From IMG/VR virus record IMGVR_UViG_3300046542_000332, positions 1 to 64,000 of that record: 64,000 nucleotides of DNA; one strand, 5' to 3'. The notes beneath the pieces were generated by a model that worked only from the letters and a program-made list of their open reading frames with translations, had not been told where the DNA came from and searched no databases. The position numbers and the translations under genes are program-made. This document shows positions 1 to 64,000 of this stretch, piece by piece (position 1 is the first letter of the stretch; each line of letters opens with the position of its first letter). Origin of the DNA: a virus.

Positions 1-436
1 CAACCACCGCCTGCTGATAAGGGAGCAGGGCGACGTTTGCGCCTGCTAACGCAATGCGGTTTCGGGTGTTGTTATCCAGGGTGACAGTGGCCGGAAACTC
101 GCTGATTTCAGGGAGCGCCCACCCGTTCAAAGTTACGGCACTCGCGGTGCCCTCTTCGGCCGTGGTTTGCGTGGTTTTCGCGGCAGTCAGCGCCAGATCC
201 ATGGTCCGGGCTTCGCCTTCAAGCTCGCCCATCACCAGGCTCATCAGATGAGCTGCATCTGCATCCGCTCCGGTGGCGGCATCAGTAGCGCCACCTGGTG
301 GGGTTGTGTTATCAGCGGGCGCGCCAACGCCCGGAAGGGCCGTGGATTGCTCCACGGTTTCCGGGGTCTTAGGGGCCGCTGCGGGTTTAGCGGCAGCGGT
401 TTTCACCGCTGCTTTAACGCCAGTCTTCGCAGCCAT
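1..436 (-). CDS. Unknown protein downstream of capsid gene (3' end outside window)
   Basis: The first 145 codons of a gene that runs off the left edge, read directly from the reverse strand. ATG at 436 follows a strong purine-rich ribosome site (AGAAGGGGG) and lies 13 bases past the end of the capsid gene, so it is probably in the same operon. Residues 1-60 are dominated by Ala, Lys, Pro and Thr and look disordered; from about residue 62 the composition becomes that of a folded domain. I recognise no family. The place right after the capsid gene suggests a head or other late protein, but that is inference from position only. Confidence 0.7.
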   Translation of the reverse strand, partial: MAAKTGVKAAVKTAAAKPAAAPKTPETVEQSTALPGVGAPADNTTPPGGATDAATGADADAAHLMSLVMGELEGEARTMDLALTAAKTTQTTAEEGTASAVTLNGWALPEISEFPATVTLDNNTRNRIALAGANVALLPYQQAVV

Positions 437-449
437 GACAGCCCCCTTC

Positions 450-2135
450 TTAGCTCAGTGCGTAAACGTTCTTGATGGTGATCAGCGCGCAGCCCAGTGC
501 CGATTGCTTGTGCGGGTTCACTTCGGTCAACTGGCGGGAGTACAGCGCCGCGCCGGTTTTCAGATCCGCGTTCACCGCCAGCGGGATCAGGGTTGGAGAT
601 ACCGCGTCCGAGAACACAATCGGGTTACGCGCCACTTGCGGGGAGCGACCGATGCACAGGATTTCGATATCCAGGTCGGTTTCCTCGACGACGTACGGGC
701 TGTAGATCACGTCGTACTTGTTCTTGTAGCGACCTACACGCCAGATACCCGGCTTGGCCTCGACACCGGATGCCACGAAGTCGGTGCTGTCCATGGACAG
801 GAACTGAGACATGCCGTGGGCACCCACGTACATGAAGCTCAGGCCGAATTCCATGGTCTGGTTGGCCACATCCTGGTCAACAGCAGCGACGAACGAGCCG
901 AAGTCGCGCCAGCCTTGCGCACGGGTTTTTTGCAGCAGCTGCTCAGCGGCGTTGAAGTCGTATTCGCGCTGGGTGTTCTTCGCCAGCTTGCGGACCTTGC
1001 GCAGGGCAGCGATGTAACGCTCGTTCGCCAGTTGGGTACGGGCGGCCTGGACAGCGATGGTCAGGCGGTCAGCGCCCAGTTCCGATTGAGTCGAGCTGCG
1101 CGAATCCGGGGTGGCCTGCATGATCAGGCGAGTCGGCGCACAGTACAGGCTGTAGCTCTGTGCCACGGTGCCGATGTACGGAGCCAGCTCAGGCTTGCCT
1201 TCGAAGTCGATGAAGCCTTGCGCTTCCACGTCGGTATCGACCGGCAGAGCCGGGGCGAACACCAGGGTGCCGGCGCCGGTGGTGACGTTGACGCTACCGG
1301 TGATGACGTAGTTGTTGGCGCCGATCTTGACCTGGCCGGAAATCAGCGAGGTGGCGGTACCGGAATTGTTTTGCTGCTCGAAAGCCACCGGGAAGCCGTT
1401 CACCACAATCGCGGTGCGGTTGCGGATCAGCGGCACGGTGGCGCCAGCGCCGGCAATGCCAGCGGTGAACGCGAAGGTACCGGCATCACGCTCGGCGTCG
1501 AGGGTGACGGGCACCAGACGCTCGGAACGGGTGTACTCACGGCCGCCTGCGGTACCGTCGATGATGTCGCCTTCGGTGTACGCGCCGAAAGTCGAGCCGG
1601 CAATCGAAGTGATGATCGCCAGCTTCGATTCGTTCGAAGACAGGTCGGATGGCAGGTAGGCGCCGAACGGAATCGCCTCGCTCAGGCCGCCGGTGATGGC
1701 TACCGCGATGCGGTTTGGCTGGTGCGACAGGGTGGCCGATTGGTTGTTGGTGCTGATGCTGTCCAGGGTGGTGCCGTTCGGCAGGACGTGGCCGTTTTGA
1801 CCGTCTGCCAGGTTTTCCGCTTGGGAGATAACCGCGTCGATCATGTCAGCGGACGGGGTGAAGCCGTGTTTGCGTTCGAAGTTGCTGATACCGTCCAGCA
1901 TGGAGGTAACCGCCAGGGCGCGGCCAGCGTCGCCGTCGATCTTGTCCAGCAGGCGAGCCATACGCGCCGGCAGGAGGGTTCCGGCGTTGGCTACGGCGTT
2001 TTTCACAACGTCCTGAGCCGGGGCGCTCATGCTGTCGAGCATGTTGCCATTGCTGCGGGCAGCGCCGACCAACGTGCCGATCTTGGCTTCAACTTCACCC
2101 AAACCGGAGTCGGGCGCGTAAACATTCTTAGACAT
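450..2135 (-). CDS. Probable major capsid protein
   Basis: A 561-residue protein, close to the length of the P1 major head protein. The first ~130 residues are helical and polar, as in a delta/scaffold-like region that might be removed on maturation; the rest is a long mixed alpha/beta body with many Gly, Ala and Thr, and a C-terminal part (about 430-560) typical of capsid subunits. I chose ATG at 2135 because GAGG precedes it at good spacing; a TTG 21 bases upstream is in frame but less likely. It stands next to virion-associated polyvalent proteins, as in P1-like genomes. The identification rests on length, composition and context rather than a diagnostic motif; another abundant head protein is the alternative. 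Confidence 0.65.
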   Translation of the reverse strand: MSKNVYAPDSGLGEVEAKIGTLVGAARSNGNMLDSMSAPAQDVVKNAVANAGTLLPARMARLLDKIDGDAGRALAVTSMLDGISNFERKHGFTPSADMIDAVISQAENLADGQNGHVLPNGTTLDSISTNNQSATLSHQPNRIAVAITGGLSEAIPFGAYLPSDLSSNESKLAIITSIAGSTFGAYTEGDIIDGTAGGREYTRSERLVPVTLDAERDAGTFAFTAGIAGAGATVPLIRNRTAIVVNGFPVAFEQQNNSGTATSLISGQVKIGANNYVITGSVNVTTGAGTLVFAPALPVDTDVEAQGFIDFEGKPELAPYIGTVAQSYSLYCAPTRLIMQATPDSRSSTQSELGADRLTIAVQAARTQLANERYIAALRKVRKLAKNTQREYDFNAAEQLLQKTRAQGWRDFGSFVAAVDQDVANQTMEFGLSFMYVGAHGMSQFLSMDSTDFVASGVEAKPGIWRVGRYKNKYDVIYSPYVVEETDLDIEILCIGRSPQVARNPIVFSDAVSPTLIPLAVNADLKTGAALYSRQLTEVNPHKQSALGCALITIKNVYALS

Positions 2136-2201
2136 GTGTAACCTCATTTCTGACAAATGGTGGGCGGCGCCCGATTCGTTTCAGAAATGATGTTAAGTGG
2201 C

Positions 2202-2228
2202 AAAAACCCCCGTTTTTGGCGGGGGTTT
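2202..2228 (-). terminator. Rho-independent terminator after the methyltransferase-like gene
   Basis: CCCCCG/CGGGGG stem around a T-rich loop, followed on the minus strand by a run of T. It lies just past the stop of the gene ending at 2253 and before the capsid gene, so the capsid gene probably has its own promoter or depends on read-through. Confidence 0.75.
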
Positions 2229-2252
2229 GCATGGTTTTCGCGCTCCGCGAAG

Positions 2253-4913
2253 CTACTTTTTGATCACGATCAAGCGGCCATTTGCGCCGGTTTGCGCCAA
2301 CAGGTCTTTGTCCTTGAAGGTGCCCCCTTCCAGCTTTTCAATCGTGGCGTCATGCGTATCGAGCCAGGTGCGAAAAGCGACAGCCTTCTGGTCGGTACCG
2401 AAAAACACACCCTCCCCCGCAATCGCTACCAAGGTGCCGCCGCTGGCCAGCATGTCGAAGGCGCGCATGATGTGTGCCGCGTCCCGGCGCTGACTGAAAG
2501 GCGGGTTCATGAGGATGGCTTGATACGGCTGCTCGGGCGTGAAGCCGTCAAAGTCGTGATCCACCACGGTGTACCCCTTGGCCGTGAGGATGTTGCGCAG
2601 CTGGCTGGATATCTCGATCACGTCGACTTCGCCGCCGGCGGCCTTTGCAGCGTCCGCCAGGTTGCCGTTACCGGCGCTCGGCTCCAATACCCGCGTGCCT
2701 TGGGTGATACCCGCCAGCCTGGCCATGCGCTGCGCCACGTTTGCAGGCGTTGGGAAAAAGTCGATGCCGACCTTCTGGCCAATGATTGCCCGTTCGGCCT
2801 TCTTGACCGCGCTTTCTTCGGTCTTGGCCACCATCATCGGCAGCAGCTCACGCGCGGCCTCACGCAAGGTCGAGGCGTCGGTGATACCCATCCGCGCCAG
2901 ACGATCCTGGCGGGCCAGGCTTTCCACGGCATCTTGCAGCGTGTACCCCTCTTTCAGCCCCTTGAGCACGTCATAGGCCTTTCGGGTAATCGCGGCATCC
3001 TCGGGGTTCATGGTGAAGCGCTCAGCGCGGGCGCCCATCTTGTACAGGGCAGCAATCAGCCGGGCATTGCCGGTCGGGCTCTTCTTGGCGATGATCTTGG
3101 CGGCGTCGTTGTAGCGGCTCGCCCACGTTACCTGGCTCGGCATTACGACGTTTTTCAAGTCTTCGTCATCGAATGGGCGGCCTTTGCGTTTCAGCTGCTC
3201 GCTATAGCTCAGGCGCCGATCCGTCTCGTATTGCGCCAGGCGCAGCGCTCTTTGCAGCTCTTCCAGTTGGGCGCGGCTGCTGAGTTTGGTCAGCAGGCCA
3301 GCGGCGCCGACTTCGATAGCGTCCGCGATGTTGTTGAGCGTCAGGCCATCGGCCTTGTTGGTGGCGGCCTTGGCGATGGCGCTGGCGGCCATGCCGGCGC
3401 GTCTGGCGGTGTTGGTGAGCCGATCCCGGCCCATGTCCGCATCGCCACCTTCAACGGCCTTGCTCGCCACGCTGCGCAGCTTCTCTACTTGCGTGGCCAG
3501 GGCTTTCTGGCGGCGCTCTTCGGCCAGGCGCTCGTCCGTGGCGGCTTTCTCGGCTTGCTGATCGGGCGACAGCACCACCGGCGCCGGCGCGGCCTGAATG
3601 TGCGCGGTGTCGCCGCTCAGGTGCTTCTCGCGGATGAAATACCCGCCATTCATGCGCCAGGTGTAGGGGTCGATAGCCTTGGCTTCGGCCAGGCTCAAGT
3701 CCGTGCGGATGATCCCGCGCAGAACCTTTTCCTTCTTGGTGGTGTACTCAACGATTTCATGCTGCACCGCTGGCGCTGCGGCCGGCTGGTCAAGCGTGGC
3801 CTCTTCCACCACAGCCACCGGTACCGGCGCTGGCTCAATGGGAGCCCTGGCCGACTTTGCACGCTCCGAAAGGTGCTCATCCGACCATTGGCGAATGTAG
3901 GCGGTCGCTTTGGCGTTCCAGGCATCACGCGCCGACCCATTCGTGTAAGGCATTGGTTCTACGCCGGTGGCCCGGTATTCGGTCAGGCGCGCTTGCACCC
4001 AGCCCATATACCCGACTTGCACCATGGTGCGGCCAATGGCGTGAATATCCTCAAGGGTGTCCAAGTAGGCTTGATAGCGTGAGTTATTCACCCGCCCTTG
4101 CCCTATGGTTTCCTCCCAATCAGCTTGGCTCTGAGCTTCCCATTCGGCAGCGAATGCGTCGTTCTCGGCCTTGATGGCGGCCTTTTCATCATCCGTCAAC
4201 GCGGTGCTGTCGCCGGTACGCTTGGCATAAGCCATTCGTTCGGCGTCCTCGCGCGCTGCATTGTCGGCCTTGCGTTGCGCAATTGTGTCCTGCTCGGCCT
4301 GGTACGCCTCAACGTCGGCAGGCGCCGCATCTTCACCAAACACAGCCTTGTACTTCTCGGCGCCCCACTCCTGCGCCATCAGGCTTTTCAGCCTTGGCAG
4401 GTCGTTGGCAATCCCTGATAGCTTGCCCTCGACCGCCACCGAAACCCCGCCGATATCGGCATAGCTGTAAATCACCGCGCCCGACGCCAACGTCTCTTGG
4501 GTGCTCGGCAGATACTGCGCCAGCCGCGCCTGGCTCTTGGTCAGCAGCAGGCCGGTAGGCGCCTTGGTGTATTTGGCTTGGTCGAGATAGGTCCGCGCGT
4601 AGGTGTCCAGCGCGTCCGGGTCACCAACCACCAGCAGCCCGCCGTTTTTCTGCGGGATCTTGTCCGTGACCAGTTGCGTAGGCGCGGACTGTACCGGCTC
4701 AAGCGATGCCCCAGCATTGCGGCGACGTGTAGGCCGTCGAGAAACGCCAGCAGAGCCCAGCAGACCGCGCAGCTCCAAACCCCTGGCGCTGGCCCGTACC
4801 CGCTCAATCGGATTGAGCTTGTCGGCTTGCAGGGTGGCGCGCACCTCCAGAAGCTCAGCGCTAAAGCGCATTAGCTCCATGGCGCTAAAGTGGTTTCCTG
4901 CTAAATCAGTCAT
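2253..4913 (-). CDS. Polyvalent virion-type protein with C-terminal N6-adenine methyltransferase-like domain (DarB-like)
   Basis: An 886-residue protein. Residues ~742-806 form a recognisable SAM-dependent methyltransferase core: motif I VLEPSAGNGNL, an acidic strand-2 end (VDVIEIS), then catalytic NPPF at ~803-806, the pattern of N6-adenine enzymes. The central part is long, charged and helical with no clear catalytic motif. The first ~55 residues share a pattern with the neighbouring 773-residue protein (LQ...LNPI..VR..A). Phage P1 injects large DarA/DarB proteins with similar domains to protect its DNA from restriction, so an antirestriction role is likely but inferred. ATG at 4913 overlaps the upstream stop by 8 bases (coupled translation); a TTG at 4925 is the alternative. 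Confidence 0.7.
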   Translation of the reverse strand: MTDLAGNHFSAMELMRFSAELLEVRATLQADKLNPIERVRASARGLELRGLLGSAGVSRRPTRRRNAGASLEPVQSAPTQLVTDKIPQKNGGLLVVGDPDALDTYARTYLDQAKYTKAPTGLLLTKSQARLAQYLPSTQETLASGAVIYSYADIGGVSVAVEGKLSGIANDLPRLKSLMAQEWGAEKYKAVFGEDAAPADVEAYQAEQDTIAQRKADNAAREDAERMAYAKRTGDSTALTDDEKAAIKAENDAFAAEWEAQSQADWEETIGQGRVNNSRYQAYLDTLEDIHAIGRTMVQVGYMGWVQARLTEYRATGVEPMPYTNGSARDAWNAKATAYIRQWSDEHLSERAKSARAPIEPAPVPVAVVEEATLDQPAAAPAVQHEIVEYTTKKEKVLRGIIRTDLSLAEAKAIDPYTWRMNGGYFIREKHLSGDTAHIQAAPAPVVLSPDQQAEKAATDERLAEERRQKALATQVEKLRSVASKAVEGGDADMGRDRLTNTARRAGMAASAIAKAATNKADGLTLNNIADAIEVGAAGLLTKLSSRAQLEELQRALRLAQYETDRRLSYSEQLKRKGRPFDDEDLKNVVMPSQVTWASRYNDAAKIIAKKSPTGNARLIAALYKMGARAERFTMNPEDAAITRKAYDVLKGLKEGYTLQDAVESLARQDRLARMGITDASTLREAARELLPMMVAKTEESAVKKAERAIIGQKVGIDFFPTPANVAQRMARLAGITQGTRVLEPSAGNGNLADAAKAAGGEVDVIEISSQLRNILTAKGYTVVDHDFDGFTPEQPYQAILMNPPFSQRRDAAHIMRAFDMLASGGTLVAIAGEGVFFGTDQKAVAFRTWLDTHDATIEKLEGGTFKDKDLLAQTGANGRLIVIKK

Positions 4914-7227
4914 CGTGAGCCCCAAATATCGAGTCGAGTAAAGCGGTGTTTTCTAGCGCCTTCTCAAAGGCTTTTTCGTCGCGCAACGCCTGGAATACCT
5001 GGTCGAAAGCGGCATTTATGCGGGTGCGTTCTTCGCCCTCGGGGTAGGGCTTGAAGGGCTCCCCCAGTGCGGGGAAGTAGTGGTGTTTGTTGTCGGCCAG
5101 GCTGCTCAGGTAGTCGTTTTGGCGGTCCTTTTCCGCCAGCTTGTCCTCCAGGTAGCTTTGAAAGGCGCGGGCCGATAGCTCGTCATGACTGGACCAGTAT
5201 TCTTTGCTCTTGGCGCCATCGAGCAGCTTGGCCTCGGCCATGAACTTGGAAACGCCCCGGCCGGTGTTGAGCTGGATGTCGTTGGTACCCTCGGGGGCGT
5301 AGTAGGCGGCGGCCAGGGTTCGCCATTGCTTCTTGAGTTTCAGCAGGCGCTCGCTGTCGATCCCTGAGAAATGGGCGTCCACGGCGAGCACAGCGGCCTC
5401 AGCGCTACCGGCGGCCTTGATCTTGCGGCTTACCTCGTTGTGCGGGCTGTCGATGTTGTGCCGGGCGTTGGCGCGGTTCTTGTCGGTGAACTTGATCAGC
5501 TCTGGCAGGCGGTGGTCACCCTCGCTGATGGATTTCTTGAGCGCGGTGAACGCGTCACGAATTGGCCCCTCAGGCATCAGGCTCGGGTTTGCGCTGGCGA
5601 AGTCTTCGGCGCCGCCTTCCTCACCGCGCAGCACGCTGTGCAGGATGTTGTCGACCGCGTGCCAGCACTCGTGCCCCAGGCTGCCCCCGCCGTTCATCTT
5701 GGTGATGTTGATAACGCGGTGGATCGGCTCGTAATGCCCCTTCGCGGTGGCGCCGCCAGCGTTGCCGGTACCGCGCGCACCGAACGCCATGCCCAGGCGC
5801 CCGCCAAAACCCAAGGCCTTTTCGCTGATCCCCAGCATGTCGGCCATGTCCATCATGGCGCCAGCGGCCTGCTCGACGTGCCACTTGGCGCTGTCGATAT
5901 CCTTCTGTACCCAGTTGCCGGTTTGCACGGCGCGGAATCCGCACAGGGTTTCCAGATCCTTGGTCGAATTGATCGGTACCGTGCGCCCACCCTTGCGCTC
6001 AAAGACATCGATCACCTTGAGCGCGAAGGTCCGGCGCTTCTGCGTCACCTTCTTTTCAACGGTGGCCACGTCCTTCTCTGCCCACTCCCAGGTCTTGGGC
6101 TCGCCCGCCAGCGCATTGGCCGCGTGGTCGCGGAACGTGCTCGATCCGGCACGACTGCGGAACATGGTCGCCTTTATGAAACGCTCGCCCAGCGATAGCC
6201 ACGCCTGCGTCTCGGGCGACTTGAGGTTGCGCACCTTGGCGATATCAACGATTTCGCGCTGCTGCTTGTTGAGGGCCTGGCGCTGGCTATCCATGGCGTC
6301 GAGGCTGTCGCGGTTTTGCTCCAGGTTCGCCCGCCAAGCTTCGGTAGCCTTGCGCGACTCGGCTTCGGCGTCGGTTACGGCCTTTTCATGCTCGCCCGTC
6401 AGTTTCCAGCCACGGCTCAAACGCTTTTCAATGTCGTACTTGGCCGTGCGCGCCGTCGAACTGGCCAGGCTCATCGCGTTGTAAAACACGTTCTGATCGT
6501 CGCGGATCGCCTTGGCCTTTAGCGCCAGGTCGTGCGATTGCTGCCCCAGCGCCTTGTATTGGTCCGCTTCGTCGGCGTTGAGCTTGGCACCCATCAGCTC
6601 TTCGCGGATTTCATCCATCACCGCCAGCACGTCCTTACTGGTCTTGCACGACTCCATGCGGGTGCGCAGCGTCTCCAGGCCCAGCACAAACGATTTGCGG
6701 GCCTCTGGGGTATTCTCGCCAGGCTCTTTGCCTACGGCCGCGTAGGCGCGATCCAGGAGGAAACCGGCGGCCGGCTCCATACCACCGGCTTGTAGCGCGG
6801 ACCAATCAACCACGCCGAACAGGTTCGACTTGGTGATCAGCTTCTTGGCTTCGCGGGGGTTCGCTTCGATAGCGGTAAAATCGATGTCGCTGGCGCGCAG
6901 CATGGTGCCGGATTCACGAGCGCCACGGATCAGCTCGGTGGCTTCCTCTTTACGGCTGCCAGCGATATACCCGGTGTCTTTGTAGCGGTAGTTTTCGGCG
7001 TTCGGATCGTCGCTCAGGCCATCGTCAGCGGCGAACTCAGCGGCCTGCTCGGCATCGACGGGCTTGGCACCGTCCATAGGGGCGCCACCTAACGCGGTGT
7101 ACAGCGCCAGCGCCTCAGCAGTCACGCGAACTTGTGCAATGGGGTTGAGCGTGCCCGACTGTAGCTGCTCGCGAAGCTGTAACAGCTTGGCGGCGCTCCG
7201 GGCCTGTTCAAGGGGAGTGAGGGGCAT
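4906..7227 (-). CDS. Large polyvalent protein with HExxH metallopeptidase-like (LPD-type) domain
   Basis: A 773-residue protein. Residues ~435-545 hold a block seen in many phage and conjugative-element polyvalent proteins: GFRAVQTGNWV, then FGARGTGNA, then VINITKMNGGGSLGHECWH. HECWH fits the HExxH zinc-protease pattern, so a metallopeptidase activity is plausible. The N-terminal ~45 residues match the start of the downstream methyltransferase-like protein. The region between is helical, with strong coiled-coil character around 250-320. The two genes overlap by 8 bases and are clearly one operon. The domain type is known from DarB-like and helicase-containing injected proteins; a role in counteracting host defence after injection is inference. 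The start at 7227 has only a weak ribosome site. Confidence 0.7.
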   Translation of the reverse strand: MPLTPLEQARSAAKLLQLREQLQSGTLNPIAQVRVTAEALALYTALGGAPMDGAKPVDAEQAAEFAADDGLSDDPNAENYRYKDTGYIAGSRKEEATELIRGARESGTMLRASDIDFTAIEANPREAKKLITKSNLFGVVDWSALQAGGMEPAAGFLLDRAYAAVGKEPGENTPEARKSFVLGLETLRTRMESCKTSKDVLAVMDEIREELMGAKLNADEADQYKALGQQSHDLALKAKAIRDDQNVFYNAMSLASSTARTAKYDIEKRLSRGWKLTGEHEKAVTDAEAESRKATEAWRANLEQNRDSLDAMDSQRQALNKQQREIVDIAKVRNLKSPETQAWLSLGERFIKATMFRSRAGSSTFRDHAANALAGEPKTWEWAEKDVATVEKKVTQKRRTFALKVIDVFERKGGRTVPINSTKDLETLCGFRAVQTGNWVQKDIDSAKWHVEQAAGAMMDMADMLGISEKALGFGGRLGMAFGARGTGNAGGATAKGHYEPIHRVINITKMNGGGSLGHECWHAVDNILHSVLRGEEGGAEDFASANPSLMPEGPIRDAFTALKKSISEGDHRLPELIKFTDKNRANARHNIDSPHNEVSRKIKAAGSAEAAVLAVDAHFSGIDSERLLKLKKQWRTLAAAYYAPEGTNDIQLNTGRGVSKFMAEAKLLDGAKSKEYWSSHDELSARAFQSYLEDKLAEKDRQNDYLSSLADNKHHYFPALGEPFKPYPEGEERTRINAAFDQVFQALRDEKAFEKALENTALLDSIFGAHDD

Positions 7228-7269
7228 GGGAATGGGCCTACATAGTGGTATGCAAGCCCATATTTTGAG

Positions 7270-7280
7270 GCGCTAAAACG
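7270..7280. promoter_or_regulatory. Copy of dispersed GCGCTAAAACG motif
   Basis: GCGCTAAAACG lies in the 56-base gap just upstream of the HExxH gene. The same core, in either orientation, recurs in many other gaps (for example 11937-11954, 59938-59955, 62951-62992). Possible operator; no protein is assigned. Confidence 0.35.
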
Positions 7281-7283
7281 GGG

Positions 7284-7955
7284 TTACTCGGCGGCGCTTT
7301 GCTCAGCGGCCGGGCGCTCGTGGAACACGTACTGCGCCATAAACTGCTTGAGCGTCATCAGCTCGGTGGTGGTGGTGTTCGGGCTTCTGATTTGAACGTC
7401 CATCCCGGTGAGGGTGTCCAGGTCGCCAACGTCAAGCATGTCGAGAATCCACTTGCGGCGCTTGTGCGGGAGCGTCACGCGCGGATTGGAGATAAAGACA
7501 TCGCCCAATTTCCAGTTCTTCGGCTTACTCATGTCCAGGCCGTGCACGTCGACCACGGCGCGCTCCGGCTCGGGCTCGGCGGGCTCGGGCTCTGAATTGA
7601 TCACGGCGGGCGTATCGTCCGAGAGAAGGTGATACGGCAGAAGGGAACGGCTCGCCTCGGTCAGGCTTGGCGGGGGCGGCACAGGCGCAACAGGTGCCGG
7701 CTCGCTTGCCAGCAGCGGCGCCAACGACGGACACGCCAGCAGATCCGCAAATGTCTTGTACAGGCCTTGCGCGGGCTCCATTGGCACGCACACATAGCCC
7801 AGCTCGGCCAGGCTGGTGTTTAACTCCCCCAGCAGCTTGGGGAGAGCACCGGCGCCGACGATCAGCACCCGTTGAGCTTCGATCACGGATGCCTTCGTCT
7901 GCGCCAGCTCGCGCATTACTTCGTCACTACCACGCACCGCTAATACTTCGCTCAT
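7284..7955 (-). CDS. Unknown protein, proline-rich centre
   Basis: A 223-residue protein with three parts: a helical N-terminus (1-75), a Pro/Ala/Glu-rich linker (about 80-135), and a compact C-terminal part (about 145-215) containing LPHKRRKWILDMLDVGDL and MTLKQFMAQYVFHERPA. ATG at 7955 is preceded by AAGGA at 8 bases. It is just upstream of the two large polyvalent genes with a 56-base gap. I recognise no family; the context suggests a co-packaged or accessory partner, without direct evidence. Confidence 0.75.
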   Translation of the reverse strand: MSEVLAVRGSDEVMRELAQTKASVIEAQRVLIVGAGALPKLLGELNTSLAELGYVCVPMEPAQGLYKTFADLLACPSLAPLLASEPAPVAPVPPPPSLTEASRSLLPYHLLSDDTPAVINSEPEPAEPEPERAVVDVHGLDMSKPKNWKLGDVFISNPRVTLPHKRRKWILDMLDVGDLDTLTGMDVQIRSPNTTTTELMTLKQFMAQYVFHERPAAEQSAAE

Positions 7956-8003
7956 GCCCTACGTCCTTAATGTCCGGTCGGCCCGAATGGCCGTAGGGCA
8001 AAC

Positions 8004-8037
8004 TCTAAAGCACCAAAACGCTTAGCCGCTTTGGTGC
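8004..8037 (-). terminator. Hairpin terminator after DnaJ-zinc-type gene
   Basis: GCACCAAA/TTTGGTGC stem, 8 base pairs with a 12-base loop, then a short T-containing run on the minus strand. It lies just past the stop at 8049. The loop also carries an ACGCTTAGCCGC sequence resembling the dispersed operator-like motif. Confidence 0.5.
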
Positions 8038-8048
8038 CTTTGCGTCAT

Positions 8049-8522
8049 TTACGCGGCGCGCTTGAGCATGCGCGGGCGCTTTGATACCTCCCCGGTTTTT
8101 TTCAGTGTGGCCTGGTACGCCTCGACCTTGGCCCGGATCACTTGCAGCTCTTCGGGCGTATGCGCCAGATCCACCGTGCCGTGGGTGGCCACGGTAAAGG
8201 CAATGTCCTCATTGTTCTTTCGACGCACCCCATGCAGCCGCACGCGGCGAGTAGGCCCGACATTCAGCTCTATGCGCAGTACGGTGCTGGCGACCTTCAT
8301 GCCACTCACCGGAAACCACACAACATCCCCCACGACCACTTGGCGCGCGGGCTTTTCCAGTAGCGTTTGCATATACGCCCGCGCGGCCTGGCCTCGCTTG
8401 GTCAGGAACGAGCCGCTACCGTGGCAGCGCGCACAATCAACGCCCGCGCGCAGGCCGGTACCGATGCAGTGGGCGCATTTGGTGGCCTCAAGCCGTGGCG
8501 CTTCCATAAGTGTCTTTGTCAT
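8049..8522 (-). CDS. Unknown protein with DnaJ-type zinc motif
   Basis: A 157-residue protein. The N-terminus carries two CxxCxGxG units (CAHCIGTG at ~17 and CARCHGSG at ~31), the pattern of one zinc centre of the DnaJ central domain. The remainder is beta-rich (VVVGDVVWFPVSGMKVAS) followed by a basic tail. No J-domain is present, so it is not a chaperone; short zinc-knuckle proteins like this are common in phage accessory regions and may bind nucleic acid or protein. ATG at 8522. Confidence 0.75.
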   Translation of the reverse strand: MTKTLMEAPRLEATKCAHCIGTGLRAGVDCARCHGSGSFLTKRGQAARAYMQTLLEKPARQVVVGDVVWFPVSGMKVASTVLRIELNVGPTRRVRLHGVRRKNNEDIAFTVATHGTVDLAHTPEELQVIRAKVEAYQATLKKTGEVSKRPRMLKRAA

Positions 8523-8599
8523 ACGTTTTCTCTGGCGGTTTTAGTAATTCGTTCAAGGTATTGAGCTGGGGCTACCCTTCGGCACCCAGCTCGGCCCCT

Positions 8600-8812
8600 T
8601 TACTGATCGCGGCGAGGAATGCACGCCAGCTTCATGGAAAAGGACCCGGTGGTGGGTTCAGCACAAAAGGCCGCCAGTTCGGCCGCACGCTCACGCGCCG
8701 CGCGTTCTTGATACTGCACCGCCGCGATAGCCAGTAGCGGCAGGCCCACGACCAGCAGCGCGAAACCTAAGCGGCGGGTGATAGAGCGGGCTGGTGTGTT
8801 TGTAGTGGTCAT
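8600..8812 (-). CDS. Small single-pass membrane protein
   Basis: A 70-residue protein with a basic N-terminus (SITRRLG), one hydrophobic segment at about 15-31 (GFALLVVGLPLLAIAAV) and a charged C-terminal tail containing two Cys. Good ribosome site (AAAGGAA) before ATG at 8812. Topology is probably N-in. Function unknown; no holin or spanin hallmark other than size, and no lysis genes are adjacent. Confidence 0.7.
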   Translation of the reverse strand: MTTTNTPARSITRRLGFALLVVGLPLLAIAAVQYQERAARERAAELAAFCAEPTTGSFSMKLACIPRRDQ

Positions 8813-8845
8813 GCGGATGATTCCTTTCAGATGTGTGCGAATTGT

Positions 8846-9064
8846 TTACGGCTTGGTACGCGCAGCCTTTAGATTTGCCTGGCATTTCGGGCAAACATCC
8901 TCCATGTACCCGTCCTTGGCCCGACGGCGAATCCATCCACCCTTCTTGGCCTCGGCCTTCATTTCCTTAGCCAAGTCCCGGCCAAGTGGCGTCATGGGCT
9001 TATCGCGCTCAATAATTTCATGGCAAATGTCACAGCCAATATCGCATTGATAAAACAGGGTCAT
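8846..9064 (-). CDS. Small zinc-ribbon protein
   Basis: A 72-residue basic protein with paired Cys: CDIGCDICH near residues 7-15 and CPKC near 57-60, consistent with one four-Cys zinc site. The middle is Lys/Arg rich. ATG at 9064. It belongs to a run of small zinc-motif genes (8.0-11.9 kb). Function unknown; nucleic-acid binding is plausible. Confidence 0.7.
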   Translation of the reverse strand: MTLFYQCDIGCDICHEIIERDKPMTPLGRDLAKEMKAEAKKGGWIRRRAKDGYMEDVCPKCQANLKAARTKP

Positions 9065-9089
9065 TGGTGGTGCCTTTTGCTCAAATTGG

Positions 9090-9320
9090 TTACAGGTCCA
9101 GCTCGCCTTGCGGGCGAGCCACTATGCGGCGGGTAAACTCGGCATGGCTGATTTGCCGTCCGGTCGCTCGCTCGATGATTACGTCCCCGCTACCGATACA
9201 GCCCTCTGTCGAGTTCAGGCCGCCCGATCCGCTACCGCCGCAATTGGTGCAGTTGCGGCCGTTATCGCGCACGCCATAGCCGGCGCAGCGCGGGCAGGTG
9301 CGAAAGTCGTAGTCGCTCAT
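9090..9320 (-). CDS. Small protein with DnaJ-type zinc motif
   Basis: A 76-residue protein with CPRCAGYG at 9-16 and CTNCGGSG at ~24-31, again the DnaJ zinc-finger unit without a J-domain. The C-terminal half (VIIERATGRQISHAEFTRRI) is probably a small helical tail. ATG at 9320. Same style as the 157-residue protein at 8049-8522, but the two share little beyond the zinc motif. Confidence 0.7.
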   Translation of the reverse strand: MSDYDFRTCPRCAGYGVRDNGRNCTNCGGSGSGGLNSTEGCIGSGDVIIERATGRQISHAEFTRRIVARPQGELDL

Positions 9321-9332
9321 GACTGGATTCCT

Positions 9333-9545
9333 TTAGCTTCGGTCGAATTGATCCATGTCCGTCTTGATGCTCTGCCAGCGCAGCACCGTATAGCGCCCAA
9401 GATTCAACTTGGTGTCGGTGGTGATCTGATCAGCATCCCCGCTCGTCTCGATCCACAGATTGATCAGCGGACGACCAAGGCCGCCACGGAACAGGCGCTG
9501 CAACAGGGTGCGTTTTAGCGGCTTTTCGGGTTGCGTGGCGCTCAT
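9333..9545 (-). CDS. Small unknown protein
   Basis: A 70-residue protein with a basic N-terminus and a beta-rich second half. Its ATG at 9545 overlaps the stop of the upstream gene by 4 bases (ATGA), showing translational coupling. No family recognised. Confidence 0.65.
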   Translation of the reverse strand: MSATQPEKPLKRTLLQRLFRGGLGRPLINLWIETSGDADQITTDTKLNLGRYTVLRWQSIKTDMDQFDRS

Positions 9546-10267
9546 TGGTCAGCGTCCTTATTGGTCGGCTCTGCGCTATCAGCGACGACGCGGCGAACAG
9601 CCTTCATCCCCTTGCGCGCATAAGGCATGCCTACAAAGATTGGCGCGCGCGGGGACACTGGCGACCAGGTAGCGGCATCATCCTCAATGAACTGGTCATC
9701 CTTCTCGATGATTTCGCCGTCTTCCAGCAAGCGATATTGCGTAGCGACCAAAACAGTCGGCTCTGCGCTGGCGGATAGGGCGGCTTCGATGTCCTTCGCC
9801 TGATGTCGCAGCAGGCAGGCTATGTCTCCTAGTGATTGAGGGGCGTCATCACCCCTTTGCGTGGCATTCAGCGCAGAATCACACCAGTGAGCCGCAAGTT
9901 TGAGCGCCTTTCGCAGTCGCTCAACCTCGCCCGCATCGGATCGGGTGTAGAGCGGATCACCCTCTTTCAGGGCCAGGCTCGCGCGAGGCTTCCACATGAC
10001 GCAGCCCAAGGCGTCAGATCGAAACCAGGCAACCGGCTGCTTTCCGGCTTCTTTCTGCTCAATCTGATCCTTCAACGCCTCGACCTTGGCCACGTCGCCG
10101 CCGGTTTCCTGCCAGAATTCCCACAGCGCCTGCTGTTTTGGCGGGCCGTATTTCTCAGCGCGCACGCCGTTGTGCATGTCGCGGGTCGGCGCGCCTGTGC
10201 AGTGCTTGGTCTTGTACTGCTCGCAGTGCCACGCCTCGAAGCCTTCGCGCATTTCTTCCTTGCTCAT
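9542..10267 (-). CDS. Unknown phage accessory protein
   Basis: A 241-residue protein. Its centre has the pattern KQPVAWFRSDALG ... GDPLYTRSDAGEVERLRKAL, a layout found in many uncharacterised phage early proteins of the Ea8.5/Eae type. ATG at 10267 is preceded by AAGGGGTGA; a GTG one codon upstream is the alternative. No enzymatic motif visible. The neighbouring zinc-motif genes suggest an early accessory operon. Confidence 0.7.
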   Translation of the reverse strand: MSKEEMREGFEAWHCEQYKTKHCTGAPTRDMHNGVRAEKYGPPKQQALWEFWQETGGDVAKVEALKDQIEQKEAGKQPVAWFRSDALGCVMWKPRASLALKEGDPLYTRSDAGEVERLRKALKLAAHWCDSALNATQRGDDAPQSLGDIACLLRHQAKDIEAALSASAEPTVLVATQYRLLEDGEIIEKDDQFIEDDAATWSPVSPRAPIFVGMPYARKGMKAVRRVVADSAEPTNKDADQ

Positions 10268-10282
10268 CACTCACCCCTTCGT

Positions 10283-10786
10283 TTATTTGTCGCCGGACTG
10301 CGCGGCCTGTTTTTCCTGAGCAAGCTGCTCAGCTCTTTTGTTCAGCTCGCTTTCGGCTTCCACGCCCAACGCCAGCTCTTCCTCAATGGTCAGGCGGTAA
10401 TCGCGGACAGCGAACTCCAAGACGCCTTGGATATGCGCCATCCCGAGCGCGAGCGCCAGGCGTGAATCGGCCAATTGAAGCGCGTCGATGTGATGGCGCA
10501 CCAATTTATGGATTAGCTCCTTGGTCATCGGTGACGTGTAGCTACTCACCGGCTCCATGTTGGCCGCCAGCTGCTCAAGCGTGTACTGGACCGAATAAGG
10601 CGCCGGCCGGAACGTGGCCGGGTCTTGGCTCAGGTAGTTGCGCATGGTGCGCTCACTGATACCGATAGCCTCGGCGGCCTTGGCCTGAGTTATGCCGCAC
10701 GCCTTCACCAGGCTGCGCAGATAAGCCGCGTCTGGCTTGTGCAGGGCTGCATCAGGCTTGGCGCCATGAAGGTGTTTAAAACTCAT
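10283..10786 (-). CDS. Helix-turn-helix protein
   Basis: A 167-residue protein. Residues ~20-75 contain a helix-turn-helix (LVKACGITQAKAAEAIGISE then RTMRNYLSQD), like phage XRE/Cro-type and YdaS-like proteins. The C-terminal half is helical and acidic, probably for oligomerisation. It is probably a DNA-binding regulator; its target is unknown. ATG at 10786; a terminator-like hairpin lies just upstream (10813-10836). Confidence 0.7.
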   Translation of the reverse strand: MSFKHLHGAKPDAALHKPDAAYLRSLVKACGITQAKAAEAIGISERTMRNYLSQDPATFRPAPYSVQYTLEQLAANMEPVSSYTSPMTKELIHKLVRHHIDALQLADSRLALALGMAHIQGVLEFAVRDYRLTIEEELALGVEAESELNKRAEQLAQEKQAAQSGDK

Positions 10787-10812
10787 TGGACTTTTCCCTT
10801 TGTTGGTACCAG

Positions 10813-10836
10813 AAAACCCCCAATCAAGGGGGCTGT
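10813..10836 (-). terminator. Terminator-like hairpin
   Basis: CCCCC/GGGGG stem with TTTT on the minus strand, between the genes ending at 10852 and starting at 10786. It would end the 83-residue gene's transcript. Confidence 0.55.
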
Positions 10837-10851
10837 TCTAGTCGCTGGCAG

Positions 10852-11103
10852 TTACGCGCCTACGGCTTCCTCTTCAACAGCGGTGCAATGATCGAGGCAG
10901 ACGCAACCGCTCTTGCCTTCCAGCCAGATAACAGCCGTGTGGCCGCTCAGAACCTGCGCCTCACTCTTCGACTTGCCCCGGAAGGTTTCGCCCTGGCCGA
11001 TAATCGACTCATACGAAACGGTGGTGCCTTCTGGATTGGCGGCGTTCCACTTGTCGCACTGTTTTTGCAGCTGGGCAGCGGACGGGCGTTTTGGTGCTGG
11101 CAT
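10852..11103 (-). CDS. Small unknown protein
   Basis: An 83-residue protein beginning MPAPKRPSAAQLQKQCDKWN. ATG at 11103 follows AGGAG at ideal spacing, so I prefer it to an upstream in-frame start at 11211. A probable small beta domain (YESIIGQGETFRGKSKSEAQ and AVIWLEGKSGCVCLDHC) follows a short helix. The look is that of small proteins common in Pseudomonas phages; function unknown. Confidence 0.7.
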   Translation of the reverse strand: MPAPKRPSAAQLQKQCDKWNAANPEGTTVSYESIIGQGETFRGKSKSEAQVLSGHTAVIWLEGKSGCVCLDHCTAVEEEAVGA

Positions 11104-11128
11104 GGGTGAATCTCCTATGTTGGTACTG

Positions 11129-11150
11129 GAAAATCCCGCACGGGCGGGCT
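11129..11150 (-). terminator. Terminator-like hairpin
   Basis: CCCGC/GCGGG stem with TTTT on the minus strand, between the genes at 11171 and 11103. Weak; it may only attenuate. Confidence 0.4.
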
Positions 11151-11170
11151 GGGGGCGCAGTGGATGGCGC

Positions 11171-11455
11171 TTAATGCTTGTGATGCTCGATACAAGCCGT
11201 TTCGCTTTCAAAGACCAGCTCAGCGCCAGCCAGGTTAAGCGGAATGCTCAGGTGCTCGGCCAGCCGCACAAAGCCGTTCTTGCTACCCAGAATCAGCATG
11301 TGGCCGGCGCACTGGTGATCCGTCTTCTTGTGGCAGACAAAGGAATCGGCCGCGAGGATTTCCTGCGTCCGTGGCGCCCCAAGCCAACCCTTTTGGGTGT
11401 CCTTTCGAAAAGGGCAGTCACGGCACGGCCGGGCCATGTTGGGCAGCTTTTGCAT
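11171..11455 (-). CDS. DUF6283-like small cysteine protein
   Basis: A 94-residue protein with the signature of a widespread small family: PCRDCPFRKD at ~10, WLG..RTQEIL, then SFVCHK and CAGHM. The Cys and His set (C11, C14, C41, C49) probably binds a metal. Members are frequent in phages and actinobacteria; the function is not known to me. ATG at 11455. The family name is from memory of the motif and should be confirmed by a profile search. Confidence 0.7.
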   Translation of the reverse strand: MQKLPNMARPCRDCPFRKDTQKGWLGAPRTQEILAADSFVCHKKTDHQCAGHMLILGSKNGFVRLAEHLSIPLNLAGAELVFESETACIEHHKH

Positions 11456-11488
11456 CTGGTGACTCCTGGCTGTTATCTGGTAACTGGA

Positions 11489-11509
11489 AAGCCCGCACAG
11501 GGCGGGCTT
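11489..11509 (-). terminator. Terminator-like hairpin
   Basis: AAGCCCGC/GCGGGCTT stem of 8 base pairs, between the genes at 11526 and 11455; on the minus strand it is followed by CC rather than a T-run. The same GCCCGC hairpin type ends several operons in this window. Confidence 0.5.
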
Positions 11510-11525
11510 GGATTGCGGGCTCGGT

Positions 11526-11861
11526 CTACGCCGGGATTTTCCGGCCTTCGGTTTTTATGGTGACTGCCATCTGCTCAGGATCATGACCTTTCTCCACGTA
11601 TTGGGCCTTGATGCCCTCTGCGGTCGCATCATCCGAAACCCAACCCTTGGCCAGGGTGGTCCAGCCGCCAAAGCCAACAAACACGCCATCGATCACCACG
11701 CGCTCGCGCTTCATCACATAGGCCAGCTGAGCCGGCTTGGTGAGATACACGAACCCATCTCCCTTGCACTTGAAGCAAACGCCATTCAAAACGTTACCGT
11801 GCTGCCATAGGCGTTTTTCGCCGGCGCATCGGGAGCAAGGCTTGGTTTTGAATTTGTTCAT
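11526..11861 (-). CDS. Small zinc-ribbon protein
   Basis: A 111-residue protein with CSRCAGEK at ~9-16 and CFKCKGDG at ~29-36, a DnaJ-like zinc unit. The remainder has a short hydrophobic beta stretch (VVIDGVFVGFGGW). It is the first gene of the leftward accessory block; the ~130 bases upstream hold AT-rich promoter-like sequence. Function unknown. Confidence 0.7.
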   Translation of the reverse strand: MNKFKTKPCSRCAGEKRLWQHGNVLNGVCFKCKGDGFVYLTKPAQLAYVMKRERVVIDGVFVGFGGWTTLAKGWVSDDATAEGIKAQYVEKGHDPEQMAVTIKTEGRKIPA

Positions 11862-11936
11862 GGCGCTGTCTCCGGTGGTTTCGTTCAGCTTGGGAGGATA
11901 ATAGGCACGGACTGCCTACATATCAACAACTTTTTA

Positions 11937-11978
11937 ACGTTTTAGCGCTTTAACTCATTTGAGGTATGGCGCTATACC
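11937..11978. promoter_or_regulatory. Operator-like repeats in promoter gap
   Basis: ACGTTTTAGCGCTTTAAC at 11937-11954, closely matched (15 of 18) at 59938-59955, followed by an inverted repeat GGTAT-6-ATACC at 11963-11978 whose spacer is GGCGCT. The gap upstream of the 11861 gene is AT-rich, as expected for a promoter. Regulator unknown. Confidence 0.45.
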
Positions 11979-11994
11979 GCCATCGGGCGCCCAC

Positions 11995-12019
11995 AAAAAA
12001 GCCCGCGCGCGGCGGGCTT
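11995..12019 (-). terminator. Strong terminator after the 1166-residue gene
   Basis: GCCCGC/GCGGGC stem with a T6 run on the minus strand, 19 bases past the stop at 12038. Confidence 0.8.
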
Positions 12020-12037
12020 CTGGTCATGGGTTAAGGG

Positions 12038-15000
12038 TTAGAAGGCGCCAGCGGTGGCCTTGAGCGCGTAGTCCCGGAAGGCATCCGAGGCTTCGATAAA
12101 CAGCTCGCTCAGCTTGTCCTCGCCATAGGCCGCATAGATCCGCTCAAGCTCCTTGAGTACGTCGCCAGGGCTGCCCAGGTCGGTGGTGCCGCCAATGATG
12201 CTGTCCAAGTAGGATTTGGCTTGCTGCAAGCTCTCGTCCTCGTCTGGCTCGGGTACCGGCTCAGGCTCAGGGGCGGGGGAGGCCGCCGGTTGGCTAAACA
12301 TGTCGGTCTGGTCGATGGCAAACAGTCCCTCGCCATACTCCTGCTCAAGTTTGCGGTTGGCCGCGCCCACAATGTCGGTGAAGCTGGCCGGCTCATCACC
12401 AAATAGGCCGGCGGTCTGCTTGCGGATGTTCTCGCTCTCGACGAACTGCGCCATGGCCTTGAACGCGGTGCTCATGCGTTTGGCGCTGCGGTTGTTGGCA
12501 CTGATGAACACGGCCATGGCTGCTACGGCCGGATCGGTACCGCCGAACATGTCGCCTTGGCGCAGGAATTCGTCCAGGCCCATGCCGGCCTCTTTGGCCT
12601 GGCGCAGCACGTTGGTAGCGCCAATGATGGCGTTTACCGCTTCCTGATTCAGCGACAGCTCCAGGGAGTCTGTCACCTGCTCGCCGGCCTTCTCGGCGCC
12701 CACCCGGTCCTGTTCCTTGGCCCGCATGAAGTCAGGCGCGGCGCTGTTCAAGGCCGAAACGATGTTGGCAATCTCAGGCTTGGCCTGGTCCGCCGTCATT
12801 TCCAGCAAGCGGTCATCGGAGTAGGCGCCAGCAAACAGCGCGGCCTGTAGACGGCTGATCAGGCCCGACGTCGGTTTGCCGTCGGTGGTCAGGTACTGCG
12901 CCGCCTCGGCATCGCCCAGCGATTGCAGGAAGGCCGCCACAAAGTCACGGTTTGCCGCGCTGTTGAGGTCGCCGTCTGCCAGCTTGGCCAGCATGGCGGT
13001 GTCCAGGCGCTTGGCATCGCTGCGGGCTTTCTCGGTGGCGGTCATCGCCAGCTTGTCGTCCTGGTTCGCTTCCACGGCGAACTCCACGCGGTTGATGGCG
13101 GTTTTACGGACACGAATCAGCACCGGGGCTTTCATGCGCTGGATCTTGGCCACGTCCACGCCGAAGTATTCCGCGTTTTCCACCAGCCACTCGCGGTATT
13201 CATCCGCCTGGCCGATACGGTAGGCCTCACGGATCGCCATGGCGCGGCCGTTGCCCGACTCGACCACACGGTCAGCGCCAACGATAGGCGCGCCGCTGTC
13301 AGCGCGCTGGGTGCGCCCCAGGCTGTCCGGATCGAGGTTGCGGGCGGTTTTCTGTACCCAGGCCTGCGAAGTGGTGCGCGCACGGTCACGCGGCTGGATT
13401 TCTGGCGGGTACTCCGGGTTTACCGTGCCGTCCGTCTCGTGACTGATGATCAGGTTCTTCGCCTCGATCACCTTGAAGCCGGTCACGACCTTGGAGCCCT
13501 TCGCGGTCTTGACGGTGTTGTCGCGGCCTTCGGCCTCTATAGTGCCAGTGTCTTCGTCAGCGCCTGTATCTGCGGACAACTTAGCTGCTGCGGCTGCCTG
13601 AGCGGCTTCCTCGGCACGCTCTGCCAGATGCGCGGCCAACATGGCCTCTTCTTCTGGCGTCTCAGGCGCCACGGTGGAGGCGGCCTTGATAGCTTTGGCA
13701 GCCTCGGCCGGGGCCACGCCATCGGCGTAGAGCTGTTTCACCAGGGTGTTTTGGCCCAAGGCTACCGAGTCGGCATCACCGGTGCTGATGTCCATCAGTT
13801 CCGCCAGCGCTTCCAGTACATCGCCTTCCCAATCCAGGTAAGACGGCTTGGCGCCGGCGGCAGCTGGCTCACTCACTTCTGGCCCGCGATAGCCGGTGTC
13901 CCATAGCTGTTTGGCCATGTCGACCACATCACGCGACAGGTTGCCGTAGAAAGCATCACCAACGGCCATTCCGGCCAGGCGAGCGCGAGCACCAGTCAGG
14001 GCTCCGATCAAGCGCTGTACCTTTTCCGGGTCCGCGAGTGCTGGAACGGCGAACGGGTCAACAACGCCAGACAGGTCGACCACCTCGCCTACTTTCGGAT
14101 CATACACGTCGGTATTGAGCAACTTCGTCATGTACTGGACGCCATCCTTGACCAGATACACGTTTTCGGAGCCGGTGCTGAGCACTACTGCCTCGCCAAG
14201 GGCTGCAATGTCGGCGTAGTCCTCCAGGATCACGCTCGCGGTGCTTACGGGCGTTACCGGATCAGCTACCGGCGCCGTCTCCACGACTGGGGCAAGGGCA
14301 GGCTCAGCAGCCACCGGTGCGGCCTTCTTCGCCTCAAGCTGTGCGGTCAGGTCGCTGATCTGTGCGTCCAGGCTGGCCAGCTCGCCGGTTTTGGCTTCTA
14401 CCAGCGCCTTTTGCTCATCGAGCGCGGCGGTGCGGGCGGCCTTGCCTTCGTTGGCCTTGATGAACTTTGCGCTGTTCTTCTGGATCAGCGCCATGATGCG
14501 GCGGGCGACGATACGCGGGTTGATGTCCTGGCCGCTCTCGGGCGCCACCACGGCGGTGATGTCCTTCTTGTTCTGTACCCACTTCCAGCTGATCAACTCG
14601 TCGGATGGCGTCAGCTTGTTGGGCGTGCTGTCCGGGTTGTGAAAGAACACCGACACGCTCTGGCCGTCATCCATGGCGAAGAGCATGGCCACTTGAGTGG
14701 TGCCCTTGCTCTTGAATGGCTTGCTCACTTCAACGGTGGCCGCTTGGACTTCACCGCCCACGTTCTGCATCACCTTGAGCAGCTGAGCGGCCTTGCGTTC
14801 AAACTGCTTGTACTCGATCACCATGGCATCGAGCATGGCGGCGTCGTCGGCCAGGTGCTCAGTGATGTCGGCCATGGTGGCGCTGTCCATCAGCAGGCCG
14901 TCTGGATCGGTTCGGCGCAGCTCATACAGCAAGGCGCCCACGGTCTGCCCTTCCGGGAGGTTGTCAGCGCCCCAGCGCGCGAATACATCAGTCATGCTCA

Positions 15001-15538
15001 GTGCCTCGTCTTTTGGGATGTTTGGTAGATCAGGGGAGAGGGGGCGGCTCAAATCCCCATGCTTGAGCCAGTGCTTGAATTGCTTGATGGTGCAGGCGGC
15101 GACACTGCCCAGGCCGGTCCAGCCCTTTTCATAGCTGTTCATGTACGCGGCGCAGGCCTGGTCCTGGTCGGTAAAGCCCAGCATTACCTTGTGCTCGTCG
15201 AACGTGCCGCCCTTGCCGTTCTGATTGATCACGTACACGCGCAGGCTTTCCGGCGCCGGTCCCACGAACACGTCTATCGCGTCACCGTCGGCGCCCTTGG
15301 TGCCGTTCACATAGCCGTAATGCGCCATGCAGGTGATCGACCACGGCTTACCGTCCTGCTTGCCCCGCCGGGACTGGAACATGGGGGTTTCGATGGTGAT
15401 GCGCAGGCCGTGCATGCGAAACGAGCCCTTGGCGTAGTTGCCGGCCCGGATCTGCGCGGGCGTGGGCTGTGCTGTCGAGCCCATGCCAAAAGCGCCGGCA
15501 TGCGCGGCGCTTTGGAGTTTGCTGAAAACGTCGGTCAT
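12038..15538 (-). CDS. Polyvalent protein: pyrophosphatase-like plus DdrB/ParB-like domains
   Basis: A 1166-residue protein. Residues ~33-160 match the InPase-like domain of polyvalent proteins (IETPMFQSRRG, AHYGYVNGTKGADGD, IDVFVGP, DEHKVMLGF). Residues ~260-350 form a second conserved block (VFFHNPDSTP, ISWKWVQNKKD). A coiled coil follows at ~366-405. Residues ~674-1050 resemble the P1 DdrB ParB-like domain, with VVESGNGRAMAIREAYR at ~758-774. The tail is Pro/Glu rich. The family is carried in virions or transferred by plasmids to act on entry; the exact activity is unproven. ATG at 15538 follows GGGAG at 7 bases. MTDVF occurs both at the start and again at ~182, so an internal start is possible. 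Confidence 0.75.
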   Translation of the reverse strand: MTDVFSKLQSAAHAGAFGMGSTAQPTPAQIRAGNYAKGSFRMHGLRITIETPMFQSRRGKQDGKPWSITCMAHYGYVNGTKGADGDAIDVFVGPAPESLRVYVINQNGKGGTFDEHKVMLGFTDQDQACAAYMNSYEKGWTGLGSVAACTIKQFKHWLKHGDLSRPLSPDLPNIPKDEALSMTDVFARWGADNLPEGQTVGALLYELRRTDPDGLLMDSATMADITEHLADDAAMLDAMVIEYKQFERKAAQLLKVMQNVGGEVQAATVEVSKPFKSKGTTQVAMLFAMDDGQSVSVFFHNPDSTPNKLTPSDELISWKWVQNKKDITAVVAPESGQDINPRIVARRIMALIQKNSAKFIKANEGKAARTAALDEQKALVEAKTGELASLDAQISDLTAQLEAKKAAPVAAEPALAPVVETAPVADPVTPVSTASVILEDYADIAALGEAVVLSTGSENVYLVKDGVQYMTKLLNTDVYDPKVGEVVDLSGVVDPFAVPALADPEKVQRLIGALTGARARLAGMAVGDAFYGNLSRDVVDMAKQLWDTGYRGPEVSEPAAAGAKPSYLDWEGDVLEALAELMDISTGDADSVALGQNTLVKQLYADGVAPAEAAKAIKAASTVAPETPEEEAMLAAHLAERAEEAAQAAAAAKLSADTGADEDTGTIEAEGRDNTVKTAKGSKVVTGFKVIEAKNLIISHETDGTVNPEYPPEIQPRDRARTTSQAWVQKTARNLDPDSLGRTQRADSGAPIVGADRVVESGNGRAMAIREAYRIGQADEYREWLVENAEYFGVDVAKIQRMKAPVLIRVRKTAINRVEFAVEANQDDKLAMTATEKARSDAKRLDTAMLAKLADGDLNSAANRDFVAAFLQSLGDAEAAQYLTTDGKPTSGLISRLQAALFAGAYSDDRLLEMTADQAKPEIANIVSALNSAAPDFMRAKEQDRVGAEKAGEQVTDSLELSLNQEAVNAIIGATNVLRQAKEAGMGLDEFLRQGDMFGGTDPAVAAMAVFISANNRSAKRMSTAFKAMAQFVESENIRKQTAGLFGDEPASFTDIVGAANRKLEQEYGEGLFAIDQTDMFSQPAASPAPEPEPVPEPDEDESLQQAKSYLDSIIGGTTDLGSPGDVLKELERIYAAYGEDKLSELFIEASDAFRDYALKATAGAF

Positions 15539-15621
15539 AGAGCGCTCCCTGAAAGCCGCCACGATACCGTCCGTTTCCCCCGCTCCCGGCGGGTGGTTTG
15601 CGCCAAATCGCAGGCACAAAA

Positions 15622-15643
15622 AAGGGCGCCGCGCGGCGCCCTT
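15622..15643 (-). terminator. Terminator after ribbon-helix-helix gene
   Basis: AAGGGCGCC/GGCGCCCTT, 9 base pairs with a GCGC loop and a T-run on the minus strand, just past the stop at 15661. It separates the partition pair from the 1166-residue gene. Confidence 0.8.
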
Positions 15644-15660
15644 GGGGTAAACCTGAGCCC

Positions 15661-15912
15661 TTAGAACTCTGGTTTTGGTGTCTCGTCGATCAGCACGCCG
15701 ACGACATCAGAAATCGAGCAGCCTTTGGCGATGGCCAGTAGGCGCAGCTTTTTCTTCTGATCCGGCGTCACGTAGCTGTTTAGCCGCTCTTTGGCGCCCA
15801 GCTTGATCACCTTAGGTGCTGGCTTGGCGGGCGCACGACCTGCCGCCGCTTCCACGTCTGCCAGGATGTCCTCCACCGGGCGGGCGCGCTGCTTGATTTT
15901 CAATTCACTCAT
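15661..15912 (-). CDS. Ribbon-helix-helix partition partner (ParG-like)
   Basis: An 83-residue basic protein. The flexible N-terminus (1-40) is rich in Lys, Ala and Pro; residues ~44-80 form a ribbon-helix-helix: strand LNSYVTP, helix DQKKKLRLLAIAKG, turn, helix SISDVVGVLIDE. This matches small ParG/CopG-type centromere-binding proteins that follow a short ParA. It lies 71 bases after parA in the same direction. It probably binds the repeats upstream of parA and stimulates its ATPase. An XRE-free antitoxin is the alternative, but the parA neighbour argues against it. Confidence 0.75.
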   Translation of the reverse strand: MSELKIKQRARPVEDILADVEAAAGRAPAKPAPKVIKLGAKERLNSYVTPDQKKKLRLLAIAKGCSISDVVGVLIDETPKPEF

Positions 15913-15930
15913 AAGTCACCTGCCTGTTTA

Positions 15931-15975
15931 ACGTTACGGCGTTTCGCGCATCATAGTGCATCTGACACCTTAACG
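15931..15975. promoter_or_regulatory. Operator-like sequences between partition genes
   Basis: ACGTTACGGCG and TGACACCTTAACG occur in the 71-base gap between parA and its partner gene. The second is repeated exactly upstream of the terminase large subunit near 48752. Possible regulatory site; the regulator is unknown. Confidence 0.35.
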
Positions 15976-15983
15976 TCTATTCA

Positions 15984-16619
15984 CTACGCCAACAGCGCCA
16001 GCACTTCGTCACGCAGCGCGCGTAACTCACGGGCGGCCAAGCCATTGGGTTGGGTATCGAGCGGGGTTTGCCCGGTCAGCTGCGCGTTCGGGTGTGCGGT
16101 ACGCGCCACGAGGCGCGATTGCAGCACCGGGAAGCCGTAGCCCGCCAGCGTCTTGGCAATGCTCTTGCTCAGTTTCGAGTTACCGAGGGCACGATTCACC
16201 ACGAAATACGCTCTCAGCGTCTGGCCGGTGCCTTCCAGCTCGTCCATGCGGTCTTGGATCATAGCCACGATGTCGCTGGTGGCCCACACGTCCAGCGGCG
16301 ACGGCGTGACCGGGATAATGACGATATCGGCCACGGCAATCGTTTTCTTGGCCAAGTCGGCGGCCTTCGCGGTGCCGTCGATGATCACGATGTCGTTGGT
16401 CAGGCGCGGGATCTGCGAAGCCAGCTGAGTGCTGGCGATGGTGTAGAGCGTTACCGGCTGATTCTCGTTCTCCCCGGCACAGTCCTGCATGCTGCCCTGA
16501 GGGTCGGAGTCGACCAGTGCCACGTCGCGGCCATACAGGTGCAGCGCTTGCGACAGCCCAAGGCAGATAGTCGTCTTGCCCACGCCACCCTTTCCGTTCA
16601 ACACCGCCAAAACTGTCAT
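15984..16619 (-). CDS. parA: ParA-family partition ATPase
   Basis: A 211-residue protein, the length of short (type Ib, ParF-like) ParA proteins that lack an N-terminal DNA-binding domain. Residues 10-17 are the deviant Walker A KGGVGKTT; SDPQGS follows at ~40; IVIIDG at ~83 is Walker B-like; VVNRA and the TPL.TQPNG region are typical of the family. It forms nucleoid-bound filaments or gradients that move plasmid copies to daughter cells. ATG at 16619 gives the usual family start (MTVLAVLNGKGG); an in-frame TTG at 16637 is less likely. With the downstream ribbon-helix-helix gene it forms a partition locus, which points to plasmid maintenance of the prophage. Confidence 0.9.
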   Translation of the reverse strand: MTVLAVLNGKGGVGKTTICLGLSQALHLYGRDVALVDSDPQGSMQDCAGENENQPVTLYTIASTQLASQIPRLTNDIVIIDGTAKAADLAKKTIAVADIVIIPVTPSPLDVWATSDIVAMIQDRMDELEGTGQTLRAYFVVNRALGNSKLSKSIAKTLAGYGFPVLQSRLVARTAHPNAQLTGQTPLDTQPNGLAARELRALRDEVLALLA

Positions 16620-16655
16620 GTCCTGCGCTCCATCCAATTGAGTATGGTGCGGATT

Positions 16656-16725
16656 CTAGCGCTATCACGCTATAACGCAATAGGGTTGTCGCGCTATGAC
16701 GCCTTGGCGCTAATGCGCTACAGTG
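16656..16725. repeat. Candidate partition site/operator: GCGCTA repeats
   Basis: Upstream of parA, the unit (G/A)CGCTA occurs at 16659, 16667, 16691, 16707 and 16715, the last two 8 bases apart. Arrays like this are bound by ParG-type proteins as operator and centromere in related plasmids. That this one is the centromere is inference. The same GCGCT core recurs in other gaps of this window. Confidence 0.55.
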
Positions 16726-16737
16726 TTTATGCAGACG

Positions 16738-16765
16738 TAAAAAAGCCCCGGCTGGCGGGGCTCTT
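16738..16765 (-). terminator. Terminator after small membrane protein gene
   Basis: GCCCCG/CGGGGC stem, 5-base loop and T-run on the minus strand, past the stop at 16782. It insulates the partition promoter region. Confidence 0.8.
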
Positions 16766-16781
16766 GTGGATGACGGGATGA

Positions 16782-17012
16782 CTAGCGAATGGTGTTGAGC
16801 GCCAGCGTTTCCAGCGGCGCCGGGCAATGAACGGACGGATCAGGCGGCCATACCCCCTCACTGATCATCTGGCACTTCCATTCGTGATCTACCACGGCTT
16901 GATCGTAATCACTGCCACCCAGCAGGCTTACCAAAAACAGATACAGCGCAACCATCAGCAAACAGCCGACCCAAATGGCCTGGCGTTGACGCTTAAGATT
17001 TCTAGCTCTCAT
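16782..17012 (-). CDS. Small single-pass membrane protein
   Basis: A 76-residue protein. A strongly basic N-terminus (RARNLKRQRQ) is followed by one membrane segment at ~13-32 (IWVGCLLMVALYLFLVSLLG) and an acidic periplasmic-side tail with two Cys (WKCQM, VHCPAP). ATG at 17012 follows AAGGA at 9 bases. Topology N-in is predicted from the positive-inside rule. Function unknown; superinfection exclusion is one possibility for a lysogenic membrane protein, without evidence. Confidence 0.7.
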   Translation of the reverse strand: MRARNLKRQRQAIWVGCLLMVALYLFLVSLLGGSDYDQAVVDHEWKCQMISEGVWPPDPSVHCPAPLETLALNTIR

Positions 17013-17130
17013 CGGTCTTGTCCTTTCTCTGGCGTTTGTCGAAAGCCTCGACGAAAAAGACATTATCATTTGATTGTTCTATCTGTAAACATCACTACAT
17101 CAATTTTATGTTTTATATGGAGAAATGCGC

Positions 17131-17613
17131 ATGTCAGAAGCACCGGCAGGAATGAAAATCATGGTGTCCATAGGTGGCTACGGCGCCGCTGGGGCTGAGC
17201 CTATCACCCTGGTAGCGTTCAAAAGTAACGCCTTGGGCACTCTGACTGTTTTGCAGAAGGTAACGTATAGGGAGATTGCAGACGAAGGCTTTGCCTTTGT
17301 GACGAACCTTCGCCTAAAGGACTATGACTGCCTGTTCAAGGAGGAACACTTGGCGGACGCAATCACCGCGTACAAGGAGGCCGAAGGTATGGGCACGATC
17401 ATGCTGGCCGACGACGTAGCCCGCTGGCGCCCCCGGATCGAATCGGATGGTGTAGACACGCAGGGACAGAAATACCGCCTGGCGGCGGATATCGGAAACG
17501 CAGAGGTGGCGATACTGGCGCTGGCGCACTTCATGTCACGCCAACGCGGTATCGAGTCACTGGGGCGAATGACTGACGACATCGCCCGGCTGTATCAAAT
17601 CACGTCGATTTAA
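17131..17613 (+). CDS. Unknown protein, lone plus-strand gene
   Basis: A 160-residue protein starting MSEAPAGMKIMVSIGGYGAA; GGAG lies 8 bases before the ATG at 17131 (another ATG at 17125 is in frame). It is soluble, mixed alpha/beta, with no motif I recognise. It is divergent from the membrane-protein gene, sharing an AT-rich promoter gap (about 17013-17125), and its stop overlaps the stop of the convergent minus-strand gene by 4 bases. Independent transcription during lysogeny (a moron-type gene) is plausible but inferred. Confidence 0.75.
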   Translation: MSEAPAGMKIMVSIGGYGAAGAEPITLVAFKSNALGTLTVLQKVTYREIADEGFAFVTNLRLKDYDCLFKEEHLADAITAYKEAEGMGTIMLADDVARWRPRIESDGVDTQGQKYRLAADIGNAEVAILALAHFMSRQRGIESLGRMTDDIARLYQITSI

Positions 17614-18806
17614 TCCTCAGCGGCAAAGGGCTCGCCGTAGGCATCAAAGCCAGCGTCTTCCAGGGCGGCGCGGCCCTTGTCGGTCAACATGTAAAGGCCC
17701 TCGGCTGTCTCGACCATGCCCAGCGCCAGCAGCTGCGCCAGCGCATCCTGGTCCTTGATATCGCTCTCGTCCGCCGCCGACACAATGGCGATGTTCACCA
17801 GCTCCGATAGGCCCGAGTCCCCGAAGTCAGGCGACACGCTGTCGAGCATGGCAATGGCGGTGATAAAGGACTTGGCCAGGCTGCGCTCAAGTTGGGCCTG
17901 GTCGTGATTGCCTTCCGCCTCATTGATCGGTGCATTCGTTTCGACCACGTTCAAGGCCTGGCGCAGCTGCTCGATGGCGCCAGCGGTGGCCAGGCTGTCC
18001 AGCATCGCCGGATCGGCCAGAACAATCTCACGCGCAGCCACGTAGGCGCCGGCAATGCCCAGCTCTTCGACTTGTGGTGACTCGATACCATCCAGCAGCG
18101 AATCAGCTACCGGGACGGCGCCGTCAATAAGCGTCCACGCACCCGGCAATTCGCCATGCTCATCGGCTGGCACCAGCTTGAACTGATCGAAGTTGTACAG
18201 CTTGCCTCCCCACTTGCGCGGGAATCCCTTCGGCTGCCCATTGATCGCATCGAGCAATGCAGCGGCTTTGGCGGCTTCGTCCAGCTCGGCTGTGCTCAGC
18301 GGCTCCAGGCTGTCGGTCATGGCGCCCAGCTGCTGCTGTAGGTCCGCTACCGTGGCGCGGCGCTCGGCAATCTGCGTATCCAGCTGCGCCACGCGCTCGG
18401 CGTACACCGCCGTCTGTTTCGGCGCCGGCGTGCTCATACCCTTGGGCAGGACAATCGCCTTGCGGGCCTGAGCCTTCTGGAACGCTACCTGACCCTTTTC
18501 CAGCAGACCGGCAATCTCCTGCACGGCCTTATCCGAATCGGTCTGATTCTTGAGCGGTACCACCGAATTGTTGATCAGCACCTGGAAGATGTCGCCGGTC
18601 GCGTTCACGCGCAGCACGACAACCTGCCCACTGGCCACCGTCAACGAGGCTTCGCGGTAGGTGATGCCAGACGTGCGCTTTGCGGCCTGGTTGAATTCAG
18701 ACGACACCACGGGCTGGCCCGCGCGGATCATGATCGTGCTGACTTTCTTGAGCGCCTTGGCGGCGGCCTGAGCGTTGGAAAAATCGAGCGTGTTCGTTGC
18801 TGGCAT
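17610..18806 (-). CDS. DarA-like polyvalent protein
   Basis: A 398-residue protein. Residues ~15-115 resemble the N-terminal domain of P1 DarA-type and other polyvalent proteins: an N-terminal helix, then RTSGITYREASLTVASGQ, VVLRVNATGDIFQVLINN and AVQEIAGLLEKGQVAFQKAQ. A coiled coil follows at ~140-170. Later residues form helical segments, and the last ~50 (LLALGMVETAEGLYMLTDKG) look like a winged-helix hairpin. ATG at 18806 has GGGGG at 5 bases; ATG at 18818 is an alternative. Likely virion-carried or lysogenic defence-countering factor; the family assignment is from motif memory. Confidence 0.6.
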   Translation of the reverse strand: MPATNTLDFSNAQAAAKALKKVSTIMIRAGQPVVSSEFNQAAKRTSGITYREASLTVASGQVVVLRVNATGDIFQVLINNSVVPLKNQTDSDKAVQEIAGLLEKGQVAFQKAQARKAIVLPKGMSTPAPKQTAVYAERVAQLDTQIAERRATVADLQQQLGAMTDSLEPLSTAELDEAAKAAALLDAINGQPKGFPRKWGGKLYNFDQFKLVPADEHGELPGAWTLIDGAVPVADSLLDGIESPQVEELGIAGAYVAAREIVLADPAMLDSLATAGAIEQLRQALNVVETNAPINEAEGNHDQAQLERSLAKSFITAIAMLDSVSPDFGDSGLSELVNIAIVSAADESDIKDQDALAQLLALGMVETAEGLYMLTDKGRAALEDAGFDAYGEPFAAED

Positions 18807-18897
18807 GACTGCCCCCATGGATTGGATTTACTGGGGACATTGTGAGGGCGCGAAAGGGCATGGCTCGGGCTGGCTTTGCGCGGGAAATGGGTCACAA

Positions 18898-18959
18898 GTG
18901 AGCTAGGGGTAGCTCATCTGTGCTCGCTAACGATCAGGCGTGACCTACCCCTAGCTCAC
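18898..18959. repeat. Perfect 15-base inverted repeat
   Basis: GTGAGCTAGGGGTAG at 18898-18912 and its exact reverse complement at 18945-18959, with a 32-base spacer. The left arm also forms its own small hairpin GAGCTA-GGGG-TAGCTC (18900-18915). Could be an operator pair, an RNA stem or an origin element. Confidence 0.8.
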
Positions 18960-18965
18960 CCACCC

Positions 18966-19049
18966 GCAAGCCGGTTGGGCGCGGGTGACTAGCGCCGGCG
19001 CCAGCCAAGTCTGTCACCCGTGAACAACTGGCCGCCGCCGGCAGGCGAC
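18966..19049. repeat. Long direct repeat, copy 1
   Basis: Starts GCAAGCCGGTT and ends with GCAGGCGAC. Shares AGCCGGTT, CGGGTGA, AGTCTGTCACCCGTG and CAACTGGCCGCCGCCGGC with copy 2 at 19202-19284, 236 bases away. Internally it has CGGGTGA and TCACCCG as inverted arms, so each copy can form a stem. Confidence 0.75.
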
Positions 19050-19122
19050 TTTTGCCATTATTTACACCCTTAATATAATAGAAGGGGAGAGCCTTACAGG
19101 CCGTGGCCTGGAGAGGTTTTTT

Positions 19123-19186
19123 GTACCGTCCAGAGAGTACGCCGCGTACCGTCCAGAGAGTACAAGTCGTACCGCCTAGACGGTAC
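19123..19186. repeat. Three tandem 18-base GTAC units
   Basis: GTACCGTCCAGAGAGTAC at 19123-19140 and, identical, at 19146-19163, then the variant GTACCGCCTAGACGGTAC at 19169-19186, which is an almost perfect palindrome. Start-to-start spacing is exactly 23 bases each time. Such spacing suggests a multi-site binding array for one dimeric protein. Confidence 0.8.
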
Positions 19187-19201
19187 ATCGAGACAAAACA
19201 A

Positions 19202-19284
19202 GCAAGCCGGTTGCCCACGGGTGATTAGCAAAGGCGAAGCCCAGTCTGTCACCCGTGGGCAACTGGCCGCCGCCGGCGGGCGAT
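19202..19284. repeat. Long direct repeat, copy 2
   Basis: Partner of the repeat at 18966-19049. Keeps the CGGGTGAT...TCACCCGTG inverted arms and CAACTGGCCGCCGCCGGC, and differs mainly in the middle. Co-variation of the arms between copies (GGGCGCGGGTGA versus GCCCACGGGTGA) hints at structure but is too short to prove it. Confidence 0.75.
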
Positions 19285-19365
19285 GCTGGGCCTATCGCGG
19301 TGGGTCAGTAGATCATTAGAAGGCAGAATTTTCCGACCCTTTAAAACCGGGCCTCTCAGCGAGGG

Positions 19366-19480
19366 GGTTCGTTCATCCAGGTGAACGAACCCCTGTTCAC
19401 TCAGATGAACGAACCCCCCACCTAAAAACGCCATCAAAAGAACGAGGTTCGTTCATCCAGGTGAACGAACCCCTGTTCAT
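19366..19480. repeat. Iteron-like palindromes upstream of Rep-like gene
   Basis: A 34-base segment at 19366-19399 is repeated exactly at 19446-19479. Each copy begins with the palindrome GGTTCGTTCA-6-TGAACGAACC. A third, half-matched copy (TGTTCA-6-TGAACGAACC) is at 19394-19415. Another copy lies after the gene (20144-20168). Flanking a small Rep-like gene, these are the best candidates for Rep binding sites (iterons and autoregulatory operator). Confidence 0.75.
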
Positions 19481-19541
19481 CCGTGAGCTGTAGCGCTACC
19501 ATCTGCGACAGATACAGAACACAAAGGAGTGCTTACGGAAC

Positions 19542-20087
19542 ATGAAACCTCAAAAGCTTCATCAGCCAGCGAACCGTGGTACTTGGGTTCAAACCGAGCG
19601 GGCTGGCCACAAGGCTTGGGCGGCCTTGATAAACAGCCACCCAAAGGCCGGACAACTTCTGCACGTCCTGATCGCCCACATGGACGAAAAGGCCGCACTG
19701 GTCGCCAGTCACAAACTGTTATCAGAGTTGTGCGGGGTATCAGTTATGACCATTCGGCGATCCCTGGCGGTGCTAACTGAGCAGAACTTTGTCCAGACTG
19801 TGCGTCTTGGGGGCGAGCGCGGCGGTGTGCTCGCGTACATCGTCAATTCCCGCATAGCGTGGGCCGACTCCCGCGACAATCTCAAGTACGCGGCATTCAG
19901 CGCCCGTGTGCTGGTCACGTCGTCGGAACAAACCGAACCACTGGAAGGGGAGGAACTGCATCGGCTTCCGCTTATGTCACCGGGAGAGCATCAGCTACCC
20001 CACGGACTAGAGCCGCTTGACGGGCCGGAAGATCTTCCAGACCTGCCAGCCATACACCGAGGCGAGCAAATGAAGCTTATCTCTTAG
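19542..20087 (+). CDS. Probable plasmid replication initiator (RepL/winged-helix type)
   Basis: A 181-residue protein. Residues ~25-105 form a winged helix: HPKAGQLLHVLIAHMDEKAA, then SHKLLSELCGVSVMTIRRSL, AVLTEQNFVQTVR and a GERGG wing. The layout resembles small plasmid replication proteins that recruit host machinery to iterons. The C-terminal ~60 residues are acidic and Pro-rich. AAAGGAG lies 14 bases before ATG at 19542. The gene is flanked on both sides by GAACGAAC palindromes. A MarR/GntR-like regulator is the alternative; the iterons favour Rep. Confidence 0.65.
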   Translation: MKPQKLHQPANRGTWVQTERAGHKAWAALINSHPKAGQLLHVLIAHMDEKAALVASHKLLSELCGVSVMTIRRSLAVLTEQNFVQTVRLGGERGGVLAYIVNSRIAWADSRDNLKYAAFSARVLVTSSEQTEPLEGEELHRLPLMSPGEHQLPHGLEPLDGPEDLPDLPAIHRGEQMKLIS

Positions 20088-20143
20088 TTGGCGCGTTCCG
20101 TATCTGACTCCGCTTGTTCCGTATCACGCCCCGAATGAACGAG

Positions 20144-20168
20144 GGTTCGTTCATCTGAGTGAACGACC
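20144..20168. repeat. Iteron-like palindrome after Rep-like gene
   Basis: GGTTCGTTCA-6-TGAACGACC, the same element as in 19366-19480 with one arm change. A further TGAACGAG half-site precedes it. It lies between the convergent rep and baseplate spike genes. Confidence 0.7.
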
Positions 20169-20179
20169 CCCCCCCACCA

Positions 20180-20701
20180 TCAGGGAATCGGCCCGCTGAC
20201 CGGGCCAGACGGTGCACTAGGGTGCTTGTGGGTTTGCAGGCCAATGCCGTCACTGGTGATGTCGCCACCGGTCTGAGTGACCGGACCTTGCACCTTGTGC
20301 GCAGCTGCAATGCTGGCAATCTCGGCACCGGTGAGCTTGATCGATGTCCCGCCCACTATGAGGTTGATCGCCTCCCCGGCATTGATCGTAAACACGCTGT
20401 CGGCATTTAGCTCAAAGTTGTCGTGATTCCAGCGGCGGGTGCCCACCACGTTGCCGGTGTTCGGGTTACGAAAGCCGGTGATGAGCGGCCGGCGCGGATC
20501 GCCCGCCAGGAACTCAATGTACACCTCGCGCCCCACGACCAGCCGAATCTCAGTGTCCCGCGAGTCATCACCAATCGGATACTCGATTTCAGCGATAGGC
20601 AGCTCGCTGGCGCCATCGGTGAAGGGCGGTATCTCTACGCGAACTTCGCGGCGGTCCCGATCCACTGCCCGGATGAATCCAGGGTATTTGTTACTGGGCA
20701 T
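20180..20701 (-). CDS. Baseplate spike protein (gpV/gp5-like)
   Basis: A 173-residue protein with the OB-fold start of tail spikes (YPGFIRAVDRDRREVRVEIP, then VGREVYIEFLAGDPRRPLI), a beta-helical part (FELNADSVFTINAGEAINLI) and a tip with THKHP, where the HxH motif normally holds the apical iron ion. Length fits P2 gpV-type spikes. The protein caps the tail tube and pierces the outer membrane. ATG at 20701 overlaps the hub gene by 11 bases; it is the last gene of the baseplate operon. Confidence 0.85.
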   Translation of the reverse strand: MPSNKYPGFIRAVDRDRREVRVEIPPFTDGASELPIAEIEYPIGDDSRDTEIRLVVGREVYIEFLAGDPRRPLITGFRNPNTGNVVGTRRWNHDNFELNADSVFTINAGEAINLIVGGTSIKLTGAEIASIAAAHKVQGPVTQTGGDITSDGIGLQTHKHPSAPSGPVSGPIP

Positions 20702-21590
20702 TGACCAGACTCCCAAGCCATAGGCGGCTGCGGCTTTCCTGCGCCCCCTCATTGTTTTCAAAGGCGTGGGCGGCGGTGATCACCACCAGGTTCTCCCCCG
20801 CCACGCGGAGCACGTCACCGGCCTGGATCTGTTGGCATATGGTGCTGTCGACGGTCTTGCTGCGCACCAGCACACAGCTGGCGTTGCGCAACTGGCGCTC
20901 ATCGGCGCGGGCCAGGAACGCCACGCGCCGGGCCTGGCCCATCTGCCCCCGGATGATCGCGGCCTGGTCGTTGACCGAATAGAACGACGGGATGTCTTGC
21001 AGTTGCAGGAACTCGCTTTCGATATTGGCGCTGCTGTCCACCTGGCCGATATCCGCCACCGGTGCCTGCTTGGCCATGTCCGTCAGGCGCATGGCCATGA
21101 TATTGCCGCCCCTGAGCACCAGCGCCGCGCCTTCCTCTTGCAGCACCTGCGCCAGCTGGTAACTGGGCTCCTTACCCTTGAAACAGGTAAAGCGCGGGAC
21201 CGCGAAGTCGCTGGCCACCGGCATGAACGCCCCACAGGCCCTATAGATGGCGCCCAAGGTCGTATTGGTGAGCACCACCGCGCTATTGAGCGGGCGCGCC
21301 ACTGAGGCGCAGCGATGCAGCAAGGCGGTCACTTTCATGGCCTGCTGCTGATTCTTGCCCTGCACCTGGCCCAAGGGCTGCGCGCGGTCAGTTTTAACGA
21401 TCTCAAAGCGCAGATTCTCCCGCCCCGCCCATACCGACGTGCCGACCTTGAGCTTTTCCTGTACGCCGTCGATCAGCTTCACCGTGAACTCAAGCGAGCG
21501 CGGAATAGGCGTCAGGTCGGAGCGCCCCACCCACTTGAGCAGCACGTCGGTAGGGAGCAGGTCGCCCCCTTCGCGCAGGTAGACGTTCAC
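20691..21590 (-). CDS. Baseplate hub protein (gpD/gp27-like)
   Basis: A 299-residue protein. Its size, place directly before the spike gene and pattern (a beta domain with PIPRSLEFTVKL early, a middle helical part, then AGDVLRVAGENLVVITAAH late) fit hub proteins that hold the spike trimer in contractile tails. GTG start at 21590, overlapping the previous stop by 4 bases. The assignment is mainly from position and fold-like features. Confidence 0.65.
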   Translation of the reverse strand: MNVYLREGGDLLPTDVLLKWVGRSDLTPIPRSLEFTVKLIDGVQEKLKVGTSVWAGRENLRFEIVKTDRAQPLGQVQGKNQQQAMKVTALLHRCASVARPLNSAVVLTNTTLGAIYRACGAFMPVASDFAVPRFTCFKGKEPSYQLAQVLQEEGAALVLRGGNIMAMRLTDMAKQAPVADIGQVDSSANIESEFLQLQDIPSFYSVNDQAAIIRGQMGQARRVAFLARADERQLRNASCVLVRSKTVDSTICQQIQAGDVLRVAGENLVVITAAHAFENNEGAQESRSRLWLGSLVNAQ

Positions 21591-22369
21591 TGCGGCTTAC
21601 CCCAAATGGTGCCGGCGGCGGTGGTTGTCGAGCCGGTGTTGGTGAACTTGTCGGCGTGTTCCACCACAATGACGTTTGGATAGCCTGGCGGCACCTTGTC
21701 TGAGCCGTCGTTGGGCTCGCCCTCGCCCGGCGCGTCAAAGTAGGGAACTGAGCACTTGAGGGTGACGTCGGCAATCAGGATCTTGATGTTCTTGATGCCG
21801 TCGGGCTTGACGTCCATCCAGTCGATGCGCACCGACTCCAGGGTCTGCGGCATGGGCACCTTGTACTGGCCGAACTCATACACCGCGTCGAAATAGCGGT
21901 TTCTCGGCTCCTTGATGAACGACGACAGTTGCGCGGCCAGGCTCTGCGCGGATCCGCCCTCGCTGGCGATGATCACCATCTGTAGGCGCCGATCCAGCAT
22001 GACGTGCTTGTAACCGTACCAGGAGCCACCTTCTTCGATCTGCACCATCTGCCGGCCGATGTGATCGCCGCCCCAGTCCGCGCCGGTACCGACAAACGTG
22101 TCATCCATGGCCAGCAGCAGCACGGGAAACAGCGTGCTTTGGCCGGGCTCGCCGTTGGTGTTCTTCGCGTAGGCGCGCAGCATGCTCTCGGCATCGTCGA
22201 CCATACGCCCGGCCACCCACTTCACCGCCTCATTGAGCGGCTTGGCCATGAACGCCTTTACCGCCTTCGTGTCGGCGTAATCGGGGTAGAGGCCGTCCCG
22301 CCAGCGTTTCAGGTAATGGGCAAAGCCGATCTTGATCTGGTCGAAACTGCCGTTCATAGGTTTGTTCAT
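21587..22369 (-). CDS. Unknown baseplate or tail protein
   Basis: A 260-residue protein. The true start is probably ATG at 22369, with GAGGTGGCT just before it; an upstream in-frame ATG at 22420 lies inside a repeated promoter-like element and is unlikely. N-terminal helices are followed by a beta-rich C-terminus. It is the first gene of the hub-spike operon. P1 and other myophages have a baseplate protein here, but I recognise no specific family. Confidence 0.65.
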   Translation of the reverse strand: MNKPMNGSFDQIKIGFAHYLKRWRDGLYPDYADTKAVKAFMAKPLNEAVKWVAGRMVDDAESMLRAYAKNTNGEPGQSTLFPVLLLAMDDTFVGTGADWGGDHIGRQMVQIEEGGSWYGYKHVMLDRRLQMVIIASEGGSAQSLAAQLSSFIKEPRNRYFDAVYEFGQYKVPMPQTLESVRIDWMDVKPDGIKNIKILIADVTLKCSVPYFDAPGEGEPNDGSDKVPPGYPNVIVVEHADKFTNTGSTTTAAGTIWGKPQ

Positions 22370-22383
22370 AGCCACCTCGATAC

Positions 22384-22420
22384 TTTTCCGGGCGTACCCG
22401 GAAAAAGTATCCCTATACAT
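22384..22420 (-). promoter_or_regulatory. TATCCCTATACAT element plus inverted repeat, copy 1
   Basis: TATCCCTATACAT at 22408-22420 (minus strand ATGTATAGGGATA) is identical to sequences at 43800-43812 and 54114-54126, each upstream of a minus-strand gene. Here a perfect inverted repeat TTTTCCGGG-CGTA-CCCGGAAAA (22384-22405) lies between it and the ribosome site. Probably a promoter with an adjacent operator. Confidence 0.6.
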
Positions 22421-22422
22421 CG

Positions 22423-22905
22423 TTATGCCAAATTAATGAGCGAAAGAGGCGTTCCAGCCTTCACCGTGGGCGCTGGAAGCATCCAAAGGTGCTGCGGGGT
22501 CACGCGACCGATAATCTCCGGGCGAATCAACGGGGTACCCGCCTTTTCAAATGCCCAGGCCACGAACTCGCTACAGAAGAAACGCGCCTTGCGGTCGAAT
22601 CGGTCGGAGTGCACCAGGATCCCAAGCAGCCCCAGGTAATCGTAACCGGCGCCGACCATGCTCAATGCAGCCTGCTTGACGGCCTGCGCATCCTGACAAG
22701 GGATGTTGACCAGGGCGGCGTAGCTGGATTTCTCCAAGCGTTCCTTGAGCGGGGTCAGGCCGACACCGGTGAGCATGTTGGCGCCTATCACCTGATCGCC
22801 CACCACGATTTCAACGTGACTGAATGCGGACCAGGTAACGCCCCGGATCAGCAGGCTGCCGATCATGCGCCGGCGCGTGAACAGGATCTGTACCGATTGC
22901 ATCAT
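22423..22905 (-). CDS. NlpC/P60-superfamily (YiiX-like) cysteine hydrolase
   Basis: A 160-residue protein with the permuted papain-like arrangement: His30 in SAFSHVEIVVGD, and Cys111 in ARFFCSEFVAWAFEKAG. The AGYDYLGLLGILVHSD segment is typical of this group. It could cleave peptidoglycan peptides or act on lipids or amides. Its place between fibre-assembly and baseplate genes suggests a virion-related role such as local wall opening, which is inference. ATG at 22905 overlaps the upstream stop (ATGA). Confidence 0.75.
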   Translation of the reverse strand: MMQSVQILFTRRRMIGSLLIRGVTWSAFSHVEIVVGDQVIGANMLTGVGLTPLKERLEKSSYAALVNIPCQDAQAVKQAALSMVGAGYDYLGLLGILVHSDRFDRKARFFCSEFVAWAFEKAGTPLIRPEIIGRVTPQHLWMLPAPTVKAGTPLSLINLA

Positions 22906-23666
22906 TGCGCGCCCACCTCAGCCCACTCGGCATAGGATTGTGGCCAGTAGGCGGTGAAGTCGTAGTCGGTCGGCACTTCGGCGGCGCGCATGGCGGCGTT
23001 GTGCTGCTCGGCCACGGTAAAGATCGCGATGTCGGAGCATTTGACCGCCGCCACGACGTCGAACGCCAGCTGTGCGGTCACCGTGACAAAGGTACCGCCC
23101 AACGTTTTCCAGTTAATGGCCTGGCCCTCGTCGTCGATCAGGGTGTCAGTCATGGCGCCACCAGCGGCCAGCACGTCACGCGCGTCGTCCTTGAGCCCCA
23201 GCCACTGGTTACGGCTGAATAGGTCGGAGTGCACCCACAAGGTTCCGACCTTGACGCCCGCAATGCTACGGCGATCGCGCTCGTCCTTGATCGCCAACCA
23301 CGCACGGGCCTGCTCAGTGGCGTGCTTGGTGGCCACCAGCTCGGCGCTGACCTGCCAACTGCCATCAATCCAGGCATGGGTAGCGGATGGCCGCGGCTCG
23401 CGCGTCAAACCCTCAGGCAGCTCGCCCAGCACAGTGAATTGTTCCGCAGCACCGGTGGCGGTGCTGTAGACCACGCCCCGGTGGTCGAGCCGCAACGCCG
23501 GTTTGTCGTCCACCAAGGCCCACACGTAGCCATCGGGCGCCGCATCGAGCGGCAATCTCAGCGTGAGTGTGTTTTCGGGCACCTGCGGGCCGATACCGGG
23601 CACGACAGGGAAAGTTACAGGGCCGAACAACGCGCCGGCCGGGTCCACCAGATAAATCACGTTCAT
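22902..23666 (-). CDS. Tail fibre assembly protein (DUF4376-like), second copy
   Basis: A 254-residue protein. The C-terminal half has the DUF4376 pattern of tail fibre chaperones (DERDRRSIAGVKVGTLWVHS, then RNQWLGLKDDA, and INWKTLGGTFVTVTAQLA). The N-terminal half resembles fibre assembly proteins with a short beta domain and WIDGSWQVS. ATG at 23666 has GAGGT at good spacing. It follows the second fibre gene, so it probably helps fold that fibre. Confidence 0.75.
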   Translation of the reverse strand: MNVIYLVDPAGALFGPVTFPVVPGIGPQVPENTLTLRLPLDAAPDGYVWALVDDKPALRLDHRGVVYSTATGAAEQFTVLGELPEGLTREPRPSATHAWIDGSWQVSAELVATKHATEQARAWLAIKDERDRRSIAGVKVGTLWVHSDLFSRNQWLGLKDDARDVLAAGGAMTDTLIDDEGQAINWKTLGGTFVTVTAQLAFDVVAAVKCSDIAIFTVAEQHNAAMRAAEVPTDYDFTAYWPQSYAEWAEVGAQ

Positions 23667-23673
23667 AGTCACC

Positions 23674-24627
23674 TCAGATCAGTTTGATTCGGCCGGGATA
23701 GGCAATGTTTCGGCTTCTGAATCGAATCCAGTTGTTAAACCCTTGGGTGTCTACCGTCACCGAACCCATGACCGCGTTATCGGTAGTCGACGGGTCATAC
23801 GAACCGGATCCGGAAGGAGGGAGTGCACCGCTAGGTACCGCTCCTCCAACACCCGCACTAGAAATCCTGCCGTCTGCTTGAGCGTGCGCATTACCAAGAA
23901 CATACGTGCCAGCCCCCATGTCAGAGCCAGTCCATTCCTGCGCGACGGTGCGCAACCATGTGCCGTCCTGCCATGAGCCCGCTGCCCGCGCCGCATCCAC
24001 TCCGCGCGACTCATCGAGCATACGAATGAATTCGCCGCGTCCCTCTGGACTACGGAAGGTCGTTGAGCCGTTGCCGGATGTCCACATGCCCTCTTTGCCG
24101 GCGCGCAAGGCTTCGGTGGTCAGCATTCCTGAGGCTTGCGCGTGATCCCACAACCACGGCCATTCCGCGCGGTTGTAGAGAAGGCCGTTATGACCCGCCC
24201 AGCCGCCGGGCTGAAACGCGGTCGTGGTTTCGAACACCGGGCGACCCAGTGGCGTGCCGTCCAAGCGATCCAACACGCGCCAATTGCCATTGCCATCGCT
24301 GCGTAGGTGCCAGAAGTCACCCGCCCCCATCAGGACGAAGAACTGGTAGCCCTCGGGGCGCAAATGGGTATGAAACAGGATCTTGTCGGCGCCGACAGCA
24401 GCGATCACCAGGCGGTTGCCGCTGTTGTCGACGCGCTGCACTCGGACATCCATCGAGCGCGAAGCGGCCGGCAAGTAGATGTTAAAGGGGATGGCGCTGG
24501 CGTCTGCCAGTAGGAAACCCGTCTCACTGTCGGTCAGTGTCTTGCCGGCGGTGATGATGGCGTTGTCCATGCCACGCATGGCCAGCAAGCCGCTTTCGAT
24601 ATCGGCTAAATCGTTGGCGCGACTCAT
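23674..24627 (-). CDS. Second tail fibre (collar-type tip)
   Basis: A 317-residue protein. Residues ~120-260 resemble a tail-collar/fibre region (RAEWPWLWDHAQASG, FRSPEGRGEFIRMLDESRG, then a Gly/Ser-rich loop). It lacks the long shaft of the 651-residue fibre and may replace, extend or tip that fibre. ATG at 24627 overlaps the previous stop by 4 bases. It is followed by its own assembly protein. Confidence 0.7.
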   Translation of the reverse strand: MSRANDLADIESGLLAMRGMDNAIITAGKTLTDSETGFLLADASAIPFNIYLPAASRSMDVRVQRVDNSGNRLVIAAVGADKILFHTHLRPEGYQFFVLMGAGDFWHLRSDGNGNWRVLDRLDGTPLGRPVFETTTAFQPGGWAGHNGLLYNRAEWPWLWDHAQASGMLTTEALRAGKEGMWTSGNGSTTFRSPEGRGEFIRMLDESRGVDAARAAGSWQDGTWLRTVAQEWTGSDMGAGTYVLGNAHAQADGRISSAGVGGAVPSGALPPSGSGSYDPSTTDNAVMGSVTVDTQGFNNWIRFRSRNIAYPGRIKLI

Positions 24628-25169
24628 TGGGCAGCTCCAGCGGAATCAAAGGTTTGGGATGGCCAGTCGGTGGCCAGCATGTGATCGGCGTAGGTGCCGA
24701 CCTTTACAGCGGCCAGCAACGCCGCCTCACGGTCAAAGCAGGCCTGTACGTAGGCGCTGATAGCGCGCCAAATAGCCAGGATCTGCGGCGCGGTCAGCTC
24801 AACAAACCCGTCCGGGGCCTTGAGGTTGCAGACATAGGCGGGATCGAGCATGGCGCCCATGGCCTTGTCCAGAATCGTCGCTCGCGTATCGCGGTCGGTG
24901 GCGATGGCCAGGCCCTTGACGGTAACGCCAGCCACCTCGCGGGCATAACGCTCGGCCTTGATGATCGCCGGATAATCTGGCGGGGCTTCGGGGAATGGCT
25001 GCTTGGTGATTTCACCGTCAGCCCCAAGTGTCCATACGCCGTCTGTTTCTTGGGTGATCCGTAGAAACAGGGCGTCTTTGATAGCGACAGCGGTGCTCGG
25101 GATGTCGTGAAGGCCTTCGATAAGGCAGGTCTTGAGCGTCGAGTCAGCGTTAAATTCAGCGTATTTCAT
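24624..25169 (-). CDS. Tail fibre assembly protein (DUF4376-like), first copy
   Basis: A 181-residue protein. Start MKYAEFNADSTL and C-terminal GVTVKGLAIATDRDTRATIL are the pattern of P2/Mu-type fibre assembly proteins with a DUF4376 domain. It follows the large fibre gene directly, as expected for a dedicated chaperone. Not usually part of the virion. Confidence 0.8.
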   Translation of the reverse strand: MKYAEFNADSTLKTCLIEGLHDIPSTAVAIKDALFLRITQETDGVWTLGADGEITKQPFPEAPPDYPAIIKAERYAREVAGVTVKGLAIATDRDTRATILDKAMGAMLDPAYVCNLKAPDGFVELTAPQILAIWRAISAYVQACFDREAALLAAVKVGTYADHMLATDWPSQTFDSAGAAQ

Positions 25170-25178
25170 AAGCCCCCC

Positions 25179-27134
25179 TTAGTGGCCGATGGCGATGTAG
25201 CGCGCGTTGGATGTGCCTAAGCCATCTGAGCCGTGAACTCGGACGTTCAACGTGGTTTTTGAGATATTTGCCTCGACGACATACGGGGTGATGCCGGCAA
25301 GCGCGCCAGTCGTCTTATCAGACATTGAAACGACGGCCTGAAGCACTGCATTCGGAAACCCAATCGGATACGGAAACGCCAAATCCCCCGTAGTCCCGAT
25401 GATGGTGCCCCACTGGATAATCAGCCCCCCCAGCCAACTGGGGAAAACGATGTAGCCGTTTCGCGCCTTGAGGATCTGAAAGCCCCAGCGCAGTTTCTTT
25501 GGGGTCACAATGGTGGCGTCGTCGGCGCCGGCGTCGGTTTGCGTCTGCGTTGCGACCTTGGCCGTACCTTGGGCCAGCTCCGTCGCTTGCGCGGCCAGCA
25601 CGGAGAGCGCGGCAATATCAATGGTTCCCTGGTTGATCGGCGCGTTCCAGGCCTTGATGCACCACATCACCGACAAGTTGCGCGGGCGGGTTTCGGTGCC
25701 GACGTTGGAGTCGGTGTTGCTGGTCATGCTGCGCGTCACGCCGCCCAGTAGGCCGCCAGCGGAGCTTTTGACGCCATTGGAGCCAAAGCTCGTGCCGGCG
25801 GTGTTATCGACCAGGATGCCGTGGCTGTGCGCCTTGGTAAGGTCGCTTTGCAGAGTGCCAATCTCGCGGCCAATGTCGACGCCGCGCCCGTGGTCCCAAC
25901 CGCGCAGGAACTCGCCACGCGATTCTGGCAGGGTGCTTCCACCCAAGAAGGCAGCCAAATCCGGGTATACCGCTGGATTAAAGGCGCTGCCGTTGACCTC
26001 AAGGAAGCCCGGCGGAACGACGCCCCTCGGGAATGGCAGCATGGCGCCAACGGGCAGGCCGCCGGCGGTGGTCAGCAGCGCGGTAATTTCCGCCTTGGTG
26101 TAGCTGTCGGCCACCTTGAACGATTTGAAGGCCAGGATTTCCAGGCTGTCGCCCAAGTTGCAGGGAGTCGCCAGGGTGATCTTGGAACCGTTGGCGGCCG
26201 AGGTGAATTCGGTGATTTCCCGGCCGTTGCGCAGCACGATGGCGCTACCGACGATGTGAGGCGCGATGAATTCCGCCTGAGCCACAGACGCGACGAACGA
26301 ATAGCGCTCAAACGCCTTGCCGCTGCCTACGCCGCCACCCAATTGGAAAAACGTACCGTCGTAGTTGAGGTCGTACAGAGAGCCCGCTTTGATGTCGCCC
26401 GCTTCCAGGTCCACCAGGCCGGTATCGCCGCCACGCTTCACGGCAATGAGCGCGAAGTCTTCAACCTTGGCCGTGACGGCGCCGGTATTGGTGAGCGGCG
26501 CCAGGAACTGGAAGCGCTGGCCGGCGCGCAGGCTCGGCAATGCCGTCTCAAGGGTGTCGAATTTCAGGATCAGGGCGTTGGCGGTGCTGCTGGTTGTGCT
26601 CAGGTACGCCAGCGGGCCGCTGTCATAGGCCATGTCTTCGCGCAGCATGTATTGCGGGTGTGCGTCGGGCGATCCTTCGTGATCAGTCAGGGCCGCCAGC
26701 GCCACGCTTTCCAGCGGGTCAATGGTGAAGCTGATCGAGTTGCCCGGTACCTGCGTAAACGCCAGGTCGTTGAACATCACATAGGGGGTGCCGTCAGTTT
26801 TGTAGACCGCCACCTGCCCATTGGCCTTGGACCAGACGAACACCAGAACATTGCCCGCCCACCAAGCAATCTCACCGACCGGGACCGTCCCGACATCCTC
26901 GCGCCAGGCACTGGTAATGCGCAGCTGGTAGGGCGTGGGGCGACTGCCACCGGCCACCGGAATCTTGCTGCCCACCGGATCGACCAGCGCCACCTCGTTG
27001 CCCGTAGGGTCATAGTGGGCGCGGCCGAAAGAGACGTGCGTGATTTTGAGTTCAATCCCAACGCTGTCGGCGTTGAACGCAGCCGCTTGGCCCGCCAGCG
27101 TCAGCGATGGATTGATGATTACAGGATCTGCCAT
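25179..27134 (-). CDS. Tail fibre protein
   Basis: A 651-residue protein. Residues 1-150 form the baseplate-attachment domain of P2-type fibres (ADPVIINPSLTLAG, ITHVSFGRAHYDPTG, then TVPVGEIAWWAGNV). A shaft follows. Residues ~355-480 contain a phage tail-collar domain (GAMLPFPRGVVPPGFLEVNG, ESRGEFLRGWDHGRGVD, and RPRNLSVMWCIKAWN). The last ~110 residues form a receptor-binding tip (YIVFPSWLGGLIIQWG). It probably recognises the host surface. First gene of the fibre set; ATG at 27134. Confidence 0.85.
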   Translation of the reverse strand: MADPVIINPSLTLAGQAAAFNADSVGIELKITHVSFGRAHYDPTGNEVALVDPVGSKIPVAGGSRPTPYQLRITSAWREDVGTVPVGEIAWWAGNVLVFVWSKANGQVAVYKTDGTPYVMFNDLAFTQVPGNSISFTIDPLESVALAALTDHEGSPDAHPQYMLREDMAYDSGPLAYLSTTSSTANALILKFDTLETALPSLRAGQRFQFLAPLTNTGAVTAKVEDFALIAVKRGGDTGLVDLEAGDIKAGSLYDLNYDGTFFQLGGGVGSGKAFERYSFVASVAQAEFIAPHIVGSAIVLRNGREITEFTSAANGSKITLATPCNLGDSLEILAFKSFKVADSYTKAEITALLTTAGGLPVGAMLPFPRGVVPPGFLEVNGSAFNPAVYPDLAAFLGGSTLPESRGEFLRGWDHGRGVDIGREIGTLQSDLTKAHSHGILVDNTAGTSFGSNGVKSSAGGLLGGVTRSMTSNTDSNVGTETRPRNLSVMWCIKAWNAPINQGTIDIAALSVLAAQATELAQGTAKVATQTQTDAGADDATIVTPKKLRWGFQILKARNGYIVFPSWLGGLIIQWGTIIGTTGDLAFPYPIGFPNAVLQAVVSMSDKTTGALAGITPYVVEANISKTTLNVRVHGSDGLGTSNARYIAIGH

Positions 27135-27175
27135 AAAGCCCCCACGGGTTTAGTTATGGCGAATCGTAACGTTCG

Positions 27176-27200
27176 AAAATCGCCCTAAATCGGGCGACTT
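27176..27200 (-). terminator. Terminator after baseplate gene
   Basis: TCGCCC/GGGCGA stem with a TTTT run on the minus strand, just past the stop at 27208. It separates the baseplate operon from the fibre operon. Confidence 0.75.
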
Positions 27201-27207
27201 TGCATGC

Positions 27208-27999
27208 CTAAAGGAGGGCATCCATGACGACAGGAATACCGTTGAACACCACCGAGGTATCGCCCATCACCACAAAGGTATGTTTCGGGAAACGCTCAGG
27301 CGGCCTGACGCGCTGGCGGCGGCTGTAGAACAGATTGGTACCGCCCGACAGCATGGCCGCGCCCATCGTCATGCGTGCCTGGATGATCGGCGGCACAAAC
27401 TGGGCGTTACCCCTGGCGCGCCCCACCGATACGCCGCGCCCGATGTAGCCTATGGGGATGGTGAGGCGTGAGCGCTGGGCTGCGCGCAGCTCCAGGACAA
27501 ACCGCGCCGCCACGGCCGTGCGGGCGGCCTTGAGGATCCGCGCCGGGACAATCTGCGTCTCGATGTCCACGCGCAGGCGGCTGGTCAGGAAGTAGTCCGC
27601 CTCATTCTCGCCGGCCGCGCGGATCTCGGCCTCAGTCATGACGTCTACCGGGTACTCGCCGGCCTTCTTGCACCACAGCTGATCGATGGTGAACACCGGA
27701 CCAAACAGGGTTTTGAGATAGGCGGCCAGAAACGTGGTGCCGCGCTGGGGGTTGCGGTAGCGCCAGGCATGGAACAGATGGCGGATCTGTTCCATGGTGG
27801 TAGTGCGCAGGACGGCCAGGCCATCGCCGACCAAGCTTCGCTCAACGAGGGAGTCCGGGCCGATATGCGGCATGCCGTACAGCCCCACCTCAGTGACCTG
27901 ATCGTCGATGTGCTGCTTGTACAGGCTCAGAAACAGCGCCTTGAGTTCGCTTTCTACCTCATCGAACTCGGCACTGCGGACAAGGGGCTTTAACTCCAT
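27208..27999 (-). CDS. Baseplate protein following J-like wedge
   Basis: A 263-residue protein. Its position directly after the J-like protein matches gpI/gp53-type baseplate proteins. Helical first half (FRHLFHAWR-like segments around 75) and a beta-rich second half with SRLTIPIGYIGRGVSVG. ATG at 27999, 2 bases from the upstream stop, so it is coupled. Exact homologue not recognised. Confidence 0.65.
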   Translation of the reverse strand: MELKPLVRSAEFDEVESELKALFLSLYKQHIDDQVTEVGLYGMPHIGPDSLVERSLVGDGLAVLRTTTMEQIRHLFHAWRYRNPQRGTTFLAAYLKTLFGPVFTIDQLWCKKAGEYPVDVMTEAEIRAAGENEADYFLTSRLRVDIETQIVPARILKAARTAVAARFVLELRAAQRSRLTIPIGYIGRGVSVGRARGNAQFVPPIIQARMTMGAAMLSGGTNLFYSRRQRVRPPERFPKHTFVVMGDTSVVFNGIPVVMDALL

Positions 28000-28001
28000 G
28001 A

Positions 28002-29396
28002 TTAACCCGCCTCTTGCAGGAGGACTTGCAGGCTGTCGGCGGTGATGTAGCGGTATTGCTCAGGCAGTGGTGTGTCATCGTCCCCGATGCTGTTGACGAT
28101 CATGTTGCCCAGGCGCGACGACAAGGCCGTCACGGCGTTGTCTCTCATCAGCCGGTAAACATCCTTCTCCAGAATCTGCGCCTCGCCGCGCTTGGCCCAC
28201 GCTGATTCAGGACCGTACTCATTGAGCAGGATGGTGCGCACTTGCTGCGTGACGGCGCCGGCCTCATACACCGACGGGATGGTCAGCGTCACCACCATGG
28301 GCACCACGACATCGACAACCGGCACGTATTTGATCTTGTAGCTGTCGTCGGCGCGGCGAATCACCGCCGTTATCTGCGATTCCAAAACTGCTTGCGTGGT
28401 CCCGGCCTTGCGTACCGCCACGAACAGCGTGTTGATGTTGTCCAGGCTCGGGCCGCGTACAGCTTCCTCTTTGGCTTCGTTCCAGATGCTGAGGAACGTC
28501 ACCGGGGATATGGCCTTGCGCACCACAAAATCGAAGTTAGAGCCAAAGACGGCGCTGTCGTCGTAAATGCCGGGGTAGGAACACACCTCGCGCATGGTCG
28601 AGATATCCATGGGGTCGGCGCCGGTCTGGCTGACTTCGAACAGCTCCATGGCCAGCAGCGCGTCAGCGGCGCCACCGGTGTACTCAAAATAGAACTTGAG
28701 GCCAGCAGCCAGCGCCACAGCGCCCTCAGTGTCCTGCACCGTGACCGCGATCTGCTCGCCCACGGCCGGTTGATAGCCCGACAGCCCGTCGATGCCGAAT
28801 TGCAGGCTCAGCTCACCGGTTTCGTCCGACTTGATGTTGTAAACGCGCTCCCCGTCTTCGATGTTGGCGAAGTCGGTTGAGTATTCAAACCCGTCGACCA
28901 GCACGGCCGCGATAAATCCCACCTCGGGCTGACTCAGCGGCACCGAGTAAAACGGGCGATAGGTCGCCACCTGGCGGGTGAAAATGCGGGAGCTGACTTG
29001 CTTGGCGGTCAGATAGCCAATGGCGCCGGCGGCCAGGGTCACGCCAGTGGTCACCAGCCAATAGCGCCCGGCGGCATCTTGTAGCGATCTGCCGGCCGCC
29101 ACCTGCACCGTCACCAGTGACGCGTTGGTCACCTTGATCGCAGCAATGGAAGGCGTACCGAACGGCAAAATGCCTTTGACCGCCGCGTCACTGCGTACTG
29201 TCACGTCGCGGGCCATGGTGAACGGCTCGCCGGCGGTGACTTCCACCTGGTTGCTCACGTCCGCCAGCATGGCCGCCATGGATCCCAGGCTTTGAATAAT
29301 CAGTGGGTCGCCAATCTGATAGCGCAGGGCAATCGTGGGGTAGCTGGCAATCTCATCGACCGCGCTTTGCACGAATTCTGTTTTAGTAACTGCCAC
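28002..29396 (-). CDS. Baseplate wedge protein (J/gp6-like)
   Basis: A 464-residue protein with the outline of baseplate J proteins: N-terminal helices that mention IGDPLIIQSLGSMAAMLAD, a repeated beta core, and a C-terminal domain with PMVVTLTIPSVYEAGAV and QILEKDVYRLMRDNAV. In contractile tails this protein forms the iris that triggers sheath contraction. GTG at 29396 (GGGGGA upstream) overlaps the preceding gene by 14 bases. A weaker option is a P1 BplA-type baseplate protein, which has the same role. Confidence 0.75.
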   Translation of the reverse strand: MAVTKTEFVQSAVDEIASYPTIALRYQIGDPLIIQSLGSMAAMLADVSNQVEVTAGEPFTMARDVTVRSDAAVKGILPFGTPSIAAIKVTNASLVTVQVAAGRSLQDAAGRYWLVTTGVTLAAGAIGYLTAKQVSSRIFTRQVATYRPFYSVPLSQPEVGFIAAVLVDGFEYSTDFANIEDGERVYNIKSDETGELSLQFGIDGLSGYQPAVGEQIAVTVQDTEGAVALAAGLKFYFEYTGGAADALLAMELFEVSQTGADPMDISTMREVCSYPGIYDDSAVFGSNFDFVVRKAISPVTFLSIWNEAKEEAVRGPSLDNINTLFVAVRKAGTTQAVLESQITAVIRRADDSYKIKYVPVVDVVVPMVVTLTIPSVYEAGAVTQQVRTILLNEYGPESAWAKRGEAQILEKDVYRLMRDNAVTALSSRLGNMIVNSIGDDDTPLPEQYRYITADSLQVLLQEAG

Positions 29397-29703
29397 GGTT
29401 CACGTCCCCCAGGTCCGCCAGACTCACGTAGGAGCCGTTAATTTCGATATAGATGGTCTTGCGGTCGAGCCCATCATTGGTCGTGTACATGTTGATGGTG
29501 CCCGGTGGCAGGGAGGCGATAACGGGAATGTCCTCTCGCATCTTGGCCAGGTAGGCGTCAGCAATGGGCGAGCTGAGGGGTTTCTGTAGCAAGTCCTCAG
29601 TCGGCGCCCCATAGGTCGAGCCGTAATAGGTGTACGGCCGGGTACCCACCCAATGCGCAATCATGCGAAAGAGCAGGTCCGTGTTTAGCGTGTCGTCAGC
29701 CAT
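29383..29703 (-). CDS. Small unknown tail/baseplate protein
   Basis: A 106-residue protein rich in Tyr (YTYYGSTYG, MYTTNDGL). It lies between the GH19 protein and the J-like wedge, and overlaps the latter by 14 bases. Size and place resemble gp25/gpW-type baseplate proteins, but I see no diagnostic motif. Confidence 0.65.
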   Translation of the reverse strand: MADDTLNTDLLFRMIAHWVGTRPYTYYGSTYGAPTEDLLQKPLSSPIADAYLAKMREDIPVIASLPPGTINMYTTNDGLDRKTIYIEINGSYVSLADLGDVNRGSY

Positions 29704-29743
29704 AAGGCACCGGTAGCGGTTTATTGATCACATGATGGCAAAC

Positions 29744-29770
29744 AAAAACCGCCCAATAAGTGGGCGGTTT
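29744..29770 (-). terminator. Terminator after the GH19 protein gene
   Basis: AACCGCCCA/TGGGCGGTT stem of 9 base pairs with a T-run on the minus strand. It separates the head operon from the baseplate operon. Confidence 0.85.
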
Positions 29771-29789
29771 GCAGTGAAACGACGGCCTG

Positions 29790-32171
29790 TCAGCCCATAC
29801 CAATCCCCCCGCTGGCGGCGTGGGCAATCTGCCGATCGTCAACGTTCTGGCTCAGCGGTACCGAGAATTGAACGCTCGGCGCGGCGGCCTTGCTCGGCGT
29901 CAGCAGCGGCTTTTCCACGGCCGGCGTGGGCGGGATCTTGAACTGAGACGCATCCGGCGCCGGTGCCGAGTAACGCGGCGCCATCATCGAGCTGGCGCTG
30001 ATCGGCTTGATCGCGGCCGTCCCTATGGCAGGCGTCGACACCGTGGGCGCCATCACCCCCACGGTTTGGGCGCCAGGCATGGCCGGAGCACCCGCCGAGT
30101 GCGGGCCTATTGGCATCACGCCCACGGCCGGGCCACCCTTGAGTGCTGCCATGGTACTGGCCAACGCGGCATTGGCTCCCTCGGGGGCTTGCACCTTGCC
30201 CTGATCGGCGCGCCGGGTAGGCGTCAGGTCGCCGGCTTGGGCCTGAGCCAGGTACCCGTCGTATTTGCCCTGGACGTCGGCCAGGCCGTTGGTACCGCCG
30301 TTGGTGAGCTTGCGGGCGCGCACCTGGTCGCCGGCCATGGCGGCCTTGTCGGCACCGGAACTCTTCCAATGCTGCACCGCGATCTGCGCCGAATACTTCG
30401 GATCCATGGCCAGGTCCGGGTTGTTCACCAGGTCGATGCCCAACTTCTTACCCATTTCAGCGTATTGAGCCTTGCCCGTTAGCTGGATGTTGCCGCGCCC
30501 CCGGTACTTGAAGCCGTCGCCCGCCTCGGTGTTGCCCATCCGCCCGCCATAGACCTTGTTGGCGATGGCTTCCGGGTTGTTGGCGTCGGTGCGCGCTTCC
30601 TCGGGGCTCTTGTAATACTTGGGGAATACCTCCTGTAGGCGCTTGGCGCTGTAGTTCAGGTTTTCCTCGTTCTTGGTGAAGCCGCCCGACTCGTGGTCGA
30701 CGTTGGCCATCAGCATCGCCTTGGACTTCGGATCGGTGATCCCGCCGGCGTCCATGGCCTTAATCAGTTCATCCTTGCGCGCATTGGAGCCGCCCGTGTA
30801 GCGCCCGCTGGTGACCTTGTTTAGAACGTTCTGGCCGGCATCCTTGATCGAGGTGGCCTTGTCGCCCACGTAGTCCTTGGCGGTCTGGATCTTGTCCGCC
30901 ACGGCGTCCACGGCCTTGGTAAACGAATCCTTGATACTGTCGGTCATCCCCGCCAGCAGCTTGGTACCCGTTGTGACCATGCCGTCCCAGGCGTCTTTGA
31001 CCGAATCGAAGGTTTTACTGATTTTCGCGGTGATCGAGGACAGGTCGACGGTAGCCAGCCACTCGCCCACCATGCCGCCAATCTGGTCACCGATCATCGC
31101 GCCGGCAATGGCGCCCGCCGGGCCACCAAACATCCCTACCGCGCCGCCTACCAGCCCGCCGATGCCGCTCCCGACGTTCCCGTAACGCTGTTTCTTGTTC
31201 TGCTCTGGTGTCAGGTTGGGGTCATCGGACGCCAGCACATCGCTGGCCAGCATCCCGCCGCCGATCAGCGCCCCGATCAAGGGAAGCTTTTTCAGAAACT
31301 TCTTGAACTTGCTGGCGGGCGGGCTCGGGCCAGGCCCCGGACCAGGGCCGCCGCCAGGACCACCACCAGGGACAGGCGGGATCGGAGGATTCTTTTTAAA
31401 TACACTGGCCACACCCTTGGCAGCCGCCGCAATCAGGCCGGTTGCCCCCGTCATCTTGCCGAGTGCCTTGATCGGCGCCAGCAGCAGGCCCAGCGTCGAC
31501 AGCAAGGCCGTCATGAGCAGGCCCATACCGCCACCGCCCCCACCGGTGCCTCTTACGGCGTTCCAGATACGGCGGTACCAGCTGACGTTTTCGCGCTGCT
31601 CAGACTTGCGGCCGATGCCAAACAGGCGACCCATCGGCCTGAGGACACCCATCAGCGGCTGGAAGATGCCACCAATCTCCTTGACGGCCTGGACAGTCGG
31701 ATCAATCCCGTCGGCGCCGGCTGCGACCGCACTGGCCGCGCCTTTCATGCTCTCAGCGGCATCACCCATGGCTTGGGACGCTCTAGAGGCTCTGTCGCCG
31801 CTGCCAAACCGGCCGTTCTCATCGCGCTCGGGCGGTGGCGCAGGGGGCGGCCCTGGCGGAACAGGTGCCGGGGTCGGGCCTGGCGGTACGGGGGTTGGTG
31901 GCGGACTTGGCGGCGCCGGTGGCAGTGGTGCAGGGCCGGGGGGTGGGCCTGGTGGCACGGGCGGCAAGGGCGGCGGATTGGGGGCAGGACCTGGCGGTAC
32001 CGCTGGCGGGATATTCGCCATCGAGTTGGCAATCGAGGCCAAGTGCGCCAGGGACGCTGCCGTGTCCACTTGAATCGCCCTCAGCACCGCCAGCTCTTCG
32101 GCCATCCGGTCCAAGTTTTCTTTCATGGCCGCTATCAGGAAGCCATTAGGATCCGAGGGAAGAGTGCTCAC
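29790..32171 (-). CDS. Virion-associated GH19 glycosidase with proline-rich and membrane-like segments
   Basis: A 793-residue protein. Layout: helical start (1-50), a polyproline tract (54-114, almost only Pro/Ala/Gly), hydrophobic segments at ~216-235 and 296-314, a Gly-rich hydrophobic stretch at 331-371, and a GH19 (chitinase/endolysin-type) domain at ~464-647 with the catalytic Glu494 in VDHESGGF, YKYRGRG-type FKYRGRGNIQLTGKAQY and NNPDLA. The C-terminus (~660-793) is low complexity. GH19 in phages cuts peptidoglycan. Because it lies among head-tail genes rather than lysis genes, it is probably a tail- or head-carried murein hydrolase or part of the tape-measure assembly. GTG start overlaps nothing; adjacent to the previous stop. 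Confidence 0.75.
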   Translation of the reverse strand: MSTLPSDPNGFLIAAMKENLDRMAEELAVLRAIQVDTAASLAHLASIANSMANIPPAVPPGPAPNPPPLPPVPPGPPPGPAPLPPAPPSPPPTPVPPGPTPAPVPPGPPPAPPPERDENGRFGSGDRASRASQAMGDAAESMKGAASAVAAGADGIDPTVQAVKEIGGIFQPLMGVLRPMGRLFGIGRKSEQRENVSWYRRIWNAVRGTGGGGGGMGLLMTALLSTLGLLLAPIKALGKMTGATGLIAAAAKGVASVFKKNPPIPPVPGGGPGGGPGPGPGPSPPASKFKKFLKKLPLIGALIGGGMLASDVLASDDPNLTPEQNKKQRYGNVGSGIGGLVGGAVGMFGGPAGAIAGAMIGDQIGGMVGEWLATVDLSSITAKISKTFDSVKDAWDGMVTTGTKLLAGMTDSIKDSFTKAVDAVADKIQTAKDYVGDKATSIKDAGQNVLNKVTSGRYTGGSNARKDELIKAMDAGGITDPKSKAMLMANVDHESGGFTKNEENLNYSAKRLQEVFPKYYKSPEEARTDANNPEAIANKVYGGRMGNTEAGDGFKYRGRGNIQLTGKAQYAEMGKKLGIDLVNNPDLAMDPKYSAQIAVQHWKSSGADKAAMAGDQVRARKLTNGGTNGLADVQGKYDGYLAQAQAGDLTPTRRADQGKVQAPEGANAALASTMAALKGGPAVGVMPIGPHSAGAPAMPGAQTVGVMAPTVSTPAIGTAAIKPISASSMMAPRYSAPAPDASQFKIPPTPAVEKPLLTPSKAAAPSVQFSVPLSQNVDDRQIAHAASGGIGMG

Positions 32172-33068
32172 TTACACCCCCCCGATCACTTTACGCACCA
32201 GGTCGACGGCGTTGGCCAGCACACCGGCTTTCTTGTCCGCCTCTACGGCCTCGGGAGCCGGCTCAAGGTCTGGCAGGTCGGCTTTCATGAAACGATCAGC
32301 ACTGTCGAGCATGGCCGCCGCGCGATCTGGCAGGAACTCGGCACCGCGTTGCAGCGTGTCCGGATTGAGGCTGTCGAGCATCGCGCCACCGCCATCCTTG
32401 AGGCGCTGCATCAGGCGCGCATTCTGCTCGACCAGGTCGTCATTGAGCCTGCACTGATACAGGTAGGCCTCACTGATCCCGGCCGCCTGAGCGTCGTTCT
32501 CAGCCATGATCGCGTCCACGCTGTCCATCATGGCGGCGCACTCGCCCGCGAAGCCCAGCGACTCGATGGCGCCCGGCTCGATGCCATCCAGCATCGCGTC
32601 ATAGCCCTTGTTGGTGTTGTAGTTCGGGACACGGACGAAATCCATCCCGTGGAACGTCCGGGGCGTGCGCTTGCCGTTCTCATCGGGCGCGTGGAACACT
32701 GAACTGAATCCGTAGGCCTTGCTGTCGAACAGGCGACCACCGATCCGGCCTGGCGCGTTGTTCAAAAACTCCTGCTCGTGCTCCACCGTGCCGTCGGGCA
32801 GACACTTGATGTACACCGTGCGCACGCAGGGTTCCAACACCACCACCTTTCCGCCCTCGTTAACGCTCTCAGGGACGTTGAGGCCGTATTTCTCGCGGAA
32901 CGTGTGGCCGATGTAGCCGTATACGTCGCCCTGGCGCACCAGTTCCTGTACCGACGGGCCGTTGATCAGGCGCATGGCCGCGTCGATATCGACGTCACGA
33001 TCCTGGCCGTTGAAGTCGCGCCCGCGCTCGTTCAAGTTGTATCTGATAACCCCTGTGCGCTTAAGCAT
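32172..33068 (-). CDS. Probable head maturation protease (P1 Pro-like)
   Basis: A 298-residue protein directly after the portal gene, as P1 pro follows its portal. The N-terminal ~160 residues show a prohead-protease-like pattern: GYIGHTFREKYG, VYIKCLPDGTVEHEQEFLN, then YGFSSVFHAPD, where His and Ser could be catalytic. The C-terminal ~130 residues are helical, like a scaffold region that would be clipped. ATG at 33068 with GAGGAAG upstream; GTG at 33074 is the alternative. The call rests on motif and context, not proof of activity. Confidence 0.65.
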   Translation of the reverse strand: MLKRTGVIRYNLNERGRDFNGQDRDVDIDAAMRLINGPSVQELVRQGDVYGYIGHTFREKYGLNVPESVNEGGKVVVLEPCVRTVYIKCLPDGTVEHEQEFLNNAPGRIGGRLFDSKAYGFSSVFHAPDENGKRTPRTFHGMDFVRVPNYNTNKGYDAMLDGIEPGAIESLGFAGECAAMMDSVDAIMAENDAQAAGISEAYLYQCRLNDDLVEQNARLMQRLKDGGGAMLDSLNPDTLQRGAEFLPDRAAAMLDSADRFMKADLPDLEPAPEAVEADKKAGVLANAVDLVRKVIGGV

Positions 33069-33070
33069 GA

Positions 33071-34675
33071 TCACTCTTCCTCGTCTTTATCTGGCTTGCC
33101 GCCTGGTGGTGGTAACTGGAGCGGATCGGTGTCATCACCGCCGCCGAATCCCCCACCACCCATGTCAGGCGCAGGCGGTTTTGCATCCTTGATGCCCTGG
33201 GCGAAAATCTTCGCCTTCTCGGCGTCTACCTCCATCATCGTGGCCATGAATTCTTCCATCATGGGCGCTGGCAGCCCCATGTTGCGCATCATGTCCATAC
33301 CCTGGAGCAGCATCACGCCGCCACTGATCGCGCGTTCTCGGCTGGCCTGTTTCTCGGCCTCAAGCGCGGCAATCGAACCGAAGAAATTCACGTCATAGGG
33401 GCGCTCATCGTCCGCCCAGCATTTGCCGGTCTTGGCCAGCATGTGACGATCGATCGTATCGTTCACCGTCTGCATAAAGGCGGTGCGGATGATCCGGGAA
33501 CGCTCGGCGGCTTGGCTGCTGGTGCGGTTAAACCCGCCCTCACCCAACCCCCCCGCCATCTGGTCGGCAAAGCCCACCATGGACAGGTCAATGCCCAAGG
33601 TGCCCGCCAGCTTGCGCGCGCAAAACATCACGTCTTCGATGTTGGCGCCGGCGCCGGAATTGGAGCTGCCATTGAACGAGGTGATCGCGGTCAGCTGCTT
33701 TTCGTTGAAGGTCGGCATGATGTGGAAATTGCGCGACGTGGCGTATTGGCCCGTCCTCACCGCTTCCTCTGCGCGCGTCTTCATGCTCTTGAGCATCTTT
33801 TCCAGCGAGTCCATGAACAGCTTCTGTTGGGCGGCTGTCATGTCCGACAGGTTGGCGCCCAGCATCGTCTCGTCAATCGATCCGGTGATGCGCTGGCCGA
33901 TCATCCCGCGCAGGGCAGAAATTAGGTTGTCATAGTCAACCTCGGCCGCTTCCAGGAACGAACCACCCACCAGCGCCGGCAATGGCCGAAAATCGCGTGG
34001 ATCTTTGGCTTCCATGTTGATCTTTTGGGCGTTCTCGATGGCGCGCATCTGCGGCAGGTACACCATGCGCGGCATGCGCATACGCACCATGTCCAGATGG
34101 TTGAAGCGGCTTTGCATCTTCGGCCCTTTACTGACGATGTAACCCACCGTCTGGCCAACCTCTTCATAGGCCTGCACCAAAGGGGCGAAAGGTTCCTCGC
34201 TGTCGAAGGCAAACATTCCCTCGTTCTTTTTGGTGTAGAGCCTGGCGTAGGCGTCCCCGAAGGCGCACGCAGTGAAGCACATCCCATGCGCGTGCTTGTT
34301 GAGGATCTTGGCGATAAATTGCAGCTCATCGACCAGCTTTTTATCGGCCGCCGAAATACCGGGCTTGGGCTCGATAAAGATCGTTTCCCCGGTCGTCTCG
34401 TGGCCGCCCAGCGCCATCTGGACGTGCAGCCTCAGGATGGTGCTGATCAGCCCGTCCTGAATCATGTAGTGCCACTTCTGATAGATCGCCGACCGGGAGC
34501 GCGCCGGGCGATCGCTCGACCCCAGCAGCATTTCAACGCCAACGTAGTCGGCGTCAAACGTGCTGATACCTTCCATTCGGTTTTCGGGCGCCGTGCTCAC
34601 CTCGCCCAGCAAAAGCTTGGCATGGCCGCTAAGCGACCCCAGCCAGCTCTTTTTCGGTTTCTTTTCGTCGGCCAT
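33071..34675 (-). CDS. Portal protein
   Basis: A 534-residue protein with portal features: basic start, core with RSRSAIYQKWHYMIQDGLIS (start of the stem region), a long central alpha/beta region, crown helices around 430-500, and an acidic Gly/Pro-rich tail ending DKDEEE. It forms the dodecameric DNA gate at one head vertex and contacts terminase. First in the head operon; the protease gene follows 3 bases after. P1-like portals have similar length. ATG at 34675. Confidence 0.8.
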   Translation of the reverse strand: MADEKKPKKSWLGSLSGHAKLLLGEVSTAPENRMEGISTFDADYVGVEMLLGSSDRPARSRSAIYQKWHYMIQDGLISTILRLHVQMALGGHETTGETIFIEPKPGISAADKKLVDELQFIAKILNKHAHGMCFTACAFGDAYARLYTKKNEGMFAFDSEEPFAPLVQAYEEVGQTVGYIVSKGPKMQSRFNHLDMVRMRMPRMVYLPQMRAIENAQKINMEAKDPRDFRPLPALVGGSFLEAAEVDYDNLISALRGMIGQRITGSIDETMLGANLSDMTAAQQKLFMDSLEKMLKSMKTRAEEAVRTGQYATSRNFHIMPTFNEKQLTAITSFNGSSNSGAGANIEDVMFCARKLAGTLGIDLSMVGFADQMAGGLGEGGFNRTSSQAAERSRIIRTAFMQTVNDTIDRHMLAKTGKCWADDERPYDVNFFGSIAALEAEKQASRERAISGGVMLLQGMDMMRNMGLPAPMMEEFMATMMEVDAEKAKIFAQGIKDAKPPAPDMGGGGFGGGDDTDPLQLPPPGGKPDKDEEE

Positions 34676-34772
34676 TGTCTGTACGTACGCAGTAGTCCCA
34701 TTTACCGGTCAGCGTACAGGCGGTTTTGAGCCCTTCCGGACGGCGCTTTGCACCATCTGGAGGGCGTGCGCG

Positions 34773-35282
34773 TTAGGGTTCCAGGTCAGCGGTGACGACC
34801 TCATCAGGGCGCGGATTGACCAGGTACTTGCGGGTGTATGGCGATATGTTCACGCTACCGGTGACGTCGACGATCTCGTAATTGATGATCAGGCCGTCAC
34901 CCATCAGCAAGGCCACCAGCATGCGCTTGGCGGGCTGCACGTAGCCGGCGGCACCAGGCTCAAGGATTGGCTCGATGGACGCCTCTGTCACCCCTTCGGC
35001 GTAGTCCAGGCGCGCCCCGTTGTCGGCGGTGTTGCCCAGCGGCGCCGCATAGCCTTGAGCAAAGTGGATCTTGGCGTCACACGCATACACCCACGAGTAA
35101 TTCACCTCGTCCTCATCGCTGATCACGCCCACGCCCCCCAGGTCGGGATAGCCGTCAACGCTGGCGCCCTCCGACACCCGGTCGACCTGCTTGGTGAACA
35201 GCACACAGTCGATGGCGTTTGGCTCGCGTAGCGTGCGCTGGCGGTTGGCCCGGTTGATCTGTATTGCGACGTTGTTGAGCAT
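34773..35282 (-). CDS. Unknown structural-region protein
   Basis: A 169-residue beta-rich acidic protein. It lies between the portal and a cluster of small structural-type genes. No motif recognised. A head-tail joining or neck role is possible by position. ATG at 35282, 3 bases from the preceding stop. The 97 bases between it and the portal gene hold no other gene that I can see. Confidence 0.65.
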   Translation of the reverse strand: MLNNVAIQINRANRQRTLREPNAIDCVLFTKQVDRVSEGASVDGYPDLGGVGVISDEDEVNYSWVYACDAKIHFAQGYAAPLGNTADNGARLDYAEGVTEASIEPILEPGAAGYVQPAKRMLVALLMGDGLIINYEIVDVTGSVNISPYTRKYLVNPRPDEVVTADLEP

Positions 35283-35285
35283 GTC

Positions 35286-36356
35286 TTAACCCTGTGCGTT
35301 GTCGGCGGCGGTGATGGCGATACGGGCGGCCTGTTCGGAGTAGCCCAGCTTCATCATGGCCTTGATTTTCTTGTCCAGCGGCACCGGCTTGTTGACCTTC
35401 GCCGCGTGCGTTTTGCGCAACTGATCGTTCGCCGCCTTGACCTTGGCCGCCTCGACGGCTTTGCGCTGCTGTGCGGGCTGCGCGGCACGCTCCAGGCGCT
35501 TCTCTTCGGTGGTCTTGATCGTGCGGTCCCGCTTGCGGACGCTGGCGGCCTTGTCGAGGAACGCCTGCTGCTCTTTGACGGTCATCACCTGCTGTTTGCC
35601 GCTCAGCGTCTTGCGTCCGTACTCGATCATGCGTTGGGCGAAGTTGTTGAACGTCCCGCTATGCCCCAGCGTGCCCATCACCTTGACGACGTGCTTGCAG
35701 GCCACCCCGTACAGCTTGGGGTTGCGGATACGCGGGAAACCGTCCTCGGCCCGGCCATAGTTGAAGTTGCCAATGCTGGCGATGAACCGAAACCAGAAGG
35801 TGTGACGGTTGCAGCTGCAATCGTATTTGACCTTACCGCGCGCCAGCAGCTTTGCCGCCTCGTGCGCCGGCTGGCCACCCGACAGCGCCGCGTCGTAGGC
35901 GAGGAACTGCACCATCACCGTATGGCGCGCGACGTTGGAGTTTGGCCCGGAGTTGGTCTGAAACTGCACCACGCCGCCCCGGTTGACGATCGGCATCACC
36001 GAATGGATTTGCCGGTTGGCGCGCTCCCTGTCCTGCGGCGTGGACAGGTCGATCACCTTCTTGACCAGGATCCCGCCAGACGCCTGCTTGCTGTGCTGGC
36101 CGTGCATGCGCTGAATGTCTTTGACGGCAGCCTTAAACGCCAGGATGTCGTCAAAGGTGAGCATGCGGGGCTTGCCGTCAATCGTGGTGAACAGCGCCCG
36201 CTTCGGATCGTACAGGCCGCCCATGTCGTCGGCCGACAGAATCCGGTCCTGGTCGCCAAGCCGGCGCTTTAGATCGAACTCAAACGCCTCGCGGGCCTCC
36301 TTGGCGGCCTTGCGCGCATCCTGTACCAGATTCGACCGCTGATCATTGGCCGCCAT
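35286..36356 (-). CDS. Phage protein with SWIM-like zinc motif
   Basis: A 356-residue basic protein. Residues ~180-230 contain YDCSCNRHTFWFRFIAS and VACKHVVKVM, a CxC...CxH arrangement like SWIM zinc fingers found in large phage structural-region proteins. The last 120 residues are Lys/Ala-rich and helical. It overlaps the upstream gene as TGATG, so they are coupled. Probably DNA- or protein-binding and virion-related, by place only. Confidence 0.7.
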   Translation of the reverse strand: MAANDQRSNLVQDARKAAKEAREAFEFDLKRRLGDQDRILSADDMGGLYDPKRALFTTIDGKPRMLTFDDILAFKAAVKDIQRMHGQHSKQASGGILVKKVIDLSTPQDRERANRQIHSVMPIVNRGGVVQFQTNSGPNSNVARHTVMVQFLAYDAALSGGQPAHEAAKLLARGKVKYDCSCNRHTFWFRFIASIGNFNYGRAEDGFPRIRNPKLYGVACKHVVKVMGTLGHSGTFNNFAQRMIEYGRKTLSGKQQVMTVKEQQAFLDKAASVRKRDRTIKTTEEKRLERAAQPAQQRKAVEAAKVKAANDQLRKTHAAKVNKPVPLDKKIKAMMKLGYSEQAARIAITAADNAQG

Positions 36357-36652
36357 CAACGAACCGTCCTAACAGCCGTCGTGATCCCGCACCGCTCCTT
36401 GAGATAGCGCAGATACGCCACCGTAGGCAGCACAAGATCCTGCTCCTTGAGCGGCGCGTCGACATTGGGTAGACCAGCAGCGGCCAGGATCACGCGCGTC
36501 TCTGTCGGATCACCAAAGGCCCGCCGCGCCACCGCCGACAGATTGTGTCGGTCAGCGGGTAGCGTGCGGATCACCTGGCAGTTGGCGGAATAGCTCGGCT
36601 CAGTGGTGGCGAACCGGCGCACCTCGCGATAAAACCGTGACTCTTCGATCAT
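36356..36652 (-). CDS. Small LysM-like protein
   Basis: A 98-residue protein. ADRHNLSAVARRAFGDPTET then AGLPNVDAPLKEQDLVLPTV fits the LysM layout (iA.r.yGd ... L..Gd.L.lP), as in tail protein X and other baseplate proteins. ATG at 36652 is preceded by GGGGTGG; ATG at 36664 is in frame. It is the first gene of the portal-side operon. Confidence 0.6.
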   Translation of the reverse strand: MIEESRFYREVRRFATTEPSYSANCQVIRTLPADRHNLSAVARRAFGDPTETRVILAAAGLPNVDAPLKEQDLVLPTVAYLRYLKERCGITTAVRTVR

Positions 36653-36809
36653 GTCCCACCCCATGGAATGCTAGGGCGGTAGTGTCACATGCAGGGAAAG
36701 GGGGGAGAGATTCCGGGTTTGCACGCCCGCCGCGCAGGGCGAAAGTCTAAGTTTTACAGGGTAATTTGGACGTAATGACCAATCGATTTAGACAAGCGCG
36801 CGGCGGGGT

Positions 36810-37034
36810 TTATTCAGTGGTCAGCTGGTGGCGCAGCGCTTTGGCTTCGTTGGCCAGCAATTTGGAGCGCTCAGCGGCTTCTACAGCCTTCGTCTCAAGG
36901 GCGATGAGCACGGCCGGCAACTGCCTCGGCGGAACGTTCTTACCCCAGCAATACACCGTCTGATACGCCACGCCCAAGGCCTCAGCAATCACTTTCTTGT
37001 TGCCCATCAGCTCAACCAATCGTGCTACTTCCAT
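36810..37034 (-). CDS. Cro-like helix-turn-helix protein
   Basis: A 74-residue protein. MGNKKVIAEALGVAYQTVYC is a Cro/YdaS-type helix-turn-helix, followed by WGKNVPPRQLP, typical of prophage Cro-like repressors that recognise short operators. The C-terminus is a helical dimerisation tail. ATG at 37034 follows AGGGTGA; GTG at 37043 is an alternative. Isolated between structural operons with its own promoter gap upstream, so it may control late genes or act in the lysis-lysogeny switch. Confidence 0.75.
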   Translation of the reverse strand: MEVARLVELMGNKKVIAEALGVAYQTVYCWGKNVPPRQLPAVLIALETKAVEAAERSKLLANEAKALRHQLTTE

Positions 37035-37143
37035 ACATCTCACCCTGAATTAAACGCCATGCACCTATAAGATTTATTCAGCATACCACAAGGTTGATCA
37101 GCGCTATGCGGCCGGTGCTCTGGCGTTTCTTCCAGACAAAAAG

Positions 37144-37164
37144 AAGCCCGCACAGGGCGGGCTT
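37144..37164 (-). terminator. Terminator after pectate-lyase-type tailspike
   Basis: AAGCCCGC/GCGGGCTT stem with a T-run on the minus strand (TTCTTTTTG), past the stop at 37245. Confidence 0.85.
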
Positions 37165-37244
37165 TGGTCTATTTAGTTGCCTGCTGATTGATATCCGCAC
37201 GGCCACCTGAATCAGCAGCCGTATTCATTGGAATTTCCCAAGCG

Positions 37245-39668
37245 TCAGTACAGCCTGAACCAGTTGAGACTAGATGCGCGCCATATGTAGGCGAAGCCAG
37301 CACCCGCCGAGAGCGTCGTTGGCTTGGCGTTGACCGTGTGGCCGGTCGTGCCAGTGCCTGCCGAGACGGTCAGGGCAGTGATGATTCGGTTTGTCGCAAC
37401 TTTCACCTCCATGCCATCAACAGGGTTGACGGGCAGCAATACGGTGTACGCGGCCAGGGTCGCGGCTGGGTTCAGGATCACGGTCGGGGCGTTATCGGGA
37501 ACCTGGAAACTACCGCCATCAGCGGCAACGATTGCCGAATATTGCCGGTCAGAGTTTGCAGAGTCGCCGCTGTAGCCAATCACGCGAACGTTGCCTAACT
37601 TACCCCCGCTATTGTCTTTCCATTCGCCGGTCACGTTGCCGCGCAGGCTGCCGCCGAGCCAGTTACAGTCAACGGCCCCGGCCGCCGCTTCAAACCCATA
37701 CTTATGCTTCGGCGTACCTACGCCAGGCCCTGAGCTTGCTCCGGTTTCGCAACCAATAGCGTTAAACGTATTGGCGGTGGTATCACAGAACACAGCAGAG
37801 TACGCAGCAGAGCCCGACTGTGAGTTGCCGCCCATGTTAACGCCGTTCAGTTTTACCTTACTGCCTGCGTTGTACAGGCCGCATTTGAAGTTACCGGAAA
37901 TCTTGCGGCCTTTGGCTGAAACGTTTACAACGCCAGCGCCGACATACAGCCCGTGTCCACTAACGCTGCCATGTAGGTAGCTGTCAGTGAAGTGGATGTC
38001 TTGACCTGACTCGATGCGCGCCGTGTCACCATAGACAAACTCCACCTCTGCATCGTAATACGCTGCAAATCCGCCAGCCGTAGTGGCCGCACTGTTGACG
38101 TGATGAATACCGGTGCTGGTCTTTAGTACCACCAGACCAAACGCCTGGATCGTGTTGAAGTTACCGTCAATGGTAAAACCGCGCGGACGCGAAGCAGCAT
38201 CAATCGACTCATTAGCGGTCAGTGTCAGGCCAAAAATCTTCAACAGGTCTGAACGCTCGACAGTACCATCACCCAAGAACAGGTCAGTACCTCGGTAATA
38301 GGCCATCTGCGTGTTCATGATAACAGTTGTATTGGCCTTCTTAACCCTGATCCCGTTCCAGCCATTGGCGCCGCGCACGTTGGCGATGGTGCAGATGTTG
38401 GAGCCGTTGACGACCAAAGAATAGCCGCCCGTCATCAGGGCCGCATCAATGCGCAGAGTGTCAACCCCGCACCCATTCCCGCTGTTAGAAGCGAAAGTGA
38501 GAATGTCGAATGTCCCGCCCAGGGCTTTAATTGTGCTGCGAATGCTCGCACCGCGAACGCTCTGATACTGCGCGGCACAAGTCAAACCTACCGTTGTGCC
38601 GTATGTTTTTTCACCCAGATACATCGACAAACCGGTAGCCAAGTGCGCCGTCAGCGCCGCGCCGTCGTCGGAGCCATCACCTTTTGCGCCAAACCACTCC
38701 GGGCACGGAGCGCGGTCAAATACACGCAGCCAGCGGCGACCATCACTGCCAACGATAGTGGTGCCGCCATTGTCTACGGCCAGACTGCCGGCATCCCAGT
38801 AAAACACACCATACAAGCCAGATTGCGTCAACCAAACCCGCGTAGCCGGCCCCGTGTAGTTTCGCAGGTCGGTGTAATTCCCCATCTTCTTGGACAGGTT
38901 CATCTGCGCGCCGACTGTTGAGCCATCCCAACTGACCTCAGCCGCACCCTTAGCAGGATCATTGCCGTCGGCCAAGTCCTGACGCAACGCCATGTCGTTG
39001 GCCACGACGAACTTGGTAACGTCCGTCACCCACTCGGTGGTTTCAAACGGCAAGGCCTCAGCCCGTGGGCGGTACAGGACGTCGTTTTGCGTCACCGTCT
39101 GCGCTGGGCGAATGACCGCGATTCCAGGCGCATAAGGCACCGACATTTCAAGCGCCAGACCACCAAGGTAGGTGTGATAGTCCGCTGTGCGCTCGGCTTT
39201 CTCGGCTTGATAGTTCGCCGCGTTCTCGGCAGCGAGCCCATCCTGTAGGTCGTCGAAATTCTGAATCAGGTCGTCAAAGCGGGCGTTAACGACAATGCGC
39301 ATCGGCGCGCCGTTGACGTAACTCCCTGGAGCGTCGAGCGTGAATTTCTTCGCGTCGTTGATGGTGAAGGCATAGTCAAGCAATCCGCCGGTGATCAAGG
39401 CCATGCTGGCGGTCGTTACCGTACTGTCGCCACTGATCACGCCGACATCGTATTGCGCCTGGCCGGTCACAAACGTGAACGGATACTGCTTGTTGACCTT
39501 GTTGAGGCTGGCCACTGATGCAGCGGCGGCGGCGGCGTCTGTAGCGGCCTGCTGCGCCTCTGTAACGGCTTCATCGCTGCGATCCACGGCATCGACAGCA
39601 GCCAGGCGCAGAGCCTCGTTAGAAATCGCCAGCGCATCCACTGACTGCGCAAGCTGTAAATAGGACAT
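37245..39668 (-). CDS. Tailspike with right-handed beta-helix (pectate-lyase-like)
   Basis: An 807-residue protein. N-terminal ~60 residues are a helical Ala-rich adaptor; ~60-300 an attachment region; PEWFGAKGDGSDD at ~323-335 starts a Pectate_lyase_3/tailspike beta-helix with repeated GxNxxxIxNV-like rungs to ~680; the C-terminal ~90 residues (NPVDGMEVKVATNRIITALT) form a tip or carbohydrate-binding domain. It probably binds and cleaves capsule or LPS. ATG at 39668 has GGAGG at good spacing. The gene is preceded by a 48-base element also found before the second tailspike. Confidence 0.85.
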   Translation of the reverse strand: MSYLQLAQSVDALAISNEALRLAAVDAVDRSDEAVTEAQQAATDAAAAAASVASLNKVNKQYPFTFVTGQAQYDVGVISGDSTVTTASMALITGGLLDYAFTINDAKKFTLDAPGSYVNGAPMRIVVNARFDDLIQNFDDLQDGLAAENAANYQAEKAERTADYHTYLGGLALEMSVPYAPGIAVIRPAQTVTQNDVLYRPRAEALPFETTEWVTDVTKFVVANDMALRQDLADGNDPAKGAAEVSWDGSTVGAQMNLSKKMGNYTDLRNYTGPATRVWLTQSGLYGVFYWDAGSLAVDNGGTTIVGSDGRRWLRVFDRAPCPEWFGAKGDGSDDGAALTAHLATGLSMYLGEKTYGTTVGLTCAAQYQSVRGASIRSTIKALGGTFDILTFASNSGNGCGVDTLRIDAALMTGGYSLVVNGSNICTIANVRGANGWNGIRVKKANTTVIMNTQMAYYRGTDLFLGDGTVERSDLLKIFGLTLTANESIDAASRPRGFTIDGNFNTIQAFGLVVLKTSTGIHHVNSAATTAGGFAAYYDAEVEFVYGDTARIESGQDIHFTDSYLHGSVSGHGLYVGAGVVNVSAKGRKISGNFKCGLYNAGSKVKLNGVNMGGNSQSGSAAYSAVFCDTTANTFNAIGCETGASSGPGVGTPKHKYGFEAAAGAVDCNWLGGSLRGNVTGEWKDNSGGKLGNVRVIGYSGDSANSDRQYSAIVAADGGSFQVPDNAPTVILNPAATLAAYTVLLPVNPVDGMEVKVATNRIITALTVSAGTGTTGHTVNAKPTTLSAGAGFAYIWRASSLNWFRLY

Positions 39669-39685
39669 GCTGCCTCCACGGTGCT

Positions 39686-39733
39686 CGAAAGCCACTTAAT
39701 TAGGCGCCAGTTTATGGCGCCAAAAAGTGGCTC
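39686..39733. promoter_or_regulatory. 48-base element upstream of tailspike 1
   Basis: 48 bases that match 42752-42799 at 45 positions. The core GGCGCCA-GTTTA-TGGCGCC is a palindrome, flanked by GCCACTT and AAGTGGC, so on the minus strand the whole element folds into a two-part hairpin. It ends 18 bases upstream of the spike ATG. Both copies precede a tailspike gene, so it is likely a shared promoter, leader or recombination site. Confidence 0.75.
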
Positions 39734-39773
39734 CGAGGCCGGGGTTTGCAGGGTTTCAGGCGGTTTTCAGACA

Positions 39774-39800
39774 AAGAAAAGCCCGCACTTGGCGGGCTCT
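39774..39800 (-). terminator. Terminator after SGNH tailspike
   Basis: AGCCCGC/GCGGGCT stem with TTTTC on the minus strand, past the stop at 39852. Each tailspike therefore has its own transcription unit. Confidence 0.85.
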
Positions 39801-39851
39801 CATTGCAACTACAAAAAACTGCTTAGTGGCGACCTGGAACCGCTTTCAAAC

Positions 39852-42659
39852 TCACGATTCCAAGATAGCCGACCGAATGTTATCGAACATCAAACCATAG
39901 CCATAGTCATTGGGGTGAAGCCCGTCTGCTGTCCAGGTTTCACCTTTGATCTTGGCCATGACCGTCGCTTCATGGTTGTTGATGAAGGCCAACCCTAACT
40001 CACTGGCAACCTGCTTAGTCACCATCGCCACCTCACGTTGGCCATATACCTTGCCGCCATTAGGGCTCTCCCCAGCGGCCGGGATCGCATTAGCCGCCAT
40101 CATCACCACATCTTTCCCGGCGGCTACTAACGTCTTGGCTATACTGGCCAGGTTGAGATAGGTGACGTGCGGGCCTTTGGCGGATCTATCGTTCGTCCCA
40201 AGCTGCACAAAAACAAACTCGCTTGTTTTGGCAATCACACCAAGAAGGTTTGGCGACGTGGCCAGCCATGTCCCTGTACTCGTTCCGCTTAGACTGTCAT
40301 TGATCAGCTTAACCGTCTTGTTAACCTTAAAGCCTTCCAGCCTAAAGGTGTTCAAGCCCGATTTATTGACCAGGCTCATCTGGTATTTCCCGAAGGGGAA
40401 CGTGATGTTCGCCAGCTGCGAAAAAGACTCAGCCCCGTAATACGAAAAGCTTCCAAGGAGGGCGCCATTTCCCCACAGCTCAACAATTGAGCCTGCCGGG
40501 TCCGCCGTGTTAATAGCGCAGTACATTACCGATAAATTATCACCTGTCAGCTCAAACTGAATCGGCTGATTGTAATGTCCTGATGCGCCGGCCGAGACCG
40601 CATCAAAGGCATAGTAATACCCTGTATAGGCAGCGGCATTAAATTTGCTGACCGGCACGACCTTGGCGCCATTGTTATAAATATGGAAATACGGGCCGTC
40701 GCCAGGATAGAACGGATTATCGAAGGCCACGAAACGGTTAGCCGAATACGACGCCACACCATCCCCGGCAACAAGAACGCCATCGGCGAAGCTTTCGCCC
40801 AGCCAGCGATGAAGTAAATTGGCCCAAGTGTTATTGGTCAGGATATTGCGGGTATCGCCCAAGTCTCCGTTGTTGACGCCCCCGGTCAGCGACCCTGTAG
40901 CACCCACACCCCAACCAATAGAATCTGCGACCAGATGAAGCGTCGGCGAATGCAATGGGTTGTAGAGCGCCGCCTTAAGCCGGTTGAGGGCGGTCGTGAC
41001 CACTGGGGCTGGCACTGGAAGGGCATTCACTTGGGTCGCCAAGCGCAAGAGTTCGCTATTGGGAATCAAGTTATGCAGCGGCTTGCCCACCACCAGCCAG
41101 TCTAGACTCCAAGACGTTTCGCCCGTACCGGCGGACAGTGACAGGTAAATCTGGTCAATGACCGCCCCGGCCCAAGCCGTGCCGTCTGGCTTCTTGCTGA
41201 TGTCGACCTCATAGGTCACCCACGACGTATCATCGACCAGGGAATACTTTGCGCTGGCCGCCACATTGTAGTAGTAGCCTGCCGCGCTTGTGGCGTCATG
41301 CAGATAGATCATGTACGCCCGCGCTGCACTGCCCGTTCGCTTAATTCGATACTTCAGCGAGGTATAGACGGTCGGATCGAATTTTTCGGAAACGCTTAGC
41401 GATCTTGCCGCAAAGCCATTTGTTGCAGTCGCCCCGTCGGGGGAAAACACAGTAACGCCACCGACCACACTTTTGGTAAAGCCTGACAGCGCCGCCCAAA
41501 AAGTCGAATAGGCACTGTTGGCCTCGATAAAAGGCAGGTAGCCGTAAGTGTCCCGTTTTGTCGCGCTGGTATCTACCAGGGTGCGGGCGGTTACCTCGGC
41601 CGCTAGGCCGGCGGCGCTCAAGGCAGCTTGGCGCTTAAGGTCGGCGTTTGGCGCCACATCAGATCGAGCCTGACCCACAATGAGCCAGTCCAGCTGCCAC
41701 GTAGAGTTGCCGTTCCCATAGGACAACGAAACGTAAATTTGATCCAGCAATATACCTGGCGTCCATTCCGTGCCGTCAGGCTTACGAGTCAGGTCAACCT
41801 CGTATGTCACCCACCCCCCATCATCCACCAGGTTGTTTGGTGTTGCGGAGTACGGGTAGTAGTCTGAATACACGCCCAGGCTATCCCGAACTTTAACCAC
41901 ATACAGACGATTCAGCGTGCCGGCCGTCCGGCGAATCCGATAGCGGAGCTTACCGTTTACGGTCGGGTCAATTCTTCCGGCGCCGGATAGCGTTCTTGCA
42001 AAATACCCAACCGTTGCAGTTACGCCATCGGGGGCAAATTGAATTCTTCCATTAACCACGGTCCTCACAAATCCCGATAACGAGTTAAATGAAGTGGGGT
42101 TATTGGCGTTGTAGGTTATGAACGGGAGCAAACCATAGTGGGCCTCGTCACCCACCACAGAGCCAGGGTAGCGCTTTACTTCAACGGCCACTCCGGCAGC
42201 GTTTTGATACAGGACCAGGTACTCGCTCGCGTCTGGACTCGGCACGCTGAAATATCGGTCGACCGGCGTCGCGAGCAGGCCCGCCGCCGTGGTCGCGTAT
42301 ACGCCCGCAGAGAGCTGGGCAGCATCAGCCGCCTGCTGAGACGCCAGCCGGTCGGCGCTCACCTCTTGCGCCACCGACAGCACGTCGGCAGCAAACGCCT
42401 CGGCCGCATCACGAGCGTTAATCACTCCCAAAGCGTTCGGGTAGCGATCAACCTCAACCGCTGCGCCAGCGTCGTTGCGGTACAGGACCAGGTACTCGTC
42501 CGCCTCAGCAGATGGCACGCTGAAATACGGCTCGCCCGACAGCAACCCTAAATCCGTATCGGCGAAGATGTTGGCGGTAGCCATGGCCTGAACCACCTCA
42601 GACCGCCGCGCCACCTGGAGAATTTCAAGCGCGCTGTCCAGCTCAATGATGCCCGCCAT
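39852..42659 (-). CDS. Tailspike with tandem modules and SGNH esterase domain
   Basis: A 935-residue protein. Residues 45-75 and 137-166 are a duplicated ~30-residue unit (YFSVPS...EYLVLY.N.AG.AVEV.RYP). Residues ~174-330 and 372-527 are a second duplicated unit of ~155 residues, beta-rich like a carbohydrate-binding module (each ends LDQIY.SLS...SW.LDWL.VG). Residues ~570-930 are an SGNH/GDSL hydrolase with the full set: D579-S580 in LVADSIGWG, G821/N823-D824 in LGTNDRS, and D912/H915 in DGLHPNDYG. It probably removes O-acetyl groups from capsule or LPS. Start ATG at 42659 overlaps a 26-codon leader (TAATG). Confidence 0.85.
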   Translation of the reverse strand: MAGIIELDSALEILQVARRSEVVQAMATANIFADTDLGLLSGEPYFSVPSAEADEYLVLYRNDAGAAVEVDRYPNALGVINARDAAEAFAADVLSVAQEVSADRLASQQAADAAQLSAGVYATTAAGLLATPVDRYFSVPSPDASEYLVLYQNAAGVAVEVKRYPGSVVGDEAHYGLLPFITYNANNPTSFNSLSGFVRTVVNGRIQFAPDGVTATVGYFARTLSGAGRIDPTVNGKLRYRIRRTAGTLNRLYVVKVRDSLGVYSDYYPYSATPNNLVDDGGWVTYEVDLTRKPDGTEWTPGILLDQIYVSLSYGNGNSTWQLDWLIVGQARSDVAPNADLKRQAALSAAGLAAEVTARTLVDTSATKRDTYGYLPFIEANSAYSTFWAALSGFTKSVVGGVTVFSPDGATATNGFAARSLSVSEKFDPTVYTSLKYRIKRTGSAARAYMIYLHDATSAAGYYYNVAASAKYSLVDDTSWVTYEVDISKKPDGTAWAGAVIDQIYLSLSAGTGETSWSLDWLVVGKPLHNLIPNSELLRLATQVNALPVPAPVVTTALNRLKAALYNPLHSPTLHLVADSIGWGVGATGSLTGGVNNGDLGDTRNILTNNTWANLLHRWLGESFADGVLVAGDGVASYSANRFVAFDNPFYPGDGPYFHIYNNGAKVVPVSKFNAAAYTGYYYAFDAVSAGASGHYNQPIQFELTGDNLSVMYCAINTADPAGSIVELWGNGALLGSFSYYGAESFSQLANITFPFGKYQMSLVNKSGLNTFRLEGFKVNKTVKLINDSLSGTSTGTWLATSPNLLGVIAKTSEFVFVQLGTNDRSAKGPHVTYLNLASIAKTLVAAGKDVVMMAANAIPAAGESPNGGKVYGQREVAMVTKQVASELGLAFINNHEATVMAKIKGETWTADGLHPNDYGYGLMFDNIRSAILES

Positions 42660-42739
42660 TACTGAGCACCCGACAAGGCTGGCAGGTCACTCGAAAGGGG
42701 CTCGTTTGTACCTGTCGCCAAAATTAATGCAGTCGTCAT
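42659..42739 (-). CDS. 26-residue leader peptide coupled to SGNH tailspike
   Basis: A short gene found by reading the gap: MTTALILATG... ending SGAQ, 26 residues. AGAGG lies just before its ATG at 42739, which is a better ribosome site than the tailspike itself has. Its stop TAA shares a base with the tailspike ATG (TAATG), so it probably drives translation of the spike by coupling. It has a slightly hydrophobic start but no clear signal peptide. It may be a leader only, not a functional protein. Confidence 0.55.
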   Translation of the reverse strand: MTTALILATGTNEPLSSDLPALSGAQ

Positions 42740-42751
42740 GCTATGCCTCTA

Positions 42752-42799
42752 CGAAAGCCACTTAGTTAGGCGCCAGTTTATGGCGCCGAAAAGCGGCTC
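42752..42799. promoter_or_regulatory. 48-base element upstream of tailspike 2
   Basis: Second copy of the element at 39686-39733, with 3 mismatches. Two are purine changes in single-stranded or loop-adjacent positions and one changes AAGTGGC to AAGCGGC in the outer arm. The inner palindrome GGCGCCA-GTTTA-TGGCGCC is unchanged. It ends 13 bases before the leader-peptide ATG. Confidence 0.75.
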
Positions 42800-42828
42800 A
42801 GATTACTTGGTTTGCAGGCTTTCGGGCA

Positions 42829-42857
42829 CAAAAAACCCGCCATGTAGGCGGGCTCTT
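42829..42857 (-). terminator. Terminator after 164-residue gene
   Basis: CCCGCC/GGCGGG stem with a T6 run on the minus strand, past the stop at 42869. Confidence 0.85.
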
Positions 42858-42868
42858 TAGGGGGTGGG

Positions 42869-43363
42869 TTACTGGCCCGGATCGTCCTCGTCTTCATCCT
42901 CAAAGCCGTCGGTCACGGTCATCTGTAGCGGGAACTTGTCCAGTAGCTGGCGAACCACCAGAAGGCCGGCGCGCATGCCCTTGGCGAAGTCCTCGCTGAT
43001 CGCTACAGGCTCGGCACCATCACCAAGGACCACCTGGTTGCCCGCCTTGGCGTGCGCCAGCAGCAACTCGACTTGCTCCATACGGTTGGCGTGCCAGCGC
43101 TCCAGGAAGCGAATACCCTCGACGGAATCGGGCAAATGGATCACGCGCCGGATCAAGCCCTTGAACTCTTCGGTGGCCAGCACGTAGTCGTCTTTGGCGT
43201 CATCCGTGGAATATGGGTGATCGATCTTGCTGAATTGCCCGGCCAGGGCCTGCTGAGAGGTCATCACCTCCGTTAGAAGGCGCTCACGGGCCTGCTCAGG
43301 CGTTTCCTTGGGTGTAGTCGATACAAGCCCGGAAAGGTCCGGGGTTTCATTTTCAAAGCTCAT
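42869..43363 (-). CDS. Unknown acidic protein
   Basis: A 164-residue helical protein with a very acidic C-terminus (DGFEDEDEDDPGQ). ATG at 43363 overlaps the LytTR gene by 11 bases, so the two are co-translated. No family recognised. The tight coupling suggests it works with, or is simply co-regulated with, the LytTR regulator. Confidence 0.7.
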   Translation of the reverse strand: MSFENETPDLSGLVSTTPKETPEQARERLLTEVMTSQQALAGQFSKIDHPYSTDDAKDDYVLATEEFKGLIRRVIHLPDSVEGIRFLERWHANRMEQVELLLAHAKAGNQVVLGDGAEPVAISEDFAKGMRAGLLVVRQLLDKFPLQMTVTDGFEDEDEDDPGQ

Positions 43364-43745
43364 CTGGCGATTTGTCCATGGGGTAAGTGGGAGAGCGTTC
43401 GCGCCTCAGGTTGTGCTCGATCAGCTCGACTATGGTGTCCACGCAGCTACGGCGCGCCAGCTTGTACTCGCCCACCGTTGTCACAACGGTGATGAGGATA
43501 CTTCCGCCCTTGCGGGACCGAATCAGTCCGGTGACGTGGGAGCGCTTGACCAGCACGCCCCGATTGATCCGGATCAGGTCAGGCAACACCGTCTCAAGAG
43601 ACTTGAGTGTCGAGCCATCCGACAACAAGAACTCGCGACCATCCGGGGTGATACCTATCACATACTTGCTGTCTGCCTTGAACACCGCAAAATCGCGGGC
43701 CTTGATGTAATGAAATTGCCCGTCCCTGTACGCTTTCAAAATCAT
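43353..43745 (-). CDS. LytTR-domain DNA-binding regulator
   Basis: A 130-residue protein that is almost all LytTR domain (~10-112): FHYIKARDFAVFKADSKYVI, then DGREFLLSDGSTLKSLE, IRINRGVLVKRSHVTGL and a final beta strand. LytTR proteins bind pairs of ~9-base direct repeats, usually as the output of two-component systems; here no receiver domain is present, so it probably acts as a stand-alone activator or repressor. AAGGA lies 9 bases before ATG at 43745. Upstream is a copy of the TATCCCTATACAT element and an inverted repeat, so it may be autoregulated. Confidence 0.85.
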   Translation of the reverse strand: MILKAYRDGQFHYIKARDFAVFKADSKYVIGITPDGREFLLSDGSTLKSLETVLPDLIRINRGVLVKRSHVTGLIRSRKGGSILITVVTTVGEYKLARRSCVDTIVELIEHNLRRERSPTYPMDKSPDEL

Positions 43746-43781
43746 CGGGTTAGATCCTTTTCCTTATTGCTGTTTGAGGCC

Positions 43782-43812
43782 GGGATAGCCGTAAAAAACT
43801 ATCCCTATACAT
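43782..43812 (-). promoter_or_regulatory. TATCCCTATACAT element plus inverted repeat, copy 2
   Basis: TATCCCTATACAT at 43800-43812, upstream of the LytTR gene. It overlaps an inverted repeat GGGATAG (43782-43788)/CTATCCC (43799-43805). Same 13-base core as at 22408 and 54114. Confidence 0.6.
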
Positions 43813-43865
43813 TTTTCAGGCCGAAAAACGGCTTTTGTGGCGCCAAAACACCATCGCGCCACACT

Positions 43866-44063
43866 TCACGATTCTGACTTAATTACATCCCGCAATGGAA
43901 TCAGGCCCACCGAATCAGGCAGGCGGACGACCTCCAAGGTTCCGCCCTCACACAAGCCCTGCATCAGCCTGAGCAAGACCGGCTTGCACTCTTGCGGGAT
44001 CACCACACGACATAATGCGCCGTCGACACTGACAACGACCTGAACAAGCTCCACGTCACTCAT
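43866..44063 (-). CDS. Small unknown protein
   Basis: A 65-residue protein with a beta-hairpin start (VELVQVVVSVDGALCRVVIP) and a helical tail. ATG at 44063 overlaps the upstream stop by 8 bases; GTG at 44072 is an alternative. It ends the NdpA-containing operon before the LytTR promoter gap. Confidence 0.65.
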   Translation of the reverse strand: MSDVELVQVVVSVDGALCRVVIPQECKPVLLRLMQGLCEGGTLEVVRLPDSVGLIPLRDVIKSES

Positions 44064-44586
44064 GAGCGCCACTGCTCGGTTTGTTATACGCGCCCGGGAA
44101 CATCTGCTGAGCCATTTCAGGCCCTACCATCGCTTCGGTACCCGAACGAACTATAGCCTTGAACTCGGCATCTGCTGCCTCGCTCATTGGTGTGCGCACC
44201 ATCATCCGCCGCGCTCGCTTGATCGCCTCCAACCACTGCTCATCGCTGAGCTGATAGGCACCTATTTCGGCGAACGACATCACGACCTTATCCGCCAGTG
44301 CCTCGCGGGCCTTCTTGAGGTCGTATTCTAGGTAGAACACAAACTCATGCGCGCCCGCCAACCGATCGATCTTGTCGCACACCTCGGAATCGGCGCCCAC
44401 GAGCTTGCGCAGCGCGTCCACATTCCAATAGCTGCTGTAGTCGCCTGAGTCACCGTTAGGGGAGCAGCTTATGTACTGATCAAGCCCATCCTCAGGGCAA
44501 ATGCTGCTAAAGATCGTGACGGCCTCAGCGCGGCCCTGTGCTCGGGCCCGGCGGATCACCGCTTGAATTGATTTGCTCTTTTTCAT
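44056..44586 (-). CDS. Unknown helical protein
   Basis: A 176-residue protein, helical, with a basic start ([20 protein letters not shown]) and no recognised motif. It overlaps the NdpA-like gene's stop by 4 bases, so they are coupled. Could be a partner of the nucleoid protein; this is inference from the coupling. Confidence 0.7.
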
Positions 44587-45599
44587 GCCTTGGCATCCTG
44601 TGCGCGCTTGAGCTGGTCGGTGAGCTGAGTCGGCAGACCTTTAATCATCAGTGTGCCGGCGGCCTGGTCGTATTCAATCTTGTCGCCCATCAGGTGCGCC
44701 TCAAAGCTGATTGACAGGCCGTCAGAGCGCCCGGTGAAGCGGCGGAACTGATTCAGGGTGCGCTTATCGGCCGGAATCACAGGGGACAGGCCATAGTCCT
44801 TGTTGCGGATGTGATCGTAGAAGGCTTTCGGGCGCTCTTCGTCGATCAGCTCCGACAGCTCAGCCAGGCTCATAGGCTCGCCCAGCTTCGTCTGGCTGGT
44901 GGCGTAATCGATCAGGGTCTTGGTCCGCTCGCGCGCCGACTCTTCTGGCAGATCCTCGCTTTCCACGAAGTCACTGAATGCCTTGAGCAGCGTGCGGGTT
45001 TCGCCAGGGCCGTCGACACCTTCCTGACAGCCAATGAAGTCGCGGAAATACTCGGTAGCCTTCTTGCCGTTCTTGCCCTTGATGTAAGAGACGTATTGCT
45101 TCGACGCAGAATTACTCTTCCACTCGCTCAGGTTGATCCGGGCGGCCAGGTGGATCTGGTCCAGGTCCAGCCGGCGGATCGGCGTTACCTCAAGGCTGTC
45201 GCTCACCGTCACCGCATCGCTTTGCTGTAGGAGCGCGATTGTCAGGTATTCCGTCATGCCTTGCAGGTAGTGGGCAAACAGCACATGGCCGCCCGTGGAC
45301 AGGTTCGACTCTTCCAGTAGCTGGGTCAGATGCTCAACGGCGGACCTGGTGAACTCGGTAAACGTCTTGTCACCGGCGCAATAGCCTTTCAGCCAGCCAC
45401 TGAATGGGTAGGCGCCAGACTCAGGGTGAAAGAACCCCCAGCCCTTGCCGGCCTTGGCGTTGTAACTAGTGTTCAAATCAAGCAACAGATGATCGGTCGC
45501 CAGCGTCTCGACCAGCGGCTTATCGCTGATATGCAGGATGGCAGGCGTGCCGTCTGGCTTCTTGTCGATCTTGTGAATGGCGCTATTGATTACAGGCAT
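44583..45599 (-). CDS. ndpA: NdpA/YejK-family nucleoid-associated protein
   Basis: A 338-residue protein spanning the whole family: N-terminal [20 protein letters not shown], then [17 protein letters not shown] and [32 protein letters not shown] in the middle, and a C-terminal domain. Chromosomal YejK/NdpA is about 335 residues and associates with the nucleoid. A phage or plasmid copy could package or silence its DNA, or modify host gene expression. Start ATG at 45599. Full length, no missing region seen. Confidence 0.9.
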
Positions 45600-45623
45600 G
45601 GTGATTCCTCAGGGTTGTGGGGG

Positions 45624-46013
45624 TTAGATGAATGTTTTCAGTTCGGTGTCTTTGCCGGTGCGGCGGTAAAACTCGGAGCGCTTGAGATACATTACGTGCA
45701 AGCACTCTTCGCACGCGTCGGCGGTGTTCGCCTCGTTGCGGGCGGCCTTGTTGGTTCGGATGACGTAGGCGCCACAATCGCAGCGCATCACCCATTTGAG
45801 CGCGGCGCCCTCTGACAGGCCTATAGCGACCAAGCGCCCGCGCCGCACGCCAGCCAGATCGCTGTAGCCCGGCACGCTTCTATCGCGCCTTGTCGCTTGA
45901 CGGATCGGCGGGCACACCTCGAAAACCTGCGAGCCGTGGCGCTTGTTCGGCCTGTAGTGAGTGCCAGCGGATACCACGCGGGCGGCGGTGGCGTTAACAG
46001 GGCGACGGTTCAT
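45624..46013 (-). CDS. Small zinc-ribbon protein
   Basis: A 129-residue protein with CDCGAYVI near 78-85 and CEECLHVM near 100-107, a zinc ribbon often found at the start of phage HNH or AP2-like proteins; no HNH core follows. Basic, so nucleic-acid binding is plausible. It overlaps the upstream gene by 4 bases. Confidence 0.7.
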   Translation of the reverse strand: MNRRPVNATAARVVSAGTHYRPNKRHGSQVFEVCPPIRQATRRDRSVPGYSDLAGVRRGRLVAIGLSEGAALKWVMRCDCGAYVIRTNKAARNEANTADACEECLHVMYLKRSEFYRRTGKDTELKTFI

Positions 46014-46195
46014 CGCCGCACCTCATGCGCCAGCATGAAACCCATCTTTACGAGCAGATAGGCCCAGTACAGCGGCCACACGGCGATACGACGAAACAGA
46101 TAGGTTTCATGGCGTGGCATGTCCATTGACAGCAGGGTGATAAGACAGCCGGCCATGTAGCCGACTACCAGCGCCGCCAGTGCGTCCTCACTCAT
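46010..46195 (-). CDS. Small two-segment membrane protein
   Basis: A 61-residue protein with two hydrophobic segments (about 5-24 and 37-55) and short charged ends. A holin-like size and topology are possible, but no lysin gene is adjacent and no other support exists. Overlaps both neighbours by 4 bases. Confidence 0.65.
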   Translation of the reverse strand: MSEDALAALVVGYMAGCLITLLSMDMPRHETYLFRRIAVWPLYWAYLLVKMGFMLAHEVRR

Positions 46196-46455
46196 TGCGC
46201 GCCACCATCGACGAACACGATTGCGTTATTGGTCATGCGGACAAACACCGCTGTATCACCCACCAGCTCAGCGAGCGTCGTCATGTACTGGGCTACGCGC
46301 GCCAGCGGCAACCCGGCGAAGCCGATGCCCTCCAGCACGAAAGAAAGCTCGCCAGCGATAGGAGCGGCGACAGGAGCCGGACACCCGCCGTGGGGCGAGC
46401 ACATACCCGGCGTCTGGCAGGGCTGCATTGATTTGCGGCAGATCATGGCGCTCAT
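46192..46455 (-). CDS. Small unknown protein
   Basis: An 87-residue protein. The N-terminus has four Cys in the first 26 residues (CRKSMQPC, MCSPHGGC) that might bind metal or form disulphides; the C-terminal half is a plain alpha/beta segment. Overlaps the upstream stop (ATGA). No family recognised. Confidence 0.65.
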   Translation of the reverse strand: MSAMICRKSMQPCQTPGMCSPHGGCPAPVAAPIAGELSFVLEGIGFAGLPLARVAQYMTTLAELVGDTAVFVRMTNNAIVFVDGGAQ

Positions 46456-47075
46456 GGCTTCCTCCCGCGCACTGAGTGGTCGATAGCTTGGTCAATATGC
46501 TTGGCGCGTAGGTGCTCATCGCATACGTGCAGGTTTACCCAGTTGTCCAGATAGCCGCCATCGCGCAGCTTCTGGTAGCGCTCAGCGTTAGCCTCAGCCT
46601 CTACGCGGCACTGGTGCGGCGTCTTGCCCTCTACCCGTTGCAGGGTGACAACCAGCGAGCCGAGTTCCGGGTGCGTGGCACTGTCAAAGCGCAGCTCCAG
46701 ATAGTTGATGGCCTTGCTCTCATAGAACTGATCGCCGAACACCTGAGCCAGCATGCCGCATGCGCCGCCTTCAAAGCCCAGCGTCATACCGCCATCGCCC
46801 GGAACCAATCCGGTCAGCATGGTGGAGGTCACGACCTTTTCGGCGAGCAGATTGCGCAGGCGTTCGTTCTCAGCCTTGAGCTGATCGCGTTCCTGCATTG
46901 TTTCCATGCGGAATGCACCATGGGCGCCATACGCAACGGCGGTCATTCTCTTTGTCTCGGCGAGCAGATGCAGGGTATCGCCGGAACTGGCGCCTATGCC
47001 GCGCTCGGCGTCTTGCTTGATTCTGGCCAGGTGGTCGGTTGTGATCGGCGCCGGCGCTGAGGTGGACTTACTCAT
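46452..47075 (-). CDS. Unknown coiled-coil protein
   Basis: A 207-residue protein. ATG at 47075 (MSKSTSAPAP) fits the neighbours better than upstream starts, though its ribosome site is weak. A coiled coil at ~60-95 (QERDQLKAENERLRNLLAEK) is followed by a mixed alpha/beta domain. No function recognised. First gene of the small operon leading to the NdpA-like gene. Confidence 0.65.
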   Translation of the reverse strand: MSKSTSAPAPITTDHLARIKQDAERGIGASSGDTLHLLAETKRMTAVAYGAHGAFRMETMQERDQLKAENERLRNLLAEKVVTSTMLTGLVPGDGGMTLGFEGGACGMLAQVFGDQFYESKAINYLELRFDSATHPELGSLVVTLQRVEGKTPHQCRVEAEANAERYQKLRDGGYLDNWVNLHVCDEHLRAKHIDQAIDHSVRGRKP

Positions 47076-47145
47076 AAGGTTTATTCCGAGTATGTGGGGC
47101 GGGCGCCAGCATATCAGCGGAATAGCCATTATCAAAACATTGTTT

Positions 47146-48711
47146 TTAAGTGATTCCGGCAAGAGCCTCGCGGGCAGCATCAAGTGCGGCCTGTCGCCTG
47201 TCCGTACTGAGGCTGACGGCTTCGCCTTGCGCAGGAACGTAGTCCGCCGACTCCAGGAACGCCATGGCGATGGTGTCCAAAAGGTCGGGGGATGGTAGAC
47301 CCTCGGCGGCCATGTCCTGCTTGCGGGCGATGTGGTACCGCCCCAGCTCGTCCAGGAAGTAAGGAATACGGCTGCCCTGGTCGATCAGATCCTTTTTGTA
47401 CTGGCTCGACAGGCGTACCACGCCGTCCTTGATCGCCTCGACCGCGTGCACGGTGCACTGCGCCCGCTGGTTGAGGAATCGCTTGCGGTAGTCGTTGGAG
47501 AACGGCAGTTCGCCCCAGCGCACGCCCTTGGCATGGATACCGCCGCCCGACAGCTCTATCAGCCGCTTGAGGAACTGGTTACCCATGCCGTTGGTGTCGA
47601 CGATGATCGTCACGTTGGAGAATTGCGCGGCGTAGTCCAGCACCTTGACCGCCACCGGTGTCCAGTCCTCGGTGTTGGTGTAGACCGGCACGCCCACCAC
47701 TTCAATCCGGCGCCGGTCGGCGGTCATTCGATCCCCGTTGCCGATCACCTTCATATGCGTGGCCACGGTCTTGTCTCGCCCTACGCCAGCCGCCACGTCG
47801 ACCACGATCAGGTGACCGTATGCCTCGCCCGGCAGGATGACGTTCGGGCCTTCAATGACGCGCTCAAGGGCTGCCTGGCTGAGCAGGTACTTGCTTGAGT
47901 TTGTCGGGAACATGCCCCGGACCTTGATCTGGTATTCCATTTCATCGCGCCCACCGTACTGAATGAGCTTTTCCTTGATGAACTCGATCCCCACGAGCGT
48001 GCTCTCTTCGGAGCTGAACGTGAGGCTTGTCCACGCCCCGCCCTGGCGCTTGCTCTTGCTATGGTGCGAGTCACGGAAGAACCCGCTACTACGGGTTGGC
48101 TGGCTGGCCATGATGAACCGGTTACGCGGGTCCGTGAGGGCGCCGCCGATAACGCCGAAGTTTTCGTCCGGGATGCCTGAGGCTTCGTCCGCCATCCACA
48201 TCAGATAGTCGCCGTGGGTACCGGCCAGGTTCTCAGGCGAGCCGCGTGGCGCTGTACGGGTGGTGACGTACCAGATCGCCGACTTGGTGTTGATGTAGAC
48301 CTTTTCGGCCTGGATGGTGATGTACTGCGCGATCCAGGCGTGCGGGCCTTTCTCGATCTGCGCCTTGAGGGTGGTGATTTCCTTCCACACACCCTCTCGC
48401 ACCGTCTTGAGCTTCGGCGCGGTGATGTAGGTGTTGGAGTTGCGATAGCAGAGCAGGTGCCACAGGGCGATAACGCCGAAGGATCTCGTTTTTCCAGTCC
48501 CGTGGCCAGACGCCACCGACACCCGGCAACCATAGGGCGATGCCTCGTCGAATAGTTCCTTCTGCTGGTGCGTTACAGGCTTGCCCACAATGCCCATGCC
48601 GCAGACTTCGACCGCGAACTTGTACTGTTCGAAGGCGTACCGGGCGACGAACGCGGGCCAACGCGGATCCGCGTCGAGCACCAACTGTTTTTCTTTCTTC
48701 GCCTTGGCCAT
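47146..48711 (-). CDS. Terminase large subunit
   Basis: A 521-residue protein. ATPase: Walker A SGHGTGKT at 68-75, Walker B LMWMADE at 170-176 followed by ASG, and coupling motif ASQPTR at ~202. The C-terminal nuclease domain has VVDVAAGVGRDKTVA and IIVDTNGMGN with the expected acidic residues. It drives DNA into the prohead and cuts the concatemer. Start ATG at 48711 with AAGGG at good spacing. A terminator (48729-48753) separates it from the upstream degenerate paralog, so it likely has its own promoter. Confidence 0.9.
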   Translation of the reverse strand: MAKAKKEKQLVLDADPRWPAFVARYAFEQYKFAVEVCGMGIVGKPVTHQQKELFDEASPYGCRVSVASGHGTGKTRSFGVIALWHLLCYRNSNTYITAPKLKTVREGVWKEITTLKAQIEKGPHAWIAQYITIQAEKVYINTKSAIWYVTTRTAPRGSPENLAGTHGDYLMWMADEASGIPDENFGVIGGALTDPRNRFIMASQPTRSSGFFRDSHHSKSKRQGGAWTSLTFSSEESTLVGIEFIKEKLIQYGGRDEMEYQIKVRGMFPTNSSKYLLSQAALERVIEGPNVILPGEAYGHLIVVDVAAGVGRDKTVATHMKVIGNGDRMTADRRRIEVVGVPVYTNTEDWTPVAVKVLDYAAQFSNVTIIVDTNGMGNQFLKRLIELSGGGIHAKGVRWGELPFSNDYRKRFLNQRAQCTVHAVEAIKDGVVRLSSQYKKDLIDQGSRIPYFLDELGRYHIARKQDMAAEGLPSPDLLDTIAMAFLESADYVPAQGEAVSLSTDRRQAALDAAREALAGIT

Positions 48712-48728
48712 GCCATCCCTTAAAACGC

Positions 48729-48753
48729 AAAAAGGGCCGAATTACCGGCCCTT
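48729..48753 (-). terminator. Terminator between terminase paralog and terminase large subunit
   Basis: GGGCCG/CGGCCC stem with TTTTTGCG on the minus strand. The segment just upstream holds TGACACCTTAACG, also present near 15963, and GCGCT. Confidence 0.7.
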
Positions 48754-48781
48754 GACACCTTAACGCTCGATTTGTTGGCGC

Positions 48782-49471
48782 TTACCGCCCGCTTTGCGCG
48801 CCTTCCAGGGTGCAAACGTCCCACGGCCCGCCCTGGTCCTTGCTCAGCTTTCCGCGTGTGGCGGCCGCATACCCCGACTCACGCCAAGGCCTATTGGTGA
48901 GCACCATGCCGTTGCCCGGATCGGTCATATGGGCGCACGCCATGTAGAAACACGCATCAGGGATGTCGTGGGCTTCCTCCATCAGCCAGCAAACGTGCTC
49001 ACCGTAGAAGCCGGCCAGCGCCTCGGGCATTCTCGCGTCGGCACAGAGGAACCGGATTTTCGCGCCCATGGACTGGCGCCTCAGGTGGATCTGGTGAGCG
49101 TCAAGGCTGATATAGGCGCGCAACCAGCTATGGGAGCCCTCGACCATCCAAGTCAGCAAGCGCACGTATTGCTGCTTACGTGCACGGCCGCCTCCATGAG
49201 GAATGACCACCAGGGTTTGGGATTCGGGGCGACACAGCAGGCGCCAGATCGCGATAGGCGCCATCGGGCTGATGCCATCCCATCCATGCAGGTCGATGTC
49301 GGTGGCGATGGACACACGGCAGCCAGGGAGCGAGGCAAGGCAGTAGACGTGGGCGAGTGCTGGCGTTACCTCCATGCCGAAGACATCAGCGGCAAACGCG
49401 CACAGGTCGTTGGCGTAACGCTCGATGAACGCTGGCCACCGCGCATCCTCATAGAGCGGTGTCAGGCTCAT
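48782..49471 (-). CDS. Degenerate terminase large-subunit paralog (ATPase half, no Walker A)
   Basis: A 229-residue protein that matches residues ~14-235 of the true large subunit next to it along its whole length: DARWPAFIERYA versus DPRWPAFVARYA, GCRVSIAT versus GCRVSVAS, IAIWRLLC versus IALWHLLC, and HMTDPGNGMVLTNRP versus ALTDPRNRFIMASQP. The Walker A of the true enzyme is replaced by ATDIDLHGWDG, with no GKT lysine, while the Walker B acidic pair is kept (WLMEEAHD). There is no nuclease domain. The gene is intact, coupled to its neighbours (ATGA) and shows no frameshift, so it probably still makes a protein. It could pair with terminase as a regulator or inert subunit, or be a decaying duplicate. 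Confidence 0.85.
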   Translation of the reverse strand: MSLTPLYEDARWPAFIERYANDLCAFAADVFGMEVTPALAHVYCLASLPGCRVSIATDIDLHGWDGISPMAPIAIWRLLCRPESQTLVVIPHGGGRARKQQYVRLLTWMVEGSHSWLRAYISLDAHQIHLRRQSMGAKIRFLCADARMPEALAGFYGEHVCWLMEEAHDIPDACFYMACAHMTDPGNGMVLTNRPWRESGYAAATRGKLSKDQGGPWDVCTLEGAQSGR

Positions 49472-50058
49472 CGGGACGCCTCCAGCAACTTGGCGCGCTC
49501 CAGCTCGGAAAAGATCAGCGCCACCGCCTTGGTCAGCGCCTCAGCTGGCGGGCACACTTTGATTTTCGACTTGAACGGCCAGAAGCTGGTGTAGCGCATC
49601 GGGTACACACCGCCCGCCTGCATCGCGTAGCACGCCGCTGCACGCGCCAGCTCGCCGGCCTGGTACTGCTCCAGGTCGGTGGCCAGCGTATAGCCCTCTT
49701 CCTCGCGCTGGCGCTTGTGCTCATTGAGCGCCGCCATCACTTCCGGGCTCACCCCCGGAACGTTCGCATGCAGCGGCATGGCCGGCTCATAGCCCAAGGC
49801 TCGACGCTTTGGCCAGCTCGGCGACTCGGGACCGGTCGGGCGCTGTAGGACGATGCCCACCGCCTTGCCGCCGCGACGGTTCACCCACGCCAGCGGCGGC
49901 TCGCCACGGTCGCCAAACGGAAACGCCACGCTCTTCCACACCGCATAGGCCGCTTGTGTGTGGTCGTTGACGTACTCGGGGCCGACCTGCTCCAGGTCCG
50001 TGATACCGGCCTGGCGCGCGGCATACTCAAAATCAGCCCGGTTCAAGAAGAGCGACAT
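49468..50058 (-). CDS. Unknown phage protein
   Basis: A 196-residue protein. PGVSPEVMAALNEHKRQREE then DLEQYQAGELARAAACYAMQ is a pattern I associate with small phage and plasmid proteins of unknown function. A C-terminal FWPFKSKIKVCP and helix follow. Coupled to the paralog gene (ATGA). No motif with known activity. Confidence 0.7.
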   Translation of the reverse strand: MSLFLNRADFEYAARQAGITDLEQVGPEYVNDHTQAAYAVWKSVAFPFGDRGEPPLAWVNRRGGKAVGIVLQRPTGPESPSWPKRRALGYEPAMPLHANVPGVSPEVMAALNEHKRQREEEGYTLATDLEQYQAGELARAAACYAMQAGGVYPMRYTSFWPFKSKIKVCPPAEALTKAVALIFSELERAKLLEASR

Positions 50059-50510
50059 CAGCTGCGCCCCTCTTCCACCAGGATCGGGACGAACTTCAAC
50101 CGATCCTCAATCAACGCCACGTCGGCGGCGGTATAACCTCGCGCCAGACGCCCGTTTACCAGCGGCACCAGTAACGTGCGGTGAATCTTGGTCCCGTGCG
50201 CCACATAGTCACGCAGGCCGCGCAGCACCACCGCCTCGGAGCCCTTGTAGGGGAACCCCAGCCAGAAGCCGTTGGCGCCCTTGGCAGTGCTGTGCAGGTC
50301 GATGGTCGGCGTTTCCGGGTTGTGGTCGCGGAAATGGACGCGGCCGTCCACGGTCAGGCGCAACCGGCACAAGTCGCCGTCGGTGTTCGCCCACATCTTG
50401 GTGCCGACCTTGGCTATCTCGGCCAGCACCGTGTTGGCGTGGCGCAGGCGCATCAGGCGAGTTTCCCGGTGCAGGTTGGTGGCGCGTGGCTTGCTCTCTG
50501 GCTGACTCAT
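50058..50510 (-). CDS. Unknown protein
   Basis: A 150-residue basic protein, mixed alpha/beta (HRTLLVPLVNGRLARGYTAA late). No family recognised. It shares a single base with the 196-residue gene and is probably co-translated with it. Confidence 0.65.
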   Translation of the reverse strand: MSQPESKPRATNLHRETRLMRLRHANTVLAEIAKVGTKMWANTDGDLCRLRLTVDGRVHFRDHNPETPTIDLHSTAKGANGFWLGFPYKGSEAVVLRGLRDYVAHGTKIHRTLLVPLVNGRLARGYTAADVALIEDRLKFVPILVEEGRS

Positions 50511-50517
50511 AAGGGAC

Positions 50518-50694
50518 TCACTGCATTTTCAATTGAAGTTGGGCGCGGGTGCATTCGTGGGCGCCGTGAGGCAGGGCGCTGGTGCCCCGCTCACAGTTCC
50601 GACGCTTGCAGTCCTGGCAAAGGGTATGGGGACCGCGCGAACGCCCCGCAGGGCGCCACACGACCCTATCCCCGCCGCAGTAACGGCAAAGCAT
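50518..50694 (-). CDS. Small zinc-finger protein, 58 residues
   Basis: Read directly in a gap that would otherwise look empty. MLCRYCGGDRVVW has CRYC, then LCQDCKRRNC supplies a second Cys pair, so a four- to five-Cys zinc site is likely. Basic overall. GGGAG lies 11 bases before ATG at 50694. Its stop is 8 bases before the next gene's start. Typical small phage DNA-binding zinc finger; function unknown. Confidence 0.6.
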   Translation of the reverse strand: MLCRYCGGDRVVWRPAGRSRGPHTLCQDCKRRNCERGTSALPHGAHECTRAQLQLKMQ

Positions 50695-50712
50695 GGGTTT
50701 GTATACTCCCGG

Positions 50713-51333
50713 TCAATCCCCGGCCTGGGTGGTGCGATGTTTGATCATCAAGTCCGCGTACTCCCAGCGGCGAATAACATGCTGCTCCAGCTCTTGCTCA
50801 GTGGGATGCTTCCCCAAAGGAGGGATAGGCGCATGCAGGGCGAAGTCGTCGCGCAGGTCGCTCAGGTACTGCGCATCGCCCGTCGACTTGAGCGACACAC
50901 CTTGAGTGCTGACCAGCTGAGCAGTGGTTGTCTTGAGTGATTCACGAAAGGCCTTACGTTGCTCATGGAGCGGCTGGTGCTCAGGGGCTGGTGCGCACTC
51001 ACGCGGCAAGTCCAAGGCCGCACGCGCCACGGCACGCTCGGCCGCTTGACGCTCGGCGCGGACCTGGCCAACGGCGGTATTCAATGGCGTTCTGAGAAAG
51101 CCGTCAACATAGGAGCGCAGCAGCTGGGGGGTTACCGGCGCACCCGCACGGCCGCGCTCAATCGGCAGCCAGCGAGTACCACCGGGCACCTGAACGTGGA
51201 AAAACTGTCCAGCCCCCGAATCGCGCACCCGCAGGCCGCTTTCCACCAGGTATGCACGGAATGCCGGGATCTGCTCCGCACTCACCAGGCCGGTATCATT
51301 AACAATGGTCGTTGTAGCCGCTACGTTCTGCAT
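50713..51333 (-). CDS. Unknown protein
   Basis: A 206-residue protein. N-terminal ~75 residues (RAYLVESGLRVRDSGAGQFF, HVQVPGGTRWLPIERGRAG) resemble a small domain common in phage replication-region proteins; the rest is helical. ATG at 51333. No family named. Confidence 0.65.
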   Translation of the reverse strand: MQNVAATTTIVNDTGLVSAEQIPAFRAYLVESGLRVRDSGAGQFFHVQVPGGTRWLPIERGRAGAPVTPQLLRSYVDGFLRTPLNTAVGQVRAERQAAERAVARAALDLPRECAPAPEHQPLHEQRKAFRESLKTTTAQLVSTQGVSLKSTGDAQYLSDLRDDFALHAPIPPLGKHPTEQELEQHVIRRWEYADLMIKHRTTQAGD

Positions 51334-51338
51334 TGTTA

Positions 51339-51620
51339 CTACTCCTGTGACTTAGCCTTGAATGGCGTTAAGTTTTCTCGCCTGCCTTGGCGTAATGTCG
51401 CCCGCTTCTCTGCCTTCAACGGCAGCGGACGAACCCATATTTGTCCGGTTTTGAACTGGTACAGCTCCCACAGGCCGATCTTCATCGGTACAGAGCCGTC
51501 TTCGTAGGTCTGCCAGGCGCGACGGCTGACATGGATCAGCGCGGCGCTGGCCCGCTGACTCAGGCCGGTGGTAGAGCGCGATTGCTTCACCTGGTCCGCT
51601 GTAGGGCTGCAAGGCTTCAA
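51339..51620 (-). CDS. Helix-turn-helix protein (YdaS/XRE-like)
   Basis: A 93-residue protein. DQVKQSRSTTGLSQRASAAL then HVSRRAWQTYEDGS and IGLWELYQFKTG is the pattern of short phage HTH proteins. Start TTG at 51620, which overlaps the terminase small-subunit stop (ATTGA), with AGGGA upstream; no ATG is available before the HTH. Probably a regulator or DNA-binding accessory. Confidence 0.7.
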   Translation of the reverse strand: MKPCSPTADQVKQSRSTTGLSQRASAALIHVSRRAWQTYEDGSVPMKIGLWELYQFKTGQIWVRPLPLKAEKRATLRQGRRENLTPFKAKSQE

Positions 51621-52702
51621 TTCACGATCCCTATCTTGGCCAGCTCTTCGGCCCGACCGGCCATGGCTGCGCGGTTGGCCTCGGTGTTCGCCTGGGCCTT
51701 AGCCAGGATTTCGTCCAGCTGCTCGTCGCTGACGGCCAATGTCACAGCTACGGCCGGCTCTACGTTCATGTTGAACAGCTTCGCCAGGGAGTCGCGGTAG
51801 CCTTTCTGACTGGCCACCTTGAGTTCGGTCCCGTCCTTGCCTTCCTTCACGCCTTCAAACAGCGTCAGGGCGGCTGGTGACAGGTTGCTGGTGTCCTTGA
51901 ACAGCGCCCGGCCTTCGCCTTCACCGTCGCACTCAGGGCAATCGTAATTGGGTGGCTTGCGGCCGTCGTAGCCAATGCCCCCCAGCTCATCAAACTCGCC
52001 AATGGTCTTGCTCTCGGCCTCGGCGGCGGCTTTATCGGCCTCGTACTGCTGGCGGCGGCGCTCCATTTCACTCGGGCGCAAGTGAAACTTGTGGTCGATG
52101 CCGTAGCAGTAGCGGCAGCACCGACGCACGTACTCGACCAGCTCACGCGGATCGGCAAACGACGCCGCGTGATAGGTGGCAATGAGCTGGTTTTGAACGT
52201 CGGCCGTGCGTGCAAACAGCTCGACCTGGCGCGCCAGGGTATAGGGGTGGTTCTTAACCTTACTTAGCAGTCGACTGGCAGCCGCTGAGGCCACGTTGTC
52301 GTTCTTGCAGGTAAAGCCCGCATCCCGGTAGGACTGGCTCGCGTTGTAGGTCACTAACCACAGGTCGACAAACTTCGCCTGGCGAGCGTCCAACCCTTGG
52401 AAAGCCGCCATTTCCATGGCTTTGCGCTCTTTCAGGCTGAGCTTTACCGGGTTCTTTATCGCGGTCGTGCCCACCTTGGGCTTGGTGCCCTTAGTCGCCG
52501 GCTTTGCAGCCTTTGCCCCTGGCTTCGCCGCCGCTTTAACCGGCTTTTTGGCTTCCGTGGTGGCCGGCTTTTTGCTGCTTTCCACCTTGTTAGCCTTAAC
52601 TCCACGCGGTTTAGCAGGTTTGCGAGGGCGCGCAGTAGCCACGGACGGGGATAAATCATCCCTCGACACGGCAGGTTTATCAGTCTCTGGCTTGCGCGGC
52701 AT
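51617..52702 (-). CDS. Terminase small subunit
   Basis: A 361-residue protein. The first ~90 residues are a Lys/Ala/Pro-rich histone-H1-like extension. LDARQAKFVDLWLVTYNASQ and SYRDAGF... then NVASAAASRLLSKVK is the terminase small-subunit DNA-binding helix set. A zinc site follows: RRCCRYCYGI and NYDCPECDGE. P1 PacA has the same role: it recognises pac and recruits the large subunit. GAGG precedes ATG at 52702. A pac site, as in P1, might lie inside this gene. Confidence 0.8.
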   Translation of the reverse strand: MPRKPETDKPAVSRDDLSPSVATARPRKPAKPRGVKANKVESSKKPATTEAKKPVKAAAKPGAKAAKPATKGTKPKVGTTAIKNPVKLSLKERKAMEMAAFQGLDARQAKFVDLWLVTYNASQSYRDAGFTCKNDNVASAAASRLLSKVKNHPYTLARQVELFARTADVQNQLIATYHAASFADPRELVEYVRRCCRYCYGIDHKFHLRPSEMERRRQQYEADKAAAEAESKTIGEFDELGGIGYDGRKPPNYDCPECDGEGEGRALFKDTSNLSPAALTLFEGVKEGKDGTELKVASQKGYRDSLAKLFNMNVEPAVAVTLAVSDEQLDEILAKAQANTEANRAAMAGRAEELAKIGIVN

Positions 52703-52772
52703 CCCTACACCTCATGCGTAATAAGTTCGCTATCAGCCGTGGCAACACGGCCAACCTCTTGCGCTTCACGTT

Positions 52773-52805
52773 AAAAAAATAGCCCGCAGGGCGGGCTATT
52801 CTTTT
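52773..52805. terminator. Bidirectional terminator
   Basis: Perfect 10-base-pair stem AATAGCCCGC/GCGGGCTATT with 3-base loop, A7 on one side and CTTTT on the other. It can end transcription from either side; on the minus strand it would end the candidate RNA described next. Confidence 0.9.
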
Positions 52806-52939
52806 GGGCGTGGATCCTGGATCCCCACCACTATCAGCCAACGGAACGCTGCTGACCGGCGCCGCAAAGGCAGGTAAGTGCCCTCCTCCTGTCGGTTATC
52901 CATGCTGTGATGTTCCGGCGCACTGTCTAAAGGCACCAT
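52796..52939 (-). CDS. Possible 47-residue peptide inside the RNA-like segment
   Basis: ATG at 52939 gives MVPLDSAPEHHS, then a second Met (MDNRQEEG) and a hydrophobic stretch AFRWLIVVGIQD, ending inside the terminator hairpin. No good ribosome site precedes either ATG. It may be fortuitous coding within a structured RNA, or a short translated peptide. Low confidence. Confidence 0.25.
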   Translation of the reverse strand: MVPLDSAPEHHSMDNRQEEGTYLPLRRRSAAFRWLIVVGIQDPRPKE

Positions 52940-53315
52940 AGCCCGGTGCGAACCACACACCCGACCACCACAACGAGCGACCGCATAACGCTTTTGAATG
53001 CGCCCCTTAAGCGGGCCAGGCTATTTGCCGAAGCAAATTAGGGTGCAGCAGGTAACGCGCTTAGGCGCATGGTCAACCCGCGTTACTGGCGCCTCAACGG
53101 GTCAAAGATAACCCCGCCATGCTTGCCGCCTTTCGGCCTACTGCATACCGCAGCGCTCTTTTTCAAAGCGCTCCGGTATGCGTAACCCCGTTAAAGACCC
53201 CTCAAACCGCCGAAGTTCGGTTTGAGGGGGTACCACTGCCACCGTTGACAAGCTGGTCACGCCAGTAGGGGCCACGCATGGCTATACACCCCCACCTCTC
53301 CAGCACCTGATACCT

Positions 53316-54068
53316 CTAGAACAAAATCTGCTGCACCTGCTTTGCAATCTGTTCCGGCGCAGGATGGATGGGCTCGTAATCAGCCATCGCTTCCTCCCGC
53401 GCTCGGCGGCGTATCTGTTCCGACATACTCCCATGCAGTTCACCCACCAAACGGACGAGCTTTGCACCTCCCCGAATCTCTTCGAACTCGGGGGCATGGG
53501 TTCTGACAACGTTTAGAGCACTGACCAGATCCGTGGCGACGACGGCCAGGTTGGACAAAAGAGCGCGATCCAGGCTCAGTGCCTCGATCATGATGGCGTT
53601 GCGGCGAGTCAGGCCGTCGACGAACTGCCCGAACTGGCCCATTAATGCGGTGCTGATAATCCCCCTGAGTACCGCCTGATTGCCTTCTTCCGGCTCAGCC
53701 AGAATGTCGTCGTGCATGTCAAGAAGGTAATCAGTCGTCACCCCGTACAATTGTGCCATTAAACGCAGGTTCGCCAGGGACGGCAGACGATGGCCATTCT
53801 CGTACAAGCTGATCATCGTTACGCCTTGTTGCGCGAGCGCCAAAGCAGCGGCACTTTCACTGTAGCCGGCCACCTTGCGCGCTCGGCGCAATTTGCACCC
53901 CATGATGCCCATCAGGCGGGTTTCCTCGGCGCGCCGGCGCTCATTCATGCCAGCGCCAACCCCCAAGTCTTCCGACTCATCAAACAACGAAAGAGCCGCG
54001 CCTGGGGCGGTGCCCGGCTGTTCGGCTTGCTCTGTCGCCTTCGAAGCGGTTGGTTTATCCCCGTCCAT
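53316..54068 (-). CDS. XRE-family regulator
   Basis: A 250-residue protein. N-terminal ~50 residues are disordered. Residues ~56-117 form an XRE helix-turn-helix: LRRARKVAGYSESAAALALA, QQGVTMISLYENGHRLPSLA, then LMAQLYGVTTDYLLD. The C-terminal half is helical (bundle) without a LexA-type protease motif, so it is not a CI-like cleavable repressor. Probably a lysogeny or developmental regulator. Upstream lies a copy of TATCCCTATACAT. ATG at 54068. Confidence 0.8.
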   Translation of the reverse strand: MDGDKPTASKATEQAEQPGTAPGAALSLFDESEDLGVGAGMNERRRAEETRLMGIMGCKLRRARKVAGYSESAAALALAQQGVTMISLYENGHRLPSLANLRLMAQLYGVTTDYLLDMHDDILAEPEEGNQAVLRGIISTALMGQFGQFVDGLTRRNAIMIEALSLDRALLSNLAVVATDLVSALNVVRTHAPEFEEIRGGAKLVRLVGELHGSMSEQIRRRAREEAMADYEPIHPAPEQIAKQVQQILF

Positions 54069-54109
54069 CTAAAGCACCCTCCCCGGCACGTTTCAACGTC
54101 GGCGATTAG

Positions 54110-54128
54110 AAAGTATCCCTATACATTT
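54110..54128 (-). promoter_or_regulatory. TATCCCTATACAT element, copy 3
   Basis: TATCCCTATACAT at 54114-54126, 46 bases upstream of the XRE ATG, with AAAG before it as in copy 1. Same 13-base core as in front of the LytTR gene (43800) and the hub-spike operon (22408). Confidence 0.6.
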
Positions 54129-54181
54129 GGCAAGCGAGAAAGGCGTAAGTAGTTGGCTATTGGCGCCGCAATATTGACAAC

Positions 54182-54460
54182 TTATTGCGCTTTTTCGACA
54201 GTCTCGTTGTACAGCTCTATCACGCGGGCCTTGAGCCCTTCGGCGTTTGCGGGGTTTTGGTAGGTTTCGCGGTACAGCAGCTCTCGGCGCCGCCGAACAT
54301 CGGAAATTGCCATTAAAAAATGCGCGTCGTACTCAATGCGCAACGGCAATCCTGTAAGACAATGGCGCTTTTTTGGTGCAAAACAATCTCGGCAAAACAT
54401 GATATGGCTAACATATTTTTCGTGGGCCTCGACCACCACCGCCGGCAAGGGCTCACTCAC
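54182..54460 (-). CDS. Small unknown protein
   Basis: A 92-residue protein starting at GTG 54460, which overlaps the nuclease stop (GTGA) and has AGAGG upstream. FCRDCFAPKKRHCL is a short Cys-containing segment that may bind metal. The rest is helical. Unknown function. Confidence 0.65.
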   Translation of the reverse strand: MSEPLPAVVVEAHEKYVSHIMFCRDCFAPKKRHCLTGLPLRIEYDAHFLMAISDVRRRRELLYRETYQNPANAEGLKARVIELYNETVEKAQ

Positions 54461-54990
54461 GCGCCAACCTCTTCGATGATCCAACCCCCGCCATCCTTCT
54501 TGGCCTTCGGGAACACCACGCGGAACACAAACGGGTAATCCTTGGCGGCGACCTTCATTTTGACCTTGGCGTCATCCTCATAGATCGCCTTCGCCCCCTT
54601 CACGTCGTGCAGCTCAACCGTACCGTCCGCCAGCTGCACCATGAAATCAGGCGTCAGCGTTGTGAGCGGAGCCAACAGCAGCTTTACGGGTTCGAAACGC
54701 CACCACACCACATCCCCGGCCAGCTTCAACTCGTCCAGGTGCGCCGCGTATTTCGTTTCGGTGGCGTTCATCACTCCTTTCGGCAAGCGCCCCTTGGCCT
54801 GCATACGCTGCTTGGCTGTAGGAGCGGGCTTGCTGGCCGTCACCGGCTCGGGAATCTGCACAGCCTTGGCCGCGCCCCTGCTCGGGGCTTTCCGGACTGT
54901 AGGAGCGGGAGCAGCACCGCCCAGCGCCCGCCGCGTCATGTCCGCCGGGAGGCTCTTCAAATGCTCTTCGCTGATCCATCGTTTCGTCAT
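54457..54990 (-). CDS. DUF1064-like nuclease
   Basis: A 177-residue protein. ATG at 54990 (MTKRWISEEH). The N-terminal ~65 residues are a linker; then NATETKYAAHLD, WWRFEPVKLLLAP, LTPDFMVQLADG, VELHDVKG and VFRVVFPK match the phage DUF1064 (VRR/PD-(D/E)XK-type) nuclease family, with E, D and the D-x-K triad visible. Similar proteins resolve or cut branched phage DNA. The family assignment needs a profile check. Confidence 0.75.
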   Translation of the reverse strand: MTKRWISEEHLKSLPADMTRRALGGAAPAPTVRKAPSRGAAKAVQIPEPVTASKPAPTAKQRMQAKGRLPKGVMNATETKYAAHLDELKLAGDVVWWRFEPVKLLLAPLTTLTPDFMVQLADGTVELHDVKGAKAIYEDDAKVKMKVAAKDYPFVFRVVFPKAKKDGGGWIIEEVGA

Positions 54991-55007
54991 GTCCGTATTT
55001 TCCCCAC

Positions 55008-55036
55008 AAAAAAGGCGCCAGCACGGGCGCCCTTTG
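55008..55036 (-). terminator. Terminator after Cys-rich gene
   Basis: GGCGCC/GGCGCC stem flanked by AAAAAA and CCCTTT; T6 on the minus strand. Just past the stop at 55052. Confidence 0.7.
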
Positions 55037-55051
55037 CATGAATCGAGCGAG

Positions 55052-55333
55052 TCACGCCGCCGGCCTGGCCACCGGCCCCCACTCGACATGGCGCGTCCGG
55101 CCGGTATAGCCACACTCCCGACACCCACCATTGCCACACCCACACCCGCCCATTTCACAGCCACAGCAGCAACCGGAGCAGCGCAGGGTGAACCGGCCTT
55201 GCTCCTGTACCTCGCTACCATCGATCAGGTAATGCCTGCGACGATCCAGGCGGAACCCGGCCAGCTTCTCGGCGTCCTCATAGGTGGCCAGCGTCATAGG
55301 CTTGCCTCGGGTGTAGCGGTAAACGTTACGCAT
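55052..55333 (-). CDS. Small Cys-rich protein
   Basis: A 93-residue protein. ATG at 55333 (MRNVYRYTRGKPM). The C-terminal part is very rich in Cys and Gly (CSGCCCGCEMGGCGC, GCRECGYTG), probably a metal cluster. It overlaps the upstream gene. Function unknown. Confidence 0.65.
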   Translation of the reverse strand: MRNVYRYTRGKPMTLATYEDAEKLAGFRLDRRRHYLIDGSEVQEQGRFTLRCSGCCCGCEMGGCGCGNGGCRECGYTGRTRHVEWGPVARPAA

Positions 55334-55649
55334 CGAGCACCGCCGGACTGGCTGAAAACATGTCCACGGTGCTCTCACAGCGATACGGCGCGGTCGGATC
55401 GAATGGCAGCAGATCGACGATCAGGCGCTGATCACCAGACGGCAGGCCATACGGGCAGGCATCGTTCCACTGGCCGTTCTCTACCGTGTCCAGGTCGGCG
55501 CGGGTCTTGATTTCACGGCTGCTTGTGGTTTGCGTAGTCAGCTCACTGCAAATCGAGGACATGTTCCGTTCCGCCCACAGCTCAGCCGCGCTTTCGCTCT
55601 CAGCCGCCACCACCGCCGTTACGGTCACTTCAATTTCAAACACTTTCAT
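55326..55649 (-). CDS. Small unknown protein
   Basis: A 107-residue protein. ATG at 55649 overlaps the upstream stop (ATGA). MKVFEIEVTVTAVVAAESES is a beta-helix-like start seen in small phage proteins. Function unknown. Confidence 0.65.
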   Translation of the reverse strand: MKVFEIEVTVTAVVAAESESAAELWAERNMSSICSELTTQTTSSREIKTRADLDTVENGQWNDACPYGLPSGDQRLIVDLLPFDPTAPYRCESTVDMFSASPAVLDA

Positions 55650-56080
55650 GGCAGCACCAGGCAGGCAGGGACTTTGACGATATCGCCAAGCTTTGCGGCG
55701 ACAATGGCGCGGCAGGCGGCAATAAGCGGTGTCGCATCCATGGCGGTCAGTGGATTGTCCTGCGAGTGAGTACCAGCCTGAGCCCACCACCCTCGACCTG
55801 GAAGGCCATGCGGATAATGCAGGTCAACACGGTACTTCTCGATCAGCGGGCCTCCAATGCGCCATTCCGTAGACGGGCAATAGCCATACCCACGGTGCTG
55901 CAACATGTACGGGTTGTTTACTTGGCCAGGCGTGTAGTCCACCTCATACCCACCAACCACCCACTGTAAGCGACCATCCGCCAGCGGCGTGGCGCCTTCG
56001 ATCACGCCCACTACCCAATCAAGCGCAGCCCCTGATAGATCCTTGGTGGCAACGTCCACAAGCACGGTATCGGTAATCAT
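55646..56080 (-). CDS. DUF2591-like protein, copy A
   Basis: A 144-residue protein. LSGAALDWVVGVIEG and CRAIVAAKLGDIVKVPACLV bracket a region with YCPSTEWRIGG, the layout of the phage NinX/DUF2591 family. The copy at 56466-56897 has the same ends. Function of the family is unknown to me. Confidence 0.75.
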   Translation of the reverse strand: MITDTVLVDVATKDLSGAALDWVVGVIEGATPLADGRLQWVVGGYEVDYTPGQVNNPYMLQHRGYGYCPSTEWRIGGPLIEKYRVDLHYPHGLPGRGWWAQAGTHSQDNPLTAMDATPLIAACRAIVAAKLGDIVKVPACLVLP

Positions 56081-56469
56081 AGTTTCGCCTTGCCGCCAGC
56101 CTTCTGGATGGCAGTCATACAGTCGAGAATTGCAGCACCAGCAACGTCTGGCACCGTGTAGGAATGAGCATCAGGCATCTGCACCACGAAATGGCGCGGC
56201 TCTACTTGGAGTCTCACTTTTTCGGCCATCGCCTTGATTCGATCCTCAAGGCCGGAAAGGTCTGGCGGATCGATAGAAATCACCGGCTCTGCCTCCATAG
56301 CTGCCTGCCAGCCAATCCATGCGCCATCTACCCAGTCAATCGCGTAGGCGCCATCGGTGCGGCGTTCGAATAGCGTTCTCAGCGCCGTCTCACTCTGCGC
56401 ATAGCGGTAATGCTTCACAGCCAGCACCCGGCACCGGGCCTCAAACTCTTCACGGGATTTATCGGTCAT
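56077..56469 (-). CDS. Unknown phage protein
   Basis: A 130-residue protein (ATG at 56469). FERRTDGAYAIDWVDGAWIG then WQAAMEAE matches a family of phage proteins with a C-terminal GW..W segment. No activity known. Overlaps the downstream-read DUF2591-like gene by 4 bases. Confidence 0.65.
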   Translation of the reverse strand: MTDKSREEFEARCRVLAVKHYRYAQSETALRTLFERRTDGAYAIDWVDGAWIGWQAAMEAEPVISIDPPDLSGLEDRIKAMAEKVRLQVEPRHFVVQMPDAHSYTVPDVAGAAILDCMTAIQKAGGKAKL

Positions 56470-56897
56470 TGCGACACCCCCACCAGCTCGACCGGCACTT
56501 CCACCGACGTCCCCAGCTTGGACAGCACCACAGCACGACACACCGCGACACGTTTTGTCGCGCCAGTGGCGAACTCGTTGTTATGCGCCATCGCAAAGTA
56601 TTGCTTGCCCTCGGGGATCGCATCCCAGCCATTCACAGGCGCGGAACAGTCACCCATGCGCTTGATATGGTCGTCAGCCAGATCACCGGCCTGGCGCCAG
56701 TCGTTGGTAGGCATCCAATCAATTTTGGCGATGCGAGCACAGAATGGCGCTTTTAACGGATCGGTGTACCACCAGCGGCCTTGCTCTATCGAGTCCTCGG
56801 GGTAGTCCACCCAGCCCAGCGCCTTAGCTACAGCCCAATTCAGCGCCAGCCCTTCCAGATTTTCCGTCTCGACAACAGCCGTCTTCACAGTGGTCAT
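56466..56897 (-). CDS. DUF2591-like protein, copy B
   Basis: A 143-residue protein. LEGLALNWAVAKALG, TNDWRQAGDLADDH and CRAVVLSKLGTSVEVPVELV match the DUF2591 layout and the copy at 55646-56080, separated by one gene. Identity between the two is modest, so divergence is old or they were acquired separately. Function unknown. Confidence 0.75.
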   Translation of the reverse strand: MTTVKTAVVETENLEGLALNWAVAKALGWVDYPEDSIEQGRWWYTDPLKAPFCARIAKIDWMPTNDWRQAGDLADDHIKRMGDCSAPVNGWDAIPEGKQYFAMAHNNEFATGATKRVAVCRAVVLSKLGTSVEVPVELVGVSQ

Positions 56898-57202
56898 TGC
56901 GCTTTCTCCGGTCTATCAAGCATCCAATCAGGCAGGCAGGACAGCGAGCGGTCGTAGTCGGAAGGGGACCAGCAGGTAACGCCGTTCGCCTTGTCCCGAG
57001 TGACAACCAGAGCCCGCGAAGTGGTCAGAATCTTGGAGCCCGGCATGGCCTCATATTGCTCTTGGTACCGCTTAAGCTCTTCCATCATCCGATCAGGTTT
57101 GGCGCCAGCGCTGGACACCTCAGGAGGGGGCTCGACCTTGCAGCCAACCAAGGCCCAAGAAATAGCCGTGATCACCAGTAGCCGCTTAATGGCAATGCTC
57201 AT
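56894..57202 (-). CDS. Small lipoprotein
   Basis: A 102-residue protein with a signal: basic IKRLL, hydrophobic VITAISWALVG, then a lipobox LVGC (Cys ~21). The mature part is polar, with two Cys (CWSPSD, CLPDW). It is outer-membrane or periplasm-anchored. Candidates are superinfection exclusion, surface conversion or an o-spanin-like role; the last has no partner nearby. Overlaps both neighbours by 4 bases. Confidence 0.8.
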   Translation of the reverse strand: MSIAIKRLLVITAISWALVGCKVEPPPEVSSAGAKPDRMMEELKRYQEQYEAMPGSKILTTSRALVVTRDKANGVTCWSPSDYDRSLSCLPDWMLDRPEKAQ

Positions 57203-58293
57203 GCCGCCACCTCGGCTTCCAGGGTCTTGCGGTACGCCTCACCGGCGGCCACGTCCTCAGCTGTCACGACATAGGACTCAATGCTATCGCCGGCGACGTT
57301 GTAAAAGTTCACATCGCAGGTACGGTCGGCCCAGGCTTGCAACGGCTTCAACAGGCGCTCAAGCTCGGCTTCCTGCTTTTTGGTGGTGTCGGGAAAGTTG
57401 TCGGCAAACTCACTGTTATCGTCATGAGCTGCGTTCGCCATGTGCTGAATCACGTCACTGGCATCAGGCAGGAAGCTGCTTGCGCTCCTTCGGGAAATCA
57501 CCCCGCGACGGATCACAGTGCCCATAGTTAATTCATGGTCACTCACATATGCCGCCAGCCCGTCGTCACTCCAACGCTCATCAGTCGTCATGGAGTAGCA
57601 GTATTCTGGTGCCAGTGCAGCGTCCTCGGCAGCAGCCTTCTGAGCCATGATTGCGTTGGCAGCGTGGCGGACGTAGAACAGTTTGCGCCAGACGTGATCG
57701 GAGGGCTTGGCGAATGTCGATTCCCATAGGTCGCTGGTGCGCAACAGATCTTCGCTTTCGGATAGCAGGTCAAAGGCCGGCACGATGTCGCGGCCAGTGC
57801 CCTCGTCGAAGCGACCAATACGCTCCAGCAGATCAGACCACTCATCAAATGGTAAATCCGAGTCTTCGCGCCCCTTGGTCATAGCGTCCAACCAACCAAT
57901 CAACGCCTGGATATCCATCCCACCTGGATATTCGAACTCTTCCTCATCCAGCGCCTCATAGATGCAACCGCTGACCGTCTCAAGGATCGCGTCCTTGTCT
58001 ATCCATTCTTCCTTGCAGGACGCCGCCAGCTTCCCGTGCAGGTTGTGCATGCAGGTATTAGCGAGGTACCGAAGGCCATAGCTGGCGTCGATATCGAATG
58101 TCAGGTGCCCGATATCGCCAAATACCGCCGTGCCGTAGCGGGTCACACAGATATCAAATGCCAGATTGTGGCTACCGGGCTTCTGGCAGCGCCACACCTC
58201 AACGCCATTCGCATTGGTTAATTCAGTGTAAGCGTGGTCTTTCAGCCAATCGGAAACATTGGCCTCCAGCTTGGCGCGTTGTTCGTCGTTCAT
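57199..58293 (-). CDS. Unknown acidic protein
   Basis: A 364-residue protein, acidic, mixed alpha/beta. First ~100 residues contain DICVTRYGTAVFGDIGHLTF, like a small alpha/beta module; later parts are helical. No catalytic motif recognised. ATG at 58293. It is the largest gene in this early-type block. Confidence 0.65.
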   Translation of the reverse strand: MNDEQRAKLEANVSDWLKDHAYTELTNANGVEVWRCQKPGSHNLAFDICVTRYGTAVFGDIGHLTFDIDASYGLRYLANTCMHNLHGKLAASCKEEWIDKDAILETVSGCIYEALDEEEFEYPGGMDIQALIGWLDAMTKGREDSDLPFDEWSDLLERIGRFDEGTGRDIVPAFDLLSESEDLLRTSDLWESTFAKPSDHVWRKLFYVRHAANAIMAQKAAAEDAALAPEYCYSMTTDERWSDDGLAAYVSDHELTMGTVIRRGVISRRSASSFLPDASDVIQHMANAAHDDNSEFADNFPDTTKKQEAELERLLKPLQAWADRTCDVNFYNVAGDSIESYVVTAEDVAAGEAYRKTLEAEVAA

Positions 58294-58328
58294 GGTGGTA
58301 TCAGCTCGTTCGGTTGGTTGATTGGTTG

Positions 58329-58538
58329 TTATGCGGTCCAGCGGGTGCGAAGTAGAACAATGTCCCGCACTGTCGAGACTCCGCAGCCATACACACCGGC
58401 CAACTTGGCATAGCTCCAGCCCCCGGTGCTGTAGGCGGCACGGATAGCCTTGACCTGTGTGGTGGTCAGCTTGGCGTGTTGGTGACAGGCGCCCACTCGG
58501 TGGCCAGTGTGGTTACGGGTAATGACTGGGGAGGTCAT
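58329..58538 (-). CDS. Small helix-turn-helix protein
   Basis: A 69-residue basic protein. LTTTQVKAIRAAYSTGGWSY, AKLAGVYGCGVSTVRDIV is a helix-turn-helix like those of phage HNH-associated and small repressor-like proteins. It overlaps the upstream stop (ATGA). DNA-binding, target unknown. Confidence 0.7.
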   Translation of the reverse strand: MTSPVITRNHTGHRVGACHQHAKLTTTQVKAIRAAYSTGGWSYAKLAGVYGCGVSTVRDIVLLRTRWTA

Positions 58539-59263
58539 AGCGTTTCAGCCCGTGGGCGCTTCTCTTTGACGCCAGCCCCATCAGCAGGCGCCAGCGTAGT
58601 GCCGGCGAATTCACTCATGGAGCCGCTGTGATATTCGCTCGAAACCTCAAAGGGCTCGATCTGGTGCCACGCCCAACGGCCCTTAACGTCGCCTGTGAGC
58701 CATTCGGCCCAAGCCGGGGCGTTGGCCCACACCGGACGCGGTTTCACCTTGGAGCGCGGTTTGGGGGCGACTCTCTTGGCTTTGGCTGGGGGCTTGCCCG
58801 GTAACAGCTTCGCCACATGCGGCAAACCCTGCGCAATGCTGTCGGCGCGCTCACGATCCCGCAGACCTTCCTCAAACCGGCGCTGTACCGTGGCGCCGCC
58901 AAGGTTGTCATGGGGAAAGATGCCGCGACGGCAGTGCGGGCAGCTCGGCACCGTCGTTTTGCTGCGCCAAGCCGCCTCGACCTTCTTGGCCGCCGTCAGG
59001 TGCAGGACCGCGCCACGCTCTTCCTGTACCGCCTCCAGCTCGCGCTTGTACTTCTTCGAATGATCGCCCCAAAACTTCCGGAGCTTTTCGAGAGCCCAGT
59101 ACGCGGATACTTGCTTGTTACAGTCCAAACACATGACTGTTTCGCCCACTTCGTCCATTTCCAGACGGTGGTGCTGGCAGCCTTCGCGCTGGCGAATGTA
59201 GCCCGCCTCAATCCTTGCAAGCCTTAGCTCGCCTATCTCTACGACGTTTTTGGTATCCGACAT
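58535..59263 (-). CDS. Unknown protein with zinc motifs
   Basis: A 242-residue protein. C29-type cluster: CQHHRLEMDEVGE then CLDCNKQVSAYW (HH and CxxC), and CPHCRRGI near 109. The middle is a Lys-rich coiled coil; the C-terminal ~100 residues are Pro/Lys-rich. Phage early protein with possible DNA contact. First of the block; promoter gap of ~148 bases precedes it with an AT-rich stretch. Confidence 0.7.
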   Translation of the reverse strand: MSDTKNVVEIGELRLARIEAGYIRQREGCQHHRLEMDEVGETVMCLDCNKQVSAYWALEKLRKFWGDHSKKYKRELEAVQEERGAVLHLTAAKKVEAAWRSKTTVPSCPHCRRGIFPHDNLGGATVQRRFEEGLRDRERADSIAQGLPHVAKLLPGKPPAKAKRVAPKPRSKVKPRPVWANAPAWAEWLTGDVKGRWAWHQIEPFEVSSEYHSGSMSEFAGTTLAPADGAGVKEKRPRAETL

Positions 59264-59361
59264 GCCCTTGTACCTGACTGGCTAATCCTGGCTTGGCGTC
59301 ACTATACACAACCCTCAAATATCAATACATCATTTTTATGTATTTATCTGATTGCAGGGCA

Positions 59362-59398
59362 TAAAAAAGCCCCGGCACCAGATCGGGCGGGGCTCCTT
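59362..59398 (-). terminator. Terminator after 77-residue gene
   Basis: GCCCCG.../CGGGGC stem with T6 on the minus strand, past the stop at 59412. The gap 59264-59411 otherwise holds AT-rich promoter-like sequence for the zinc-motif gene. Confidence 0.75.
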
Positions 59399-59411
59399 TC
59401 GTTATCAGTTG

Positions 59412-59645
59412 TTACCCAGCAGCGCGCTCAGCCTCGGAAATCTCGCGGCCCACCATGAACGCCAGGGTCGCGGCCTTCTCGTGGAAAACCTTGGTAGCCG
59501 CTTCGCTAGCCGCAATAGCCTCCTTTGCCCCCTCCCCATTGGCGCCTGTACCTCTCAGAACATCCGCTGTTCGTCTCATCACCACCATAGCGGCGTCTAC
59601 CTCATTGCTGGCCTGCTTGAATTTGTCGCTGTCGATCATTGGCAT
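59412..59645 (-). CDS. Small helical protein
   Basis: A 77-residue helical protein (DSDKFKQASNEVDAAMVVMR). No family. ATG at 59645. Confidence 0.65.
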   Translation of the reverse strand: MPMIDSDKFKQASNEVDAAMVVMRRTADVLRGTGANGEGAKEAIAASEAATKVFHEKAATLAFMVGREISEAERAAG

Positions 59646-59663
59646 TGCAGTACTTCCTTATCA

Positions 59664-59882
59664 TTAATCAGTCGGGCGGTAATCGCCATCAGCACGGTGG
59701 CGGCGGACTTCTTGGCCCACCAGGTCGAAGCCATCAACCGAGTAAAACGCCTGAGCCTCATGGTCGAACTCAATGCGCGTTTCTACCCACTCGCCAGACA
59801 TCAACACCGCTACGCATTCACCGGTAAAGAATTGCTGGTCGCCGCACTGGATACGGCCCCTTTCATTGACGTATGCACTCAT
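59664..59882 (-). CDS. Small unknown protein
   Basis: A 72-residue protein. ECVAVLMSGEWVETRIEF fits the small beta-sheet domain of DUF5348-like proteins. Only the motif supports this. ATG at 59882. Confidence 0.6.
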   Translation of the reverse strand: MSAYVNERGRIQCGDQQFFTGECVAVLMSGEWVETRIEFDHEAQAFYSVDGFDLVGQEVRRHRADGDYRPTD

Positions 59883-59937
59883 TGCGAAACTCCTACGCCC
59901 GCCTTTACACCTGGTGGAAAGACGGGCTTTCGTTGTG

Positions 59938-59955
59938 ACGTTAAGGCGCTTTAAC
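59938..59955. promoter_or_regulatory. Operator-like motif ACGTTAAGGCGCTTTAAC
   Basis: 15 of 18 positions match 11937-11954. It lies in the gap just upstream of the gene starting at 59882 and downstream of the gene ending at 59957. Confidence 0.45.
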
Positions 59956-59956
59956 T

Positions 59957-60607
59957 CTATAACTTCTTGGCGCCTTCAGCCTCGCCGGCCTCCACGTAGC
60001 TGGCGTGGATCTGGTCGGCCTGCTCCTGGCTGGTAACGATCACCGTGGGCGGCAAGCCTCGCTGGCGTATGGTCGTCAGCTCAGCCATGGCCGCCGCGTT
60101 CTGTTCCGCCAGCGCGATCACCATCAGCTCCAGCGCATCCTCATAGCAAACGCTCGGGTCGCGCTGCATATCCAGGCAACCCTTAACGATAGGATTGGTT
60201 TGCGCCAGCTGCTGCATTTTCTCTTGCTGAGGTGACGACTTACCCTCGGGCGTGTAGCCGTCCGCCAGCGCCGTCTGTAGCCTCGCAACCAACCCCCGCA
60301 CGTCGTCACGCTCCCACACTGCGAAAAGCTGATCAGGGTCAAACTCGCCGTCACGGCACAGCGTATTGAAGTGCAGGGCGAAAGGCGCGCCCTCAATCTC
60401 GGCCAAATCCATGATGCCGTCACGCTCAAACGATCCGCTGCAATCCACCTCATCGGTAAGGCTCGTATAGCGAAAGTCGATCAGCTTGCCCTCTGATCCG
60501 ATGGACTCAGCCTTAACCATGGGCTCCCGGATGATGCTCGGGTCGTACTTTGAGAACACCGTACCCTCGGGCATGGCCAGGAATGTCTCGCGATTAACGA
60601 TTCTCAT
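59957..60607 (-). CDS. Unknown protein
   Basis: A 216-residue protein. N-terminal half MPEGTVFSKYDPSIIREPMV is typical of phage proteins controlling an unknown process; later part is helical with AELTTIRQRGLPPTVIVTSQ. No motif with known activity. Coupled to the upstream gene (ATGA). Confidence 0.65.
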   Translation of the reverse strand: MRIVNRETFLAMPEGTVFSKYDPSIIREPMVKAESIGSEGKLIDFRYTSLTDEVDCSGSFERDGIMDLAEIEGAPFALHFNTLCRDGEFDPDQLFAVWERDDVRGLVARLQTALADGYTPEGKSSPQQEKMQQLAQTNPIVKGCLDMQRDPSVCYEDALELMVIALAEQNAAAMAELTTIRQRGLPPTVIVTSQEQADQIHASYVEAGEAEGAKKL

Positions 60608-61365
60608 TGTTCACCCTTCTCAGCCAAGGCCTTCTCAAGCGCCCGCGACAGCCACCGAATGCGATCCTTGGCAGCGGTCAAATATACGGTAGAGGTCGGC
60701 AGCCCCGACAGCATGCAGTGCAATCGCTCTTCTTGGCTTTGATCGCCACTCAGGTACACAGCATTGGCCAGCTCATCGTCCGTCAGATGTCCCATGCATA
60801 GATCGGCGCGCTCACAGTCGTATCTATCCCCATGAGGATCAGAGGCACCATCAGCGCGCCACTTGGATGCGGGCGCTGGTGGTGGGCTAGCGGCGAACTC
60901 ACTGGCACTGAAAGTTCTCAAAATGGCGTCTTGCCGCTCGGCGGCTTCCATTTCGGCCTCCGAGGCCTTGCGGGACGAAACCCACCCGCCATCCGCATGC
61001 TTGTAGAGCACCCGCCCGTAATGCCCATTCTTCGGATCAATCATCACCGCATGGGTAGCCGGGCCGGCGTGCTCTTGTGATTGCAGCAGCGCTTTCAAGT
61101 GCCATAGCGCCGCCATGCGGTGGTTGTCGAATTGGAGCGCCAAGTCTCTCCAGTGTTGCAGGACTGCCAGCTCTTCCCGCAGGGCAGCCTCACGCGCCAC
61201 CGACTCGTCCAGCAGCTGCTTGGGCGACTTGTACGGCGTCGGGCACTCACCTGGCGGGGTTTCGGTAAGGTTGCCGTAAACAAACTGGCGACAGCCAAGG
61301 CAGCGGCGGCTTCCGCCATCGTCCATTTCTACGCCGACCATCACATGCTTATTCGATTCACTCAC
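60604..61365 (-). CDS. Unknown phage protein
   Basis: A 253-residue protein starting at GTG 61365, which overlaps the upstream stop by 8 bases. A Cys pair (CLGCRQF) lies near the start; a coiled coil follows, and a region with RYDCERADLCMGH near 180. No family recognised. Confidence 0.65.
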   Translation of the reverse strand: MSESNKHVMVGVEMDDGGSRRCLGCRQFVYGNLTETPPGECPTPYKSPKQLLDESVAREAALREELAVLQHWRDLALQFDNHRMAALWHLKALLQSQEHAGPATHAVMIDPKNGHYGRVLYKHADGGWVSSRKASEAEMEAAERQDAILRTFSASEFAASPPPAPASKWRADGASDPHGDRYDCERADLCMGHLTDDELANAVYLSGDQSQEERLHCMLSGLPTSTVYLTAAKDRIRWLSRALEKALAEKGEQ

Positions 61366-61708
61366 TGACAGTTACCCCTTCGGATTCGATAATGGTGCGG
61401 ACTTCATCAAGCGCCGCGTTTCGGCCTTCGCCGCTCATGCTGTAAATCGGTTGGCCTTGGTAGTTGATCGGTTGGGCGCGCGCCGGCAAGGTGATCACCA
61501 GCGCCTCCCGCGACAGCTTCCAGGCCGCTTGGAAGGCGGGCCACTGCTCCCCGCCTTCAATAAAGCTGTAATACGGGCGCCCCTGCTCCAACTGGCGCGT
61601 CAGGTTCTGGCGCATCGAGTCGGTGAACGCGTGGCCAGCGGCTTTCATCAGCTCACTGTGCTGGTCGATCAACAACGCCTCAAAGGCGCAACGCATACGG
61701 TCGCTCAT
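61358..61708 (-). CDS. Unknown phage protein
   Basis: A 116-residue protein. ATG at 61708 overlaps the upstream stop (ATGA). A pattern near residues 50-65 (EQWPAFQAAWKLSREALVI) resembles C-terminal segments of phage accessory proteins. No activity known. Confidence 0.65.
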   Translation of the reverse strand: MSDRMRCAFEALLIDQHSELMKAAGHAFTDSMRQNLTRQLEQGRPYYSFIEGGEQWPAFQAAWKLSREALVITLPARAQPINYQGQPIYSMSGEGRNAALDEVRTIIESEGVTVSE

Positions 61709-62562
61709 ATGGACACCGCACGGGCAGGGCTGGCCAGACGGCGAAGGTACTCGACAGCCATCACCACCGGGAAAATCGCGAACAGACCGGCCTCGCAACT
61801 TTCATCCTTGCGCATCTGCATAGAGCCCTCTTCGATAAAACACCAGCCCCCGCGCTTGCCATTGCCTGCTTGGTAACCGTAGAAGAACAGGAAACCGTCT
61901 TTGCTCAGCACAAAGTGCGAAGCGTGGCGGGCGTCGGTCAGCATGCGTTCCAGTTCCGGGAGGTGATCAAGGCTCAGCTCCCCCGGCAGCGCCCGGTCAT
62001 CACCAATCAGGATCGGCGGCAGACGGTTTTCCTGCTCACACCGCCAGCGCACCCACGTATGGCTCTTTACCGGGCCGTTATCGTTGGGGATATGGGCGCG
62101 CAATACCTGCTCGCGGCCACTTGGCGCCCGGTACTTGGGCTGCTTGATCGGCGGCGGGTTCTTTTTGCGCGGTACCAGCTTTTCAGGGCTGATAGCCGAA
62201 ACCGTCGGGGCCGGCGCAGTTGTGGCCACCGGCTCAGGCTTTGGGGGAGTGTCGACCACCGGCGCCGGCGTGGCGGCCTTCACAGGGGCCGCGATTGACT
62301 GCGGGCGCGGCGCCGGCTTCAACAGCTCCGGGCGCTCTTCCAGCTCGATCACATCCTCGGGGATGTCATCACCAACGGTCAGGGCAGCAATGCAGCGACC
62401 TTGGCCCTGCTGATCCTCAACCCATTGCACCAGCGCCAGACCGCGCGCCAGCAACAGATTGAGGTTGGTGTGGCCGCACTGGCGCAGCAGGCCGTCCACG
62501 CGCGCCTTGGATGCGTCGGACATGCTGAACATGATGTCGTGGCGCACTGGTCCGGTACTCAT
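61705..62562 (-). CDS. Unknown protein with proline-rich linker
   Basis: A 285-residue protein. N-terminal ~60 residues (SDASKARVDGLLRQCGHTNL, LALVQWVED) form a small helical domain; a Pro/Ala linker follows at ~75-135; C-terminal ~140 residues (KSHTWVRWRCEQENRLPPIL, then FVLSKDGFLFFYG) are alpha/beta. No family. Confidence 0.65.
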   Translation of the reverse strand: MSTGPVRHDIMFSMSDASKARVDGLLRQCGHTNLNLLLARGLALVQWVEDQQGQGRCIAALTVGDDIPEDVIELEERPELLKPAPRPQSIAAPVKAATPAPVVDTPPKPEPVATTAPAPTVSAISPEKLVPRKKNPPPIKQPKYRAPSGREQVLRAHIPNDNGPVKSHTWVRWRCEQENRLPPILIGDDRALPGELSLDHLPELERMLTDARHASHFVLSKDGFLFFYGYQAGNGKRGGWCFIEEGSMQMRKDESCEAGLFAIFPVVMAVEYLRRLASPARAVSI

Positions 62563-62909
62563 AACTCACCCCCACGGTGCGCAGTCTTCAAAAAACGCTC
62601 TACAGCGTCCGTCACAGATCCCGTCTCGACGTAGCGACCACCCTCGACGATCAGCGGCAAGGCGCGGCGCAGCAAACGCTCGGCATGGCGCAGGCGCTCG
62701 GTCTGCTCGGCCATTTGCCGTTGCACTTCCTCAGAGGTGGCCGGTACCGGACGGGCATGGATCGATTCGTCACCCTTGAGAATCAGACGGATCAGGTTGC
62801 GCCGGGCGCCGGGGTCAGACTTCAAAGGCGGCATTTCAGGCACGGCGCACTCAAGGTCATTGAGCAGCCCGGCCAGCAGCTCGCGGGTGATCAGCAGATA
62901 TTTAGCCAT
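62559..62909 (-). CDS. Small unknown protein
   Basis: A 116-residue helical protein. ATG at 62909; coupled to the next gene (ATGA). No motif recognised. Confidence 0.65.
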   Translation of the reverse strand: MAKYLLITRELLAGLLNDLECAVPEMPPLKSDPGARRNLIRLILKGDESIHARPVPATSEEVQRQMAEQTERLRHAERLLRRALPLIVEGGRYVETGSVTDAVERFLKTAHRGGEL

Positions 62910-62950
62910 TTGCGGGTGTTCCTTATCTCTGGCGGAGTAACGGCATAATT

Positions 62951-62992
62951 ACATAAAAGCGCTAATGTGTCATTAACGTTTTGACGCTATAG
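62951..62992. promoter_or_regulatory. Two operator-like motifs in promoter gap
   Basis: ACATAAAAGCGCTAATGT at 62951-62968 (ends ACAT/ATGT are inverted) and ACGTTTTGACGCTATAG at 62976-62992, upstream of the helical gene at 62909. Both share the GCGCT/ACGTTTT core with the motifs at 11937 and 59938. Confidence 0.5.
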
Positions 62993-63002
62993 AGTTTTGC
63001 CG

Positions 63003-63719
63003 TTATTCCCAGTCAGGCAGCAACTCCGGCCGCGCAGCGGGGAACGTGGCCAGCGTGGAAAGGTCCAGTAGCGTGAAATACCCCCGGTCATCACTGCGCC
63101 AGCCGCCCGTATCAATGTGATGGACGTTGCCCAGCACCAGCGGCGCCAGCAGTGGGTTGTGACCGACCACCAGCGCCCGCACCCCTTCAACCGGCGTCGT
63201 GTCGGCCAGCTCTACACGTCGGCGCGACCACATGCAGGTGTTGTGAACCAGGCGCAGCTGTTTTTTGCTCTCGGGCGCTTCCAGTTCGTGGCGCAATTGA
63301 TCCCATGACGGGAACGGGCAATCAGCGTGCACTACCCCCACCAGGCCGCCAGGCGTCTCGACTTCAATGGCGAAAGGAATCTCGGCAAACTGGACGGCGA
63401 ACTCTCGCTGTTCATCCCACGCCAGTCCCGCGAACCACGAGCCGCCGTTATAGATCCAGTTATCCATGTCGCAGGTGTCGAATCGGCATACGTAGTCGTC
63501 GTGGTTGCCGCGCACCGGGTGAAACCATGGTTTGGCCAGCCATTCCAGAACGTCGCGGCACTCCGGGCCACGGTCCACCAGGTCGCCAGCGCTGAATAGC
63601 CGATCCCGCTCCGGATCGAAGCCCGCCGCGTCCAGGGCCTTTTGCAGGCGGGTGAAGTGGCCGTGAATGTCGCCCACGGCAAAGTCTCGCCCCGCCGTGT
63701 TGGCCGCGAAACGCTTCAT
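63003..63719 (-). CDS. Metallophosphatase (PrpA/lambda PPase-like)
   Basis: A 238-residue protein with the PPP-family motifs GDIHG, GDLVDRG and GNHD, plus VVHADCP and VVGHNPLL. Lambda-type and PrpA phosphatases start almost identically (FAANTAGRDFAVGDIHG). The enzyme removes phosphate from protein Ser/Thr or similar. ATG at 63719 (AGGA upstream) is preferred; ATG at 63746 is in frame. May alter host signalling in infection. Confidence 0.9.
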   Translation of the reverse strand: MKRFAANTAGRDFAVGDIHGHFTRLQKALDAAGFDPERDRLFSAGDLVDRGPECRDVLEWLAKPWFHPVRGNHDDYVCRFDTCDMDNWIYNGGSWFAGLAWDEQREFAVQFAEIPFAIEVETPGGLVGVVHADCPFPSWDQLRHELEAPESKKQLRLVHNTCMWSRRRVELADTTPVEGVRALVVGHNPLLAPLVLGNVHHIDTGGWRSDDRGYFTLLDLSTLATFPAARPELLPDWE

Positions 63720-63777
63720 TCGCACTGTTCCTATTACCTCAAGCATGCCGCCCGCCCTTTCCTATGACTCAAATGAA

Positions 63778-63807
63778 AACGGCAAAGCGTTATGGCGCTT
63801 TGCCGTT
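63778..63807 (-). terminator. Terminator/operator hairpin
   Basis: Perfect 12-base-pair stem AACGGCAAAGCG/CGCTTTGCCGTT, followed by TTTTC on the minus strand. It lies between the zinc-motif gene at the right edge and the phosphatase gene. Confidence 0.7.
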
Positions 63808-63810
63808 AAG

Positions 63811-63830
63811 ATGTTATAGCGCTTTTAGAT
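63811..63830. promoter_or_regulatory. Operator-like motif ATGTTATAGCGCTTTTAGAT
   Basis: TATAGCGCTTTTA resembles the GCGCT-centred sites elsewhere. It lies next to the terminator hairpin, upstream of the phosphatase gene. Confidence 0.4.
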
Positions 63831-63837
63831 TGCTCTG

Positions 63838-64000
63838 TCAGGGCGCGTTGTCCGCCCCGCAGTGCGAGCAGTCGGCATACACCGGGGATGGCACAAAACG
63901 CCCGCACCCGCCGCAGTTCTGAATGCTTGACCGCGAGCGCGACCGATAGCGGGGCGCCTTGGCCAGCATAATCCCGGTACCGCGCAGCGCTTCCCGGTGG
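63838..64000 (-). CDS. Small zinc-ribbon protein (5' end outside window)
   Basis: The last 53 codons of a gene entering from the right. It ends with NCGGCGRFVPSPVYADCSHC, a CxxC...CxxC zinc ribbon, and a basic SR-rich stretch (RSRSRSS) before it. An in-frame ATG at about 63969 could be the start of a 43-residue protein. Found by reading the edge. Confidence 0.6.
   Translation of the reverse strand, partial: HREALRGTGIMLAKAPRYRSRSRSSIQNCGGCGRFVPSPVYADCSHCGADNAP

Follow-up and report, generated by a model that had tools for sequence, protein, structure and literature searches.

The virus record analyzed here is, with high probability, a temperate P1-like myophage of Pseudomonas-type bacteria whose genome is complete and circular, that is, a phage-plasmid with an IncP-9-type replicon and a ParF-type partition module. 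The window, by which we mean the whole stretch of 64,000 nucleotides under study, is the first 64 kb of this 84,719-bp record. The record combines a complete set of virion and packaging genes with genes for plasmid replication and partition, and circular extrachromosomal prophages are seen in its relatives from four isolates. On the basis of these relatives, we infer that the lysogenic form of the record's own phage is very probably a plasmid. The initial annotation, which had read the window as a phage-plasmid of a Pseudomonas-like host, is therefore well supported, as the record closes upon itself and its relatives are separate replicons in four Pseudomonas isolates.

Circular closure and plasmid relatives

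The check for circularity that had been proposed for the complete element gave a closed circle. The ends of the record overlap by 176 bp with one mismatch (the left copy at positions 1 to 176, marking the closure, is repeated at record positions 84544 to 84719), and a gene running across the join, from 84431 to 436, has an unbroken counterpart in pKF715C. Because of this overlap and the gene across the join, the genome is circular, with a length of about 84.5 kb. Exact 127-bp end repeats are found in five relatives (G001, G002, G004, G006, and G016), at other positions of the genome.

The genome is colinear with four separate replicons of Pseudomonas isolates: pKF715C and those of DR133, SM1, and SWRI74. 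The closest are pKF715C of P. putida KF715 (NZ_AP015032.1; 94,696 bp) and the plasmids of P. fluorescens DR133 and P. atacamensis SM1. The first two of these are circular records, the SM1 plasmid, a record of its own, has ends that overlap by 77 bp, and the SWRI74 replicon (contig C6) forms an exact full circle when compared with the related genome G012. All three closest plasmids share with the record a colinear phage genome, a PacB-type terminase, a ParA module, and an orthologous integrase at the same locus, but their ParA differs from that of the record. More broadly, all 15 members of the group are separate records, and 12 of them are circular by annotation, end overlap, or an exact full circle. 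In two partly overlapping samples, each comprising about 400 Pseudomonas/Pseudomonadaceae genomes, we found no close relative inside a chromosome and no chromosomal copy of one with attL/attR. A terminase query against genome contigs returned no relative, and the corresponding integrase query led to SWRI74. A distant relative (G144) is integrated; it lies beside a tRNA-Leu gene and carries another integrase, and no ParA was found in it.

Phage genes and relationship to P1

The terminase, portal, capsid, baseplate, and tailspike genes claimed earlier are all present in the window. On the minus strand, we identified a P1 gp23-like major capsid protein (450 to 2135), a P1 DdrB-like protein with DdrB, DarA-N, and pyrophosphatase domains (12038 to 15538), the portal protein (33071 to 34675), a PacB-like large terminase (47146 to 48711; 35% identical to P1 PacB and 77% to its pKF715C counterpart), and the small terminase subunit (51617 to 52702). 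Further virion genes in the window code for baseplate and tail fiber components and a GDSL-lipase tailspike-like protein.

A comparison of gene content with P1, as had been suggested, was informative: tblastn searches recovered homologs of 18 genes in P1 (NC_005856), mostly at 21 to 42% identity. In addition to PacB, these include core virion genes (the portal, gp22, and gp23) as well as SSB (70% identity), RdgC/HrdC, Ref, DdrB, and Hdf. The presumed plasmid lysogeny, with a plasmid initiator distinct from the lytic one, is likewise common to both. However, no homologs of P1 RepA, ParA/ParB, Cre, or Phd/Doc were found in the record's genome; it has instead ParF/ParG-type partition, an IncP-9-type replicon, and an arm-type integrase in the place of Cre. 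As there are no matches to the P1 RepA, ParAB, and Cre loci, the record is, by its gene content, a distant relative of P1 and not a Punavirus. A separate O-like initiator (record positions 68823 to 69695) probably takes over in the lytic cycle, and the PacB-type terminase would package headfuls.

A conserved arm-type integrase

The initial annotation noted that no integrase was visible, which is true of the window but not of the whole record: an arm-type tyrosine integrase with arm-binding, core, and catalytic domains is encoded at record positions 74624 to 75835. An intact version occupies one locus in all 14 near-complete relatives, so that a missing integrase fails as an argument for a plasmid lifestyle. 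The further rule that an integrase elsewhere in the element would speak against a phage-plasmid proves too strict, because this integrase is also found in pKF715C and in the plasmids of DR133 and SM1, all of them stand-alone replicons; such a gene is indeed there, and the phage-plasmid reading stands. Phage-plasmids have been described as typically being without an integrase (PMC12977533). The record departs from this description, in which the word "typically" entails no exclusion. That a phage group which apparently lives as plasmids should conserve an intact integrase is new, and it bears both on the use of integrase absence as a phage-plasmid descriptor (PMC12977533) and on automatic calls that equate an integrase with chromosomal integration.

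The job of this enzyme is much less certain than the phage-plasmid reading. Integrated copies turned up for none of the close members, and the enzyme therefore probably serves to resolve multimers, most likely by acting on a dyad 5' of its own gene in a manner comparable to P1 Cre-lox; rare chromosomal integration may also occur. That it is a dedicated multimer resolver with the dyad CGGGGA-N7-TCCCCG as its site is, in our estimate, moderately probable. The constant locus of the recombinase in all near-complete members, the single adjacent dyad in each genome, and the matched change of both dyad arms in one clade (CGGGGA/TCCCCG to CGCGGA/TCCGCG) are consistent with such a role, as is the precedent of P1 Cre, which adjoins lox. 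Against it, P1 Cre is shorter and is devoid of the arm domain that typifies integrases, and the dyad of this record carries one mismatch. A dual lifestyle, with integrase-driven chromosomal insertion in some hosts and rep/par-based plasmid upkeep in others, appears rather unlikely. It would account for the complete domain architecture, for the invariance of six residues (R236, K263, H321, R324, H348, and Y358) in 14 aligned sequences, for a degree of conservation that is usual in integrating phages, and for the attP-like arrangement of a single-copy dyad and conserved repeats upstream of the gene; the distant relative beside tRNA-Leu also fits. However, it is at odds with the separate, mostly circular records of the group and with their absence from the chromosomes of both genome samples. 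Moreover, comparison of the integrase flanks with the SWRI74 chromosome gave only noise (no exact match longer than 18 bp; lowest E value, 0.08), and no convincing tRNA 3' end was recognized upstream of the integrase, where the search yielded only a lone T-arm-like string, in DR133 on the minus strand; nor does the window or the segment from 63001 to 82000 of the record contain a tRNA gene. Similar recombinases also occur on many ordinary plasmids.

The ParF-type partition module

The partition module consists of a ParA gene, a small partner gene, and a repeat array. The ParA (15984 to 16619, minus strand; an alternative TTG start would place its 5' end at 16637) has ParF of plasmid TP228 (PDB 4dzz) as its best solved relative (E value, 6.6e-20), with a match spanning residues 1 to 208. 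It is short and has no N-terminal helix-turn-helix (HTH), as is characteristic of the type Ib (ParF/ParG) systems. The earlier claim of a short ParA with a ribbon-helix-helix partner thus holds for the ATPase; the partner gene is present (15661 to 15912, minus strand; 83 aa) and co-inherited with parA in G001 to G005, but the ribbon-helix-helix motif of this ParG-like protein, RLNSYVTPDQKKKLRLLAIAKGCSISDVVGVLID, was read by eye, the family libraries being silent on a ribbon-helix-helix identity. The AF2 model of this protein is poor (pLDDT, 57), and a PDB profile match to an engineered protein was judged meaningless.

The repeat array that had been noticed upstream of parA was borne out as eight 8-bp units with the consensus TAGCGYNA, directly upstream of the gene (16657 to 16720). 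Its lag-8 identity of 0.61 compares with a shuffle mean of 0.40, and none of 300 shuffles was as good; a simple hexamer count had no significance, in contrast to this test of 8-bp periodicity. Six relatives retain an 8-bp array, the more distant of them with an altered unit. The short ParA, the small presumed DNA-binding partner downstream, and the repeats upstream are reminiscent of TP228 ParF-ParG, from which the module differs in its eight 8-bp repeats and in a partner that sequence searches do not recognize. We propose that the ParF-like ATPase and its ribbon-helix-helix-like partner segregate the plasmid copies via this array, the presumed centromere/operator.

An IncP-9-type replicon on a phage

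The earlier claim of a Rep-like gene amid iteron-like palindromes is upheld, with such dyads at 19364 to 19393 and 19446 to 19471 upstream of the gene and another of the GTTC type at 20135 to 20164 downstream; its IncP-9 type, and its exchange between sister phages, had been missed. The gene (19542 to 20087, plus strand) encodes a 181-aa protein of the IncP-9 Rep family, with 50% identity to the Rep of pWW0, 54% to that of NAH7, and 75% to that of pAd12; a low-confidence AF2 model contains a winged helix. In the 340 bp upstream, a hairpin (19202 to 19283; the second in this region), a conserved block, AGATCATTAGAAGG..CCTTTAAAACCGGGCCTCTCAGCG (19300 to 19363; aligned with pWW0, NAH7, pAd12, and pPL2), and iteron-like dyads of the type GTTCGTTCATCCAGGTGAACGAAC (19364 to 19393, 19395 to 19416, and 19446 to 19471) follow in the same order as in pWW0 and NAH7, with the hairpin at the res end. 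By homology and order of elements, rep and this region are an IncP-9-type oriV-rep, pointing to a replication origin acquired from an IncP-9-like plasmid. In the lysogen, the initiator is predicted to bind the oriV dyads (about 19202 to 19471), its presumed binding sites, and fire replication. The main dyads are of the GTTCATC type, in contrast to the GAGCTA type of the IncP-9 plasmids pWW0 and NAH7. This difference suggests that the replicon may be compatible with IncP-9 plasmids, and for this reason we label it "IncP-9-type." Unlike those plasmids, the record has no res, IncP-9 ParA/ParB, or conjugation genes, and its replicon is phage borne. Rfam matches at the dyads were to microRNA models far below gathering scores and were dismissed as chance matches to palindromes.

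We consider it very unlikely that the protein is a transcription regulator rather than an initiator. In favor of a regulator, Pfam returned only HTH folds above the cutoff, and pAd12 and pPL2 carry another RepA besides the Rep homolog. However, the level of identity to the IncP-9 Reps and the ordered oriV elements argue for an initiator, as do its homologs on plasmids of 5.0 and 6.9 kb, where no other Rep-looking gene was found among those tested, and the fact that rep takes the place of RPA or Rep_3 in related phages. Still more improbable, to the point of being hardly credible, is a chimeric assembly of phage and plasmid. The composite repeats and the lack of any near-DNA match in the phage collection could be taken in its favor, but in relatives that are colinear with the record and come from independent samples and from isolates, par and rep lie at corresponding loci.

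Replicon exchange between sister phages

An IncP-9-type initiator is only one of several in this group: among sister phages whose virions are nearly the same, the initiators are unrelated and belong to the RPA, Rep_3, RepL-like, and IncP-9 types. On the backbone tree, replicon type changes at least five times among 14 scored tips and differs within four sister pairs. Among the closest plasmids, pKF715C and SM1 have an RPA-type RepA at a locus other than that of the record's rep, and in DR133 an IncP-9-type Rep occupies a third locus. The replicon is a swappable cassette: related phages have these different initiators in one slot, flanked in the record by an Hdf/DarA-N-like antirestriction gene on the left (17610 to 18818, minus strand) and a V-type baseplate spike gene on the right (20180 to 20701, minus strand).

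Sites typical of other replicons lie beside the record's rep and are apparent leftovers. Two GAGCTACCCCTAGCTC-type dyads (18900 to 18915 and 18942 to 18957) are of the type found in the pWW0 oriV and in the IncP-9-type replicons of DR133, G012, pPVG22, and pGLE121P1. They are followed by a first copy of the IncP-9 res-oriV border hairpin (18966 to 19048), present too in the RepL-type relative G004, and by three degenerate GTACCGTCCAGACGGTAC dyads (19123 to 19186), the type of site that lies upstream of the RepL-like initiator of G004. GAGCTA dyads were also considered as a general backbone operator, a role discarded on their restriction to G000, G002, G016, G012, and DR133 among the 15 members.

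Earlier work noted that the genes conserved among P1-like elements do not include those for replicase and partition, and guessed that these are exchanged to avoid incompatibility (PMC10879196). What is new here is that such exchange can be seen at one fixed locus, between close relatives whose virions are almost the same, along with candidate remnants of earlier replicons, which renders the incompatibility-avoidance idea directly testable. Recombination with resident plasmids is the probable route of exchange, and swapped replicons would allow related phages to coexist without incompatibility; incompatibility as the selective cause is, however, much less certain than the phage-plasmid reading. 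We tentatively put forward, as a scenario with a little less than an even chance of being right, a fast-exchanging cassette selected to differ between near-identical phages and captured from host plasmids through recombination at shared oriV-border sequences, with orphan initiator sites recording earlier replicons and the arm-type recombinase keeping the circles monomeric. Through an IncP-9-type origin, a phage lineage is connected with catabolic and resistance plasmids. As to other differences from the closest plasmids, two long proteins at 37 to 42.7 kb are present only in this record when it is compared with pKF715C, DR133, and SM1, and pKF715C carries a Tn3-family mercury transposon.

Circular genomes of probable phage-plasmids with a P1-like backbone

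The ends of the 84,719-bp virus record, the first 64 kb of which form the window, have 176 bp in common with one mismatch (127 exact), and a predicted gene that is unbroken in its pKF715C counterpart crosses the end join. This bears out the circularity on which the initial annotation had proposed to check its view of the element as a phage-plasmid rather than an integrating prophage. Exact 127-bp end repeats also occur in five related viral genomes (G001, G002, G004, G006, and G016) but at differing positions within the shared gene order, as assembly of circular or permuted molecules would produce, and unlike a fixed phage terminus.

Gene calling yielded 114 genes, with all functional assignments inferred from sequence. 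PHROG and Pfam scans recognized the portal, a PacB-type large terminase, the small terminase, the sheath, a PmgG-like head protein, and tail fibers, together with endolysin-like and antirestriction proteins. Eighteen genes match those of P1, including PacB (35%), SSB (70%), RdgC/HrdC, Ref, DdrB, and Hdf, whereas the same gene-against-P1 comparison found no counterpart of RepA, ParAB, or Cre in the record. An O-like replication initiator (record positions 68823 to 69695) may drive replication in the lytic cycle, in the manner of P1 RepL. A terminase-adjoining protein (48782 to 49471) shows weak similarity to the N-terminal half of terminase; two partial terminase-like genes lie close to the terminase of the Pseudomonas azerbaijanoccidentalis SWRI74 element, and the annotation of the large terminase encoded by the P. 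atacamensis SM1 plasmid (L013:27468-29744) includes a Hint (intein/homing endonuclease) domain. A 37-kDa nucleoid-associated protein (YejK/NdpA; 44583 to 45599) is phage borne, and roughly half of the compared relatives retain it. Two long proteins of 807 and 935 aa (37245 to 42659), the second with a C-terminal GDSL lipase domain, occupy the RepA place of pKF715C and SM1 and had no match among the 14 relatives compared.

The circular P. putida KF715 plasmid pKF715C (94,696 bp) is colinear with the record nearly the whole way round. Among its tail genes is a Tn3-family mercury resistance transposon (L008:33857-43408), cargo whose insertion may have damaged virion genes. A terminase search recovered 18 close records among viral contigs, 2 of them the sequences of pKF715C and the P. 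fluorescens DR133 plasmid again, as well as the DR133 and SM1 plasmids themselves. An integrase scan added the SWRI74 element (G017), an 82,730-bp contig whose ends both map onto adjacent bases of the viral genome G012, making it an exact full circle. By annotation, end overlap, or this full circle, 12 of the 15 fully compared members (the record, ten viral records, and four isolates) are circular.

An IncP-9-type replicon

The gene described initially as Rep-like lies between an Hdf-like gene (17610 to 18818, minus strand) and the baseplate spike gene (20180 to 20701, minus strand), and its identification can now be made firmer. Relatives of its product occur on 203 plasmid records, with 75% identity to a pAd12 protein and 50% and 54% to the Rep proteins of pWW0 and NAH7, which are IncP-9 plasmids (PMC2885752). 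The elements of the IncP-9 oriV, namely, the res-end hairpin, the AGATCAT-AGAAGG block, and the dyads, align with the DNA upstream of rep and keep their order there. Homologues are also present on the small plasmids pPVG22 (5.0 kb) and pGLE121P1 (6.9 kb), the other tested proteins of which have no recognizable Rep domain. Together, these sequence features identify the region as an IncP-9-type replicon. Our literature search found no report of such a replicon on a phage-plasmid, a novelty that is provisional, as subscription journals were not covered; the one paper in which both terms occur is a 2015 plasmid review, and the paper retrieved that names pKF715C is its genome announcement. A distant relative of this Rep (29%) is encoded by the 32-kb Burkholderia phage FLC5 (LC528882.1, 30344 to 30757), possibly another plasmid-living phage.

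Replicon exchange on a conserved backbone

In G001, G002, and G005, the interval that holds the IncP-9-type Rep in the record carries an RPA RepA. G003 has a Rep_3 initiator there, accompanied by seven TGACCCTGAATCACTCCACAT iterons, of which the first five are spaced 21 to 23 bp apart, and G004 has a RepL-like protein together with four dyads of the GTACCGTCCAGACGGTAC type. A second replicon locus, adjoining the homologue of 17161 to 17613, is of the IncP-9 type in DR133 and G012 and of the RPA type in G016 and G017; G012 and G017, 91 to 96% identical across most of their length, differ exactly there. A six-protein backbone tree with few scored tips (14) requires at least five replicon-type changes, a count not lower than that obtained when the labels were shuffled. 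Its sister pairs G000 (the record)/G005, G002/G004, G012/G017, and G016/DR133 have unlike replicon types. The G007 genome is incomplete. The P1-like conserved set excludes replicase and partition genes, whose exchange has already been suggested (PMC10879196).

Beside its presumed working array, the record has GAGCTACCCCTAGCTC dyads of the pWW0 type and degenerate GTACCGTC dyads of the G004 type, and G002 and G016 retain single or paired GAGCTA dyads close to their RPA replicons. We read these extra dyads as probable remnants of earlier replicons. The res-end hairpin is present twice in the record, one copy (18966 to 19048) also found in G004 and the other (19202 to 19283) placed in the IncP-9 order, which suggests recombination at this element.

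The partition module

ParA (15984 to 16619) has ParF of TP228 as its best match. An 83-aa partner follows ParA, and the nearest relatives conserve the two together. The region upstream holds eight 8-bp units in an array; the unit resembles TAGCGYNA in the record and GCGnnnGC in G007 and is GAGTTTTA in G003. The 8-bp periodicity was tested in seven genomes, and in each of them none of 300 shuffles equaled the observed value. Retention of the array while its unit varies is what would be expected of a centromere evolving with its binding protein.

Integrase and chromosomal integration

The initial statement that no integrase is visible holds for the window but does not extend to the whole element, since record positions 74624 to 75835 encode a protein with Arm-DNA-bind_3, Phage_int_M, and Phage_integrase domains. 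All 14 near-complete relatives have this protein (55 to 93% identity), and the six catalytic residues (R, K, H, R, H, and Y) do not vary among the 14 sequences aligned. Its presence is no argument against plasmid life because pKF715C, DR133, and SM1 carry the gene as stand-alone replicons. Phage-plasmids are typically without integrases (PMC12977533), which makes this integrase-bearing group worth attention.

Chromosomal integration as the job of the enzyme has a precedent of sorts in G144, a distant P1-like relative integrated beside tRNA-Leu(caa) (C3, about 196 to 270 kb; L219 to L223) and thus an example of a chromosomal lifestyle within the same wider group; it has a different integrase, and ParA was not found in the stretch read. 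Its detection indicates that the genome samples could reveal integrated copies, and two partly overlapping samples of about 400 genomes each, from the genus and family of SWRI74, contained no chromosomal copy of a close member. The integrase flanks likewise had no match above noise in the SWRI74 chromosome. We consider integration unlikely and favor multimer resolution as the probable function. A single dyad lies upstream of the integrase gene in each genome; its sequence is CGGGGA-N7-TCCCCG or CGCGGA-N7-TCCGCG or closely resembles these. Another more distant relative, G520, which the genome samples also revealed, lies on an 89.5-kb contig with a ParA.
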